The position numbers and the translations under genes were made by a program. Of a stretch of DNA of 48,645 nt, positions 1-48,645 are shown piece by piece. Source of the DNA: a virus. Numbering within the stretch: the first letter of the stretch is position 1; every line of letters begins with the position of its first letter. The stretch is from positions 1 through 48,645 of IMG/VR virus record IMGVR_UViG_3300008050_000072. One strand, given 5' to 3'. The notes beneath the pieces were generated by a model that had not been told where the DNA came from, searched no databases, and saw nothing but the letters and a program-made list of their open reading frames with translations.

Positions 1-402
1 CCCTACTGTAACAACTCCGACAGTCACGATGGTTTCGATTCTTCCTAACCACCGTTGAGTTCCTGGCCTCTCCAGAAAGGGCAGCGGCTTGTTTGCCTCC
101 TCTAACTTAGCTTTATACCAATCTCGATCAGCCTCCAAGGCTGTGATGTCGATTGTGTATCTTTCCGAAACCGCTTTTCCCCAGGACTCAGTTGCGAGCA
201 AATCAGCGTATTGGGATAAAGGAACAGCCACTCCCGAGCATTTAGATAGATCAGACGGTGACTCAACTATCGACACTGGTAGTGGCTGCCCCTTAGAAAT
301 TGGATAGTTTTCGGAGCACTCTCCAGCTAGTGGCTCATGCGGAGGAAGCCTCTCAGGCATGTCTACAGCCATAGCTATGCTCAAAATAAGAAGAACAATC
401 AT
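1..402 (-). CDS. Spanin-like (Rz-type) lysis protein, 3' end cut by window
   Basis: The reading frame is open from an ATG at 402 to the window edge (134 codons), so the C-terminus is missing. The start overlaps the upstream stop in an ATGA (399-402). The protein opens with a short hydrophobic segment (MIVLLILSIAMAVD) that could be a signal peptide or anchor. It continues with a polar middle containing two cysteines and a charged stretch around residues 85-105 (LEADRDWYKAKLEEANK) that could form a coiled coil. The last visible residues (IVTVGVVTVG) begin another hydrophobic stretch. Position after a holin candidate at the end of the late block fits a spanin such as T7 gp18.5, but this is inferred from context; a structural membrane protein is possible. 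Confidence 0.5.
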   Translation of the reverse strand, partial: MIVLLILSIAMAVDMPERLPPHEPLAGECSENYPISKGQPLPVSIVESPSDLSKCSGVAVPLSQYADLLATESWGKAVSERYTIDITALEADRDWYKAKLEEANKPLPFLERPGTQRWLGRIETIVTVGVVTVG

Positions 403-650
403 GTTCTATCTCTTTCGTTACCGCGCTCAGCCAACTCTTTAGCTGGGTCTTTGCTTTTCAATGCTTCAGCTATAGCGTCTAGCTCATCCTCAAAGGTACG
501 CTGGACATCGCCTTGCTTAACTATCGTAGATAGGTCTTCAGGCGGAGCGGCACTCTCGTTTGTCCGACTCTTAAACTTACGTGGAATACAATAGAGAGCC
601 GTAAGTATAGCAAATATAGCAGCAGCTACCCCAGCAATGACAGACGACAT
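399..650 (-). CDS. Small single-pass membrane protein in the lysis region
   Basis: This 83-residue protein has one hydrophobic segment at residues 2-22 (IAGVAAAIFAILTALYCI), followed by a basic patch (RKFKSR) and a charged, probably helical tail rich in E, D and K. That topology puts the tail in the cytoplasm if the N-terminus is outside. Its start shares one base with the upstream stop (TAATG at 650) and its stop overlaps the next start, so it is translationally coupled on both sides. It sits between a holin candidate and a spanin-like gene, so a role in lysis (antiholin, holin partner or spanin subunit) is plausible. I do not recognise the family. Confidence 0.6.
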   Translation of the reverse strand: MSSVIAGVAAAIFAILTALYCIPRKFKSRTNESAAPPEDLSTIVKQGDVQRTFEDELDAIAEALKSKDPAKELAERGNERDRT

Positions 651-841
651 TACTTCTTCCCAAGTGCAGCCATAGCTTTTTCAGCACTATCCCCAGCGAT
701 ATACGCAAGGCCAAGGTACAACCACTGGGTTGAGTCGATCATCCCAAAAGCAAGCAAGCCGGTCCCTAAAGACAAAACAGCGAGCCTTCTCCACGAGATA
801 CGCTTCTGAGAATCAAACAACTTGTCTATCATGGTCTTCAT
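650..841 (-). CDS. Holin candidate
   Basis: A 63-residue protein with two hydrophobic stretches (about residues 21-36, LAVLSLGTGLLAFGMI, and 40-52, WLYLGLAYIAG) between a basic N-terminus and a short lysine-containing tail. An ATG at 841 is chosen over one at 859 because GAGGTG lies just upstream of it. Holins are small inner-membrane proteins that form lesions and trigger lysis. T7 gp17.5 is 67 residues and also follows the tail-fibre genes, so size and position agree. The GDSAEKAM segment resembles some phage holins, but there is no decisive motif. Confidence 0.55.
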   Translation of the reverse strand: MKTMIDKLFDSQKRISWRRLAVLSLGTGLLAFGMIDSTQWLYLGLAYIAGDSAEKAMAALGKK

Positions 842-849
842 TCGGCACC

Positions 850-1236
850 TCAAGTGCAAAGGATTTTAACTACGACATCACTTGCAGGGCTGGTTGCTGC
901 GTTCGCGTCAGTTGCGGTCAATGTAGATGGGCTCGTAACGCACCAAAAACTAAGGCCAACGGCAAACGGTACCCCTATTGGCATAACGTATGTGATGGTT
1001 GTACCAGAGGGTACATGGAACTGCCAATCTGGAGCCGTTGTGCCAGCGGTGGCACCACTAGCTGAATCAGAAATCTTTAGATACACGGGACTCGTGTTCA
1101 GAGTATTGTCAATTTCACATTGATATAGTGTGCCGGCTGCGCCAGTAACGTTGAGTTCAGCGGACGAGGTGGCAGCCCCATCAATGATTAGTTTTGTTCC
1201 AAGCGGGTCGGCAATAGTAGTGGAAGTGGTGGACAT
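850..1236 (-). CDS. Small beta-rich virion protein, paralogue of the next gene
   Basis: This 128-residue protein is rich in T, S, A and V with no charged helices, which suggests a beta-sandwich. It clearly resembles the 125-residue product of 1246-1623: both have NVTG-x2-G-x-Y, then SPVYLK, then G-TT-P, then a closing V-x-L/I-x-C-S/T. The start at 1236 has a good site (AGGAG, 6 nt spacer) that overlaps the upstream stop. Such proteins between tail fibre and lysis genes are often minor fibre tips, fibre chaperones or head decorations. Which of these applies cannot be read from the sequence. Confidence 0.65.
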   Translation of the reverse strand: MSTTSTTIADPLGTKLIIDGAATSSAELNVTGAAGTLYQCEIDNTLNTSPVYLKISDSASGATAGTTAPDWQFHVPSGTTITYVMPIGVPFAVGLSFWCVTSPSTLTATDANAATSPASDVVVKILCT

Positions 1237-1245
1237 ATCTATCTC

Positions 1246-1623
1246 CTATGAGCAAACAAGAGTAACGTTGACCGTTCCAGCAGGAACAGTTGCGTCAAGT
1301 GACGTGGCGTTCCGGGTCGTCCAAATGTTCAGAAAGGTACTAAACGGTGCTCCGCCAGGTATCTCAAACAACTCAGTCGCTTGGGCACCCACCTTAAAGT
1401 TATACATCGGTGATGTTGTTCCCAGTACAGGGGCAGACCCATCATACATTTTCAAATAGACGGGTGAACCAGCTACATTATCGACATGTATTGAGTAGAT
1501 GCGCCCAGATGAACCAGTCACATTCTCTTGAATGGTAGCTACTGGTGTATCGTTGTTGTAGTACACAATCTTGTACGCTAACGAGCCTGAGCTAAACCCT
1601 GAAACTTTTATATTTGTTGCCAT
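1246..1623 (-). CDS. Small beta-rich virion protein, paralogue of the previous gene
   Basis: A 125-residue S/T/V/G-rich protein, predicted beta-rich. It shares its central and C-terminal thirds with the 128-residue neighbour (NVTGSSGRIY against NVTGAAGTLY; SPVYLKMYD against SPVYLKISD; both end V-x-L/I-x-C). The pair is therefore a tandem duplication that has diverged strongly. AGGA lies about 8 nt before the ATG. Location in the late block after fibre-like genes supports a virion role, perhaps as alternate decoration subunits. No family is recognised with confidence. Confidence 0.65.
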   Translation of the reverse strand: MATNIKVSGFSSGSLAYKIVYYNNDTPVATIQENVTGSSGRIYSIHVDNVAGSPVYLKMYDGSAPVLGTTSPMYNFKVGAQATELFEIPGGAPFSTFLNIWTTRNATSLDATVPAGTVNVTLVCS

Positions 1624-1632
1624 TGTAATATC

Positions 1633-1722
1633 CTATAGGGGGAGAAAAACGTTTGAGGCTGCGGCGTCGAGGTTTTTTGGGTCGAATACCTGAAAGATAT
1701 TATTAAGAGCATACTGTGTCAT
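1633..1722 (-). CDS. 29-residue micro-ORF
   Basis: An ATG at 1722 overlaps the stop of the 66-residue gene upstream in an ATGA, and the frame runs 29 codons to TAG. The product starts MTQYALNNIFQVFDPKNLDA and ends in a short hydrophobic tail (VFLPL). The overlap follows the coupling pattern of its neighbours, and the micro-ORF fills what would otherwise be a 95-base gap between genes. Conservation in a relative would be needed to be sure it is translated. Confidence 0.4.
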   Translation of the reverse strand: MTQYALNNIFQVFDPKNLDAAASNVFLPL

Positions 1723-1919
1723 GCTACCCGCTGAGCCTCAAGCCACCTAATGAGCACCTTCGCTTGCGTACCACTGGCGACCGCCTCATCCCAGTGTCCT
1801 TTTGAAATCGTCAAGGCAACGGCAACTACGTCCGTGTCGTCCTCGCCAGGGGGAGCAACCTGCCCCGAAGAAACTTCGGCAACCGCTATCCCGTCGTCAG
1901 TCAACTCTTCTTGTGTCAT
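1719..1919 (-). CDS. Small acidic protein of unknown function
   Basis: A 66-residue protein whose N-terminal half is acidic and probably disordered (EELTDDG, GEDDTDVV). Its C-terminal half looks helical (GHWDEAVASGTQAKVLIRWLEAQ). It lies three bases after the fibre-like gene at 1923-2732 and has no strong ribosome binding site of its own, so coupling to that gene is likely. A small partner next to a fibre gene may be an assembly chaperone, but this is only position-based. Confidence 0.5.
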   Translation of the reverse strand: MTQEELTDDGIAVAEVSSGQVAPPGEDDTDVVAVALTISKGHWDEAVASGTQAKVLIRWLEAQRVA

Positions 1920-1922
1920 TTT

Positions 1923-2732
1923 TTATGCCGGGGTCCATGAGTTATCAGCGCCGGAAACCGTATACCACAGGCGGAACTTCGCAGTGGCAGCACTGGTGAA
2001 ATCTGCTGTCCGTCCGCAGGTGGCGAAAACGTATACGGGGCCACTCGATGGGAATTTCGGACTCGTCCCAAGAAAGTTTGTTGAACCCATGCCCGTATCC
2101 CCATTATTGGGAATGTCATCGGGGTGATATCTGTACATGTACATCCGCGTCAGCCCGCCGTGTGCAGCGTGCCTAGGACCATGCGCGATGTTAAAAACGT
2201 TGTCCCACTCAGGATTGCAGTTCGCCATGTTGTCCGCGTAATTGTATTTGAAACGCCGGCACTTTTGCCAGTTTGACTGCGACCCCAAATCCCACTGAGA
2301 TACCATCCCGAACGACCCGTGGGTGTCGTCAAGGCCCGTTGGTCCGCCGGCTAATCCGCCGCCGAAAAAACATTTCGTATTCTTCAGTGTCGTCCCGGAT
2401 GTGATCTTTTCGATTATCATCTCAAAAGTAAACGCTTCTGACCAGTCAAGCGGGTCGCCGTTTCCGTCGAAAAGCTGCCGCGAGTGAACCACGCCGTGAT
2501 TCGGCTTCTTGCTGTCAGCATTAGGGAAAGTCCCCGAGCCGGCGCTGGTCCAAGTGGTCCCGGTAGAGTCCTCACTTAAAGACCCATGCTGCTGATGAGG
2601 GTCGTCAACCGTCGCGCCGTCCAGGAGGAAACGCTGCCAGCCCAAGTCGGCCGCAGAAGATTGCACTACAGGTACACCGTTGACCCATGCTATGTTCGCG
2701 GCGGCTACAGAATTAATGGAAGCAATAGTCAT
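1923..2732 (-). CDS. Putative fibre tip or lectin-like receptor-binding protein
   Basis: A 269-residue protein rich in G, S, T, W and aromatic residues. The layout (FTFEMIIEKITS, then KCFFGGGLAG, then FGMVSQWD, then VYVFATCG and KFRLWYTVSG) reads like a jelly-roll or concanavalin-type beta-sandwich, as found in carbohydrate-binding tips of phage fibres. Its start shares a base with the upstream stop (TAATG at 2732). Together with the two preceding genes it forms the fibre-like cluster that follows the internal virion proteins, where T7 has its tail fibre. The fold assignment is an inference from composition. Confidence 0.5.
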   Translation of the reverse strand: MTIASINSVAAANIAWVNGVPVVQSSAADLGWQRFLLDGATVDDPHQQHGSLSEDSTGTTWTSAGSGTFPNADSKKPNHGVVHSRQLFDGNGDPLDWSEAFTFEMIIEKITSGTTLKNTKCFFGGGLAGGPTGLDDTHGSFGMVSQWDLGSQSNWQKCRRFKYNYADNMANCNPEWDNVFNIAHGPRHAAHGGLTRMYMYRYHPDDIPNNGDTGMGSTNFLGTSPKFPSSGPVYVFATCGRTADFTSAATAKFRLWYTVSGADNSWTPA

Positions 2733-3229
2733 TAGGCAACCTCAATGACGTCGTTACTTGGGTCGAAGTAAACTGTATCTGCTGAGACTGCCCACCCGAT
2801 GACCTGCACGTAGTCCCCAGCAGTGTCGGGAGCCACTTGCTCAGGCACGTTCTTACTGCTTGTCTCTGCTTCAGGTGTGTAAATTGTAGCGCCTACAGTA
2901 TAGGTAGGGAAGTTCGCAGCAAAGTGGGCGAATCCTTGCAGAAGGAACGACCCAACTGCGTCCGCAGAAACATCGGCTGTGCACATCGCGACCGTTCGGG
3001 ATGTCGCTGATGCCGTAGCTACAGCCTTCCACATCTTGCCGTCTGATTTGGCATAGACACATTCCCCAACTTCCAGGTCTTCTCCCGCCACCATGGGAGC
3101 GGAGATGCCGGAATAAGTAGTGTCGGGTGTGGCAGCATCGAGGATTGTTGCACCCGATACCGTCAGATCACCAGCGATGGTGACATTCCCAGACGCGTCT
3201 ACTTGAATGTTGTTGTCAAATACAGACAT
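2732..3229 (-). CDS. Fibre or head-decoration-like structural protein
   Basis: A 165-residue protein. The N-terminus (NIQVDASGNVTIAGDLTVSGATIL) has the repeated V/I-x-G-x-L pattern common in trimeric phage fibre shafts. The remainder (VGECVYAKSDGKMWKA; LLQGFAHF; VIGWAVSADTVYFDPS) resembles the small beta-barrel domains of phage decoration and fibre-head proteins. It therefore looks like a short fibre with a C-terminal head. It is joined to both neighbours by one-base TAATG overlaps. Confidence 0.55.
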   Translation of the reverse strand: MSVFDNNIQVDASGNVTIAGDLTVSGATILDAATPDTTYSGISAPMVAGEDLEVGECVYAKSDGKMWKAVATASATSRTVAMCTADVSADAVGSFLLQGFAHFAANFPTYTVGATIYTPEAETSSKNVPEQVAPDTAGDYVQVIGWAVSADTVYFDPSNDVIEVA

Positions 3230-3669
3230 TAGGCTCTCCAGTTTACGCGAACATCAGCGGTCCCAGATCCACCAATAAGACGAAGACATGCATAGATAGT
3301 ACCATCTACTGCGTTTGTTACTCCTGAATCCAGGGCGAAATCACGACCAATCTCAAATACCACAAAGCCCTTGGTAGCCCCGCCGCCAATCGACTGCTGA
3401 ACAACCTGTGTGGCTCCTGTAGTAGTACCAGGAGTTATGCCTACATCTCCATCAGAATCCCTAGTCAAGAACATAGTGCAGGATAATCCAGATGCGGACA
3501 ATCCTGTAAAGTAAATCTCTACCGTCTGAATGTTTCCTTTTTCTGGAAACCGAAAAGACTCTGGTGAGTTTGCTGTATCAGCGGTAACCGCATGAACAGA
3601 TAGCGTGTCATTGACCGCAGCATTGTTCTTATACGAGTACCCGGACATGCTCCAAGTTTTAATAGACAT
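3229..3669 (-). CDS. Small beta-rich structural protein
   Basis: A 146-residue protein with alternating hydrophobic and T/S/G residues and almost no helix-favouring stretches (VEIYFTGLSASGLSCTMFLTRDS; GFVVFEIGRDF; IYACLRLIGGSG), typical of a beta-sandwich. It is the first gene after the 2647-residue internal protein and shares a base with it (3669). A fibre, spike or adaptor role is likely from position. I do not recognise the family. Confidence 0.55.
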   Translation of the reverse strand: MSIKTWSMSGYSYKNNAAVNDTLSVHAVTADTANSPESFRFPEKGNIQTVEIYFTGLSASGLSCTMFLTRDSDGDVGITPGTTTGATQVVQQSIGGGATKGFVVFEIGRDFALDSGVTNAVDGTIYACLRLIGGSGTADVRVNWRA

Positions 3670-6600
3670 TATGGTTTGTTCCTTGGGTATTCTATAGAAT
3701 ACTGACGGGTAAAGCCACTACGTTCAAGCATTGTGGCATGAGCTTTGTTTAGCCTGTATTGGTATAACTTTCTACGGAACCACGGATCATCGTTCACGAT
3801 CCGTATACCAGTCATAGCATCTGTGATTCTCCAGGCATCATCAATCGGGTCTTGCTTATCAACATCAGCATCAAACGATTGTGGCGAAGTATTTAATATC
3901 GAGAAGTGATACGCCATGGACGCGGCTGCGGCATCACGCATGACCCTCACCCACGGCAAGTTCCCCATAAAGTAGTTTGGCATTGCACTTACGCGGATGT
4001 CGTCCGTCCACATACCAAGTCTATGGTTATATGATTGAGAAACCCTCAGTCCAGTAGCGTTAACCATCTGTTCAGCCATCAAGTCCCCAACCAACGGTAG
4101 CTTCCGCACGGCAGCAATCTGCTGTGCCACAATCCTACCACTTGTTAACTCAGATAGGGGACGATCATAAAAAGCATTGTGTTGAGTGGTTAGTTCAATG
4201 CCCATCTTCATCAAAAAATGCATCTGCCCTAATAGGCGCATCGCTGGTTTTCGGTCATCATACCTAAGCAACCACTTAGATGGCTGCGCTGTCGTGGCAA
4301 GCATGCCTACAGTCTCCGCAAACGCCTCCATTGGCAGACCAAACCCCTCAATGAACGCACCCTTATGACCAGGCAGAGGGAAGCGAACAAGGTTTCGTGT
4401 GTGCGGCTCTCTATACTTAACCTCTGACGGTTTACTCATCTGCAATGGAACGTACTGCTCCCCAGCAATCTCAGCACGATACGATTCGGCCATCTCAGGC
4501 CCGTCCTTCATCAAGATTCGGTTGAACTGAGAGTAAAACACAGGATTTTCCTGCATCATCTTGAGGTTCAACGCCACGTTCTTCTGTGACCATGTAAAGA
4601 ATGGGATGAACAAACGCATCCATACTTTTTGAGCGCCAGTTAGGTCACCATAGTTGAATAGGAACCGGTCAACATGGTCCGCTGCTATGTCAAAGCTACC
4701 ACTACGCCTGGTATTTGCAATGAAAGTACCTATACGTGCATGGTTTTCAACATGTCTGGATACATACTGGCCAAGATGCTTGGACAACCCAATCGGGTAG
4801 AACCCACCAGTCATAAGGGCTGGCAAGCCCATAACCAAAGCATCCTCTGACCATGAGGCAAACTTCTTAACCTTACCCCAGTCCTGCTTGACACCACCAT
4901 AGTACATAATCTCTGATAAGCCACGTTCAAACTGGTCAATATCAACGTACTGCGTGAACGCTCCAGAGATAACACCCTTCTCTTTTAGTATGTTCAGTGC
5001 CTCGTCTGTGCTTCTGAACACCCCATCACCAAGGTCAAACACCCCGTCATTAGCATCAACAACATCAAGAAACTTCGCCTCTGCCTGTCTACGTGAGTAC
5101 GCAAAAGTAGTTTCAAACTCCCTCTTGGGTGCTCTCAGCATCTTCTTTGCAGACTCAATGCTACCGTACTTCTCTTGTAGAGCAGAAAGCATAGATAGAG
5201 AACCCGCATCATATGATATACGGGGACTCAGTGTGGCCAAGCCAGTATCAAGTATCTGACTGAACTTATTGGATAGATGGTTTCGAGCCGAGAACGCAGC
5301 AGCCATCACAGTTACGCGGGTTTTCCAGAAGTTATTTACACCCTGAAAGAACTTGTACATGGGTGACCTGGCTTTCTCCGAGAAGACAAACAGGTCGGAC
5401 ATTGATCGAGACACGCCGCGTGGAACATATAGCCTCCACATCTCTCGTCCTTGCTCAAAGAACGTTTGAAGCATCTCCCCGTTGTTAATCTTTACGCCAA
5501 CATTTAGGTCCAATGATCGCTGGTTCATCTGTTTGGCTACATCCTTCCATGCACCCAGGGATAGAGCCTTATAGTTTTTAGCTATCTTTATAGACACCTC
5601 TGTTGTGTCCAATCCTTGACTCGTTAGCGTTGCACGCAACTCTCTCATGCGCCTACCCATAGCCTGAGACTTCGCTGAAACAGGGTTGAATAGCTCTATG
5701 CCCTTCTTGAAGTCGTCTGCCTTTATTGAGAGCAGTATTTGGAGGATGTTGTCCCCTTGCTGAAGCTCTGGGATCTCACGAGTCCACGTAGCAAACGGGT
5801 CAAAATTCTCCTTGAAAACCTTAACAGCCTTGACGACCTCATTAAAGTCCACCCCTGCTTCCCGCCATGCGGCTGCACCCTTTTCCACAAGCAAATCAAG
5901 AGCAAGTTTTGGAACGACGTTATCGAACAATGGAACGTAGTCTAAATCCTTAGCTACCTGGGTCATCGAAACTATCTGTTCTGGCTGTGCTGCAATATCA
6001 TCCAATGTCCGTATCTCTATTGGACTGGCGACCTCCCTGACCAATCGCTCAATATCTTTCGATTCTGATGGGATAGCGTACTTACCAGCAATGAAGTCAA
6101 GCTCATGCTCATACGCAGTCCGAGGACGTATCGCTTTCACAACCTTGCCCTGCATCAAGGCAAACATAAAATCTTGTGCGCTCATGGACCTAACGGCACT
6201 AAAGTACCGAGAAAACAAAGCGGTCGGGTCTACAGTGAATGTTATCGCTGGATTACTGGTCAGGTTGTTAATCTCGCTCATCGTGCCTGAGATCACACGC
6301 ATCTTACGTTGATCCATGTCCGTTGCAATCCTGTCTTCAAGACGAGACCCTATGTTCATAGACCCATGACGATCCACAACTGACGCAGAGTACCCACCTT
6401 TAGCGATAACCTCCGCTGGTACGCTCATGTGTGGGACATAGTCCACAACACCCCAGAACCTCATCATGTCTTCTGGTTTCTTTGTGAAGTGCATGCCATG
6501 TTTCACGTATAGGTCTTCATACTTCTCAATGAAGTCATCAAACACCTTGACCAATGGCTCCAAGGTTTCTGGAACATCATCAAACCTACTGCCCAGAACA

Positions 6601-9600
6601 TGGTGATAGCGGTCTTTAATCTTGGTTAGAAGCTCTGCACCTACCGTGTCCTCTGTAATGAGCTTGGGTGCCCTCTTGAGAGCCGTATAGGCCGCAAGCA
6701 TCGTTTCTTCTTGGGTCAACTGTGAGGTCAGAGTCTTGAACTCGCCCCACATTTGAAGCTCCCAGTCCTGTAGATCACGAATCAAGCTCCTGCTCTTTTT
6801 AGGGATTGGTATTCTTAGCCGAGGGATCTGTTGCTCCAGCTTCTTTTGAAGCTCCTTCACACCAGCTTTAGCGACTCCCCTGGCCTCAGTACGAGCCTGA
6901 GATAGCGCAACCTTGGCATCATCTCCCTTCATTATTGATTTAGCGAGCCTCGACGACATAGAGGCGTTCATGCGTTGAAGAATCTCATTGCCTTTCGGGT
7001 CAACAAGCTGATCCAGAACAGCCCTTATTCTTCGTATGGCTTCCGCTTCATCGGGTGCCCCAACGACAAGGTGCTTTAGTGCATCAGACACACGCTTGTC
7101 GTGCAGCATACGAGCCTGATACCGTAGCTCTCTCTTGCTAAAGATAGAACCCTTTACTCCCTTCGCGTTCTTCGCTCTCTCTACAGCGGAAGTAAGCGTA
7201 GTTACTACACTATCTGCTTCACCCTCCATACGGAGGATACTGACATATGACCGACGAAGCCCCTCTATGTCTTTTGCTGAAAGAGTACCTTGGAACTTCG
7301 CATTAGCCTTCAGCCATTGAGCCGACGTTGTAGCCACCTTGTTCCCAACACTATCAAGTATCGGTACCCCTTTCGGATACTCTGCGCGTACCCATGGAAG
7401 GAACGAGGCTAAAAAGTCATCTCTTGCGGCAAAGTCTTCAACCTTAGCACTTAGTCTGCTACGGAACCTATCTATCTTCTGGCGCTGTAGACTAAGCAAC
7501 TCATCCTCAAGCAACTCACGAGGTGTAAACATACCCACCTGTCTTCCCAGGTCGCCCTTCTCAACCTCTTTCAGCTTAGTAATTGTACCCTTAGACTCTG
7601 TGATTTTATCATCAATAGAGCGGACTATTTGATTCCGAGTAAACCGCTTATGGATTCCAGTCGAAGGTTCTGGATTGAGCTTGCGAAGGTCATCTACCGC
7701 AGCCGGGGCCGACACGTCGGCGGCCTTACCCAGCCGCTTGGTTGGCTCATCTATACGAGAGATAAGCTCAGTCTGAGTCCGCGCAGAAAGCGTACCCAAT
7801 GGTGCATCAAGCAGGTCATCTGTTGAGCGAATCAACTCAGACAATGCGTTCTGATTGTTCTTCGAGATGCCCAACAGGTTGGAAACCTTCTCGACAAACG
7901 TGTTCCATAGAGATTTGTTCTCTACCTTGATCGTCATCAAATAGTCTTGAAACTTTTTGTTCGTCAGGCCGTAGGCGACAAATTCTTTTTCGTTTTTTGT
8001 TGCTCTAATCAGAAGGCTCTCAAGCTCTGGGGTAAGGCTTTTGTCCCTTTGTGCTTTTGTGGCAATGCCCACAACCTTGTTGCGAAGTTTAATGATTTCG
8101 GTTGAAGCCACTTGAAGCTTCGTACCTTTGTTCGCAAGCAAGTTTCCATCATATAACCTTCGTACAGTTGCAGCATGAATCAACTCGTGAAGCGCTGTCT
8201 CTGCGGTAGCACCAGAGTACGACGCTACGCCCCGAAGGAATACACTGTTGAAGGCATCACCTTTGGGCGACCAATTCAACCCCATGTTTACATATCGGAG
8301 GTGACTTTCGTGTGCTGCAAGAAGTGCTATGTCGTTGAACACACTGGTTGACAACGTGCCTTTAGCGTCCGCATCAAGCAAAGACTGAGGTAAATCCCCT
8401 GACTTGCCGGTGATGACGTGTACACGGGTTTCATCCAAATGAGGCATGATGCGTTGTGCTATTTGACTATGTACTGGATTGTTTGCGTTCTTTGCAATGA
8501 ACTCGGCAAGTCCTGTACCAGACTTAATACCGCGCATGACTTCAATGGCATCTTCAACTGTAAGATCACCCAATCCGACTTCTTTACGGACCACTTCACC
8601 GGTCCAACCTTTTTGGGCGGGCGTGTAAGAGTCTGATACAGATGCCAGCGACGGGGAAAGATCGTCGTCGTCGGGAGGCTTGGGAGCATCCACCTTCTCA
8701 GCCTTAACTACAGTGGGCTTTGGCGTATCCAAGCCAGCTTTACGAACATCAGCAATGACAAGATCACCAGTGATATCCTTTGCAAAAAAGGACAAGGCTA
8801 GCTCAGGGTTCCCCTCCCCGTATGCACCAGAAGCATAGGTCAGGATCTCATCAGCTAATGATCTGTTGCCCCCAAGTATCTCAATAAGAGTGCTGCGAAT
8901 AGCAATAGCAGTCTCGTCGTTAAACGGCCTTTCACCTACAATCTCCCTTGTTTTATAGATGATCTCAGCAAGCGCGTCCTTACTGACACGACGTAACAAC
9001 TTCATCTTAAAGTTAGCTTTCATCAGTATGTGTTGACGGACACTATCCATCGACACCTCGGCGGCGCGCTCAATCGGAGCATCGTTCACCATCTGCAAAG
9101 TATGGTCAATGATCCGCACCAACTCATCAGAAGCAAGCTTGTCACCCATCCCAAAGCGAGACATCGCAACAAGAGCCTCTTGAACAAGTAGCTTCTCTTC
9201 TCCAAGAAGATTCGCAAACTTAGTTACAAGCTCATCAACCTTGCCCTCCATATGGATAAGCCAAGGGTTTCTCTTGAAGGTGGATGCGCCACGCTCACGA
9301 AGGTCGGCAACATGATTGACCAACGCTACTGCATTGTAATCCTTCTCCATAACCTCGCTAAGCCCTTTCATCTCATGTTCTATGGTACGAATCTTTTGGG
9401 CCACTTCAAGGCGCTCAGCGTCATTCATACGGCCAGCAAGGGTGGTCCTCAAGCTCGCCACCTCTGAGGTTAGTGCTGGTAGCCGTTTCTCTTCTACCCA
9501 ACGCCTATACTCAGGGATCATGTCATTAGCGGTTCGGTAGATCCGCTCTACCTCTCCCATCAGTTCGGTCTCATGTGCTCGAAATACACGCATGTAGTTC

Positions 9601-11612
9601 GTCACTTCATCGTGGTACTTCTGCCATACATCAGGTGCAACCTTACGAACACCCATGATGTACTTGCTTGACCACGGTAGCTGCATCATAAATGCACCAC
9701 GACCACCGTAATGAAGCATCTCACTTTGGGCGCTAAGCCATGCAACCCTTGGCTGGATTAGCCGAGTACCCAAGTGTTTAGCAGCAAAATCCCACGCTGC
9801 GCCTGAAGCGACAACTGCGGATTTACCTACCGTCTGCCGTAAAGCCTCATATAACGTCTGACCTGGACTTAGATAGTGATAGTCTCCGAGCTTAGCCTTT
9901 CTCGCTTTAGTTATATTCTTATTGATAACTACATCTGAAAGCGGGTTTTCCCACTTAGATGCTTTACTAAGAGCAGTAAGTAAAATGCTATCCTCATCAA
10001 GAGCACCTGAAATATACTTACCTGCCTTCTCAACCTGGGTCTTCGTCATCAACTCAGCAGACTTATCCGTAAACGGAATATGCCATGTCATCGGGAACGC
10101 TAATCCACGAGTCTCTTTGACTAATGAATCCATTTGCTTTGGAGTTACTGCACCATCAGCAAGACGAACAAACCTACGGATACCCTCCGCATCAGCAGCG
10201 TGAGACTTAGCAGTAATGTCCATCTTCTTGGCTAAATTAATCAATGACTTACGAGTTTTCGCTGCATCTTTACTGGCAGAAAGAACCTCTCTCTCCTGAT
10301 TCAGCTTTGCAATCTTTGATTGTCTAGCTGCAACCTTGGCTTTAACGCCAGGCGTATCGCCAAATAGCTTTAGCTGGGCTTCAAGTATGCGAACCTCATC
10401 AGCTATCGCATCATCCAAACCCTTTACCGCAAGCTCAAGAGTTTCTGGACTCTTTGCTTGATCGGCAAGACGAGTAAGGCGAGCCACCTTTGTCCTTTCT
10501 ATTTTGGCTGCCGAATCAGCTACATTAGCAGCCAACTCAAAGGCTTCCTTCACATCTTTTACATCATCACCACCACCAGTGACCAGCTTGATTCCTTTCC
10601 GAACCCAACCAGACCCAGCGCCAATCTCATTCATATGCTTAGAGGCTATTCCAGCAGCCCGTGTAAGCGTTCCGCTGGCCCTGTAGGCTGTATTGCCTAC
10701 GTTTACGACTTGAGCGCCCTTAGCGGGGCCAGCAAACCAAAGTGGGTCAAGAGCCACCTCCATCGCCAAGCCGATACCGATGCGACCGACATCAGTGGTC
10801 AGTGCCTTGTAAATCGCAGTCTTTGGACCAACACCAGACGTATCGTGCAGCTTTAAGGCTAAGTCTTTGGGGATCACTGAATCAAGAACATGAATACCCA
10901 GTGGGGTATCGGTATCCCAATACTCCCCACGATGCTTCTGACCCTTCTCGTACAGCCCACCAGTAGCTATTGCCTTGTATAGATTAGCCCCCAATAGCTC
11001 AAGAGACTCATCGTGCTTATCGTCATCCCCAACCTGATTAAACCCAAAACCAAACGCTACTGACTTCTCAGTCAGATACGACAGCATATCCCCAGCACCG
11101 GATAGCAATGTCGTTGAATCTTCTGTAGATGGGTCAGGCAATGCGCTACCAATAAGGTAGGCTGCGTTCCACGCCTCTCTACGGGGGATATCAAATGCAT
11201 CCAGAATACCAAAGATGGTTGTGTACCAAGGGGCTTCCTGTTCCTCTGCTACATCGTCAACAGTTGGAAGGTCTGGGTTCCTTGAAACTGACCTGGCAAT
11301 CTCGTTCTTGTATAAGAGCGGATCTTCCGCAGACTTAGCATTAGCCCACAAACTGCTTGTCTGATGATCCAGGTCGTAAGTAATATAATCAGTGGCGGGT
11401 CCAGGGTAATCCTTTAACTCTGGCTCACTGAATACGGTTTGCTCAAGCGGGGGAGGTGTAATCTCTGCTTGTGGCTTGATTGGCTCTGGGCCAAGCACTA
11501 GGTCATACTTGGCGAAAGCCTCTGTAGGTGGGGACGACTCGGTAGACAAAGCCATGCCCGCGCCAGGCGGTGGCTCATTGAGAGTAATATCAAAGTCACC
11601 ACGCTCAGCCAT
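3669..11612 (-). CDS. Giant internal virion (ejection) protein with zincin motif, gp16-like position
   Basis: 2647 residues, the largest product in the window. The N-terminus (1-90) is proline-rich and disordered. Long helical, K/E-rich segments follow. A proline and aspartate linker near residue 970 precedes a metallopeptidase-like segment with HELIH at about 1142-1146 and a downstream KNEKEFVAYGLTN (glutamates about 1208 and 1210) that could supply the third zinc ligand. The C-terminal third holds NYGDLTGAQKVWMRLFIPFF followed by TWSQKN (W about 2341), a pattern I associate with C-terminal parts of large polyvalent or DNA-ejection phage proteins. Order after 231- and 788-residue genes matches T7 gp14-15-16, but gp16 is 1318 residues and carries a transglycosylase, which is not seen here. 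Likely ejected into the cell with the DNA. The protease activity is inferred. Confidence 0.75.
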   Translation of the reverse strand: MAERGDFDITLNEPPPGAGMALSTESSPPTEAFAKYDLVLGPEPIKPQAEITPPPLEQTVFSEPELKDYPGPATDYITYDLDHQTSSLWANAKSAEDPLLYKNEIARSVSRNPDLPTVDDVAEEQEAPWYTTIFGILDAFDIPRREAWNAAYLIGSALPDPSTEDSTTLLSGAGDMLSYLTEKSVAFGFGFNQVGDDDKHDESLELLGANLYKAIATGGLYEKGQKHRGEYWDTDTPLGIHVLDSVIPKDLALKLHDTSGVGPKTAIYKALTTDVGRIGIGLAMEVALDPLWFAGPAKGAQVVNVGNTAYRASGTLTRAAGIASKHMNEIGAGSGWVRKGIKLVTGGGDDVKDVKEAFELAANVADSAAKIERTKVARLTRLADQAKSPETLELAVKGLDDAIADEVRILEAQLKLFGDTPGVKAKVAARQSKIAKLNQEREVLSASKDAAKTRKSLINLAKKMDITAKSHAADAEGIRRFVRLADGAVTPKQMDSLVKETRGLAFPMTWHIPFTDKSAELMTKTQVEKAGKYISGALDEDSILLTALSKASKWENPLSDVVINKNITKARKAKLGDYHYLSPGQTLYEALRQTVGKSAVVASGAAWDFAAKHLGTRLIQPRVAWLSAQSEMLHYGGRGAFMMQLPWSSKYIMGVRKVAPDVWQKYHDEVTNYMRVFRAHETELMGEVERIYRTANDMIPEYRRWVEEKRLPALTSEVASLRTTLAGRMNDAERLEVAQKIRTIEHEMKGLSEVMEKDYNAVALVNHVADLRERGASTFKRNPWLIHMEGKVDELVTKFANLLGEEKLLVQEALVAMSRFGMGDKLASDELVRIIDHTLQMVNDAPIERAAEVSMDSVRQHILMKANFKMKLLRRVSKDALAEIIYKTREIVGERPFNDETAIAIRSTLIEILGGNRSLADEILTYASGAYGEGNPELALSFFAKDITGDLVIADVRKAGLDTPKPTVVKAEKVDAPKPPDDDDLSPSLASVSDSYTPAQKGWTGEVVRKEVGLGDLTVEDAIEVMRGIKSGTGLAEFIAKNANNPVHSQIAQRIMPHLDETRVHVITGKSGDLPQSLLDADAKGTLSTSVFNDIALLAAHESHLRYVNMGLNWSPKGDAFNSVFLRGVASYSGATAETALHELIHAATVRRLYDGNLLANKGTKLQVASTEIIKLRNKVVGIATKAQRDKSLTPELESLLIRATKNEKEFVAYGLTNKKFQDYLMTIKVENKSLWNTFVEKVSNLLGISKNNQNALSELIRSTDDLLDAPLGTLSARTQTELISRIDEPTKRLGKAADVSAPAAVDDLRKLNPEPSTGIHKRFTRNQIVRSIDDKITESKGTITKLKEVEKGDLGRQVGMFTPRELLEDELLSLQRQKIDRFRSRLSAKVEDFAARDDFLASFLPWVRAEYPKGVPILDSVGNKVATTSAQWLKANAKFQGTLSAKDIEGLRRSYVSILRMEGEADSVVTTLTSAVERAKNAKGVKGSIFSKRELRYQARMLHDKRVSDALKHLVVGAPDEAEAIRRIRAVLDQLVDPKGNEILQRMNASMSSRLAKSIMKGDDAKVALSQARTEARGVAKAGVKELQKKLEQQIPRLRIPIPKKSRSLIRDLQDWELQMWGEFKTLTSQLTQEETMLAAYTALKRAPKLITEDTVGAELLTKIKDRYHHVLGSRFDDVPETLEPLVKVFDDFIEKYEDLYVKHGMHFTKKPEDMMRFWGVVDYVPHMSVPAEVIAKGGYSASVVDRHGSMNIGSRLEDRIATDMDQRKMRVISGTMSEINNLTSNPAITFTVDPTALFSRYFSAVRSMSAQDFMFALMQGKVVKAIRPRTAYEHELDFIAGKYAIPSESKDIERLVREVASPIEIRTLDDIAAQPEQIVSMTQVAKDLDYVPLFDNVVPKLALDLLVEKGAAAWREAGVDFNEVVKAVKVFKENFDPFATWTREIPELQQGDNILQILLSIKADDFKKGIELFNPVSAKSQAMGRRMRELRATLTSQGLDTTEVSIKIAKNYKALSLGAWKDVAKQMNQRSLDLNVGVKINNGEMLQTFFEQGREMWRLYVPRGVSRSMSDLFVFSEKARSPMYKFFQGVNNFWKTRVTVMAAAFSARNHLSNKFSQILDTGLATLSPRISYDAGSLSMLSALQEKYGSIESAKKMLRAPKREFETTFAYSRRQAEAKFLDVVDANDGVFDLGDGVFRSTDEALNILKEKGVISGAFTQYVDIDQFERGLSEIMYYGGVKQDWGKVKKFASWSEDALVMGLPALMTGGFYPIGLSKHLGQYVSRHVENHARIGTFIANTRRSGSFDIAADHVDRFLFNYGDLTGAQKVWMRLFIPFFTWSQKNVALNLKMMQENPVFYSQFNRILMKDGPEMAESYRAEIAGEQYVPLQMSKPSEVKYREPHTRNLVRFPLPGHKGAFIEGFGLPMEAFAETVGMLATTAQPSKWLLRYDDRKPAMRLLGQMHFLMKMGIELTTQHNAFYDRPLSELTSGRIVAQQIAAVRKLPLVGDLMAEQMVNATGLRVSQSYNHRLGMWTDDIRVSAMPNYFMGNLPWVRVMRDAAAASMAYHFSILNTSPQSFDADVDKQDPIDDAWRITDAMTGIRIVNDDPWFRRKLYQYRLNKAHATMLERSGFTRQYSIEYPRNKP

Positions 11613-13978
11613 TAGTTAGTGTCACTCTCGCTGGCTTCCAATATTCTTTTCCTTATCTCCTCATTTAAGCTAGCTGCGCTCAACCCCTTCCCAACATCAC
11701 GAATACGTTGACCCCAACGACTATTAAATTTACTCGCCGCATCATACACATTCTCTGGCATATGAGTAAGTTCATTAGCGGAATCAGCAACATCTTGAGC
11801 AAGGAGGCTGGTATCTACTCCCACGTCCACAATGCTCTCTCTAATGCCTTGACCAACCCCCTCTGCCGTTACCGGTTCTGGCGGTGCGGGCGGTTTAGGT
11901 TTATCACCTATATATCCACCCTGCGCTTGTTCAAGGATGTCTTGAAGGTAAGCCTCGGACTTACCTTCTAACTTGCCCTGCATCAGCGCCATTGCATGCG
12001 GCCCTGGGGGGATCGTGGTTCCGTCGCCCATGGTTACCCCATACAGGCGCGCTTTCTCTACCTTCAGGCGCACTTGCTTTGCCTTTTCATCCTCTGTGAG
12101 GGGTACTACCGGAGGCGGCGTAGGCGGTGGAGTCGGTGGAGAATACGGTAGTACGCCTATAGGTTTGGTACCGGCACCAGGACCACCACCAAGAGGTCTA
12201 CTGCTTGGTAGCGTGGGCGGTGCCGCTGGTGCCGCTGGTTGTGGTGGGCGGACACCCTCTACTCGATACTCCGCCTTCTTGAACAGGTCGTACCCTTCAT
12301 CGTCACTATCTGGATACAACCTTTTCTTTGCTTGCTCTGCCGCTGCCTTTATACGCTCTAACTCGTCGCTGGATAAAATTTTCTTCCTCGCCTCTGGTGT
12401 CAGACGGTCAAAGAATGTGGTTTCACCACGTTTAGCAGCCTCCCTTGCGTCAGCCTGAGCATCTGCTTCATAACCTCCGGTATCAACCAGCACTCCATCA
12501 GGGTCGGCTCTCGTGCGTGGGAGTGGTTGACCCGTTTCCGCCAGATGTGCCGCGTTATCAAAATACATAATTCCTTTATTTGCAAATTGAATGGCTTTGT
12601 CAAGCTGAGCCTCAGTCGTATCCCCTGGGAATAAGCGGTACCCATCGGAAGGCTCAATACCAAAACCAAAAATACGCTCAAGACGCTTCGATAGAAACTT
12701 CTTCTTAATCGTACCTTCTGTTTGAGCCACGCCCTCTTGACGCAATCGACGTTGCAACTCAATAGGCGGCTCGTCACCACCAACAATCACTTCAGGGTGT
12801 TCCTTCTGAATGCGAATGAAAGCCATAATATCTTCAGGATGCTTTCTTGCATACTGTACAGCCCGTACAGGATTCGTAAAGTTCATCGCAGCAGCCCAAT
12901 GGTAGAAGTTTGGGATTTTCGATGCATATGAGCGAACAGCTTGGGTTAGTTCATCTTCCGGGTCTAAAAGCTCCTGAACCCTATCCAACTCTTGGATCGC
13001 CTTTGATATCAACGGCGGGGTAGGCATCTTACTGATCTGCTCAGAATACGCCTCTATACCACCATCAGCGATAGCCTTTGCATCTCTATGTAAGGTCATC
13101 ATCTCATGGAACATCTCTGGAGGCACACCCGCACCCGCAGACATTGCAGTCTCATAGTAGTCGTTCAGAAACTTCCTTGACTTGTCTTGGTCGGATGTGG
13201 CTGCCTGTCTTTCTGTCCCATGAATAGTGAAGTTTGCATCGCCCCCAAATCCTTTTTCCACTGACTGAGCAACAACACTGTCACGAGGACCGCGACTACC
13301 CTGTAGTTGACTAAAAAGCTGCGGGTTTGTGCTTTGTAGACTAGCCATGAGCCGAGAGTATGCGTCGTCAGTAGCGGAGAGAGCAGCCGCACCGGCAGCG
13401 GATTTCAAATGAAACCGCTGGCCCGGTGAAGCCCCTTTTAGTTCTGGGCCCATCGTAGATGACAAGGAGTTAGTGAACCCCTGAGCAATAGACCGTGAAT
13501 AGGCTTCCCTGATTGCCCCGGCTGCTTGTTGAGGGTTCATTGTACTGATTTGTTGCAACAAATCCCTGTTTTGCGCATGAAGACTATTGGTAAGTTGGGT
13601 TTGTTCAGCTTGTATCTTCTTGCTCACCCCAAGAGAGACACCACCATTAGCCATGCTAATCATCTGAGTAAACATTGGCGTAATCATCTGAAGCATCTCT
13701 GCCTTTGCACGAAGACCCATTGCCCCAGCCTGTGCCGCTTGTGACATAGCGCCAAGCGAGCGAGCATAAGAGTTCGATAGCGCAACCATGATGTTAGACT
13801 GGCTCTCGATCATCTCCATCTGGATCTTAGTCTGCGCGTTAGCCAACGCAGAGTACCCGTCAGCTAACTGACGACGGATAATCGCTGTAGTTTCAGGGTC
13901 TACGCCGGATGATGTAGCCGTATGACGGCCCTTTATCCCAGCCCCAATTCCGAATCCTCTGTATGCTGGCTCAGCCAT
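11612..13978 (-). CDS. Internal virion protein, gp15-like by position and size
   Basis: 788 residues, close to T7 gp15 (747). The first 150 residues are Q-, M- and A-rich and strongly helical (SALANAQTKIQMEMIESQSN; AEMLQMITPMFTQMISMANG). The middle is charged and helical. Around residues 570-630 there is a proline-rich linker (PPTPPPTPPPVV), then a helical tail. This composition is typical of podovirus ejection proteins that form the periplasmic conduit. The gene ends one base into the 2647-residue gene (TAATG at 11612) and begins one base after the 231-residue gene, so all three are probably made together. Sequence homology to gp15 is not claimed. Confidence 0.65.
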   Translation of the reverse strand: MAEPAYRGFGIGAGIKGRHTATSSGVDPETTAIIRRQLADGYSALANAQTKIQMEMIESQSNIMVALSNSYARSLGAMSQAAQAGAMGLRAKAEMLQMITPMFTQMISMANGGVSLGVSKKIQAEQTQLTNSLHAQNRDLLQQISTMNPQQAAGAIREAYSRSIAQGFTNSLSSTMGPELKGASPGQRFHLKSAAGAAALSATDDAYSRLMASLQSTNPQLFSQLQGSRGPRDSVVAQSVEKGFGGDANFTIHGTERQAATSDQDKSRKFLNDYYETAMSAGAGVPPEMFHEMMTLHRDAKAIADGGIEAYSEQISKMPTPPLISKAIQELDRVQELLDPEDELTQAVRSYASKIPNFYHWAAAMNFTNPVRAVQYARKHPEDIMAFIRIQKEHPEVIVGGDEPPIELQRRLRQEGVAQTEGTIKKKFLSKRLERIFGFGIEPSDGYRLFPGDTTEAQLDKAIQFANKGIMYFDNAAHLAETGQPLPRTRADPDGVLVDTGGYEADAQADAREAAKRGETTFFDRLTPEARKKILSSDELERIKAAAEQAKKRLYPDSDDEGYDLFKKAEYRVEGVRPPQPAAPAAPPTLPSSRPLGGGPGAGTKPIGVLPYSPPTPPPTPPPVVPLTEDEKAKQVRLKVEKARLYGVTMGDGTTIPPGPHAMALMQGKLEGKSEAYLQDILEQAQGGYIGDKPKPPAPPEPVTAEGVGQGIRESIVDVGVDTSLLAQDVADSANELTHMPENVYDAASKFNSRWGQRIRDVGKGLSAASLNEEIRKRILEASESDTN

Positions 13979-13979
13979 T

Positions 13980-14675
13980 TTATTCCCCTACTTTTACGAT
14001 TCGTTTTTGCTGGTCGGGCGTATAGCCATACGAAATGCTTTCGGCACCGGTAGCCGCTTGATTACCCCTCCTGGCCGCTTGATTGGCCTCCATGCGCGCT
14101 GAACTCTTTTTAATCCCAGAAGCGAGGCGGCTTCTTGTGGACTCAGCTAGGCTTCCCATCACATCTTCTGTGGCTTTACCCTTGAGCAATTCGGTGGTAC
14201 CCGCAAACGCTTGCTCACGACGCTTCTCTGCACCTTCAATGTTCTTTCCACGAAGATCCATGTAGTCCTTCTTGGCCGCAGCAAGCTGCCCAAGACGTAC
14301 CTGGCGTGACTGGCCAAGGCTTTGTGCCTCTGCTGCATTAGCTTGCCGTTCAATCTGCCTGGTATCCTCAATGTCCTTACCGGACCTACCACCAGAAGAA
14401 CCCCTTGCCCTCAAGGCATTAGCCTTCTGACGAACCCTTTGAGCGCGAGCACTAGCGGAGGCAATGTCAAAGTCCGTTAGCTGACCCATTCGAGACAGCC
14501 TACGGGCCATGTCTCGTTCTTGCTTCATGCGCATACGGGCAAGTTTGCCGGGTAGCGCCTGGGCTATAACTAGACCCGCGCCCGCACCCAAACCGACGTA
14601 ACCCGCCGCCTTATCTTGCTTAGTGGCTACCGCTTTGCCCTCGTCTTCAGCGATGTTTGCAGTACTAACAGCCAT
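13980..14675 (-). CDS. Internal virion protein, gp14-like by position and size
   Basis: 231 residues, against 196 for T7 gp14. A glycine- and alanine-rich hydrophobic segment at residues 25-43 (GYVGLGAGAGLVIAQALP) could cross a membrane. It is followed by a long, R-, A- and Q-rich helical region (QVRLGQLAAAKKDYMDLRGK). T7 gp14 inserts in the outer membrane during DNA ejection, and the hydrophobic segment would fit such a role. It is the first of three consecutive internal-protein candidates. A small tail-associated protein is the main alternative. Confidence 0.6.
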   Translation of the reverse strand: MAVSTANIAEDEGKAVATKQDKAAGYVGLGAGAGLVIAQALPGKLARMRMKQERDMARRLSRMGQLTDFDIASASARAQRVRQKANALRARGSSGGRSGKDIEDTRQIERQANAAEAQSLGQSRQVRLGQLAAAKKDYMDLRGKNIEGAEKRREQAFAGTTELLKGKATEDVMGSLAESTRSRLASGIKKSSARMEANQAARRGNQAATGAESISYGYTPDQQKRIVKVGE

Positions 14676-14689
14676 GCTCTCTCCAGTAG

Positions 14690-15706
14690 CTATTGGTTAT
14701 CTTCTGGTAGGATAACGTTTATAGCTGGGTTGTCATTTAATGATGGGGTTCTGTTACTAGACTGGTTGTACTTCTCAAGACCCTCTTCTGTAAGTCCTGC
14801 GGTATCAAAGTTTCTATCCGTAACAATATTATCTACACTTACCTGATATCGACGACCGCCCTTAGCGAACTCCCCAGGTCCAGGTATTGCTGCCGAATCG
14901 TTATTGACCTGATCTGCTACAGTTTCCTCTTCATCACGGTCATCTCTAATAGCAAGCACCCAAATACCACCGCACCTATTTTGAATCTTTGGGTCAGTCT
15001 TGTCCCCGTCATCGTTATAAGCCCTATGAATTCTTGGCCACATATCTACATGGAATGTATGGAAACCCTTGTCAAAGTGGTACACTTGGCTTCTATTTAC
15101 CCACCTATACCGGTGCTCGTTTCCTGTTTTGGTTGCCTCCCCGCCCTTCTTTCCAGACCTTGTTGATGGGACAACAAAATCCAGTGGTATTAGATGTGTA
15201 CCATCAGATATGACCCTGCAAACCCATTGCTCACCGTATAAATGCTCAGACCCAGAGGGTAGGTTCTTAAACCTTGTCAGATCCCCGCTAAAGAATCCCT
15301 GAATACCCAGGTAACAGGTGGCTGGCCACGGACAGAAGAACCTCACCGCTAGCGATGGGTGAGTATGGAATAGGCGCGCACTTGCAGAACCCAATGAAAC
15401 AGATTCAGAATCAGACTTTATATATTGTGAAGCATGAAACCTATCTGGAAAGTCAAACCCATAGTAATACCCACGCGCAAACATACCCGCACGAAATGAA
15501 CTAGCCTCAAGACCATCTCGGGAACCCTGTACCGTTTTTCTGAATGGCACAAAGTTCTCATAGGAGATGTTTCCGTTTAATGACTCAAGCGTAGCAAACT
15601 CTCCACCGGTAGATGGAATACTTCTTGGATGGTAAATCGACCCGCCATAAATAGCGTTTGCGTTCAGTGTTCCTTCATTGTCTATACTTGTATTAAAGGT
15701 TGTCAT
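14690..15706 (-). CDS. Putative tail or fibre appendage protein (third of three)
   Basis: 338 residues from an ATG at 15706. A start 15 bases further upstream is possible, but GAGGTA lies just before 15706 and overlaps the upstream stop. The protein is aromatic- and glycine-rich (ARGYYYGFDFPDRFHASQYI; HFDKGFHTFHVDMWPRIHRA) with few long helices, suggesting an all-beta virion protein. The N-terminus (SLNGNISYENFVPF) loosely echoes the N-terminus of the neighbouring 15709-16680 product (NGALTEENLQRSSF), perhaps a shared virion-attachment segment. It lies between the nozzle-like gene and the ejection proteins, where T7 has no such genes. Confidence 0.5.
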   Translation of the reverse strand: MTTFNTSIDNEGTLNANAIYGGSIYHPRSIPSTGGEFATLESLNGNISYENFVPFRKTVQGSRDGLEASSFRAGMFARGYYYGFDFPDRFHASQYIKSDSESVSLGSASARLFHTHPSLAVRFFCPWPATCYLGIQGFFSGDLTRFKNLPSGSEHLYGEQWVCRVISDGTHLIPLDFVVPSTRSGKKGGEATKTGNEHRYRWVNRSQVYHFDKGFHTFHVDMWPRIHRAYNDDGDKTDPKIQNRCGGIWVLAIRDDRDEEETVADQVNNDSAAIPGPGEFAKGGRRYQVSVDNIVTDRNFDTAGLTEEGLEKYNQSSNRTPSLNDNPAINVILPEDNQ

Positions 15707-15708
15707 AA

Positions 15709-16680
15709 CTACCTCAACCAACCCATTGCTTCTTCGGTGCTTTCTGGAAAGTAATCAAAGCACATAAAGCCTCCAGAGCCGTTCTTTACGCTAAAAATCT
15801 GACCATTCTTATTCGCATGGCTATTGCTTCCAAATGCTGGGGCATCAAGCCCTACAGCCTTGTCGTAATAACTATCCCAGCGATCAATCCCAGCGTGAAC
15901 CTGCCATCCAAATAGTGCGTTTGAAAAGTCAGCATCATTCCCCATATCAAACGCAGAGGCCGGGTTGTACCCGTTAAAGAACGCTAACCGTCGAAGTGTA
16001 TCCCTACTAATGAAGAACGTTTCGTGAAACGAGAAGACCTGCTCTATGTCTATAAACTTTGAGTCTATTCCTGCTGCCTTATTGTACTCTAAGGCAAAAC
16101 AACCCAACGCAGTCATGGGTGAGAAGTACAGCACTGGAGACTTGTGGCTCATTTGAAACTTAAACACAACAGAAATCCAGCCTCGTCGACCAGCTAAAGC
16201 GTTTTTTGTAGTGAACTCTGAGTCTTCCTCCAGATTCTCTTTCCAAGTACCCTTAACCCTACAATCATAATTAAAGAATATGGTAAATCCATTACCATCG
16301 TTTCTACATGAAGACATATTCATGTCGTGCCCAACTATTCTTTGCCAGAACTTCCGTTCATTATAGTGACGGACACCTTCGAGAGTGGGTTGACTGATGG
16401 GCACAGTTGGTGTTGACCCAGGCCACCAATGAATATCGTCATACCAATGCGGGCCAGGAGCAGTTTCAGGGTATGTGATGTGCTTATGGATAAAATGCTC
16501 AGTTACGTCTGCTCTTGTTTCTGCACTGAACAGCGCCCCATCCGATAACTGATCTGGACCAAACGATGACCGTTGAAGGTTCTCTTCCGTCAAAGCACCG
16601 TTCACTATATCCATTACCCCTACACTTTCAAGGTAAACTGAATCGGTATCAATGAGGCTCCCAGACTGAATCTTACTCAT
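15709..16680 (-). CDS. Putative tail or fibre appendage protein (second of three)
   Basis: 323 residues from ATG at 16680; a GTG at 16704 would add eight residues. Neither has a convincing ribosome binding site and the gene is probably coupled to the one ending at 16682. The N-terminal 50 residues (VGVMDIVNGALTEENLQRSS) look like an attachment segment. The rest is aromatic-rich and probably beta (WISVVFKFQMSHKSPVLYF; FHETFFISRDTLRRLAFFNG). Likely part of a receptor-binding or collar structure with its two neighbours. No family recognised. Confidence 0.5.
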   Translation of the reverse strand: MSKIQSGSLIDTDSVYLESVGVMDIVNGALTEENLQRSSFGPDQLSDGALFSAETRADVTEHFIHKHITYPETAPGPHWYDDIHWWPGSTPTVPISQPTLEGVRHYNERKFWQRIVGHDMNMSSCRNDGNGFTIFFNYDCRVKGTWKENLEEDSEFTTKNALAGRRGWISVVFKFQMSHKSPVLYFSPMTALGCFALEYNKAAGIDSKFIDIEQVFSFHETFFISRDTLRRLAFFNGYNPASAFDMGNDADFSNALFGWQVHAGIDRWDSYYDKAVGLDAPAFGSNSHANKNGQIFSVKNGSGGFMCFDYFPESTEEAMGWLR

Positions 16681-16681
16681 G

Positions 16682-17515
16682 TTATGCGCCCAACCATTTG
16701 CCACGAGGAAATCTGATTACGGTCATGTTGCAAGATGGGATCCCTACCCCGAACTCTGTACCGGGGGAATCGTCACCGCTTTGAAAGTAGTCCAACTCGG
16801 ATACTTGTCGGATATGAACTCGATTTTGTTTTTGTCCAATATGCTGCATCGCTACTGGCGAGACCCTGTGCTGACCTGCCCCCAATAGCCGGACTACAAC
16901 TGACGATGACTTCACCGCTTTTACATACATGCCACCACCGATAATGGTGTCTGATGACGATGTACCCACACCAGTCCCTGGCCCACTTCCTTCTATTACA
17001 GACCCATCAAGCATCAAACCAATCTTTATTCTTGGCTTAGTCCCTGAGCCAAAGTACTCGGATCGTTCAGGTATAGCATCGTCACCGCCCGCGCCTTTGC
17101 CGGAAAGGCGGTAGCTTCGCCAGCTAGAGCAGAACATTACAAGCTCAGTATATTCCGATACCCATGAAACGGAACAGTCTCCATCGTATATCTCTGACCA
17201 CCCAGTTTGCGATGGGATCAGCCACACGTTTGACAATCCAGACGACATCCAAGTCATGTACTCTGCATCAGCATGGTGAGGCCAGTCACCACCAACATCC
17301 CCCCCATGTCCAGCAATAGATGATTGCTCCCTTCTATGAACAATGACAGACGACCCGGTCTTAATGATTCTTCGGTCAAACGCCCGATCAGAAGTGCTCA
17401 TCTGCCAATGAGTCATCCCATCAGCGATACGGCGGGCCTGATCAAACTCTCGCTGAAGCTCATCTGGAGAGATAACTTCTCCGGGGTTGTTTCCGAATGG
17501 CGCGAAATATGACAC
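16682..17515 (-). CDS. Putative tail or fibre appendage protein (first of three)
   Basis: 277 residues starting at a GTG (17515) preceded by GGGAG in the end of the nozzle-like gene, two bases downstream of its stop. The N-terminus (SPDELQREFDQARRIADGMT) is helical, as expected for a segment that docks on another virion protein. The remainder is glycine-, serine- and aromatic-rich (SGPGTGVGTSSSDTIIGGGM is a flexible loop). It starts a three-gene group of unknown virion proteins, and the group is the clearest departure from T7 order in the late block. Confidence 0.5.
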   Translation of the reverse strand: MSYFAPFGNNPGEVISPDELQREFDQARRIADGMTHWQMSTSDRAFDRRIIKTGSSVIVHRREQSSIAGHGGDVGGDWPHHADAEYMTWMSSGLSNVWLIPSQTGWSEIYDGDCSVSWVSEYTELVMFCSSWRSYRLSGKGAGGDDAIPERSEYFGSGTKPRIKIGLMLDGSVIEGSGPGTGVGTSSSDTIIGGGMYVKAVKSSSVVVRLLGAGQHRVSPVAMQHIGQKQNRVHIRQVSELDYFQSGDDSPGTEFGVGIPSCNMTVIRFPRGKWLGA

Positions 17516-17517
17516 GG

Positions 17518-19911
17518 CTACTCTCCCTCATAAATAGACGGGCTTCGTGACCCCGGAAGGGTTGTCTTCGGCCCATACGCATCAATACTAACTAGCGATA
17601 CTGGAGAATATATAGTTGAAGCCGACACCTCAAGCTGAAACGTAGTGCAAGAGGGTACGTCTAAAGTCAATCTTTGCGTATAAGTCCGGCGGGCCCGATA
17701 CGGGTAGGACGGCTCTTGAACAAGGGAAGACCCATCCTGCACACCAGCCAAAGACACATTCGATACGTCTATTGACGAGTTGTACCCGTAGAACCCATCA
17801 TATACAGCAATGTTATCGTTCTCTGGATGAACGTTAGCAATCTCTAAGTCCTTGCTTACTGGGGAATCCTTATTCCAATCAGCATACGTCTTTACGCTAG
17901 ACAACTTGCCTGACCGTTCTTCCATTATAAAAACAGCTTCGGCTGCTCTATGGGTATCGTGAAACGATGGGCCAAACTCACTAAAGCTCATCCAACCTGT
18001 GGTGTACCGACTTTCAAGGTCTTTTCCTGGGTAGAAGTTTGGATAACCTCTTCCGTATATCCACATAGTGTCTGACTTAGTTTCCACCCCAAGCTCGTCC
18101 TTGGATGAATACCGCCCCTTCCATGTTCCAGAAACAATGACCTTATCGTCCATTGTCTCCACACATCGAATCTTTATATCAGATCGCAATCTCCAACCAT
18201 TGTTCTCGTAATCCCATACAAACTGAAAGTTAGACAACTTCGATGTCTTGTACGGGAGTGCAAAGACCATCTCCTTGGTTCGCACATCCGTCCACGAAAC
18301 ACCAAACCGCTCATAGTCTTTGTTGATCTTCTTGAGCTTGCTCCGTATTGGTGCCCCAATATCGACCGCTCTGCCGTCTGTATCGAGTTTCCAGAAGGTT
18401 CCCGACCCATACCATATCAACGTGCCGTCAGGAGCCGCCTGAGCCAAGCTAGGGCCAGCGCAGCCCGCTACTGTACTCACAGTACCAAACGTCCAATGAG
18501 GGTAGTCGCCAGATACATAATGAGTTGCGTTCTCTTTGAAGACCAACATGATCTTTCTATCGCCAAGTAACGATGGCTTTGAACCCGTTATCGCCCCCGT
18601 TTCTGGGAATACATCTCGCCAATGGGTAGAAATAAAGCTCTCTGGCGTTGAGCCATTGAACCCACCCTGCTCACTCCACCAGACCCTTGAAGGATGATCC
18701 TCTGTCCTCATTAAAAACAAAGATGCGCTGAAGGTCTTTATAAAGTACACCCCACGCGGACAAGACCTGCGATCTTCCCACTCCGGTCCAAGCTCCCCAT
18801 CTGGGATGTCATCCATATATTCGGTTGAAAGGTTGTTTGCTATTCTTTGAAGGTACCTCGGCCTTCCAGTCACCCCAGAAGGTAACGATCTTAGATTCAT
18901 CGTCCTAAGTAGGATTCGAGCAACAGTACCTTCTGGACCTTTTGGAATCGAGTTTACCCAAAACCTTCGGCATAAAAACTGTATCCCGTACTTTGCCCAC
19001 GGCGACCCAGCCGCAACGGCGTGATGCTGGATCTCTACCCGACCACCAGCCGACGAGGTGGCCGAGTAAGCGCCATCAGTATTCTCAAAGACAACAGCAT
19101 AGTACCAAAGACCAGACTCAATGCCACCAGTGGTTATTGCTGGATCTTTTCCCTTTGGCGTTCCAACAAGAGTGTGGTTCAGTGAGCCAATGCGCCCACC
19201 GTCACTAAAGCCACCATCGTTAACCCACTCTTCTCCAGCGCCAGGGCCAATCGACTGTGGGGCTGTCGGGATAATCGAGTAGCCAAGCTCACGGATTCTA
19301 TCTCCATCCCAAACATATGCTTGCCCACCATCACAGTAGGTAAAGTAAACCCGGTTACCAATCACCTCCATCTGAGGGGGGTATAGGAAGTTTGACTGCG
19401 GCCTTACTGAGCTAACATACGAAACCCAATCTCGTTCTTCAAATATCTTCTCTTCAACATACCCATACCCAACCCGTACTGGAGAACTGGTGCTGGCAGT
19501 TGCCGGGCTATCGTTGGACCTCAGATGGGTCGCTTCTCCGTTACGGGAGCCAGGGATTAGCCTAAAGAATCCATTTGGCGTGATCCAAACAAACTCAGGT
19601 ATCTCCCCGTCCCTTTTCCAATACTTCATCGCAAGGACTTGGCTCTCTCCTGGCTGAGTAGTATGCTCAAAAGTATCTGTTCCTACTGCTGGCCGACTAC
19701 TTATCCCACCAGCTTCTTGAAACGTCCTATCGTCAGCATTAGCCCATTGTGACGGAATGAGCGGCATAATCCTGAAGCGACTCTCAAGAAACCCTCGCTC
19801 ATTCAGGTTGAAGTTAAATATCTCAAATGCAAGTGTACCATCAGAGAATGGTGCCTCTGCCATGACCTTTGCAAAGCCAATAGTTCGACCAAGATATTCC
19901 TTCCAAGCCAA
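17518..19911 (-). CDS. Tail nozzle-like protein (gp12-like by size and position)
   Basis: 797 residues, against 794 for T7 gp12. A TTG at 19911 is taken as the start because a perfect AAGGAGG sits 6-7 nt upstream, overlapping the stop of the previous gene; the next in-frame ATG is at 19863. The protein is all-beta in composition with many short W/Y/G motifs (IMLVFKENATHYVSGDYPHW; GTLIWYGSGTFWKLDTDGRA) that resemble the blade strands of the beta-propeller in podovirus nozzle proteins. It would form the distal tail tube through which DNA and ejection proteins leave. The identification rests on length, order and these segments, not on a measured alignment. Confidence 0.6.
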   Translation of the reverse strand: MAWKEYLGRTIGFAKVMAEAPFSDGTLAFEIFNFNLNERGFLESRFRIMPLIPSQWANADDRTFQEAGGISSRPAVGTDTFEHTTQPGESQVLAMKYWKRDGEIPEFVWITPNGFFRLIPGSRNGEATHLRSNDSPATASTSSPVRVGYGYVEEKIFEERDWVSYVSSVRPQSNFLYPPQMEVIGNRVYFTYCDGGQAYVWDGDRIRELGYSIIPTAPQSIGPGAGEEWVNDGGFSDGGRIGSLNHTLVGTPKGKDPAITTGGIESGLWYYAVVFENTDGAYSATSSAGGRVEIQHHAVAAGSPWAKYGIQFLCRRFWVNSIPKGPEGTVARILLRTMNLRSLPSGVTGRPRYLQRIANNLSTEYMDDIPDGELGPEWEDRRSCPRGVYFIKTFSASLFLMRTEDHPSRVWWSEQGGFNGSTPESFISTHWRDVFPETGAITGSKPSLLGDRKIMLVFKENATHYVSGDYPHWTFGTVSTVAGCAGPSLAQAAPDGTLIWYGSGTFWKLDTDGRAVDIGAPIRSKLKKINKDYERFGVSWTDVRTKEMVFALPYKTSKLSNFQFVWDYENNGWRLRSDIKIRCVETMDDKVIVSGTWKGRYSSKDELGVETKSDTMWIYGRGYPNFYPGKDLESRYTTGWMSFSEFGPSFHDTHRAAEAVFIMEERSGKLSSVKTYADWNKDSPVSKDLEIANVHPENDNIAVYDGFYGYNSSIDVSNVSLAGVQDGSSLVQEPSYPYRARRTYTQRLTLDVPSCTTFQLEVSASTIYSPVSLVSIDAYGPKTTLPGSRSPSIYEGE

Positions 19912-19913
19912 GG

Positions 19914-21467
19914 TTACACCTCCTTAATAGGACGACTTGTTGACCCGTAGTAGTGAGTTGAACCGAGACCATCACCAAAACCAGGGCGCTCATGCCCCGA
20001 AAAAGAGTAGTCTCGCTTCATCTTCTCTAACTCCAACTGGTATGCCTGGAAGTACACGCTCTTTCTATCAAGACTTCCATCTCTATCACCAAGTAAGTAC
20101 GAACAAGAAAGCTCAATCAAAGCATTGTAGCACTCAGGGGGGATACGAGAAACGTCAGTGTCATTGCCCAGCAAGTCTGGTCGTCGAACACAGGACAACA
20201 GTATATCGTCCTTTGATGTAGGCCGTTTATCGAAACGTATGTGCTGATGGCCAACAAACTCTTTTATCGGAAAATCTCTATCAACAGGATCATAAGACCC
20301 ATTATCAATGACCTCCACATCATGCCCCTCAACAATGCGCCACAAATAGTATTCCCCATCGGCCTGAACATCCTTATTAAGCACCCCTGTTGGGGGCTCA
20401 TCTGAGTTCTCATGCCTGGCACGAAAGATCCACTTCTCAACTCCATGATGATGGTATGACCACGGCATGGTTGCCTCGCTCTGTGAATACCCAAAGACAT
20501 AATCAACGTCCGGTGTCTTCACCCTCAAAGCTGAATCGCCCCACACCACAGATTGCTTCTCACTGGCTTCGGACGGGGCTGAGATATAAAATGGAAGCCC
20601 CTGGTTCTCGCCAACGCCGTCAGCAACACGCCATAGATACCCGCGCTCTTTAGGCCAGCGGCCCCAAACATGGCAAACCTTGTATGAGAAGGTTCCTGCC
20701 CGCCCATAGGTATAGTCAACCAATAGATCAGGGTCGTAACCCCACTTAGCGCCAAAAGTATGCCCCTGAGATGCAGCCTCTATTTCAGGCTTATAGTGCG
20801 GAGAGGGTAGCTGGAAGTAATCCCCACGCTGGTAGTAATCAGGATCTCCTGAATCCTGCCACCCAGAAGAAAACTTATGTCGAGTCATCTCGGGCCCAAG
20901 CATGGAGACCGGTATCTGCCTTCCACTTTTCTCAGGGTTCCGAACCACTTGACGAATAGACTGGACATCAGCCGGGTACGGGTACTCGTAAGTATAGATG
21001 CGAGCATCCATATCTGCCTTCGCAAACTGTGTTGAGAACGGCTTGTCAACAACAATGACATGGTAGGTTATCACCGGGTCGTTCCCTCTAGTTGTTACAT
21101 ATACGTCCTGTATCCTGCGTTGATGCCATCGGTCATCACGCCCTTGAACCTCAAACCATCGACCACGAAGAACCTTATCGGTAATGTCTGTGGCCTCAAT
21201 AGGTGAGTTAGTAGCGACAATGGCAAAGCATCTGTTGTCATCTTCTGAAAAGCCATAGGCTGTATGTAATAGGTTTACTTTTGTAAGTGTTACCTGTGGC
21301 TCCAGTATAAACCTATACTCGTCCCGAAGAAGCACCTCTGGGATCTCGCCCCATAACTTCCTAAGAGCCTGGTTCAGTATGTTGTTCAGGCGCTTTGTCC
21401 CTGCATCACCACGCTCAGGGTACCCAGTCTTGATGCGAATAGCTTTACGCAGTTGCTTTAGATTCAT
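19914..21467 (-). CDS. Putative head-tail adaptor or tail tubular protein (gp11-like position)
   Basis: 517 residues from an ATG at 21467 with GGGGA upstream; a TTG 12 bases earlier is possible. The N-terminal 60 residues (LKQLRKAIRIKTGYPERGDA; LNNILNQALRKLWGEIPEV) are a helical bundle like those of phage adaptor proteins that sit under the portal. After it come beta-rich segments and a C-terminal helix (YFQAYQLELEKMKRDYSF). It lies between capsid and nozzle genes, the place of T7 gp11, but is more than twice gp11's 196 residues, so it probably carries an extra domain. Function is inferred from position and helical N-terminus. Confidence 0.55.
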   Translation of the reverse strand: MNLKQLRKAIRIKTGYPERGDAGTKRLNNILNQALRKLWGEIPEVLLRDEYRFILEPQVTLTKVNLLHTAYGFSEDDNRCFAIVATNSPIEATDITDKVLRGRWFEVQGRDDRWHQRRIQDVYVTTRGNDPVITYHVIVVDKPFSTQFAKADMDARIYTYEYPYPADVQSIRQVVRNPEKSGRQIPVSMLGPEMTRHKFSSGWQDSGDPDYYQRGDYFQLPSPHYKPEIEAASQGHTFGAKWGYDPDLLVDYTYGRAGTFSYKVCHVWGRWPKERGYLWRVADGVGENQGLPFYISAPSEASEKQSVVWGDSALRVKTPDVDYVFGYSQSEATMPWSYHHHGVEKWIFRARHENSDEPPTGVLNKDVQADGEYYLWRIVEGHDVEVIDNGSYDPVDRDFPIKEFVGHQHIRFDKRPTSKDDILLSCVRRPDLLGNDTDVSRIPPECYNALIELSCSYLLGDRDGSLDRKSVYFQAYQLELEKMKRDYSFSGHERPGFGDGLGSTHYYGSTSRPIKEV

Positions 21468-21487
21468 AATGGTCCCCAATACAAAGA

Positions 21488-21518
21488 AGCCCCCAAAAGC
21501 ATACCACTCTTGGGGGCT
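21488..21518 (-). terminator. Hairpin terminator or attenuator after the capsid genes
   Basis: AGCCCCCAA (21488-21496) pairs perfectly with TTGGGGGCT (21510-21518) around a 13-nt loop. On the minus strand the stem is followed by TTCTTTGT, a broken T tract. It lies after the decoration gene and before the adaptor gene, so it would reduce read-through from the abundant capsid messages into tail genes. A processing hairpin is the alternative. Confidence 0.65.
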
Positions 21519-21537
21519 CTTAGCAGGTAGCTACTAC

Positions 21538-22011
21538 CTACATGATTCCCGAAACGCGAATGGTTACAGGGAGTGCACCTCCCACAGCCGCCGTAAAGAC
21601 ACCGATAATACAGTGCTCAACAGTAGTGACTGCGGTATCGTTTACCTGCCCAGCAACACCAGCCGTAATGACCGGTGTGTTTGCCACGACTGCCGCATTT
21701 GACGCGGCCAGAACCTCTCCAGAACAAACGACCCAAGCATACGCATCGTCCGCGATATCAACAACAGTGATACCCGCAACCGTAACCGCTGGTTGGTTTG
21801 CAGTAGTGTAGGCAACATTGAGACTGGAGCCAGAAGCGAACGTAACTGCTCGTCCGGCTACAATCGCACCACCACTAGTATTTCGCACAAGCCGATATAG
21901 CTGCTTACCGTAAGTCGGGTGAATAAACTCCCGAATCTCACCAGTAGAAGCGGGCTTTTCAGTTGTAGTCTCGTCTGGGTAATCCAGGAAAACCTTATCA
22001 GAATAGGGCAT
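21538..22011 (-). CDS. Head decoration-like protein
   Basis: 157 residues, with a strong ribosome binding site (AAGGAG) before the ATG. After a short polar N-terminus the protein is composed of alternating small and hydrophobic residues (GRAVTFASGSSLNVAYTTAN; VVCSGEVLAASNAAVVANTP; GVFTAAVGGALPVTIRVSGI), the pattern of small beta-barrel decoration proteins. It directly follows the major capsid gene and precedes a terminator, so it is probably expressed at similarly high levels and stabilises the expanded head. Confidence 0.6.
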   Translation of the reverse strand: MPYSDKVFLDYPDETTTEKPASTGEIREFIHPTYGKQLYRLVRNTSGGAIVAGRAVTFASGSSLNVAYTTANQPAVTVAGITVVDIADDAYAWVVCSGEVLAASNAAVVANTPVITAGVAGQVNDTAVTTVEHCIIGVFTAAVGGALPVTIRVSGIM

Positions 22012-22035
22012 TATAACATCTCCTTAAAGTTAAAA

Positions 22036-23115
22036 TCAAACAATTGCGACGGCTGTTTCAGAAGTACAACCATTAGCCATGAGGTTAGTCATAGCAAACT
22101 GCGCTTCAAGGATGATGTAACCAACATCAGCATCAACGTTTGAGGTCTCAAGGTGATCCGCAAACTTAGTGACCCGGAAGTCATTGTTAGCATTAACCCA
22201 ATACTCAATCGTGTTGGGGTTCAACAAGTAGACAGCATCGGTCGCGCCAACGGCAAGGTCAGTCATCCAACGGTTGGCATAATACTGCACACCGTTAACC
22301 ATATGAATGGTCGGGTGAGACTTGCCACTCGTCAAATCAGCAGGTGTGTACATAAGCTGGGGGCCGGTACCACCAACAGTGGTGCGAACCTCAGTGCCGA
22401 GCATGACATGGTCGGCAATAGACAAGACCCCAAGCGAGATCCCTTCTTCGTCTTCCGCGTAGGTATCAGCAGTAATCTTGATCTCTTCTGCACGTTGCAG
22501 AAAGTCCGTTCCAATGGTTGCCCCAGATAGATACTGGTTATGCCAGTTATCAACAAAATCCGTCGTATCGTTTACACGGGTCTCGTTGAGGTACTGAATT
22601 CCAGCTAGTGCTTGCTGTTCGGGAGTATTAAACACCAACGCACCACGCTGAAAACCAGACGAGGTAAGCCCAGACACGGTACCGTTAAGAGTTCCAAGTC
22701 CAGTCAAAGAGCTAACGTTACCCATGTACAACTGACGAACCACATCATTCTTCAAGGACTGCATCGCAGCCTGACTTTCATCTTGAACGAATCGCTTGAT
22801 TTCCTCTTTCGTAGACATACGATCACGATCAATGTGAGGCAGGATGATCGGCTTAATGTACTTGGCCCAATCACCAGTCATCGCGCTCAGGGTCTCACGC
22901 TTAGCAAGCGGGACACTAAGGTTAGTTGCGTTAATCTCAGTCACATCAGAGTGACCGGACTTCACGCGGACCACTCGTACCTGGGTTCCACCAGAACGCT
23001 TCACTTTCATGCGCGACTGGAGAGCCTTCAGAAGAGGATCACGGTTATAAAATGAGACCACAGATTTCTTAACGACATCCGGGACTGTAAGAGTTGCATA
23101 TTCAAGAAGAGGCAT
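22036..23115 (-). CDS. Major capsid protein candidate
   Basis: 359 residues, a typical size for an HK97-fold capsid subunit without an N-terminal scaffold domain. It lies immediately after the scaffold-region genes and before a decoration protein and terminator. It has a basic N-terminal region (KSVVSFYNRDPLLKALQSRM), a helical central segment (TKEEIKRFVQDESQAAMQSL, like the spine helix) and mixed beta segments. GGAG lies 7 nt before the ATG. The assignment comes mainly from order and composition; mass spectrometry of virions or a structure search would settle it. Confidence 0.75.
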   Translation of the reverse strand: MPLLEYATLTVPDVVKKSVVSFYNRDPLLKALQSRMKVKRSGGTQVRVVRVKSGHSDVTEINATNLSVPLAKRETLSAMTGDWAKYIKPIILPHIDRDRMSTKEEIKRFVQDESQAAMQSLKNDVVRQLYMGNVSSLTGLGTLNGTVSGLTSSGFQRGALVFNTPEQQALAGIQYLNETRVNDTTDFVDNWHNQYLSGATIGTDFLQRAEEIKITADTYAEDEEGISLGVLSIADHVMLGTEVRTTVGGTGPQLMYTPADLTSGKSHPTIHMVNGVQYYANRWMTDLAVGATDAVYLLNPNTIEYWVNANNDFRVTKFADHLETSNVDADVGYIILEAQFAMTNLMANGCTSETAVAIV

Positions 23116-23137
23116 TTGTTAACTCCAATAGTATGAA

Positions 23138-24052
23138 TCAACCGTCTAATAGGTGAGCGTGTCTGTTTAATACTTCGTTCCAGTCGAGTTCGTCAACTGA
23201 TCTTACAGGAGAACTGGTAGCAATACGCCCATCAGCGATAAGCGCCTGTTTTTTTGCGTAACCATTTGCCTTCGGCTTCTCGACCGCTGGCGCTGCTTCT
23301 GCTTGTACTGGTTCGGGCGCACTAAGGGTTGCTTTGTTTACCCCAGACTTCCATAAAGCATAATCATATGCCCCATTCATGCGGTCCAACACCGTCTTTC
23401 CGCTGTGTCTCTCGAACAGACTATCTAACTCTGTTGCGAAAGCGTCCCGTGCATTTGCTGGAAGCCGGTCAAACTCTGGGTGTGTTGCTGTAAATGCTTG
23501 CCATGCAGTATCCACCATGTCCGAAGACATCGTATTAATAAAGGTACTTTGTTCCTCAATACGGGCCTGTAATGGTTTTACATCGTACCCAGAGGACTCC
23601 ATAGCCTCAATCAAGTCGGAAAATTCTTTCCGTGATGAAGCCAAAGACTCTTGTTGAGACTTTAATGCAGACACTTCGTTCTGAACGATCTTCATTATTG
23701 GTTCAACGTGAGCAAGAATCTCTGGAGAGAGGTCACCGACCTTTACATCTGCCAAAGATTTATACTCAAAGTTTTTTATTTGCTCTGGCTCTGAAGCAGC
23801 CGCTTCCGGCGCAACTACCGCTTGTGCTTCAACTTCCGCCACTTCCTGTGTTTGCGGAGCAACGTCGTTAGATTGCTCAACATCTTCAGTCCCTACAATA
23901 TCAGAAGGCGGGGATTCCGCCTGGCTCTGGAGACTCGCTGGGGATTCCGGCTCCGGTTGGGTCTGGGATTGGGGGGGCTGCTGGAGCACTGGAGGCTGCG
24001 GCAGTAAGTTCCCTAGTTCCGGGGACTGTGATTGTTCCGTTTGCGATTCCAT
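23138..24052 (-). CDS. Scaffolding protein candidate
   Basis: 304 residues. The first 50 are Q-, P-, S- and E-rich and disordered (PVLQQPPQSQTQPEPESPAS), followed by an acidic region and a helical, possibly coiled-coil segment about residues 118-160 (EPIMKIVQNEVSALKSQQES; RKEFSDLIEAMESSGYDVKP). Acidic, helical, low-complexity proteins just upstream of the capsid gene are normally scaffolds that guide procapsid assembly. GGAG with a 7-nt spacer precedes the ATG, so it can start independently, although its first 152 nt lie inside the preceding gene in another frame. A C7 run in the overlap raises a frameshift possibility. Confidence 0.65.
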   Translation of the reverse strand: MESQTEQSQSPELGNLLPQPPVLQQPPQSQTQPEPESPASLQSQAESPPSDIVGTEDVEQSNDVAPQTQEVAEVEAQAVVAPEAAASEPEQIKNFEYKSLADVKVGDLSPEILAHVEPIMKIVQNEVSALKSQQESLASSRKEFSDLIEAMESSGYDVKPLQARIEEQSTFINTMSSDMVDTAWQAFTATHPEFDRLPANARDAFATELDSLFERHSGKTVLDRMNGAYDYALWKSGVNKATLSAPEPVQAEAAPAVEKPKANGYAKKQALIADGRIATSSPVRSVDELDWNEVLNRHAHLLDG

Positions 24053-24419
24053 TTATAAACTCCATTAAGTCCGCGTCATCGTTAAGGTCATATATGCCAG
24101 GGGCAAGTTGATCGGAAACAGCCTGAAACACCTGAATCAACTCTGGTGTTAACTCAGCCGTAGCTAAATCCAAGAAGCCAGCTTCAACAAGTTTGGTTGT
24201 TGCTTGCTGGATAATGTCTGCTGACATCATATCAAGAGGGACACCGGTGTCCATGTAGGGTTCAACAGCAACCATATCCGGGGGTGGAGCCTCGTCACCC
24301 GGAAGCGGTTGCCCTTCTGCTGGCATAACCTGATTAAGATTTGCAGCCTCTTGCATTATTAGTTGCTCAAGCTGCTCAATCGGCATCTGCTCAAGCTGTT
24401 CTGGGGTGTACTGGGCCAT
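23901..24419 (-). CDS. Acidic scaffold-region protein overlapping the scaffold gene
   Basis: 172 residues, with AGGAG before the ATG. The N-terminus is a glutamine- and glutamate-rich repeat (EQLEQMPIEQLEQLIMQEAA). The middle is acidic and helical (LDLATAELTPELIQVFQAVS). The tail is proline- and alanine-rich (SSAPAAPPIPDPTGAGIPSE). The last 51 codons overlap the scaffold candidate in a different frame, so low-complexity sequence is dual-coded. Position between zinc ribbon and scaffold genes suggests a head-assembly role. Function unknown. Confidence 0.6.
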   Translation of the reverse strand: MAQYTPEQLEQMPIEQLEQLIMQEAANLNQVMPAEGQPLPGDEAPPPDMVAVEPYMDTGVPLDMMSADIIQQATTKLVEAGFLDLATAELTPELIQVFQAVSDQLAPGIYDLNDDADLMEFINGIANGTITVPGTRELTAAASSAPAAPPIPDPTGAGIPSESPEPGGIPAF

Positions 24420-24430
24420 AAGTGCTCCTA

Positions 24431-24970
24431 TTAGGTTGCGGTTTTGAGCGGAGAGGTTGCCATCTGAGAGATATCAACCTTCCCAGACTGAGCCGATGAT
24501 TGTGTTTTATCATGCATGGTTTTCCATTTTGCATACTTACTATCTGACCAGCCCGTTGAGTCCTGCATTTCTTTTTTATAAATATAATCCGCCACGCCTT
24601 CTCTACCAGAGTCTTTCTCAACCCTGCTCATTTCATACTCTTCTTCTCTAACAGACTCTAACGAATGGCGGTGGATTGATGAGCCAGGTGAGATCCTACA
24701 CAGATTGTTGTCTTGTTCAAACTTCTTCACATCTTTGTAGGATCTAATCTCCTTACCCGCTGCTCGTTGCTTTTTAGTGTACATGTTTGATGTGTAACTA
24801 TCGAGGTCTTCAAAGACTGGCCCGACATGTCGAAACCAATTGACTTTGACCTTCAGAGAAACACCCCCACACTCTGGGCATTTATCTTCTTCCGGTATCG
24901 CAGCACTACCAAGGAACAGTTCCTCAAATAGAAACTTACAAGACACACATTTATATTCATGGATTGGCAA
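24431..24970 (-). CDS. FmdB-type zinc-ribbon protein (long form)
   Basis: 179 residues starting at a TTG (24970), preceded by GAGG about 6 nt upstream. The N-terminus MPIHEYKCVSC with C31-P-E-C34 gives two CxxC pairs (8/11 and 31/34), the pattern of the FmdB-like zinc ribbon, and the MP-I/V-x-EY opening supports the chosen start. Past residue 50 the protein is charged and helical (KEIRSYKDVKKFEQDNNLCR), much longer than the usual 70-100 residues of the family. Embedded in the head-assembly genes, it may bind nucleic acid or a virion protein. A second FmdB-like gene lies at 48094. Confidence 0.7.
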   Translation of the reverse strand: MPIHEYKCVSCKFLFEELFLGSAAIPEEDKCPECGGVSLKVKVNWFRHVGPVFEDLDSYTSNMYTKKQRAAGKEIRSYKDVKKFEQDNNLCRISPGSSIHRHSLESVREEEYEMSRVEKDSGREGVADYIYKKEMQDSTGWSDSKYAKWKTMHDKTQSSAQSGKVDISQMATSPLKTAT

Positions 24971-24978
24971 TCTTTACC

Positions 24979-25335
24979 TCACTCGCAATGCTTGTCGCAA
25001 AGCTCTTTTAGCTCTTGGTAGTACATACCCGCTGGCGTATCGGGGTCTCTTTCCGTCCAGCTTTCAAGCAAGGACATGACTCCTTCCTCTAACGTGCCCC
25101 CGTCTTCTACATCCTCATCCATATCATCATCTTCATACGCACTATATGAATCTTTAGATGGTCGGTCTTGCTTGTCAACGTACTCAGAGAACGAATCATC
25201 TTCATCCATCTTCTTAGCAAACTCCTTGGGCTTCATTTCCCCCATGGCCCCGCCTGGCATTTCGAGGACAAGGATGGTCAACGCCTCGTGGTCCCCTCCG
25301 TTAGCTTTCTTTGCAAGTTTTTTTAGATCAAGCAT
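24979..25335 (-). CDS. Small acidic protein beside the portal gene
   Basis: 118 residues with a strong ribosome binding site (AAGGAG) before the ATG. A short basic helix (DLKKLAKKANGGDHEALTIL) leads into a very acidic, probably disordered stretch (YEDDDMDEDVEDGGTLEEGV) and a helical tail with two cysteines (ELKELCDKHCE). It lies between portal and zinc ribbon genes. Acidic small proteins in this place can be assembly chaperones or minor head proteins. I do not recognise it. Confidence 0.55.
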   Translation of the reverse strand: MLDLKKLAKKANGGDHEALTILVLEMPGGAMGEMKPKEFAKKMDEDDSFSEYVDKQDRPSKDSYSAYEDDDMDEDVEDGGTLEEGVMSLLESWTERDPDTPAGMYYQELKELCDKHCE

Positions 25336-25344
25336 TATTACTCC

Positions 25345-27096
25345 TTAAAACGGTGAACCATCATCTGGTGCTGCGCCCATTGCGGCCATTTCCTCAACCA
25401 TGCCCATATCGCCACCAGGCTCAGACATATATTCCTCAACATCCTTAGATCGTAGAATAGATGGCCTGAAACCAAACGCATCTATAATCTCACGAACAAG
25501 CTCTTTCTGATCAATCGCATCACTGGTCGGACCACCAGAAGACATGTACTGAAGCAACTCAAGAAGGTGCTGTCTACGCACAACCTTGTCTTCCATCAGG
25601 GGACTAAACGGAAGCAACCTGAACGAAGGCATTGCATCCACTACTTCCCGCTCAAACGTTGCCGCATCAACATCATCTTGAACGAGCTTAGATACTCGGT
25701 CTATGTTGATTGAAGAGACCTCTTTATTTAGCAATGCCCACTTAAACGACTCCAATGCTTTTCGGAACATGGTTGTTACCAATCGCGTCACCTTGCGTGA
25801 TCGGATTGCCAACCGCCCCTCAATAGCTGATCGAATCATGTTGGCTTCGGCTGCTGTCCGAATGTTGTTTACTTGACCCTGCTGGTAGTCCGCCATTCCC
25901 GGCAACCACCGGATAGAGTCCACCGCTTGACCAAGATGCTGATTGAAGTCGAACGTAGTCCTCATCTCAGGACTAACCCAGATATTTGAGTTTATATCCC
26001 CATCAGGTGGTCCATGGATAAGCGTAGGCTCCCAAGTCTTGGCGTTCTTCCACCGCTCAAACTCTTCTTCTGAACGAAAGAGCTTTGAATCCACCAACAT
26101 ACGCCTCGGTAGTCGTGCGACCACTTCACGGCGAGCACTTACAAGTTCGTTAATGTCTCTTTGAATCGAAGAGATAAGCGTAGTGTCTGGGATTCCGCGA
26201 ATCCGTCCAACACCAGGATGGAATACCAGAACCTCGTATGGTCTCCCATACGGTATATCTGACTCCATGAGTAGTTGGTTTGTATCTGGATGAATGTGGT
26301 AGAGCTTGTTCTTCTTAAAGTCCCAGAACTCAACAAGAGAAACGTACTCTTTAAGCCCAGCCTCTCTAAGTTTAATCTCAGCATCATCTTTCATCTGCTG
26401 ATGAACAAGCGAACGGGGATAGGTGTCTCCCTTGATCGTCTTTGTAGGCTGTGCATAAATGCCAGATTCTATCCGACTCCGAACGTCATCTGTATGAACA
26501 ACAAACCGCTCAAAGGCCCACATAGCGTCAGAGGCGCGCTTGGCGTTTGGATCAAAGTGTACTTCCCAAGGAAGTTTGGTTCTCCATATGGGTCGGCCAA
26601 GGTCAGAAGACCACATGACCTTCACAACACTCATATCAAATAAAAGCGCATGAAGGATCACCTCACGCAATACCTCATCAAGCTGGTCTTCCTCTGCGAA
26701 GAAGTTGAGCGCAGCGGCTACCCGTCGTCCAGCAAACGTTGTGTCTTGGTGCCGGTCTGGAATCTTGTATGATCGGGCACGCTGGTCAATGGCCTCAACT
26801 TGCGGGAGGTCCATAGCTAACGAAGACGCAATCGTATCAATGATTGGGAAGACTTCGTTTTGAACAGCTTTATAGTTTCGACTGCCCCCGCCAGTTATTT
26901 GTGACGAGTAGCCATCTCCACCCCAAAAGTCTCCCCGATAGTACGCAAGGTTACGGATCAACTCGTCCGCACGGTACTGCTTAAAGTTTTCCTCTGTTTG
27001 ATGAACCAGAGTTGTCATCTTTTTAATAGCTTTATTTTCGTCAGGCGCAGAGCGGCTGTCTACTGTTCTCTCGGCGTCAGATGCGTAGTTGCTCAT
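25345..27096 (-). CDS. Portal protein
   Basis: 583 residues from ATG 27096, which overlaps the TerL stop in an ATGA. Size and the place immediately after TerL are those of a podovirus portal. The N-terminal segment (RADELIRNLAYYRGDFWGGD; VFPIIDTIASSLAMDLPQVE) matches the start of many portal proteins, where a helix is followed by an aromatic YYxG motif. Later segments (LPGMADYQQGQVNNIRTAAE; ARLPRRMLVDSKLF) also fit. The dodecameric ring at one vertex would drive packaging with TerL and dock the adaptor-like protein. The C-terminus is acidic and methionine-rich. Confidence 0.8.
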   Translation of the reverse strand: MSNYASDAERTVDSRSAPDENKAIKKMTTLVHQTEENFKQYRADELIRNLAYYRGDFWGGDGYSSQITGGGSRNYKAVQNEVFPIIDTIASSLAMDLPQVEAIDQRARSYKIPDRHQDTTFAGRRVAAALNFFAEEDQLDEVLREVILHALLFDMSVVKVMWSSDLGRPIWRTKLPWEVHFDPNAKRASDAMWAFERFVVHTDDVRSRIESGIYAQPTKTIKGDTYPRSLVHQQMKDDAEIKLREAGLKEYVSLVEFWDFKKNKLYHIHPDTNQLLMESDIPYGRPYEVLVFHPGVGRIRGIPDTTLISSIQRDINELVSARREVVARLPRRMLVDSKLFRSEEEFERWKNAKTWEPTLIHGPPDGDINSNIWVSPEMRTTFDFNQHLGQAVDSIRWLPGMADYQQGQVNNIRTAAEANMIRSAIEGRLAIRSRKVTRLVTTMFRKALESFKWALLNKEVSSINIDRVSKLVQDDVDAATFEREVVDAMPSFRLLPFSPLMEDKVVRRQHLLELLQYMSSGGPTSDAIDQKELVREIIDAFGFRPSILRSKDVEEYMSEPGGDMGMVEEMAAMGAAPDDGSPF

Positions 27097-28712
27097 TTGT
27101 GTTGACCCCAAGGGCTGTTCCAGTTTGCACTATCTTCCCGGTCTATCTGCTGCATCACTCTTTTCCAATTCATATTTGTTTTGTCTCTGTTCGACATCCT
27201 TCGCCTATCCCATTTTGAACCAACCTCCATCCTCCACGCCCAGGCTGCTCCCGCCATTGATGCTGCAAGATCATAGTGTCCACCAGATGAGTCTCGTGAG
27301 AGCTTGTCCCATTGTCCTCTATAGTTCAATAATTGTCTAATGCACCGAGTTGAGTGAAGCATCAATGATGAATCATCTATAAGCTCCTGTAAAAAGCTAA
27401 TCGCCTGAGCCTTGGTCTTCATTGTTGAGTACCACCCAGGAACCCTGGAGTAACCTGACTTACCATGGAGGCTTGCCTTCCTATGGTAAATGTTTCTTAC
27501 ACCCATGGCCAGCAAGTGAGAAAGCAACGCCTCACCGACCCCATTCGACTCAATATAGATTCGAGCATCGTTGTACTGCTTAGATAGCGCAGCGATCCTT
27601 CTTGCCATCTTAAAGGCTTCGGAGTGACCAAGAAACTCAGCTACCTGCTCACATTCCTCAATGTCTAAAATCTGAACCCCAAACATATCTCGTTGAGACC
27701 ATGAGCCAGCAGGGTCGCAAAAGATCAAGTACCTGCTTTTCTCTTTTGGCTTCTTAAACTCTACATATTCCGTGGTTTCCACGCAGATACCGGTCCCCTT
27801 GTCGATACGATCCATCATCGCCATAAGGCTTGTGGAGTTGAATACAGACTCACCAGCAAGAACCCAGCAGTCAATCTCGTTAGCCGGATACTCTGCACGG
27901 AACTTTTCCAGGTTGTTCCTACACTTTTGCAGCCCCTCTGTTTGCATCCAGAAGGCTTGCGACTCTGTTAGGTGGTGTTCATCAGCATACCCTTGAATAA
28001 CTGAATCAGGTCGCCAGCCAACAGGTGGCCGCTTGCTATACTCAGTCACCATCGTCCATGGAATAAAGACCTTCATCCATTTGCTATGTGGTTTCTCAGA
28101 AGCAAGGCATAGGTCATGCAGTTGGTCTCCATGATAGCTTGGAGTAGACTCGGCAATAACGAAGCCACCCGTACTTGGTACAGCGTTTAGTGCTGATGTC
28201 CAAGCGTCCGGCCCTGCGGTATCAGACCACTTCGATATCTCTGTTGCCAAGAGAACCTGAACCGTATCTCCACGGAGTGGTTCTTCATCTTTTACAGATG
28301 CGATAACCATTCGACTATCCAAGACCGGAAACTCTAAGGTTCGCTTCAACCCAACTGACTTCTTTGGCTTGATCGCTTCTGGTAGGTGGCGGTGGAAACG
28401 AACCGCCATCTCCGACAAAGACCGCGCGGTATCCTTCTTGTGTGCGATCAAGCCTACTCGACAACCTGTTCTAAACATTGCGTGCTGCGTAGCTACACAA
28501 GTAAAAAAGGTACTGCTCCCTTCCTGGCGTGGCTTTACGTGTACCAACCACTTATTTTCTTTATAGCAGCGACGTACTGCTGCTGCGAGAATCCTTTGAT
28601 GCTCCCAGAGCTTAAAGGGTACAACCGCCCCACTCTTTGAGCGTATCTTATTCAGGTGACAATACTTCTCTGGGTCCCAAAACTCTGGGTCACTCGGGAG
28701 TAGATAGCTCAT
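27093..28712 (-). CDS. terL: Terminase large subunit
   Basis: 539 residues. The ATPase has a Walker A at residues 59-68 (VKPRQEGSST, the K-x-RQ-x-G-x-S form of terminases), a Walker B strand with catalytic glutamate E158 (VQVLLATEIS) and coupling motif AEST at 187-190. The C-terminal RNase H-like nuclease has acidic residues D333 (LIFCDPAGS), E388 (IYIESNGVG) and D481 (HYDLAASMAG). It would cut and translocate concatemeric DNA into the procapsid through the portal. It overlaps the upstream small gene and the portal gene by ATGA, so the packaging genes form one unit. Confidence 0.93.
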   Translation of the reverse strand: MSYLLPSDPEFWDPEKYCHLNKIRSKSGAVVPFKLWEHQRILAAAVRRCYKENKWLVHVKPRQEGSSTFFTCVATQHAMFRTGCRVGLIAHKKDTARSLSEMAVRFHRHLPEAIKPKKSVGLKRTLEFPVLDSRMVIASVKDEEPLRGDTVQVLLATEISKWSDTAGPDAWTSALNAVPSTGGFVIAESTPSYHGDQLHDLCLASEKPHSKWMKVFIPWTMVTEYSKRPPVGWRPDSVIQGYADEHHLTESQAFWMQTEGLQKCRNNLEKFRAEYPANEIDCWVLAGESVFNSTSLMAMMDRIDKGTGICVETTEYVEFKKPKEKSRYLIFCDPAGSWSQRDMFGVQILDIEECEQVAEFLGHSEAFKMARRIAALSKQYNDARIYIESNGVGEALLSHLLAMGVRNIYHRKASLHGKSGYSRVPGWYSTMKTKAQAISFLQELIDDSSLMLHSTRCIRQLLNYRGQWDKLSRDSSGGHYDLAASMAGAAWAWRMEVGSKWDRRRMSNRDKTNMNWKRVMQQIDREDSANWNSPWGQHK

Positions 28713-28999
28713 TGAACCTCACGGGTGAATATCCCGAACGGCCCGGCGCTATCAACGCCCTGTGGCGGAGTTATTGATTTGCCCATTACAGGGTTCTTTG
28801 CCTTAGAATACCGGCTTTTGTCTGACAATGTTTGCCGTGATACTGTTACAATAGACATGATCGCATCAACGTCTTTCTTTTCTATCCTTCCTTTCTGGTA
28901 ACGTTCAAGGGTGTCCTCACAGACATGAACAATGCCCTCATAGTCCTGGAGAGAGAAGCGTTTATCGTTACTTGGAGCGCCAGCCATAATGCTATCCAT
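28709..28999 (-). CDS. Terminase small subunit candidate
   Basis: 96 residues, or 92 if the ATG at 28987 is used; neither start has a strong ribosome binding site. It overlaps TerL by ATGA and is the first gene of the late block. The product is helical in its first 60 residues (FSLQDYEGIVHVCEDTLERY; KDVDAIMSIVTVSRQTLSDK) and ends in a glycine- and proline-containing tail. Small terminase subunits usually lie just before TerL and recognise the packaging site, so position suggests that role. No HTH motif is obvious. Confidence 0.5.
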   Translation of the reverse strand: MDSIMAGAPSNDKRFSLQDYEGIVHVCEDTLERYQKGRIEKKDVDAIMSIVTVSRQTLSDKSRYSKAKNPVMGKSITPPQGVDSAGPFGIFTREVQ

Positions 29000-29023
29000 G
29001 TTCAGGTTTAGGGTTGTATGCTA

Positions 29024-29051
29024 TTTGCAACAGCTAATCTTGTCATATAGT
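29024..29051 (+). promoter_or_regulatory. Candidate promoter for the plus-strand island
   Basis: TTTGCA (29024-29029) and TATAGT (29046-29051) are separated by 16 nt and point to the three-gene plus-strand island starting at 29104. The match to sigma-70 boxes is moderate. The 104-base gap also has to contain the minus-strand start of the late block, for which I see only a weak TACTAT box. Confidence 0.35.
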
Positions 29052-29103
29052 AAACCAACGGAAACCAAAGTTTCTAATCATTTCTAAAAATAAAGAGGAC
29101 AAT

Positions 29104-29412
29104 ATGCCACGCGGAAAGAAAGCACCAGCCAAGCAAACAGCACAAGAACCAGTCACGCCTATCGCTACGAAGGTTGACCTAAAGGACAAACCAGTGCGGC
29201 GCGTTGGTCGCCCACCCCGTGTTTCCACTGAGGTTAGACGGCTTACCGTTGTTGTTAATAGCGAAAAAATCGAGCTATCGTTTTCTGACGAGGCCGAGTA
29301 CAACCGCTCTATCAAGCGATTGGCTTACAATGTAAAGAGCGGTCAGCCCGTAGAGATCGAAAGCGGAGGTAAAACATATACCTTCTGCCGCATTGATTAC
29401 TTGATTCGATAA
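29104..29412 (+). CDS. Small basic protein with AT-hook-like motif
   Basis: 102 residues, with AGAGGAC before the ATG. The N-terminal 40 residues are lysine-, proline- and alanine-rich and contain RRVGRPPR at about residues 37-44, close to the GRP core of AT-hooks that bind the minor groove. The rest is a compact alpha/beta region (RLTVVVNSEKIELSFSDEAE; NVKSGQPVEIESGGKTYTFC). It may be a DNA-binding regulator or a minor structural protein. It heads the only plus-strand genes within the late half. Confidence 0.5.
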   Translation: MPRGKKAPAKQTAQEPVTPIATKVDLKDKPVRRVGRPPRVSTEVRRLTVVVNSEKIELSFSDEAEYNRSIKRLAYNVKSGQPVEIESGGKTYTFCRIDYLIR

Positions 29413-29414
29413 CC

Positions 29415-29720
29415 ATGACTATCGACAACAGGCAAGTGGAGCGCGGCCTTGCTGGCCGTGTCTCCGAAAAAGGAGTCCCACCGCCAAGGGTGCTACCTAA
29501 GTCTGCTGCTGCGAAGCGGTCTGGAACGTTTGCTGATGTATCGTTAGAAGCGATCCCGCTGCTGGCAAATGCCATTCCTGGCGTTGGCCCGGCCATATCG
29601 GCTGGCCTTGCTGTATTAGCTATGCCGGGTAAAAACGCTCGTGCAGAGGCCAGGGCTCGTTACGAGGGCAATATAGCTGCGACGTTTAATCCTGGTCAGT
29701 CAAATACGGACAAAGCCTAA
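29415..29720 (+). CDS. Small protein with a hydrophobic segment, upstream of the transglycosylase
   Basis: 101 residues. A basic N-terminus is followed by a hydrophobic, glycine- and proline-containing stretch about residues 45-75 (LEAIPLLANAIPGVGPAISA; GLAVLAMPG) that could insert into a membrane. The tail is basic. It starts two bases after the upstream stop and shares a base with the transglycosylase start (TAATG at 29720). The three genes form one unit. A membrane-active virion or lysis partner is possible; function unknown. Confidence 0.5.
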   Translation: MTIDNRQVERGLAGRVSEKGVPPPRVLPKSAAAKRSGTFADVSLEAIPLLANAIPGVGPAISAGLAVLAMPGKNARAEARARYEGNIAATFNPGQSNTDKA

Positions 29721-30469
29721 TGCAAACAATGGAACAGCTTATCCAGGCAAAGCTAGCCTCTAAGGTTTCTGCGTCTGTTCAGCGGAAGATAGCTGAGCTT
29801 AAAGCGGGGCTGCCTGGTATTTACGAGCAGTACGGTCCGATTATCGACAAGGCTTCAAAAAAGCACAAGATTAACCCCGACTTGATTGCCTTAATGATTC
29901 TCAAGGAGAGCGGCGGGAATCGGTACGCCGTAAGCAAAAACAAGAAGGGCGAAGTAATGGCAAGGGGGCTTATGCAATTAATGCCCGCCGTTATTAGCGA
30001 CTATGGGGTCAAAGACCCGTTCGATATAGAGCAGAACATCATGGCTGGGACAGCTTTGATTGATAAACGCATAGAAAGGCGCGGCGGCAACCTAATGCTG
30101 GCGCTTTCTGACTATAACCAGGGCGCAACGAACACATATAGAGTCTCAAAGGGCACCCGTGACATGCCCACGGAGACTGACGACTACATTCAGTCCATTA
30201 TGGGCGCGTTCAGCGGGGAACCAAGGATTGATCTTCTAAAGAAGGACGAATCATCCGAAGGAGGCGAGCCGTTTAAGCGCATAACGCCGCAAAGCCCGGA
30301 AGATGAGGACTTGTACCCGCCCATGGACAAGAGAACAGCCGAGGAAATACACAATCCACCGCCAAACCCGAACACACGTAAGTCAAACTCCATGATTCAG
30401 GGGTCAAAGGCTCACACTTTCAATCCAGAAGACATCGAATGGCTAAAGAAGTCAGCAGGAGAACTCTAG
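29720..30469 (+). CDS. Lytic transglycosylase (SLT domain)
   Basis: 249 residues. The SLT domain spans about residues 35-145 and shows KESGG with catalytic glutamate E63, the ARGLMQLMP motif at 81-89 and SDYNQG at 130-135, the three signature segments of soluble lytic transglycosylases. It cleaves the MurNAc-GlcNAc bond of peptidoglycan. The C-terminal 80 residues are proline-rich and polar (NPPPNPNTRKSN), perhaps for virion attachment. In T7 the equivalent domain is fused to gp16; here it is a separate gene away from the gp16-like gene. There is no signal peptide, so virion-borne entry or holin release are both possible. Confidence 0.85.
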   Translation: MQTMEQLIQAKLASKVSASVQRKIAELKAGLPGIYEQYGPIIDKASKKHKINPDLIALMILKESGGNRYAVSKNKKGEVMARGLMQLMPAVISDYGVKDPFDIEQNIMAGTALIDKRIERRGGNLMLALSDYNQGATNTYRVSKGTRDMPTETDDYIQSIMGAFSGEPRIDLLKKDESSEGGEPFKRITPQSPEDEDLYPPMDKRTAEEIHNPPPNPNTRKSNSMIQGSKAHTFNPEDIEWLKKSAGEL

Positions 30470-30849
30470 TTCTCGTATGTATCCTTCTTAATAAGGCTCT
30501 GTTCCGCAAGGAGTTGAGCCTTTTCCTTTGCCTTTGGGTGCATTTTGCTAACATCAACGCCCTTTAGCTCCTGATTTAGCGTGTCAGCGTCCTCAAACAT
30601 CCCCGCATACGCTTCGGGCAGGGCTTCCATGGAGGATGGGCCAGCTTCTTGTATCGCCTCCTGTAGCGGCTGACTCTGAGCAGCCAGCACATTAACGGCA
30701 GCGGGTTCAATCTCAAAAGAGCCAAGAGCCTCTATAAGATTTTGTAAGCGACTGCTCTTAATATCTGGCGATGGTGACTTGACTGTGACCTCCGACTTGT
30801 CCTTGCCGGCGACAACGCCCTCTACTGGTGGTGTGGTAGTGGTACCCAT
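30466..30849 (-). CDS. Protein of unknown function with repeated start region
   Basis: 127 residues. The N-terminus is T-, P- and K-rich and disordered; the rest is helical and acidic (LQNLIEALGSFEIEPAAVNV; HPKAKEKAQLLAEQSLIKKD). The start region, GGAGTAGTC before ATGGG, is nearly identical to those at 32295 and 32738. Its TAG stop and the transglycosylase TAG stop share one CTAG at 30466-30469. It is the last gene of a four-gene unit. I do not recognise it. Confidence 0.6.
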   Translation of the reverse strand: MGTTTTPPVEGVVAGKDKSEVTVKSPSPDIKSSRLQNLIEALGSFEIEPAAVNVLAAQSQPLQEAIQEAGPSSMEALPEAYAGMFEDADTLNQELKGVDVSKMHPKAKEKAQLLAEQSLIKKDTYEN

Positions 30850-30864
30850 GACTACTCCTTTTCA
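30843..30864 (-). repeat. Repeated translation-start block, copy 1
   Basis: Read on the minus strand this is TGAAAAGGAGTAGTC followed by ATGGGTA. It differs at one base of 22 from the block at 32732-32753 and resembles the block at 32293-32310. It contains the ribosome binding site (AAGGAG) and start of the gene ending at 30466. Here the block lies in noncoding sequence, while in the other copies the TAG inside it is the stop of the upstream gene. Confidence 0.75.
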
Positions 30865-30885
30865 ATAATAAAATAACAGATAGAC

Positions 30886-32295
30886 TTAAAAGAGCGGGCC
30901 GATTTTGTCTGTAGCTGCTTTTTCAGCGGCCTCTTCCACGGGGTCCAATATCTTGAAAATCCACGCTATTGCCTCTTCGGGCAATTCCGCAGCTTCAAGC
31001 ACAGCCTCATCAGAAAGACCCAACACCTTTTGTTGTTTTTTCAAAATCTCATAGGCAAAGTTGGACCAATCATTTGAACTGATTTTATCTAACCTCTGCT
31101 CAGCCTGACGATTGATGTCATGTAGCCTCTGCTCATCCAAAGTCATTCGGTCTACAAACGTACCCTTGGATTTCTTGATCCCATCCCCAATCCGTTTTAA
31201 GTCTTCACCTCTGATGAACGATAGCCACAGGTCGTCAAGTTCATCTGTAGATAGGCTGTCAAAGTCTAAATTCGTTTGTTGTTTTATTGCCTGACCGAAC
31301 GAAAGTTTCTTTGCGTTTTCCTTATCAATATTCTCCATGATTTGATCAAACTGTTTCTGATTCGGATGCTGAGAACCCATTTTCGCGATCTCATCTTCAA
31401 ACCAGTTCCTATCAAACTTTGGTGAGCTTGTATGGAGCTTATGATACGGCCCATATGTTGGGTCTTTCGGATCGAAGCTGGGTGTATTGCCACTTCTTGG
31501 GTCCAAGTCTTCAGGACCATAACCACCCGATACTTTTTGCAGGTCTTCACGTCCTGAAGCAGCACCAATGTCCCGAAGGCGCTTTATGTCAACGTCACTA
31601 AAGTCATCTATTTTTCTACCAGTAGCTTCAATCATCCGTCCTACCATGATCCGGTCTTGCTCATCTAGCGGCCCTTGGTCCTTAAAGCGCCCAGCTTTAA
31701 TATCAGCACCACCTTGAGCTAGCTTCTCATACCGCTGCCGCATCTGACTTACAGCGTAAGTGGTAAGTTCATTGGCTTCGTCGGTTGCTTGCTCCATTGG
31801 AACATTGTCCAAAGCTCGCTCAGCCTTCCAGGCTTTCCGCCACTTCATAAGTCTAACAAGGGCGGCTCCTGCCCCAAGGCCACCAAGGCTCAAACCAAGC
31901 GTCAAAGCAGCGGCCTCCTTATCACCCTTGTCCCAGTAAATCTTTGCAGCAACGGCATCTGAAGCAGGGGAGGGGTCAACAAACGAACCAACCTCTGCTG
32001 CCCGAAGCGCAACATCTTCAGGCTTAGCATCTTTCATTGGTTTATAAGGATCTTGCTCAAGTGGCACAGCAGGGGCCGGCATCCCACCAGGATCGCCAAA
32101 AGCCTTCAACCCCATTGCACTCGGACGGGACTCATCAGGAATAAGGGTGGACTCTGCTTCTACTAAGGCTTGGTCTTTTACTTCCTGTGGAAGCTGGTCA
32201 ACAGCCGCCTGGCTTTTATCCATCGCAGCCCGAAGTTTCTTTAATGCGTCGTAGCTGGGGTCAACCGCCCCAACGGGGGGCTTCATTGCTTCCAC
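30886..32295 (-). CDS. Large protein of unknown function with one membrane-like segment
   Basis: 469 residues from a GTG at 32295, chosen because AAGGAG lies 5 nt upstream; ATG 32286 is the alternative. It has a charged N-terminus and a hydrophobic, glycine-rich segment about residues 134-151 (ALTLGLSLGGLGAGAALVRL) followed by basic residues. A long charged helical region is rich in D, K and R (RDIGAASGREDLQKVSGGYG; DINRQAEQRLDKISSNDWSN). It may be a minor virion protein, since such helical, membrane-touching proteins occur among ejection proteins. No family recognised. Confidence 0.6.
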   Translation of the reverse strand: MEAMKPPVGAVDPSYDALKKLRAAMDKSQAAVDQLPQEVKDQALVEAESTLIPDESRPSAMGLKAFGDPGGMPAPAVPLEQDPYKPMKDAKPEDVALRAAEVGSFVDPSPASDAVAAKIYWDKGDKEAAALTLGLSLGGLGAGAALVRLMKWRKAWKAERALDNVPMEQATDEANELTTYAVSQMRQRYEKLAQGGADIKAGRFKDQGPLDEQDRIMVGRMIEATGRKIDDFSDVDIKRLRDIGAASGREDLQKVSGGYGPEDLDPRSGNTPSFDPKDPTYGPYHKLHTSSPKFDRNWFEDEIAKMGSQHPNQKQFDQIMENIDKENAKKLSFGQAIKQQTNLDFDSLSTDELDDLWLSFIRGEDLKRIGDGIKKSKGTFVDRMTLDEQRLHDINRQAEQRLDKISSNDWSNFAYEILKKQQKVLGLSDEAVLEAAELPEEAIAWIFKILDPVEEAAEKAATDKIGPLF

Positions 32296-32310
32296 GACTA
32301 CTCCTTCTTA
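32293..32310 (-). repeat. Repeated translation-start block, copy 2
   Basis: On the minus strand it reads TAAGAAGGAGTAGTCGTG, sharing AAGGAGTAGTC plus start codon with copies at 30843 and 32732. The TAG within it ends the upstream 146-residue gene. Confidence 0.7.
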
Positions 32311-32738
32311 TCTTTAATACGGTTAGCTCTTTCTTCAGCACGAGTCCTCTTCCTTGCAATACGAAGCACCTTTCTATCCGGCGTATCATCCGGCAACTCA
32401 AGGGCTTTCCGATATCTTTGTGCGTTTGTCTCAACCTGTGCGGGAACAGACAACTGGTTGCTTATATCGTCAATATGAGACTGAGCCTCGCGCCCCCCAG
32501 GTAGTGGACCAGTGACTACACCGTCAGGGCCAAACCTTCTATCAAAACGTGCCCGCTGAGAAGAACGATCAGCTTCTATGGAAGGGTCGCCAAGACCCCA
32601 CTCAGCAGCCCTTTGGGCCTTTATGCGCTCCTGTATGTCTACCATCCCCAGACGCACTTTCCGCAGCATCTCTTCCCGAGCTAGCATCTCTTCCCGAGCT
32701 ACATCATCCATAGCCGTACTCTTTTCTGGCTTACCCAC
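32298..32738 (-). CDS. Charged coiled-coil-like protein of unknown function
   Basis: 146 residues from a GTG at 32738 with AAGGAG upstream in a repeated start block. The N-terminal third contains a perfect tandem repeat of six residues, AREEML twice, encoded by an exact 18-bp duplication. The whole protein is rich in R, E and K and probably helical (VRLGMVDIQERIKAQRAAEW; ARKRTRAEERANRIKDKKE). It could be a structural or assembly protein. It is part of the same four-gene unit. Confidence 0.6.
   Translation of the reverse strand: MGKPEKSTAMDDVAREEMLAREEMLRKVRLGMVDIQERIKAQRAAEWGLGDPSIEADRSSQRARFDRRFGPDGVVTGPLPGGREAQSHIDDISNQLSVPAQVETNAQRYRKALELPDDTPDRKVLRIARKRTRAEERANRIKDKKE
32665..32700 (-). 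repeat. Exact 18-bp tandem duplication inside a coding region
   Basis: The unit AGCATCTCTTCCCGAGCT occurs twice in tandem (32665-32682 and 32683-32700). It keeps frame and encodes the repeated six-residue helix segment of the 146-residue protein. Perfect identity suggests a recent slippage or duplication. Confidence 0.85.
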
Positions 32739-32753
32739 GACTACTCCTTTTCA
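32732..32753 (-). repeat. Repeated translation-start block, copy 3
   Basis: On the minus strand it reads TGAAAAGGAGTAGTC then GTGGGTA. It matches copy 1 (30843-30864) at 21 of 22 bases. The TAG is the stop of the upstream 145-residue gene, so stop, ribosome binding site and start are packed together. Confidence 0.75.
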
Positions 32754-33178
32754 GAAAGCATATCAGCAAACGCGTTCCCTGTCTCAGCAGCAGACTCAAG
32801 AACAGCGGTAACCCTCTCTTGCTCTGAACGCGCTGAGAGGTACACATCACCTATGCTCTCAAGAAGAACAGCCGCGACCTCCATATCAAACACGTTCCGA
32901 ACAGCCAACCACTGACCACCATCACGGCAATACTCAAAACCCTTGTGAGCAGTACGCCAACGAAAGGTCAAAGCATCCACAACAACGGATGAGTCGCAAT
33001 ACAAACCATGACGAGAAAACAAAGCCTCAAAGTACCCAACTAAACGAAGTACCTCCTTAGCTGCCTCACCATACGCCTGAGAACAAACCTCGTGCTCCAA
33101 TACCTTGGAAGCACCAAGCTCATCAAGCTGAACACGATCAACCATCTCTGCAAGACGAACAGACGGAATACTCTTCAT
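32741..33178 (-). CDS. Protein of unknown function, first gene of a four-gene unit
   Basis: 145 residues from ATG 33178 with AGGGG about 6 nt upstream. The sequence is mixed and probably helical (AEMVDRVQLDELGASKVLEH; EVLRLVGYFEALFSRHGLYC; RNVFDMEVAAVLLESIGDVY), with three cysteines but no CxxC pair. It follows the repeat-rich noncoding region 33179-34144. I do not recognise it. Confidence 0.6.
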   Translation of the reverse strand: MKSIPSVRLAEMVDRVQLDELGASKVLEHEVCSQAYGEAAKEVLRLVGYFEALFSRHGLYCDSSVVVDALTFRWRTAHKGFEYCRDGGQWLAVRNVFDMEVAAVLLESIGDVYLSARSEQERVTAVLESAAETGNAFADMLSEKE

Positions 33179-33277
33179 CACCAACCCCTGTACTCTAGTG
33201 TCAAGTACCTAACTTCTAGTACCCTACTCTAGTTTTTTCCCTAAAAAAACTCTACCCAAATGGTTCTTATTTACTAA

Positions 33278-33296
33278 GTACTTCTCTAGAGAGTAC
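33278..33296. promoter_or_regulatory. Interrupted palindrome in a CTAG cluster
   Basis: GTACTTCTCTAGAGAGTAC is a perfect 18-nt palindrome apart from one extra T. It lies about 100 bases upstream of the 33178 start. Three further CTAG sites with similar flanks (CTCTAGT, TTCTAGT) follow at 33195-33232, towards that gene. It looks like an operator. Confidence 0.45.
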
Positions 33297-33497
33297 AGGA
33301 ACTCTGGACATAACGAAAAAAAATGAAAAAAGCAAACCCAAATAGTCCAAAAACGCTGGGCTGGTCCACTAAATAAAAGTTGTCAAATCTTGAACCACAC
33401 CACCATACCGAACACCCAGTAACAAACAAAGGGAAAAAAGAAGCAGTATTAGGTATTTTTTGAAGAGGGGGGTTGTTCTACAGCAATACACACGAAC

Positions 33498-33515
33498 GGG
33501 GGGGGATGCCCCCCC
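33498..33515. repeat. G8-ATG-C7 hairpin
   Basis: Eight G (33498-33505), ATG, then seven C (33509-33515) form an all-GC stem with a minimal loop. Further G-runs lie on both sides (GGGGGG at 33467-33472, GGGAGGGGG at 33517-33525), so the plus strand could also form a G-quadruplex. No T tract follows on the plus strand. Confidence 0.6.
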
Positions 33516-33525
33516 TGGGAGGGGG

Positions 33526-33564
33526 TAGTCACCTGACTACAATCGTCCATAGTCGCTTGACTAC
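33526..33564. promoter_or_regulatory. Pair of TAGTC-N4-GACTA dyads
   Basis: TAGTCACCTGACTAC (33526-33540) and TAGTCGCTTGACTAC (33550-33564) are two copies of the same 5-bp inverted repeat with 4-nt loops, spaced 24 bp start to start, just over two helical turns. Same-face dyads of this kind suggest cooperative binding by a dimeric regulator. Confidence 0.5.
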
Positions 33565-33721
33565 ACTCGTATATATACCCACACATGTGCACGCGGGTAC
33601 ACATAAGGAATACCCATGCAGCGATACTGCCCAAATTGGTACCTTGTTTCAGCTCTAAACTGTGCAATTCCGACACATGCCCACATGCTTCGGAATTCTA
33701 TTGTTTTGATCTTAATAGAAA

Positions 33722-33778
33722 TTCTAGCGCGGTTTTCTCGGTTTCCACGCTGTTTCAACGTGGTTTTCCACGCTAGAA
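33722..33778. repeat. Inverted repeat with inner hairpin and short direct repeats
   Basis: TTCTAGCGCGG (33722-33732) pairs with CCACGCTAGAA (33768-33778) at 10 of 11 positions. Within it, CGTGGTTTTCCACG (33759-33772) is a perfect hairpin, and TTTCCACGC occurs twice (33742 and 33766). This nested layout resembles protein-binding repeats at an origin. Confidence 0.5.
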
Positions 33779-33820
33779 CCACCATTTGCACCCAGAGCAG
33801 AGCCTCTAGCCATAGCAAAC

Positions 33821-33862
33821 CGATCGAATGTGTTTGTCATTCGATCGAATTGTTTGTCATTC
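33821..33862. repeat. Two tandem 21-bp repeats
   Basis: CGATCGAATGTGTTTGTCAT (from 33821) and CGATCGAATTGTTTGTCAT (from 33842) are adjacent copies differing only by a base gained or lost. Each contains the palindrome TTCGATCGAA or its half. Iteron-like. Confidence 0.65.
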
Positions 33863-34089
33863 TCAACGCCATTTGACATACACCGACGCTCGCCGGGCTG
33901 AGGCCGGTCAATAAGAGGCCGTGAAAGGTACCAGAAGGGACGCTCCCGTCCTTCCTACCCATCTATCCATCCCACACACCCCAAACGCCCGTAGACGCCC
34001 CCTGTAGTGGCTCCACCGTGTCCCCGTGGTCTGGTCGGTCCTGTGACGCTGTGCGGTTCCATGCATCCAACGAACCCAAACGTAGAAAA

Positions 34090-34117
34090 CCCCCATGTAC
34101 TTTGCAGTACATGGGGG
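34090..34117. terminator. Strong, possibly bidirectional terminator
   Basis: A perfect 12-bp stem, CCCCCATGTACT with AGTACATGGGGG, closes on a 4-nt loop. On the minus strand it is followed by TTTTCTACGTTT, and on the plus strand by CGTTCGTTTTATC. It ends the minus-strand transcript of the 34145-35184 genes and would shield the noncoding region. Confidence 0.85.
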
Positions 34118-34144
34118 CGTTCGTTTTATCTGTATGTGTAGCGG

Positions 34145-34222
34145 TTAGCGTCGCCTACTGATCAGCATTGCGACGCAACACCAGAGAATGCCGAGTGTGC
34201 ACAGCGCGTTGACTGTGATCAC
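34145..34222 (-). CDS. 25-residue single-pass membrane micro-protein
   Basis: A GTG at 34222 overlaps the TGA of the upstream gene (GTGA at 34219-34222) and the frame runs 25 codons to TAA, just before the terminator. The product is almost wholly hydrophobic (VNALCTLGILWCCVAMLIS) and ends in three arginines, the profile of a single-pass membrane peptide with a cytoplasmic tail. Its place between a coupled start and a terminator argues that it is real. A role in membrane modification, exclusion or lysis timing is only a guess. Confidence 0.5.
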   Translation of the reverse strand: MITVNALCTLGILWCCVAMLISRRR

Positions 34223-35184
34223 AGGGCAGCCGGTACCGCAGGCACTGACACGAGCATAAGACCCGATTCCCGGCAATAGGTGCCAGTGGAGCCGGGCAGC
34301 GTTTCCAGCACATCGACCAGTAGAGCGGGTCGAACGTGGATTGTCCGCGTATCGGTAGATTGCTTGGCTTGCTTGGCTTCGATGGTCTGCACTTGCGCTT
34401 GGATGATGCCCGCGTTTATCGGTTGCGGCTTGCGAGCGGGTATCACTGAACCCAGCACACTTTCGACCGATGGATACCCAGCGCCCATGACACCCCGTGC
34501 GATGCTTTGTTCTGCTTTCCGGGCAACAGCCCACAGAGTCTTTGCGTTCGCAGTTTCAATGCCCCAATTGCGTTTCAACCGACCCCAGTACAAGAAGTGG
34601 CCACCTTTACGTGTCATTTCATCAGGCGTTGGCCACCGCTGATCGTGCTGTGTCTGTGTCTGTGTTGGCGCTTGTGTCTGTGTCGGTGACTGGTGTCCGA
34701 TCCACGCATCGAATTGCGCGTCCAATGTTGGTGCCTGTGGTGCTTGCGGTGCCTGTGGTGCCATCGGTGCTTGCGGTGCTTGCGGTGCCATCGGTGCCAG
34801 GCCACCAGCAAAAAGCGTAGCCCGAATATCCGTGACCGCCTTCGGTGTCGCCTTCGGTGTCGGTGTCGGTTTGGCTTGGACCGGTACGTATTGGCGACGT
34901 GAACTTGAACCCTTGCCCCTTGAACCCATGGATCGCTCTAGTCCACATGCTTGCAATGCTGCGGCATTGTCCAGGTTTATCGCTACCTTTGCATCATATG
35001 CGTTCTTTGGTCCCGTCCATCCCGTCAGATCCGCATATTGAATCCATCCAGCCCGAACGCCAGCCACAAGCTGTCCCGTTGACAATGCCTTATTCAGTGC
35101 GTCAACCGATGCCTGGCTTTGCAGCGTAATGATTGGCTGTCCTGTGACAATGCATGTGATCGTGAGTTGGTTTTTGGTTTGCAT
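34219..35184 (-). CDS. Low-complexity protein with A-P-Q repeats, unknown function
   Basis: 321 residues from ATG 35184, with AAGGA 8 nt upstream; an earlier start at 35205 is less likely. There are three parts: an N-terminal domain of about 90 residues (ITCIVTGQPIITLQSQASVD; AGWIQYADLTGWTGPKNAYD), a disordered middle with APMAPQAPQAP repeats, PTPTPKATPK and TQTQ runs, and a C-terminal mixed region ending in VSVPAVPAAL. The TGxP opening hints at a short zinc- or nucleic-acid-binding fold, but only one cysteine is close. It lies between two repeat-rich islands. Base composition is richer in G+C than its neighbours. Confidence 0.6.
   Translation of the reverse strand: MQTKNQLTITCIVTGQPIITLQSQASVDALNKALSTGQLVAGVRAGWIQYADLTGWTGPKNAYDAKVAINLDNAAALQACGLERSMGSRGKGSSSRRQYVPVQAKPTPTPKATPKAVTDIRATLFAGGLAPMAPQAPQAPMAPQAPQAPQAPTLDAQFDAWIGHQSPTQTQAPTQTQTQHDQRWPTPDEMTRKGGHFLYWGRLKRNWGIETANAKTLWAVARKAEQSIARGVMGAGYPSVESVLGSVIPARKPQPINAGIIQAQVQTIEAKQAKQSTDTRTIHVRPALLVDVLETLPGSTGTYCRESGLMLVSVPAVPAAL
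34729..34800 (-). repeat. Nine-base imperfect repeats coding for A-P-Q
   Basis: Units of the form GGTGCNTGN (plus strand) repeat about eight times with small changes, encoding APM and APQ triplets. Replication slippage is the likely source, so repeat number may vary between related phages. Confidence 0.7.
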
Positions 35185-35249
35185 GATGTTGTCCTTGTGC
35201 TGCACTTTGGCAGCGGTTTTGCCCTGAAAACACTCCAGGGCTGAAGACT

Positions 35250-35278
35250 CTTTAACCTGATTCGCTTCTACCGGTCAA
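35250..35278 (-). promoter_or_regulatory. Candidate promoter for the 34219-35184 gene
   Basis: On the minus strand TTGACC (35273-35278) and TTAAAG (35250-35255) are separated by exactly 17 nt and lie 65 bases before the start. The -35 box is good and the -10 box weak. TTGACCGG is shared with other candidate control sites in this phage. Confidence 0.45.
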
Positions 35279-35334
35279 CCTATGCAGAGACGTCCAACGT
35301 TTAGCCGTCAATAACCCCCAAACAATTCGGACCG

Positions 35335-35475
35335 TGTCACATATACATACACACATACATACATACATACATGCATACATACATACATGCACATGTGCGC
35401 CCGCGCCTGTGTATGCGCATACACATACATACAACACACTACGTGCAATACGGGCGATACGTGCAATACATACAT
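35335..35475. repeat. Intergenic island A: CATA repeats, palindromes, paired ACGTGCAATA boxes
   Basis: This gap between two minus-strand genes is built of alternating purine-pyrimidine sequence. It has runs of CATACATA, the 10-nt palindrome GCACATGTGC (35390-35399), the perfect 18-nt palindrome TGTGTATGCGCATACACA (35408-35425), and TACGTGCAATAC at 35440-35451 and 35458-35469. Similar parts recur in the islands at 38600-38750 and 33568-33605. The sequence could form Z-DNA or cruciforms and probably holds operator sites. Confidence 0.7.
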
Positions 35476-35477
35476 AC

Positions 35478-35513
35478 AAAAAGGGGCCAAAGCTTTTAAG
35501 CCTTGACCCCTTT
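35478..35513 (-). terminator. Terminator after the 35537-35845 gene
   Basis: AAAGGGG (35480-35486) pairs with CCCCTTT (35507-35513), with further pairing CAA/TTG and GCTT/AAGC inside. On the minus strand the stem runs into TTTTTGT. It lies 24 bases after the stop codon. Confidence 0.8.
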
Positions 35514-35536
35514 AATGCTAACTATAAGCAAGCGTT

Positions 35537-35845
35537 CTATTTGGCGTACATTTCTACTTCATCACGCTCTTGTACAGTAGGCTTCTCATAGAAGCTATGA
35601 AACAAACGTGACCATTCATCTGTTAGGTCTATCGTTGCCAAGCAACCATACGACTGAGCCATGAGTACCCATAGAATACGCCTTGCACTATCACCTCGTA
35701 TGCTATCGGTACCAGTAGATATAACTAAGTCACTTAGTGCATGTGCAAACGGTATCGGGTTGCATGGTAGCGACGGGTCAAACATAGCCGCCTGTATTTG
35801 AATGAGCCTATTGGCCAACGTGTCTGGATTTACTTTGAGTGTCAT
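35537..35845 (-). CDS. Small protein of unknown function
   Basis: 102 residues with GAGGTAACA before the ATG. The sequence is mixed and probably helical (PDTLANRLIQIQAAMFDPSL; FAHALSDLVISTGTDSIRGD; ARRILWVLMAQSYGCLATID; EWSRLFHSFYEKPTVQERDE). It is flanked by a terminator downstream, so it ends a transcript beginning further right. I do not recognise it. Confidence 0.55.
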   Translation of the reverse strand: MTLKVNPDTLANRLIQIQAAMFDPSLPCNPIPFAHALSDLVISTGTDSIRGDSARRILWVLMAQSYGCLATIDLTDEWSRLFHSFYEKPTVQERDEVEMYAK

Positions 35846-35893
35846 TGTTACCTCTTTGGGTATGTTGTTTATTGTTTGGTTTAATGTGCTTCA

Positions 35894-36262
35894 CTATCGC
35901 TCAATCATAACAAGCTCATACTTGTTGTCCGGGAACATAAGCTTCTCTTGTTCCATCGCATGCAGCCCTTCTGCATATGTATACTTCTCGACATCCATAC
36001 CCTTAGAGGGTATCCAAGCTACTATCCTGTATAGCTTTGGAGTTATCTCACGTATCGCTGTTTGTATGTTCATCCATCGTTGTTCCCACAACAACAGGGA
36101 GCCTTTAACCGCATCAATCATACGCTGGTCAGTATACGTGTCCAACATCTGGTTTAGACCTGCTACTTGCCTTTGGCATTGCTCCTTACGCACTTCCAGA
36201 TCCGCTATGTCTTCTTGTACAAGAGTATCCACTGACCATGGGTACACATCGTTCATACCCAT
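35894..36262 (-). CDS. Small helical protein of unknown function
   Basis: 122 residues from ATG 36262; an ATG at 36256 that overlaps the upstream stop in ATGA is equally plausible. The N-terminal 70 residues are strongly helical and could be a coiled coil (DIADLEVRKEQCQRQVAGLN; AVKGSLLLWEQRWMNIQTAI), followed by a mixed region (KLYRIVAWIPSKGMDVEKYT). Context is the early small-gene block. Function unknown. Confidence 0.55.
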   Translation of the reverse strand: MGMNDVYPWSVDTLVQEDIADLEVRKEQCQRQVAGLNQMLDTYTDQRMIDAVKGSLLLWEQRWMNIQTAIREITPKLYRIVAWIPSKGMDVEKYTYAEGLHAMEQEKLMFPDNKYELVMIER

Positions 36263-36543
36263 TGTGATGCATCCTCATTGGGGTCCATGTCCTCATACCC
36301 TTCGTTCCATTCAATGCGGTCATCGTCATAGTCAAACGTCCTTGCCCCGTTACTAACTACACTCATTGATAGACATACGTTTGACCTCTCAACAACCTCA
36401 TCGTCGTTGTTATCGCTTGCATGCAAGCCAGCCTTACCCTTGTTGGTATCGCCGTTTATATACATATCGACTGGCCTCATTTCATTCCGTTCAAGTGTAT
36501 CAATAAGCTCATCTGTATCGTTAACAAATAGTATATCTGACAT
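36253..36543 (-). CDS. Very acidic small protein, possible DNA mimic
   Basis: 96 residues with AAGGA before the ATG. The composition is strongly acidic (FVNDTDELIDTLERNE; ASDNNDDEVVERS; FDYDDDRIEWNEGYEDMDPN), with few basic residues. Small acidic early phage proteins often bind host DNA-binding proteins or mimic DNA, for instance to block restriction or recombination enzymes. That role is a suggestion only. It overlaps the next gene by a few bases. Confidence 0.5.
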   Translation of the reverse strand: MSDILFVNDTDELIDTLERNEMRPVDMYINGDTNKGKAGLHASDNNDDEVVERSNVCLSMSVVSNGARTFDYDDDRIEWNEGYEDMDPNEDASQWV

Positions 36544-36592
36544 TATGTTTCCTTACCTGCGCTTTGGCAGGGCTGTTGTTTGTTGGTGGTCT

Positions 36593-36661
36593 TTATTGAT
36601 CCATATACATAGACATGCAAAGACCAAGCATGCACATGATTACAAAAGCTATGACGTGCAT
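36593..36661 (-). CDS. 22-residue hydrophobic micro-ORF
   Basis: An ATG at 36661 overlaps the stop of the 604-residue gene in ATGA, and the frame runs 22 codons to TAA. The product is hydrophobic and methionine- and cysteine-rich (VIAFVIMCMLGLCMSMYM), consistent with one membrane segment. The DNA also contains TGCACGT and GCATGTCTATGTATATGG, which resemble the intergenic islands, so this stretch might be regulatory DNA and not a gene. Confidence 0.35.
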   Translation of the reverse strand: MHVIAFVIMCMLGLCMSMYMDQ

Positions 36662-38475
36662 CACAGACGCAGTGAGTTTGAGTTAGCCGCCTTTGCCAGA
36701 ATAGGTACAAGCTCACCGGCTTGTCGTTCAAGGCCATCACGTACACAGTCATCGACCATAGACTCATGGGCCATACGAGTAATGGCGTTGACAATATCGT
36801 GCATAGACTCACCACCGCCTTGATTGTTGTACGATTCAAGCAAGTATTCCACCGCCGCATCACGACCAATACCCTTGCCGATACGCCCTGTATCTACAAG
36901 TGTTTTAAGCATGACAATAGGAGCACGTTCCACAATGCCATCGTCATTAACGAATGACTCAATACGCTCACCATTCACAAGCAACCCGTCAACAGGCATG
37001 TTGTTTAGTATGCCCCATTGAACAGCAAAGCGTTGCATAGCCTCACGACCCTTCGCCATGCCAGTGTACAAGTGCTTCAACTTGCTTGCGACATCACCCT
37101 TGTGTACAACCTTAATCATTTCAGCTACTTTCGATGATATGATAATCATGTTTAAGCACTCATTCCAAAACGCAATAGGCCCGCCCTTGATTGAGCCTCC
37201 GCCTACATCGTTGCTCTTGAAGCGATAGCCTACTTCAAACAAATCACCTGCACTAAAGTCCTGAAGGTCAGATGGTGCATGCATTGTAATGTTAAACGCA
37301 AAGTCTGTTGTCTGTGCGTTGTACTCAATCTCACCCTTGAACATACCCTCTGGATAGTTTCTATCCAATGCCCCACCTATGAAGGCGGCGACATCATCGC
37401 TGTCATATGTCGTATACGTTGGTGACACCGCACTGAATACACCACGTCCATCGGGGCCAACCCTGGTACGGAGCTTTACTTCCTGGTCCTTGTACCCATG
37501 ACGTTTCATATGCTCATTAAAGACATACGCTCTAACGTCAGGGTCAAGCCGCAAGAACATTGACAATGCACGCGGATACAATTTCGTTGTATAGTCAGAC
37601 CGCTCCGGGTATGGGACTGGAGTCCTGTATTGCTGCGAAGCAATGCGTGCATACGCCTTATCATACGCATCCTCATCGAAGTATTTAGCTACGCTAAGCA
37701 ACTTGCTTAGTCCAACACTCTCAACATTTAGGTTGCCAACGTTAGGTATATGTAATGAACCGTCGTCCTCCATTCGTATGTCGGACATGTTTACTTTCCA
37801 GTCCTCACGGTCCTCATTATGTATCGTACTCATAAAGGTTTCAATAGCAGCATTGGGTGTAGGCTTGTTATCCCAAACCTCTCGTGCTGTATTTAAGTTT
37901 GCGTACCCCGAGTCTAACACCGCTTTACCACGTATATACCCAGCCTTGGTTATCTTTATGTTCTCTGGTGAGCGTGCAATACCAAGCTCAGTAACCAACA
38001 AGTCATGTTCCGCTTGTCGCTTTACAGCAACCTCGCTTACTTCACACGGACTAACTGTACGCTTATCCTCATGTATCGTACCAACAAGCTTACGCTTAAC
38101 AGGCTCATCAACAACCTCGCTTTCGGCCCATGTATTCCCGTTACTTATCGAGGGTGTATCGCTACCTGTCATTAGGGCGTATGTCTTGTTGGCTTCCGGC
38201 TCATCAACAGGCTCACTAATACCCATGGCTGTATTGTAAACCTGCTCAGCAGCCGACCCTGGCATTGGGTATATGGCATGCTCCGTATCCATACCCGTCC
38301 AACGCTGATGCTTGAAGTCCTCATAGAAAAGCTCTTGAGCCTTATACTTTGCCTCATCATACGTGGGTGCATTGCACTTTGTTTCTATCTCGTATGGGTC
38401 ACGGTATATAAACGTGAATCCATTGTCTTGTGTGTCACCTTGTGTGCCACCTAATGTGTTTATCGAAAGGGTCAT
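36661..38475 (-). CDS. Large early protein, DUF932-like segment
   Basis: 604 residues, with AGGTG before the ATG. The N-terminal 60 residues (GFTFIYRDPYEIETKCNAPT; YDEAKYKAQELFYEDFKHQR) resemble a small separate domain. Around residues 416-440, FKSNDVGGGSIKGGPIAFWN followed by ECLN is like the NSDVGxGSl-x-P-x4-R-x3-C-xN pattern of DUF932 proteins found on phages and plasmids, which are of unknown role. The remainder is mixed alpha/beta (DLFEVGYRF; EMIKVVHKGDVASKLKHLYT). It is the largest gene of the early minus block and has its own control region upstream. Confidence 0.55.
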   Translation of the reverse strand: MTLSINTLGGTQGDTQDNGFTFIYRDPYEIETKCNAPTYDEAKYKAQELFYEDFKHQRWTGMDTEHAIYPMPGSAAEQVYNTAMGISEPVDEPEANKTYALMTGSDTPSISNGNTWAESEVVDEPVKRKLVGTIHEDKRTVSPCEVSEVAVKRQAEHDLLVTELGIARSPENIKITKAGYIRGKAVLDSGYANLNTAREVWDNKPTPNAAIETFMSTIHNEDREDWKVNMSDIRMEDDGSLHIPNVGNLNVESVGLSKLLSVAKYFDEDAYDKAYARIASQQYRTPVPYPERSDYTTKLYPRALSMFLRLDPDVRAYVFNEHMKRHGYKDQEVKLRTRVGPDGRGVFSAVSPTYTTYDSDDVAAFIGGALDRNYPEGMFKGEIEYNAQTTDFAFNITMHAPSDLQDFSAGDLFEVGYRFKSNDVGGGSIKGGPIAFWNECLNMIIISSKVAEMIKVVHKGDVASKLKHLYTGMAKGREAMQRFAVQWGILNNMPVDGLLVNGERIESFVNDDGIVERAPIVMLKTLVDTGRIGKGIGRDAAVEYLLESYNNQGGGESMHDIVNAITRMAHESMVDDCVRDGLERQAGELVPILAKAANSNSLRL

Positions 38476-38599
38476 TGTCTCACCTGTTTGTTGTGGGTTG
38501 AATCCGGTCCTTGCCGGTGACGAAAACCTAACACGGCGACGGAGCCAGCGTCAAGAGTCACCGTTGAACCTGGGTTTTCGGGATGCCTCGTGCGCTTGC

Positions 38600-38750
38600 A
38601 TAACGTGGCGAAGTGTGTTGCATACGCAAGCATGTGTATGCCCGCATGCACCTGTGAGTATACCACACAGGCGTGTGTATATGTACGCATGTACGGACAG
38701 GTTATGTCCGCACAATACGTGCATTAGCCCTGCACAATACGTGCATTAGC
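38600..38750. repeat. Intergenic island B: alternating purine-pyrimidine and a 19-bp direct repeat
   Basis: GCACAATACGTGCATTAGC occurs perfectly twice (38710-38728 and 38732-38750), ending one base before the stop of the neighbouring gene. Each copy contains the dyad GCAC-N5-GTGC. Between the repeats and the 604-residue gene lie alternating stretches (GTGTGTATATGTACGCATGTAC, GCATACGCAAGCATGTGTATGC). The core ACGTGCA and the layout match island A, in the same orientation relative to transcription. Confidence 0.75.
38651..38671 (-). promoter_or_regulatory. Extended -10 promoter inside an inverted repeat (operator)
   Basis: On the minus strand TGGTATACT (38657-38665) is an extended -10 box. It is flanked by CCTGTG (38651-38656) and CACAGG (38666-38671), a perfect 6-bp inverted repeat. 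A repressor bound to the dyad would cover the -10 box. It points to the 604-residue gene starting at 38475, with a leader of about 170 nt. No good -35 box is present, as expected for extended -10 promoters. Confidence 0.55.
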
Positions 38751-38751
38751 T

Positions 38752-39102
38752 TTACTCCTCACTACCAAAATCTATCATACCAATCAGAGGTCTAAGCCTT
38801 AGCACAGGTATCTCAAGGTCACGGCCAACAGATTCTACCCGCTTGCCTGTGTCCTCAAAGTACGGTGAGTCTGATATCTCACGTATAAGATCGGGTGTGA
38901 AATTGTACCAAGGGAACATGAACTCATCAGGTTCAATGTCTATTTCAATAATGTTCGTCGATAGCTTTGCGTATGGCTCACCATCTTCGGTGCTGACCAT
39001 CAATGCTATACGTTCGTTCTCAGTGTAGTACCCAAGGTACAGCCACATGTCCTCGTTATCGAGAGTTATTCTTCCTACTTTTTCTGGTAACTTGAGGCCC
39101 AT
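38752..39102 (-). CDS. DUF4313-like small protein
   Basis: 116 residues from ATG 39102, preceded by a G-run. The pattern YLGYYTENERIALMVSTEDG then EPYAKLS, with later DEFMFPWYNF and EDTGKRVESVGRDLEIPVLR, matches what I recall of DUF4313 proteins on phages and plasmids (NGR-x-AI-x-L, GEPYA-x-LTVNL, DTGR, PV-x-RL). Their function is unknown. The first 47 nt overlap the preceding gene. Confidence 0.55.
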   Translation of the reverse strand: MGLKLPEKVGRITLDNEDMWLYLGYYTENERIALMVSTEDGEPYAKLSTNIIEIDIEPDEFMFPWYNFTPDLIREISDSPYFEDTGKRVESVGRDLEIPVLRLRPLIGMIDFGSEE

Positions 39103-39304
39103 TATCCCCCCCTTGTTCAATAAGTGTGATGGCTTTATCTATTCGGGTGATGGCACCCTGACACGCATCCCGTACCTGGAACAGCGTGAAGTTATCGTAT
39201 CTCTTTGCGCTACATTCTCCACATGTTGTGGTCTTTACTACGATTGAGTACCGAACATCAGACAGTAGCTCACGAGCCTTTAGTAATGATTCAGTGTCAG
39301 TCAT
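39056..39304 (-). CDS. Small protein with CxxC, unknown function
   Basis: 82 residues from ATG 39304. It has a helical start (DTESLLKARELLSDVRYSIV), a CGEC motif near residue 28, a helical middle (LFQVRDACQGAITRIDKAIT) and a basic tail (VTRKSRKNNSR). The 3' 47 nt are shared with the next gene in another frame. The single CxxC could be redox-active or half of a zinc site. Confidence 0.5.
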   Translation of the reverse strand: MTDTESLLKARELLSDVRYSIVVKTTTCGECSAKRYDNFTLFQVRDACQGAITRIDKAITLIEQGGDNGPQVTRKSRKNNSR

Positions 39305-39305
39305 G

Positions 39306-39515
39306 TCATAGCCCCATGTAATCAATCTCAAACATTACCTCATCCCATCTCGGTTTGGATATGCTCTCACCGATAGCGTCTGCAAAGAACACTCGTATGT
39401 CCTCATGGTTCATGCCATGACTAAACCGAAGTGTATCGCAGATGCGCCCAATAAGCGCAAGAGCATCATCGCTATGCGGTGGCCAGTTCTTTTTTATGGT
39501 TGCCTTTGTGCCCAT
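39306..39515 (-). CDS. Small protein of unknown function
   Basis: 69 residues, with GGAGG and a 6-nt spacer before the ATG. Helical composition (SDDALALIGRICDTLRFSHG; MNHEDIRVFFADAIGESISK). The good ribosome binding site inside the upstream gene's 3' end supports it despite a 44-nt overlap. No family recognised. Confidence 0.5.
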   Translation of the reverse strand: MGTKATIKKNWPPHSDDALALIGRICDTLRFSHGMNHEDIRVFFADAIGESISKPRWDEVMFEIDYMGL

Positions 39516-39693
39516 GTTGAGCCTCCATTATGTATTTGGTGTAAAGGTCATCCAGCCTATCGCTGAACGCTTGAAGATTTTCTAATGTCTGCTCATGGAC
39601 CAACTCACGGGCGATGTATTCACCGCGCATGTTCTTCTCGCAAGCGAGGCAGATCAATGCCTTTGCTTCTTCTTCGGTGTCTGTGCTGAACAC
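39472..39693 (-). CDS. Small helical protein, GTG start in a palindrome
   Basis: 73 residues from a GTG at 39693. GGAGG lies 6 nt upstream, inside the perfect palindrome GGGAGGCTCCC, so folding of the message could hide it and limit translation. The product is helical (EEEAKALICLACEKNMRGEY; HEQTLENLQAFSDRLDDLYT) with a CLAC motif. It overlaps the next gene by 44 nt. Function unknown. Confidence 0.5.
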   Translation of the reverse strand: MFSTDTEEEAKALICLACEKNMRGEYIARELVHEQTLENLQAFSDRLDDLYTKYIMEAQHGHKGNHKKELATA

Positions 39694-39747
39694 TGGGAGC
39701 CTCCCAGCGGGTCGTGTTCCTTTCGGACCATGACCAACTACAACCGC

Positions 39748-39804
39748 TCACCATATCTCCCATGGTTTACCTACTCGCTCATGTCTGTTTTTCTCGATAG
39801 GCAT
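39748..39804 (-). CDS. 18-residue micro-ORF
   Basis: An ATG at 39804 has a good ribosome binding site (CAGGAG, 5-nt spacer) and a frame of 18 codons, product MPIEKNRHERVGKPWEIW. The same CAGGAG-plus-start layout precedes the gene at 41339. It may be a leader peptide for the gene at 39693 or a tiny protein. Confidence 0.35.
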   Translation of the reverse strand: MPIEKNRHERVGKPWEIW

Positions 39805-39852
39805 GTGTGCTCCTGTTTGGTTTGGTTGGGGACTTACGCCCCCGGTGATTGG

Positions 39853-40230
39853 TTAGCTGTACCTAATCATCAGGTTTCTTTGTGCAGCATACGCAACCAA
39901 TCGTTGTAGGTTCCGAAGCCTTCCTATTGTCTGCTCGTCTGTGTTCCCTGTATGGTAGTGTCGACCCAGTTCGTGTGGTTCACGAACAAGGTGAATCCTT
40001 TTACCTTCTACATTAAGCACCTTCATTATCTTGCGCTGAATGGATGGTAGCTCGCATGCTTCCCACTCCCCATAGTACGGGTCATCTTCATTCATTAGGT
40101 CAAGCATACTCAGCAGGTCTAGTGCGTTCCCATTAGCAAAGTTGCACTCTCTTGGGAACTCGGACCACTCAGGGTCATCGCCTATAGTGTTTACTCTCGG
40201 TGAGTCTGGGCAATAGAATGTCATACTCAT
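39853..40230 (-). CDS. Conserved-looking phage protein of unknown function
   Basis: 125 residues, start overlapping the upstream stop in ATGA (40227-40230). It begins MSMTFYCPDSP and later has NFANGNALDLLSMLDL, then ELPSIQRKIMKVLN and a C-terminal helix (RLRNLQRLVAYAAQRNLMIR). I have seen this order (CPD start, N-x-N-A-x2-LL, R-x3-L, C-terminal helix) in small proteins of many phages, without a known function. Confidence 0.55.
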   Translation of the reverse strand: MSMTFYCPDSPRVNTIGDDPEWSEFPRECNFANGNALDLLSMLDLMNEDDPYYGEWEACELPSIQRKIMKVLNVEGKRIHLVREPHELGRHYHTGNTDEQTIGRLRNLQRLVAYAAQRNLMIRYS

Positions 40231-40430
40231 AAGCTACGACTCGCAATGAACAGTGCATCATCGTGAGTAACCTCAACCTCATCGCCCTCATCGTCTACAG
40301 CACTCCAGCTTTCGACGGTCCATATCCAACCATCTGCCCAGCACTCATGTAGAATCTCAACCGTGATGGTTACCTCTACATCTACACCATCTATGACCAT
40401 CTGAATGGTCCCTTCTGCTTCTGATATCAT
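40227..40430 (-). CDS. Small acidic protein of unknown function
   Basis: 67 residues from ATG 40430, with GGAGG upstream inside the preceding micro-ORF. A longer frame exists, but its extra N-terminus overlaps the micro-ORF and lacks a ribosome binding site. The product is beta-rich and acidic (TIQMVIDGVDVEVTITVEIL; DGWIWTVESWSAVDDEGDEV). Coupled by ATGA at both ends. Function unknown. Confidence 0.5.
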   Translation of the reverse strand: MISEAEGTIQMVIDGVDVEVTITVEILHECWADGWIWTVESWSAVDDEGDEVEVTHDDALFIASRSL

Positions 40431-40498
40431 GCTGCACCTCCAGCCGTGGCAGTATCGGTCATACCACGAAGTTCGTGGAAGTCGGGTCGCATACTCAT
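40427..40498 (-). CDS. 23-residue micro-ORF linking two genes
   Basis: An ATG at 40498 overlaps the stop of the 155-residue gene (ATGA) and its own TGA overlaps the next ATG (40427-40430). The product begins MSMRPDFHELRGMTD and ends in small residues. It carries the GGAGG of the next gene. Perfect overlaps at both ends make it a good micro-gene or translational-coupling device. Confidence 0.45.
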   Translation of the reverse strand: MSMRPDFHELRGMTDTATAGGAA

Positions 40499-40962
40499 TT
40501 CGACACCTCCGCATAGCGCATCATGGCTTCGTATACTGCGGCCTCTGCACGGCCTTCTTCGTCTGCTGCACACTTATCTATGCGCCCCTGAAGCAGGTAC
40601 GCATACAACTCGCTTTCCTCATCGCGGAACAACCACGGCGACACCAGTGCACCCTCAACCTTGCCAATCGCTTGCGCGACCCGCATTTGGGCTGCGTCTA
40701 TGGTGTGAAGGGGTCGTTTTGTGGGGTTGTAGAATCCTCCGCTGATGGCCCTGTCGAGGGCTTCCTTGTAGGGCTGGACACCCCGCTCACCAAAGACAAG
40801 ACCGGAGCCGTAGTCGGGGCCATCATTACCGAACCGGGCAATCACGGTCCCACGTTCGTGAGTCCCGCACCAGTACAGATCGTGTACCGCACCTTCATGC
40901 TCGAACTGGCCGAGGGATTTACAAGCCTCGCAGTCATGCGTGTATTTTGGTGGGGTAATCAC
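40495..40962 (-). CDS. Phage protein with zinc-binding-like N-terminus, unknown function
   Basis: 155 residues from a GTG at 40962 that overlaps the upstream stop (GTGA), with GGAGGT 5 nt upstream. The N-terminus KYTHDCEACKSLGQF with a following HDLYWC (H7, C10, C13, H and C about 26-32) looks like a small zinc site, and the sequence RFGNDGPDYGSGL follows it. I have seen this opening in small proteins of many phages. The C-terminal half is helical. Function unknown. Confidence 0.55.
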   Translation of the reverse strand: MITPPKYTHDCEACKSLGQFEHEGAVHDLYWCGTHERGTVIARFGNDGPDYGSGLVFGERGVQPYKEALDRAISGGFYNPTKRPLHTIDAAQMRVAQAIGKVEGALVSPWLFRDEESELYAYLLQGRIDKCAADEEGRAEAAVYEAMMRYAEVSK

Positions 40963-41339
40963 TTGGCACCTCCTTCTTCGGAAGTAACGAACTCATCAAA
41001 GCAAACAGGTACCCACCCTGTAGCCACCCTCTCAAGGTTATCCTCTATGTACGCCTTGTATCTCATAAGACTGAGGATGCCGTCACTATCCTCCAATGCA
41101 AATACGGATACACCTTCAACGGGAGTACACGTAAGTTGAATGTTGTCTCCCTCTTGGGAGGTAACGACACTCATGTTGGACGTGTACTTTCTAAACTCAT
41201 CTAGAGAGAGGTGAATAGTTACTAATGATGGGTCGTATGCACCTACATGAACACCTATGACACCTTGTATGGATGATCCTGATAGGACTTCTATCGACTT
41301 GTTAACAGCGTCGATAACTAACTTCGTTGCAATAGCCAC
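40959..41339 (-). CDS. Small early protein of unknown function
   Basis: 126 residues from a GTG at 41339, which has CAGGAG 5 nt upstream; a TTG at 41387 would add 16 residues but has no ribosome binding site and overlaps the control region. The product is mixed alpha/beta (AIATKLVIDAVNKSIEVLSG; LVTIHLSLDEFRKYTSNMSV; GILSLMRYKAYIEDNLERVA). It is the first gene after the control element at 41357-41403. Function unknown. Confidence 0.5.
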   Translation of the reverse strand: MAIATKLVIDAVNKSIEVLSGSSIQGVIGVHVGAYDPSLVTIHLSLDEFRKYTSNMSVVTSQEGDNIQLTCTPVEGVSVFALEDSDGILSLMRYKAYIEDNLERVATGWVPVCFDEFVTSEEGGAK

Positions 41340-41356
41340 GTTGGCTCCTGTGTTTT

Positions 41357-41403
41357 GGTTAAGCCGGTTCTCTGCCGACCAGAACAACTTAACCGGTGGT
41401 CAA
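41357..41403 (-). promoter_or_regulatory. Control region with TTGAC-CCGGTTAA element and GGTTAA dyad
   Basis: On the minus strand TTGACCACCGGTTAAGTTG lies at 41385-41403 and matches the element at 42654-42672 in every position except the two-base spacer and one inner base. The related GGTTAAGCCGGTT is at 41357-41369 on the plus strand, giving inverted GGTTAA half-sites. It lies between the stop of the 313-residue gene and the start at 41339, so it probably controls that gene and those after it. The XRE regulator encoded nearby is the obvious candidate binder. Confidence 0.55.
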
Positions 41404-41449
41404 CCTCTCGTCAACCACAGCCTCCCGGTGGCCCTTTTCGGGGACCAGA

Positions 41450-42391
41450 TCAGGTGGCACCCTCCTCGCCCATGTCACCCGGATCGCGGACAAGGTTGCG
41501 TATCGTAAGCCCGGCTGCGGTTTCAAACTGCGTACCGCTATCCCATGCTCGCTCAATCATCTGTATGTACTGACCACGGAACAGGCGATCAATGTTGCCA
41601 ACCATATCCCAGTCACAGATGTACCCACGATTCCACCACTGTGGACACAGGCGAGCAAGTAGCGAGGCCGACTGCTGGTATATACTTATTGCTGCGTCAC
41701 GCGATACGAATGGTATACGCATCTCTATCAAGGCAGCTAACTCTATTAGTTGAGCAGCTTTGTTTGCGTCTAAGGCCAGCACTAAGGCAACCAATGTTGC
41801 ATGCCTGATCGTCGCATGTCGTGGGAATAGCAAGTCACGCTCATCCCACCCGGAACATATACCCTTCGCATAAATACGGGCATTACGTTCGTGACCCAAG
41901 CCCGCAGCATCAAGCATACGCTCTTGAACAAGTGCCTTAACTATCTTGCGATAGCGTATGTGTGAGTCCTCAATGATTGCTATTTCATTCTTTGGGGACA
42001 GCCTATCAATCACAGCACGAGCACAAGCGTCCGCCCATGCCCTCATACCAGACTTGTCTAGCCCATCAGTGGTAGGCACAGGGTCTACAAGCAAAGCCCC
42101 CTTAAACCGCCACAGAGAGCCGTCACGACCTATAAAGATATGCCTGTACCCAACACTCAAGCCAACCACATGAGTAGTTATGCCTACCTGTATACGACCA
42201 CCATTGAGTATGGGGTACCTGCTCTTACGAGTGTTTGTCCTCGCGGTCTTGGCTGTTGGTGTGTACCAACCAAGCTGAGCACCCAGGTTGTCTAAGTCTA
42301 TACGTCCTGAGCGATACGACTTCACCGGCTCCACCTCAAGAGCCTTTCTTTTTATACGACTACGTGGGCCTTTACTACGCGCCTTAGTCAT
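41450..42391 (-). CDS. Unknown 313-residue protein co-transcribed with the XRE regulator
   Basis: The N-terminal 25 residues are very basic (KARSKGPRSRIKRKALEV), suited to binding nucleic acid. Then come a beta-rich stretch (GGRIQVGITTHVVGLSVGYR; HIFIGRDGSLWRFKGALLVD) and a long helical region (MRAWADACARAVIDRLSPKN; ALVLALDANKAAQLIELAAL). No catalytic motif is recognised. It overlaps the regulator gene by 8 nt, so the two are coupled. Being the second gene behind a repressor-like protein, it may act on host or phage DNA. Confidence 0.6.
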   Translation of the reverse strand: MTKARSKGPRSRIKRKALEVEPVKSYRSGRIDLDNLGAQLGWYTPTAKTARTNTRKSRYPILNGGRIQVGITTHVVGLSVGYRHIFIGRDGSLWRFKGALLVDPVPTTDGLDKSGMRAWADACARAVIDRLSPKNEIAIIEDSHIRYRKIVKALVQERMLDAAGLGHERNARIYAKGICSGWDERDLLFPRHATIRHATLVALVLALDANKAAQLIELAALIEMRIPFVSRDAAISIYQQSASLLARLCPQWWNRGYICDWDMVGNIDRLFRGQYIQMIERAWDSGTQFETAAGLTIRNLVRDPGDMGEEGAT

Positions 42392-42641
42392 GCTGCTCGG
42401 CTACGTTCAACACAAGCACAAACTCATCATTAGTTAGGTTCAGAACCTTTGAGATTTTAGATATAGTCATGCGACTAGGCACACGCCTACCACCCTCATA
42501 CAAGCACACGCTTGAGTTCGTAACCCCGATCCTATCCGCAAGCTCCTGTTGAGTTAACCCCTCCCTGGCGCGAAGAGTTTTCAGCATCACCCCGAAACCC
42601 CTGGTTCTTCCTTGCTTCTCACCGATTCTCTGGCTGGTCAT
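42384..42641 (-). CDS. XRE-family HTH transcriptional regulator
   Basis: 85 residues with an excellent ribosome binding site (AAGGAGGT, 6-7 nt spacer). The HTH spans about residues 20-70: LKTLRAREGLTQQELADRIG then VTNSSVCLYEGGRRVPS, the typical XRE signature with the recognition helix around SSVCLYE. There is no C-terminal dimerisation or protease domain, so it is a short Cro- or C-type regulator. It is divergent from the helicase operon across an 86-base gap holding a TTGAC-CCGGTTAA element, so it likely controls both directions. Confidence 0.85.
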   Translation of the reverse strand: MTSQRIGEKQGRTRGFGVMLKTLRAREGLTQQELADRIGVTNSSVCLYEGGRRVPSRMTISKISKVLNLTNDEFVLVLNVAEQHD

Positions 42642-42653
42642 CTTGACACCTCC

Positions 42654-42676
42654 TTGACAGCCGGTTAACTTGGTTT
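42654..42676 (+). promoter_or_regulatory. TTGAC-CCGGTTAA control element before the helicase operon
   Basis: TTGACAGCCGGTTAACTTG at 42654-42672 is nearly the same as the minus-strand element at 41385-41403. TTGACA is a perfect -35 box pointing at the helicase gene, but no clear -10 box lies 17 nt on, so an activator or operator role is possible. A second, related CGGCGGTCAAG follows at 42681-42691. Confidence 0.55.
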
Positions 42677-42727
42677 CTCCCGGCGGTCAAGAGCCGTTCG
42701 GTCCAAACTGCCCTGGAGGCGAACAAC

Positions 42728-44146
42728 GTGAAACCTGACATGCTATCGCATTTGAATCCTGCCGAGACTGAACGTATGGTACTAGGTACTTTACTAGTCT
42801 CTAGTGGAGATCAATTAGTTCTTATAGATGATCTTCTTAAAGAACAGTTCTTCTCTAGTACAGAACATCAGAAATTATACTCTTGGATCTTAAATAGAGT
42901 ATCTAAGAACAATCCTGCTGATCTAATCTCACTAGTAGAAACCTCTGGTTTACAAGGGTGTAAGAAGTACGGAGGTATAGAGTATGTAACGAGGCTGGGT
43001 GACAACACCATTACTGGTGACAACATGCTTCGCCAATACACCAAGCGTATTGCATCATGCCACAGACTTAGGCTTTTGCGTGGTGCAGCTAAGCAAATAC
43101 TTTCCTCATTAGAGGACGTGGATGAGGAACCAGAGAACATCATACGTGCTGCCGAGTCTGATGTACTAAACGTATGCGGTGAGATTGACTCTATCCGTGG
43201 AATCCTCTCCTTACAGGAGGCGGCTTCTGAGCGTAAGAACGCATGGCATAAGATACTTGATGGTCAAGGTCTTGAGTACATTCCTACTGGATTTCCTACG
43301 TTTGACGATCACTATGTAGGTTGGCCACGAGGATACATGACTATCATTGGTGGTCGCCCTGAGATTGGTAAGACTATGTTCCTTGTGTCTGCTGTACTGC
43401 GTGCTGCTCAAACAGGTGTACCACAGGGGATACTCTCCATTGAAATGCCCAGATGGAAGCTCGTGGACCGCATGGCTTCCATTGTTGCTGGCGTGTCAGT
43501 AAGTAGTATCCATGAGAAGAATGGACCGAAGACAGATATGCTTATGGAGGCTGCTGATGAGCTTATGCAAGAGCCAATCTATGTAGATGACGCATCATCT
43601 ACTGCGGACTCTGTTGAGAGTTCTATTCGTAGACTGGTTCGCAAGTATGGCTGTAAGGTTATCTGGGTTGATTACCTGCAACTCATACGTCCACCATCCA
43701 ACCTACCGAAGAATCGTAATAGGTCATGGGAGGTGGATGAGATTAGTGAAACGCTAAGGCGTATAGCTAAGCAAGAGAATGTAGCTGTCATCGCTTTGCT
43801 GCAACTAAACCGTGGTGCTGAAGAGTCCGCCGTTGATGGGCGCATGGGTGTCCCACAACCCCAACACTTCCGAGGCTCAGACAAGCCTTTGCATGATGCG
43901 GCCTTGGCTTTTGGATTGTATAGGCAGTTTCAATACAAGAAGCCAAAGAAGTTGAATGGGGACAAATACGAGAACGTTGAGCTTGCTGATATGTTCCAGC
44001 CCTTTGAGTTGATTGCATTGAAAAGCCGCGACCATTCAAAGTTGAGCGTCAAGCTGTGGGCCAGGCTCACCCTTCAACGAGTGTACGACAACAACGATGA
44101 GGGATTCGTTGTCCCTGATTGGGGCGGTGATGTTGACAACAGGTAA
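42728..44146 (+). CDS. dnaB: DnaB-family replicative helicase
   Basis: 472 residues from a GTG with GGAGG upstream. The N-terminal helical domain (about 1-115) is the collar domain of DnaB. The RecA-like domain has Walker A GGRPEIGKT (208-216, K215; usually GRPSMGKT), the LSIEM segment, Walker B VIWVDYLQL with D315, and the late ALLQLNRG arginine-finger region. It forms a hexamer that unwinds the fork 5' to 3'. No primase domain is fused and no helicase loader is recognised in the window, so a loader may come from the host or lie outside. The first 70 codons are AT-rich and hold five CTAG sites. Confidence 0.93.
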   Translation: MKPDMLSHLNPAETERMVLGTLLVSSGDQLVLIDDLLKEQFFSSTEHQKLYSWILNRVSKNNPADLISLVETSGLQGCKKYGGIEYVTRLGDNTITGDNMLRQYTKRIASCHRLRLLRGAAKQILSSLEDVDEEPENIIRAAESDVLNVCGEIDSIRGILSLQEAASERKNAWHKILDGQGLEYIPTGFPTFDDHYVGWPRGYMTIIGGRPEIGKTMFLVSAVLRAAQTGVPQGILSIEMPRWKLVDRMASIVAGVSVSSIHEKNGPKTDMLMEAADELMQEPIYVDDASSTADSVESSIRRLVRKYGCKVIWVDYLQLIRPPSNLPKNRNRSWEVDEISETLRRIAKQENVAVIALLQLNRGAEESAVDGRMGVPQPQHFRGSDKPLHDAALAFGLYRQFQYKKPKKLNGDKYENVELADMFQPFELIALKSRDHSKLSVKLWARLTLQRVYDNNDEGFVVPDWGGDVDNR

Positions 44147-44163
44147 ACAACAGGATATATGGA

Positions 44164-44433
44164 ATGGGCAAGAAGAGTAGGTCTAACCTAGATGTAATGG
44201 ATTTTAGGCATAGGCTAAGATTGGTTGCTGAGTCAAGAGGGATAAGTATAAATCAGCTACACAGGGACGCTGGAGTTTTCCCTGCATACACAAGGGAGGT
44301 TATCCACAGGGGATATAATCCAACATTCAAACTGATACGGAGGCTCATAGAGCCTCAGAAGGTATCGTTATCCGCGTTTTGCGGTGACATAACAACACTA
44401 TCTGCACACCTAAAGGTGGGAGAAAGCAAATGA
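44164..44433 (+). CDS. Small XRE-like HTH protein
   Basis: 89 residues. FRHRLRLVAESRGISINQLH then RDAGVFPAYTREVIHRG (about residues 14-50) has the spacing of an XRE helix-turn-helix, and the remainder is a short helical tail. It starts 17 nt after the helicase and overlaps the annealing-protein gene, so it belongs to the replication operon. It could repress the operon or help the helicase at the origin. Much lower similarity to the consensus than the regulator at 42384. Confidence 0.6.
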   Translation: MGKKSRSNLDVMDFRHRLRLVAESRGISINQLHRDAGVFPAYTREVIHRGYNPTFKLIRRLIEPQKVSLSAFCGDITTLSAHLKVGESK

Positions 44434-45212
44434 AATGGGAACAAATGGTAAGAGAACTACGTCATCCGTTCGGTGATGAGGATGTATTCTGGAGGATTGA
44501 TAGAGCGTTTGGTACATGGGCTAAGGTGCTCTGCTATGTAGATGCTCGGGCAGTCATGGATAGGCTTGATTCTGTAGTCGGCCCTGAGAACTGGCAGGAC
44601 TCGTATGTTGAGACTGCTAATGGAAAGAACATATGCACCCTATCAATCCGTGTTGGTGATGGGTGGGTAAGCAAGTCAGATGGTGCCGGTGATACTAACT
44701 TTGAAGGTCACAAGGGAGGCATCTCAGATGCGTTTAAGAGGGCTGCTGTAAAGTGGGGCATAGCAAGACACCTGTATAATCTTGGAGAGACTAAGGTTCA
44801 GTTGTCTGAGCAGCGTCCTGATGTGCCAAGAGAGTACATTGTTGTGGCTTCTAAGCGTGGTCAGCAAACCAAGTATGGTGTTGCTCCATCAATCAGGCAA
44901 GTACAGTCAGAGTTGTTTCAAACGCATGACCCAAAGGAAGAGTGGCTATCTGGGATACGTTCCGTCTTGAAGGATAATAGTGTCAAGCGTGATGATATTG
45001 GATTCGTTCTTGAGGCTGGAACAGCCGAGTACACCAAGTCTGATGGCTTCACTAAGCCTGGGATGGTTGGTGTTGATCCGAGAGCATTGCCGGACAATGT
45101 TCTAGAAGTGTTGTCTAAGCGTCTACTGGAGTGGAGTAGCGGTGGCGCATTTGACAATCTAATGAGGGCGTACCACACGTTTAAGAGAAGCCTACAGAAC
45201 GGTGAAGAGTAA
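44430..45212 (+). CDS. Rad52-family single-strand annealing protein (Sak-type)
   Basis: 260 residues. The N-terminal core (about 20-120) shows the Rad52/22 pattern: VLCYVDARAVMDRLDSVVGP then ENWQDSYVE, CTLSIRVGDGW, and a KSDGAG, NFEGHKGGISDAFKRAAVKW then GIARHLY block, which includes the conserved basic and aromatic residues of the DNA-binding groove. The C-terminal 100 residues are variable and helical. It would anneal complementary single strands made by the exonuclease at 45528. Start overlaps the upstream stop by ATGA. Confidence 0.88.
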   Translation: MKWEQMVRELRHPFGDEDVFWRIDRAFGTWAKVLCYVDARAVMDRLDSVVGPENWQDSYVETANGKNICTLSIRVGDGWVSKSDGAGDTNFEGHKGGISDAFKRAAVKWGIARHLYNLGETKVQLSEQRPDVPREYIVVASKRGQQTKYGVAPSIRQVQSELFQTHDPKEEWLSGIRSVLKDNSVKRDDIGFVLEAGTAEYTKSDGFTKPGMVGVDPRALPDNVLEVLSKRLLEWSSGGAFDNLMRAYHTFKRSLQNGEE

Positions 45213-45541
45213 TGTCTTTCAAGCATAAGTTCCCGTCGTCAGTTGTTTGCATTGGGTATGTAGAGGGAGCCGTAAACCTTGGTCGTTCAAAGTCATCAGG
45301 GATTAAGGTGCGAGCAAAAATATACAATCAGAGTGAGTCAGATCGAAAGTACGATCTCCGCGTCCCACTGATTGCGTTTGGTAAACCAGCAACAATGCTC
45401 ATTGAAGCTGGTAAAACAGGTGTGTTGGTAACGGTAATGGGTAGGTTGACTATGGTTAAAAACGATTCCAATACAAGTATTGAAGTGTTTGTTGAGGGCG
45501 TTCAATCTCTTGACGAGGATGGTTCAAATGGAATGGGTTAA
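45212..45541 (+). CDS. Small OB-fold (SSB-like) protein
   Basis: 109 residues. The strands VCIGYVEGAVNLGRSKSSGI, VPLIAFGKPATMLIEAGKTG and VLVTVMGRLTMVKNDSNTSI follow the order of an SSB OB-fold (x-G-x-V, PVxAFGKxA, VxVxGRL). There is no acidic C-terminal tail. It is coupled to the annealing-protein gene (one-base TAATG overlap at 45212). A second, fuller SSB follows at 46504. This one may assist recombination. Confidence 0.7.
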   Translation: MSFKHKFPSSVVCIGYVEGAVNLGRSKSSGIKVRAKIYNQSESDRKYDLRVPLIAFGKPATMLIEAGKTGVLVTVMGRLTMVKNDSNTSIEVFVEGVQSLDEDGSNGMG

Positions 45542-46511
45542 TGCTAAGCTGGCCGATGGAAGAGACATGTGGCTTCCTGATATTGCCAAGATGGTTCGTA
45601 ATAGGCTTACCAATACAGGGGCACTAAAGAGTAGTGACCACTCAGCCAAGGCTCTTGGTGAGAGTATCCTTAGACAACTATCAGAGAAGCAGTCAGTGTC
45701 GGGTAGGCTGCGTCTATCAAGTAGTGGCGGTTGCATTAAGGCGATGGCGTACAACTACCATCACTATGAGGAGAATGGTAATCCCATTGATGCAGCCTCA
45801 AAGATAGCGTTTGTTATCGGAGATGTGACCGAGGCGTTCCTTGTCTCTACAATCGTAGAGGCATTTGAAGATGTGCGAAGAGATGAGCGACCACAAATCT
45901 CATGTGTAGGAGAACACCAAGAAGAGGTCATGGTTAATGTTCCGCTTGGTGATGGTAGGGTTGCTCGTATATCAGGGCACCCAGATGGTTCTATGCTTGT
46001 ACCTGTTGGGTCTACTGAGAAGAGAACATGGAGCCAAGCGATACTGGAAGTGAAGTCCATGTCTGACTACGGCTTCAAGAAGTTTAGGTCAGATGGCCTT
46101 AGCCTTAATGACTCATACTACTATCAGGTCCAAGCATACATGGAGTCGAAGGGGTATCCCCTGGCTTACGTCATTGCATATGGAAAGGCAGCAACAGCAA
46201 AGGAAGCCGTGGTTGGTGATGATGGTCAGTGGTGGCCAGCGTTTCCAATCGTTGGGCAATGGATAGCGCGGGATAAAGAAACAATCAGTGATATAAAGCG
46301 GAAGTTCGCCAGTGTGATCAACTCGTCGTCACCGGATGAGTTTGAGAGACCACATGGTGCAGACAAGAAGGGGCGGCTTTCCTTTCCTTGCGACTATTGC
46401 AGGTATTGGAAGTCATGCTTTCCTAATGGTGAAGAGTTTGCTCAAGAGAGCAGATGGTTACAAAAAACAAACAAAATCAAAATTGGAATAAGAGGAAACG
46501 ATAATGATTAA
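45528..46511 (+). CDS. Cas4-like Fe-S PD-(D/E)XK exonuclease
   Basis: 327 residues from ATG 45528, with GAGG upstream; an ATG 48 bases earlier lies in the preceding gene and lacks a site. Catalytic motifs in order: GDVTE (E102), GHPDG (D153), LEVKS (E174, K176) and QVQAY (Q200, Y204), which match the Cas4/RecB nuclease set. C69, C288, C291 and C297 (one N-terminal, then CX2CX5C) fit the four-cysteine iron-sulfur cluster of Cas4 and AddB. It would resect DNA ends for the annealing protein. It overlaps both neighbours. Confidence 0.85.
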   Translation: MEWVNAKLADGRDMWLPDIAKMVRNRLTNTGALKSSDHSAKALGESILRQLSEKQSVSGRLRLSSSGGCIKAMAYNYHHYEENGNPIDAASKIAFVIGDVTEAFLVSTIVEAFEDVRRDERPQISCVGEHQEEVMVNVPLGDGRVARISGHPDGSMLVPVGSTEKRTWSQAILEVKSMSDYGFKKFRSDGLSLNDSYYYQVQAYMESKGYPLAYVIAYGKAATAKEAVVGDDGQWWPAFPIVGQWIARDKETISDIKRKFASVINSSSPDEFERPHGADKKGRLSFPCDYCRYWKSCFPNGEEFAQESRWLQKTNKIKIGIRGNDND

Positions 46512-46983
46512 TCAAGTAATACTCATCGGAACCGTGAAGTCAGAGCCTACAACCAGGGGTATAGCGGTCAGTTTCCGAATGACTACGTGGCGTATGCACC
46601 ACGATGGTCGTCGATTTGACTCAACACACTCGGTTGAAGTGTTTGGCAAGTCCAAGGAGATGGCTTCAGCTTTGCAGGTTGGGCAGATGATTGCTGTTCA
46701 GGGGTCAATCAAGCACTCAAACTATGAGAAGAACGGACAGAAGAAGTGGTTTACAAGCGTCAGTGCATTGTCAGTGACACCCGTTGGTGAGGAAAGCGGT
46801 ACACTTGGGCACTCGGGTCAGTCTCCATTCAATCAAGGAGAGTCACAACAAACGACTCCGGGCTCAGCCCCACCCGAGTATCCACCTAGTGGCAATGGTG
46901 GTGCAGGCAATCAACAGGTAGATGGCAGCGTTCAGATTAACAATCCTCCATACAAAGGGTTTAATGATCAATATGGATTCTAA
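46504..46983 (+). CDS. ssb: Single-stranded DNA-binding protein
   Basis: 159 residues. The N-terminal OB-fold (1-100) starts INQVILIGTVKSEP and has SVEVFGKSKEMASALQVGQM then IAVQGSIKHSNYEKNGQKKW, typical of bacterial-type SSB. A glycine-, proline- and glutamine-rich linker follows. The C-terminus ends NPPYKGFNDQYGF, with only one acidic residue where bacterial SSBs have DDDIPF, so its protein-interaction tip differs. It would coat single strands during replication and recombination. Confidence 0.9.
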   Translation: MINQVILIGTVKSEPTTRGIAVSFRMTTWRMHHDGRRFDSTHSVEVFGKSKEMASALQVGQMIAVQGSIKHSNYEKNGQKKWFTSVSALSVTPVGEESGTLGHSGQSPFNQGESQQTTPGSAPPEYPPSGNGGAGNQQVDGSVQINNPPYKGFNDQYGF

Positions 46984-47203
46984 TGACGACACCGTTGGAC
47001 CCTACCGGGTGGTTCCTCACACACCAAAGAGTGTGTCGAAGGCCATCCGGCAATGGGGTGATGACCAAAAAGCAATCGTGTCCGTTGATGTCTATGGGCA
47101 CATGATGAGTGTACTTTTTAGTGATGGAGAATCAGGAATGTATTGGTATAGGTCGGACAGAGAGGGGTCTAGCTTTGGAGTAGAGAAGGATGTTTTACAA
47201 TGA
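46964..47203 (+). CDS. Small protein of unknown function
   Basis: 79 residues from ATG 46964 (AGGG upstream); ATG 46973 is possible. It overlaps the SSB tail. The product is mixed (DTVGPYRVVPHTPKSVSKAI; VSVDVYGHMMSVLFSDGESG; MYWYRSDREG) with a beta-rich middle. It lies among replication genes and overlaps the next gene by ATGA. No family recognised. Confidence 0.5.
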   Translation: MINMDSNDDTVGPYRVVPHTPKSVSKAIRQWGDDQKAIVSVDVYGHMMSVLFSDGESGMYWYRSDREGSSFGVEKDVLQ

Positions 47204-47574
47204 TGTCTAAGAAGCTGAAGAGGCCGAACAGTGACCAGTATTTGACTATAGCTAGGGCGTTGCTTGTTAATAAAACAGATGCTCTCGGTGGTATACCGTC
47301 CGCTGTAGAGGTGCTTCGTAAAGAGTTCGGCATACAGGTAGCCACTAGTACATTCAAAAACTGGTGTCATGGGTTCCGCACACCAAACGGGGAGATTCAT
47401 TACTCTCCATGTGGCCGTCACTTGAACCCAAGTACACGAGGGATAGTCAATAAGTGGCTTGGTATTGTGGACGATAGCTGGTGGTGGACTTCACTAAAGA
47501 TCAAGCACCTAAAGAAACCAGATGTTGTTGACCCGTTTGATGTAATGGGGTTGACTCGACCGGAGGAAGTATGA
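47200..47574 (+). CDS. HTH-like DNA-binding protein candidate
   Basis: 124 residues with a start in ATGATG, overlapping the upstream stop. PSAVEVLRKEFGIQVATSTF then KNWCHGFRTPNG resembles a helix-turn-helix of the kind where a site-specific helix (TSTFKNW) follows a turn, as in transposase- or terminase-like HTH domains. The C-terminal half is W- and K-containing (IVNKWLGIVDDSWWWTSLKI). It may bind DNA in replication or packaging. Function unknown. Confidence 0.5.
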   Translation: MMSKKLKRPNSDQYLTIARALLVNKTDALGGIPSAVEVLRKEFGIQVATSTFKNWCHGFRTPNGEIHYSPCGRHLNPSTRGIVNKWLGIVDDSWWWTSLKIKHLKKPDVVDPFDVMGLTRPEEV

Positions 47575-48107
47575 GTTGTGTTGTTATTGGAATAGACCCA
47601 GGCAAAGATGGGGCAATGGTCGTACTTGATCACACCGGCAAGACTGTAATGTCGTACCTTACAAAGAGTGACTTCACTATAAAGATAGGTACAAAGAGGA
47701 GTAAGCGGGTCTACACCGAGTCACGTATGGCTCAAGCTATTGCATGGATAAACGAAAGGCATGAGATACGACTGGCTACAATAGAGAAGCAGGGAGCTAG
47801 GCCAGGCCAGGGTGTGTCTTCTATGTTTAGCTCTGGACTTGGGTATGGTTTATGGAGGGGTGTCCTTGCTGGACTAAACATAAAGATACTTGAGGTACAT
47901 CCAAAGACTTGGACGAAAAGAATCCTTCGTGATGTTGCCGGTACAGGTAAAGGGCGCTCAGTGTACGTTGCCTCTCAGCGCGTACCAGACCTGAACCTTA
48001 CCCCTGGTGCTCGGAGAAAACCCCATGACGGCCTATCTGACGCGGCTTGCATAGCCTTGTATGGCATGTCCACGCTGTCAATGAGTGAACCAGATGCCGG
48101 TATATGA
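47571..48107 (+). CDS. RuvC-like Holliday junction resolvase
   Basis: 178 residues, start overlapping the upstream stop by ATGA. The RNase H-fold catalytic residues are visible: D9 in IGIDPGKDGA, E72 in ATIEKQGARPGQG, and H152/D153 with D157 in HDGLSDAACIALY. The SSMFSSGLGYGLWRGVLAG segment is the usual linker of phage RuvC proteins. It would resolve branched DNA before packaging. It is part of the recombination operon with Rad52, Cas4-like exonuclease and SSB. Confidence 0.85.
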   Translation: MSCVVIGIDPGKDGAMVVLDHTGKTVMSYLTKSDFTIKIGTKRSKRVYTESRMAQAIAWINERHEIRLATIEKQGARPGQGVSSMFSSGLGYGLWRGVLAGLNIKILEVHPKTWTKRILRDVAGTGKGRSVYVASQRVPDLNLTPGARRKPHDGLSDAACIALYGMSTLSMSEPDAGI

Positions 48108-48294
48108 GTACAAGTGTGGCCGATGTGGGCACTTGATTGAGTTGCTACAGAAGCATGGAGCACCTGCACCTAAGTGCTGCAAGTGTTCGTCGCCTGATGA
48201 GGTGATGGAGAAACAGGTTTCCATTGGCTCGTTCACACTCAATGGGAGTGGTTGGGCGAAAGATAACTATGGACTAAAGAAAGGTAAGAAATGA
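48094..48294 (+). CDS. FmdB-type zinc-ribbon protein (short form)
   Basis: 66 residues from ATG 48094, chosen because the family begins MP-V/I-YEYKC. Cysteines C8/C11 and C28/C31 form the two CxxC pairs, and the SFTLNGSGWAKDNYG segment is the conserved C-terminal part of FmdB-like regulatory proteins. The N-terminus overlaps the resolvase in another frame. Role in phages unknown; a zinc-dependent regulator is likely. Confidence 0.75.
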   Translation: MPVYEYKCGRCGHLIELLQKHGAPAPKCCKCSSPDEVMEKQVSIGSFTLNGSGWAKDNYGLKKGKK

Positions 48295-48533
48295 AAAAAC
48301 AGGACAAAAGAAACGAAAGCATAGCGTTCGATCCACTCGGCTTTGTTGAGGTGTGGCAAACCTCAGAGACCCTTCAGGAGGTAGCCGATAAGCTGGGCAT
48401 GCCGCTGAAGAAGGCATCAGTAAAAGCCTCACGTTTCCGAGGGAAAGGCGTTCCGCTAAAGAACTTCAGGACGGCCAGCGTCGATTGGGCTGCGGTTGCC
48501 AAGTACGCAGAATCACTCAAGGGAGGTGAGTGA
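48291..48533 (+). CDS. Small HTH-like protein
   Basis: 80 residues, start in an ATGA overlap. VEVWQTSETLQEVADKLGMP then LKKASVKASRFRGKGVPLK (about residues 19-57) has the helix-turn-helix spacing of small phage DNA-binding proteins in which a Q/E-V-A-x-x-L helix precedes the recognition helix. Basic residues cluster after it. It may regulate the operon. Confidence 0.55.
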   Translation: MKKQDKRNESIAFDPLGFVEVWQTSETLQEVADKLGMPLKKASVKASRFRGKGVPLKNFRTASVDWAAVAKYAESLKGGE

Positions 48534-48645
48534 TGGCCAGGGACGTGGACGGATACACGGTGCGCTGCAAGGTAGACCTGCGCGAAGCCAAATGGCTCGG
48601 CGGCTTGCCCATCAGCTACACCGTGCACGTAAAGCAGGGCGGCAA
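48533..48645 (+). CDS. Partial gene at the right window edge
   Basis: An ATG at 48533 overlaps the upstream TGA (TGATG), with GGGAGG upstream, and 37 codons are open to the window end. The visible N-terminus is MARDVDGYTVRCKVDLREAK then WLGGLPISYTVHVKQGG. It is too short to assign. It is richer in G+C than the preceding genes. Confidence 0.5.
   Translation, partial: MARDVDGYTVRCKVDLREAKWLGGLPISYTVHVKQGG

Follow-up and report, generated by a model that had tools for sequence, protein, structure and literature searches.

Alternating purine-pyrimidine islands next to a promoter-like module in a family of uncultured phages and their predicted propensity for Z-DNA

Introduction

The regulatory role of Z-DNA in bacteria and their viruses is a long-standing question. 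Published surveys describe avoidance of Z-DNA in prokaryotes, and in E. coli the pattern is opposite to that of the phage islands described here. These islands are intergenic stretches of alternating purine-pyrimidine (RY) sequence in the contig of an uncultured phage (IMG/VR record IMGVR_UViG_3300008050_000072; 48,645 nucleotides, referred to as the window), and they raise the question of whether such DNA is maintained for its letters, for a physical property, or not at all. A nucleotide search of the phage collection returned nothing and tblastn gave remote DnaB and terminase matches alone, thus no host or named family could be assigned. Rfam gave no match in the window.

Results

RY Islands of the Window

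33568..33605, minus strand: short RY (predicted Z-prone) island within a conserved non-coding region (NCR)
34219..35205, minus strand: gene X, with a P/Q-rich low-complexity middle part
35333..35478, minus strand: main RY (predicted Z-prone) island before gene X, holding a microsatellite, a palindrome, and a period-9 array
35343-35388: (ATAC)11.5 microsatellite in the main island (Tandem Repeats Finder)
35480..35513, minus strand: intrinsic terminator at the end of the operon preceding the main island
36600..36661, minus strand: claimed short form, not above chance
36661..38475, minus strand: 604-aa gene, phrog_1362 (a phrog without assigned function)
38613..38695, minus strand: RY (predicted Z-prone) island before the 604-aa gene

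Uninterrupted RY runs of 63 bp (35338-35400), 26 bp (35408-35433), and 25 bp (38671-38695) bear out the original prediction of alternating islands at 35335-35475 and 38600-38750, as the longest run in 200 first-order Markov shuffles of the window had a mean of 16 bp and a maximum of 24 bp. With a score that tolerates interruptions (+1/-3; cut-off 16 or more), just three window segments are retained, 33568-33605 (score of 21), 35333-35478 (97), and 38613-38695 (34), against 0.7 expected and a top score of 19 in 40 shuffles. All sites lie before a minus-strand gene or operon, as had been described. The grouping of four sites into one family has to be given up, since 36600-36661 has a best RY score of 10, like ordinary gaps, with one ACGTGCA, and 33568-33605 belongs to the separate NCR; the latter short form does have its RY run but lacks the ACGTGCA box, carrying TAGTC-N4-GACTA dyads instead. 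Palindromes, also named as part of the layout, are represented by a single clear 18-bp case at 35408-35425, while those of at least 12 bp show no excess over the entire window (9 observed, 11 expected). Part of the longest run in the window is an (ATAC)n microsatellite, of a kind that slippage can produce, and this counts against reading it as an element.

A Family-Wide Promoter-Like Module

35252..35278, minus strand: promoter-like module TTGACCGGTAGAAGCGAATCAGGTTAA (spacer of 17), preceding gene X and lying 54 bp downstream from the main island
38528..38554, minus strand: variant module TTGAC-N17-GTTAG before the 604-aa gene, aligning with the TTGAC-N16-GTTAA of the same gap in G009
41389..41414, minus strand: module TTGACGAGAGGTTGACCACCGGTTAA after a 313-aa gene, without an island
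42384..42641, minus strand: Cro/CI-type helix-turn-helix (HTH) regulator (HTH_31, E 1.7e-12), candidate binder of TTGAC modules
42643..42690, no strand assigned: face-to-face module pair TTGAC-N16-GTTAAC-N16-GTCAA between the HTH gene and dnaB

The window was compared with eight related contigs, giving nine genomes that represent only about six lineages. A new promoter-like module, TTGAC-N16-GTTAA, was found throughout this family, with 23 sites in the nine genomes against about 0.8 expected (shuffles, summed), most of them 30-125 bp ahead of a gene read in the same direction. Compared with the sigma-70 promoter (-35 TTGACN, -10 TATAAT, spacing of 16-18 bp), the TTGAC is present and is followed by a fixed N16 to GTTAA, a second half that does not match TATAAT. 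The modules are putative promoters. A promoter or operator class had been suggested as one possibility, and a promoter-like element is indeed present nearby, but it is this module rather than the ACGTGCA boxes. Modules also occur without an island, at the dnaB pair and at 41414.

Islands Across Relatives

The top RY segments fall in the NCR (window, G001, G006, and G003) and in the gaps before the 604-aa gene (window, G009, G003, and G007) or before gene X. Among 91 gaps of at least 110 bp, RY scores of at least 13 are confined to NCRs and module gaps, a count that misses the G001 NCR island, which lies inside a weak ORF and is visible in the segment scan. Letters and alternation were compared at one gap, that before the 604-aa gene, in four genomes. 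Here the window island has no sequence kinship with those of G009, G003, and G007 (alternation-keeping shuffles, P 0.41-0.80), whereas the putative promoter next to the island can be aligned between the window and G009 across about 115 bp, 18 identical bases included; the island letters are unrecognisable and the adjacent promoter-like sequence is alignable. Elsewhere, marginal kinship of the island pairs G003/G007, G001n/G006n, G001n/G003n, and WINn/G006n (P 0.03-0.05) indicates that some islands may be ancestral. In five relatives without a module in the 604-aa gene gap, a large hairpin is found there instead. A second profile scan for relatives of the 604-aa gene yielded no new ones, and a pattern scan for more NCRs retrieved solely contigs of lineages already in the comparison. 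Gene X searched alone in IMG/VR gave no match, its counterparts being located through synteny, and its AlphaFold model (mean pLDDT of 43) offers no usable fold.

Predicted Z-Propensity

Z-propensity was derived from published B-Z dinucleotide energies (Table 1 of PMC3024258), in a model that leaves out Z-Z junctions and the competition from melting. In the window, the three islands take the three top places. The genome-best site is the NCR in G001, G006, G003, and G005, the runner-up is found upstream of a module in G001, G006, G003, and G002, and in the five NCR-bearing genomes the top site beats 30 of 30 shuffles. Within 200 bp upstream of modules, 7 of 24 stretches rank in the top 2% of genome windows, compared with none downstream. 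Of six long module gaps, five are within the top 1.4%, whereas 80 control gaps have a median rank of 47%, the best of them being NCRs (P 0.003 against module gaps); P values are approximate, as the modules were found after the islands and the loci are homologous rather than independent. For the islands of the window, G001, G006, G003, G005, and G007, the model critical superhelix density is about -0.036 to -0.048, the negative sign being supplied here, and the island is the best site of its genome in five of these. TA steps are poor Z-formers. By the model, the island tracts would qualify as Z-elements, with RY stretches long enough to flip at physiological superhelicity. The association of Z-prone islands with these places is well supported, and the original suggestion of Z-DNA-forming sites gains from both the relatives and the thermodynamic ranking, as far as prediction goes. 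Relatives share the tendency to flip at these places but not the letters, which suggests, at the level of sequence, that DNA twist itself may be managed there.

The main rival is neutral drift, in which slippage and tandem duplication create simple or cryptically simple RY repeats that survive only in the harmless long gaps of a gene-dense phage. The microsatellite at 35343-35388, the tandem nature of both ACGTGCA pairs, the intergenic position of the islands, and the loss of island sequence between relatives would all follow from it. However, about 80 other gaps of at least 110 bp have no island, the islands of G001 and G006 are not tandem repeats, and drift does not predict a preference for the upstream over the downstream side of modules. 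Drift is regarded as unlikely, though it deserves serious weight.

ACGTGCA Boxes and Tandem Arrays

35440-35469: period-9 TACGTGCAA array inside the main island
38710..38750, minus strand: two 19-bp copies with ACGTGCA in a period-11 array, window-specific, immediately past the stop codon of a 122-aa gene

The paired ACGTGCA repeats that had been reported are genuine, as exact repeats of 2 x 12 bp (35440-35469) and 2 x 19 bp (38710-38750) never or almost never occur in shuffled gaps, though they form parts of period-9 and period-11 tandem arrays (Tandem Repeats Finder). By itself, ACGTGCA shows no enrichment across the window (9 copies against an expected 6.0, with 11 of 100 shuffles having at least as many), and TACGTGCA is common to both arrays beyond chance (P about 0.002-0.009). 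An exact 14-mer, TGCACGTATTGTGC, was found in 103 scattered IMG/VR stretches, with a single match each and no tandem copy, and was read as chance. The proposal of an operator or promoter class defined by the boxes fails across relatives: the boxes are confined to the window and are absent from the 604-aa gene gap of G009, G003, and G007, which have an island in the same place and keep the flanking genes, an outcome that the proposal itself had named as its refutation. The ACGTGCA arrays are window-specific tandem duplications that are not needed for the element.

More broadly, the dyads and tandem boxes (TGCAC-N5-GTGCA, TACGTGCAA, and TAGTC-N4-GACTA) could be sequence-specific operators for a phage or host regulator, a reading favored by paired repeats with 18-24 bp spacing beside every window island, by the shared TACGTGCA, and by the Cro/CI-type HTH protein encoded in the genome. 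It is improbable, given that the matching gap in three relatives has no boxes, the HTH gene adjoins TTGAC/GTTAAC elements rather than ACGTGCA, and a different repeat accompanies the NCR island.

The Conserved Non-Coding Region

33185..34218, minus strand: conserved NCR between gene X and gene W
33498..33515, no strand assigned: hairpin-forming G8/C7 run in the core of the NCR, read on the minus strand as a C8 box
33526..33573, minus strand: two TAGTC-N4-GACTA dyads, 24 bp apart, adjoining the NCR island

The NCR core (33450-33590) matches a profile of four relatives (nhmmer E 5.5e-9), and the region carries an A-tract, the C8 hairpin, and a GTACT cluster. Such a conserved composition would suit an origin of replication, with Z-prone or palindromic DNA marking breakpoints of module exchange or inversion; in keeping with this, the orientation of gene X relative to gene W is reversed between the window and four relatives, one edge of the inversion being occupied by an island, and the 604-aa gene is present in two copies in G001. 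Nevertheless, the cumulative GC skew has no turning point at the NCR, no initiator gene was recognised, and the islands before the 604-aa gene sit in otherwise collinear neighbourhoods, making a role in replication or recombination quite improbable. Least plausible is a role at the RNA level, in which hairpins would terminate or process the upstream operon's transcript: the islands do begin directly past stop codons, the transcript sense folds strongly in the window (z -3.8 and -4.5), and a large hairpin occupies the 604-aa gene gap of relatives without an island, but a canonical terminator already precedes the main island and accounts for the strong fold there, the RY tracts themselves contain no GC-rich stem followed by a T run, and the islands have no common fold, the G003 gap being without excess folding (z about -1).

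Discussion

Selection for a physical property is tentatively preferred, with the islands possibly acting as DNA elements that respond to supercoiling, placed at the boundaries between operons and ahead of promoters. The RY tracts would flip from the B- to the Z-form at moderate negative supercoiling, and some may extrude as cruciforms. The islands sit either in the main NCR or where one transcription unit has ended and a putative TTGAC-N16-GTTAA promoter lies ahead, and polymerases starting at the downstream promoter would leave negative supercoils behind. By absorbing these, the island could buffer or cap promoter torsion and uncouple the promoter from the neighbouring unit. Alternatively, it may compete with promoter melting, so that firing would depend on the supercoiling state. 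Formation of Z-DNA in the cell is inferred from the model, and the B-Z flip may affect transcription, as a torsional buffer or switch. A further and more doubtful step is to propose that such elements form a class of their own in this phage family, dedicated to topological regulation: maintained for Z-propensity rather than sequence where operons meet, ahead of a single promoter type, they would insulate or time neighbouring units by flipping, in a departure from the bacterial norm, which is to avoid Z-DNA upstream of genes. If the supercoil-responsive reading holds, non-coding phage elements can be conserved in ways invisible to sequence alignment, and the compact genome family would provide a natural test system, small enough to be handled with a reporter plasmid, an exchange of the island, and a gyrase inhibitor.

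Supercoil-driven non-B DNA at phage promoters has a precedent in phage N4, where early promoters rely on gyrase-driven hairpin extrusion and are used by the virion RNA polymerase (PMC4496689); here it is predicted. In N4, the injected polymerase reads conserved promoter hairpins that are short and have a 3-base loop (PMC4496689). No such conserved hairpin was seen in the present phage family, where windowed folding of the gaps revealed no shared fold. A 2647-aa virion protein was considered as an N4-type virion RNA polymerase, but its phrog_2206 match covers residues 1034-1285 only, its match in the PDB, an internal virion protein, has a motif resembling LHELIHA (HELIHA-type domain), and Pfam gave no polymerase domain. 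As the match proved to be another domain, N4-like hairpin promoters were dropped.

In eukaryotes, SIBZ analysis (PMC3024258) likewise places an enrichment of Z-prone DNA just ahead of transcription start sites, where transcription-driven negative supercoiling can flip it, whereas the present case concerns a phage family in which location is tied to a module.

At an engineered bacterial chromosomal promoter, a distant Z-forming tract reportedly competes for superhelical energy and changes promoter output. In contrast to that engineered competition, the phage islands would represent a native and recurrent arrangement.

RY Islands in the Window

Uninterrupted runs of alternating purine-pyrimidine (RY) sequence in the window far exceed chance, reaching 63, 26, and 25 bp compared with a longest run of 24 bp in 200 shuffles. 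By a gap-tolerant RY score, only 33568-33605, 35333-35478, and 38613-38695 stand out; 36600-36661, listed as a fourth island in the original prediction, is an ordinary gap. The 12- and 19-bp repeats reported for these islands do exist, though as tandem arrays with periods of 9 and 11. ACGTGCA, proposed as their marker, is not enriched in the window, and the boxes are missing from the gap before the 604-aa gene in relatives. When the conservation test suggested with the prediction was run, the repeats were not conserved, whereas the alternation was.

The window is a phage contig from the IMG/VR collection, with its structural genes on the minus strand and those for replication on the plus strand.

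3669-11612, minus, 2647-aa virion protein
22036-23115, minus, major head protein
25345-27111, minus, portal
27093-28712, minus, large terminase
33185-34218, minus, conserved non-coding region (NCR) between gene X and gene W
33450-33590, NCR core: RY tract, C8 hairpin, and AAAAAATA tract
34219-35205, minus, gene X
36661-38475, minus, 604-aa gene
42643-42690, symmetric face-to-face pair TTGAC-N16-GTTAAC-N16-GTCAA, flanked by dnaB and a Cro/CI-type HTH gene
from 42728, plus, DnaB, Erf, exonuclease, SSB, and RuvC

No close relative was found among named phages. In the IMG/VR relatives, the terminase is 73-80% and dnaB 61-100% identical. Those compared in full or near-full were G009, G001, G006, G003, G005, G002, G007, and G008, a comparison resting on about six lineages.

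The Conserved Non-coding Region

A profile built from four relatives matches window 33590-33450 (E 5.5e-9). TACTATA occurs in the NCR core of the relatives only, where the core is followed by TTGCNN-N17-TACNNT and GGTGGTCGGG, ahead of gene W. The RY tract of the NCR lies as follows, that of G005 being weaker (score 15).

G001, 12892-12954
G006, 20464-20518
G003, 13647-13688

Besides the core elements, the NCR contains a GTACT/AGTACT repeat cluster at its gene-W end (33001-33360), which resembles an array of operators or iterons. It is the genome's densest GTACT stretch in the window, G001, G006, and G005, and holds 5 copies in G003. Two strong hairpins also lie in the window's NCR, at 33816-33852 (CGATCGAATG stem) and 34085-34122 (CCCCCATGTACT stem); the latter looks like a bidirectional terminator, and no counterparts of either were seen in relatives.

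Gene X and gene W are divergent in four relatives and co-directional in the window. This opposite orientation suggests an inversion, with which the large island adjoining gene X may have moved. The middle of gene X is a P/A/Q-rich repeat.

The TTGAC Module and the Gap Before the 604-aa Gene

A promoter-like module, TTGAC-N16-GTTAA, emerged from the reading of these gaps and was defined after the islands had been seen; in many copies another TTGAC follows the first by 11 bp. Nine genomes together contain 23 copies, versus about 0.8 in shuffles, usually 30-125 bp upstream of a codirectional gene. A face-to-face pair, an arrangement shared by G009 and G006, separates dnaB from the HTH gene, so the module may serve as a promoter, as an operator for the Cro/CI-type HTH protein, or in both roles. 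At 41345-41414, a module precedes GTTAAGTTGTT and a GTCGGCAGAGAACCGGC hairpin; a near-identical cassette lies at 47258 in G009, ahead of a different gene.

In the gap upstream of the 604-aa gene, the window, G009, G003, and G007 carry an RY tract; G001, G006, G005, G002, and G008 (the last judged from a partial homolog) have a large hairpin in its place. RY tract and module co-occur there in four of nine genomes, the other five having neither; the window's module is a variant, TTGAC-N17-GTTAG. In these relatives without an RY island (stretches L003, L004, L007, L008, and L010), the hairpin has a 17-18 bp stem and the loop GAACGWAGTGA. Its stem letters vary among relatives with pairing retained, as judged by eye.

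Predicted Z-DNA Propensity

The islands recur in place and rank high in predicted Z-propensity, calculated with a simple single-site model from published B-Z energies (Table 1 of PMC3024258). Among 91 gaps of at least 110 bp, a set dependent on gene calling, RY scores of at least 13 are confined to NCRs and module gaps. The window's three best Z sites are its three islands. The NCR is the best site in G001, G006, G003, and G005; in G001, G006, G003, and G002 the second-best sits on the upstream side of a module. In the five NCR-bearing genomes the best site exceeds 30 of 30 shuffles; in G009 and G002, contigs without the NCR, it fails to exceed all 30. The pattern is not absolute, as the best site of G007 falls within a coding stretch.

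For 24 modules, the upstream 200 bp contain seven top-2% Z windows in total, versus none downstream (combined P 5.5e-7, overstated because the loci are related). Of six long module gaps, five fall within the top 1.4% of the ranking, whereas the control gaps have a median rank of 47% (P 0.003).

Under shuffles preserving alternation, similarity of the window's 604-gap island to those of G009, G003, and G007 is at chance (P 0.48, 0.80, and 0.41), whereas the adjoining putative promoter region can be aligned with its G009 counterpart across about 115 bp, including 18 identical bases upstream of TTGAC. Some other island pairs show marginal similarity (P 0.03-0.05). Judging from these comparisons, the 604-gap islands appear to keep a property rather than a sequence.

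Possible Role and Known Systems

Negative supercoils trail RNA polymerase, as described in PMC3024258, whose introduction also notes that Z-DNA has been detected in bacterial DNA at inserted sites. Situated between a putative module promoter and the unit upstream, an island would absorb this torsion if it flipped in vivo. It could thereby cap negative supercoiling, shielding the upstream unit, or compete against promoter opening. The main rival explanation is neutral slippage within tolerated gaps; slippage clearly contributed to the window's main island, and an (ATAC)11.5 microsatellite makes up part of the longest RY run.

In mammals, Z-prone DNA is known upstream of transcription starts (PMC3024258). 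E. coli shows the reverse trend. Among phages, N4 is known for supercoil-driven promoter structures (PMC4496689), but no N4-type polymerase was recognised here, and windowed folding of the gaps showed no shared hairpin. No earlier description of a phage family with Z-prone elements at fixed positions turned up in the open-access literature.

Additional Genome Features

The PHROG label "virion RNA polymerase" for the 2647-aa protein was rejected, as the match is a HELIHA-type domain (residues 1034-1285), common to an internal virion protein (PDB 9sfn), and not a polymerase. Contig L116, of the same species (dnaB 100% identical), runs on beyond the window's right end (48536-48645); this extension has no match at the left end, and the genome in the window is therefore incomplete. 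The 604-aa gene is present twice in G001 (L003 8001-9800 and L010 6703-8490), near opposite ends of one 59-kb contig.
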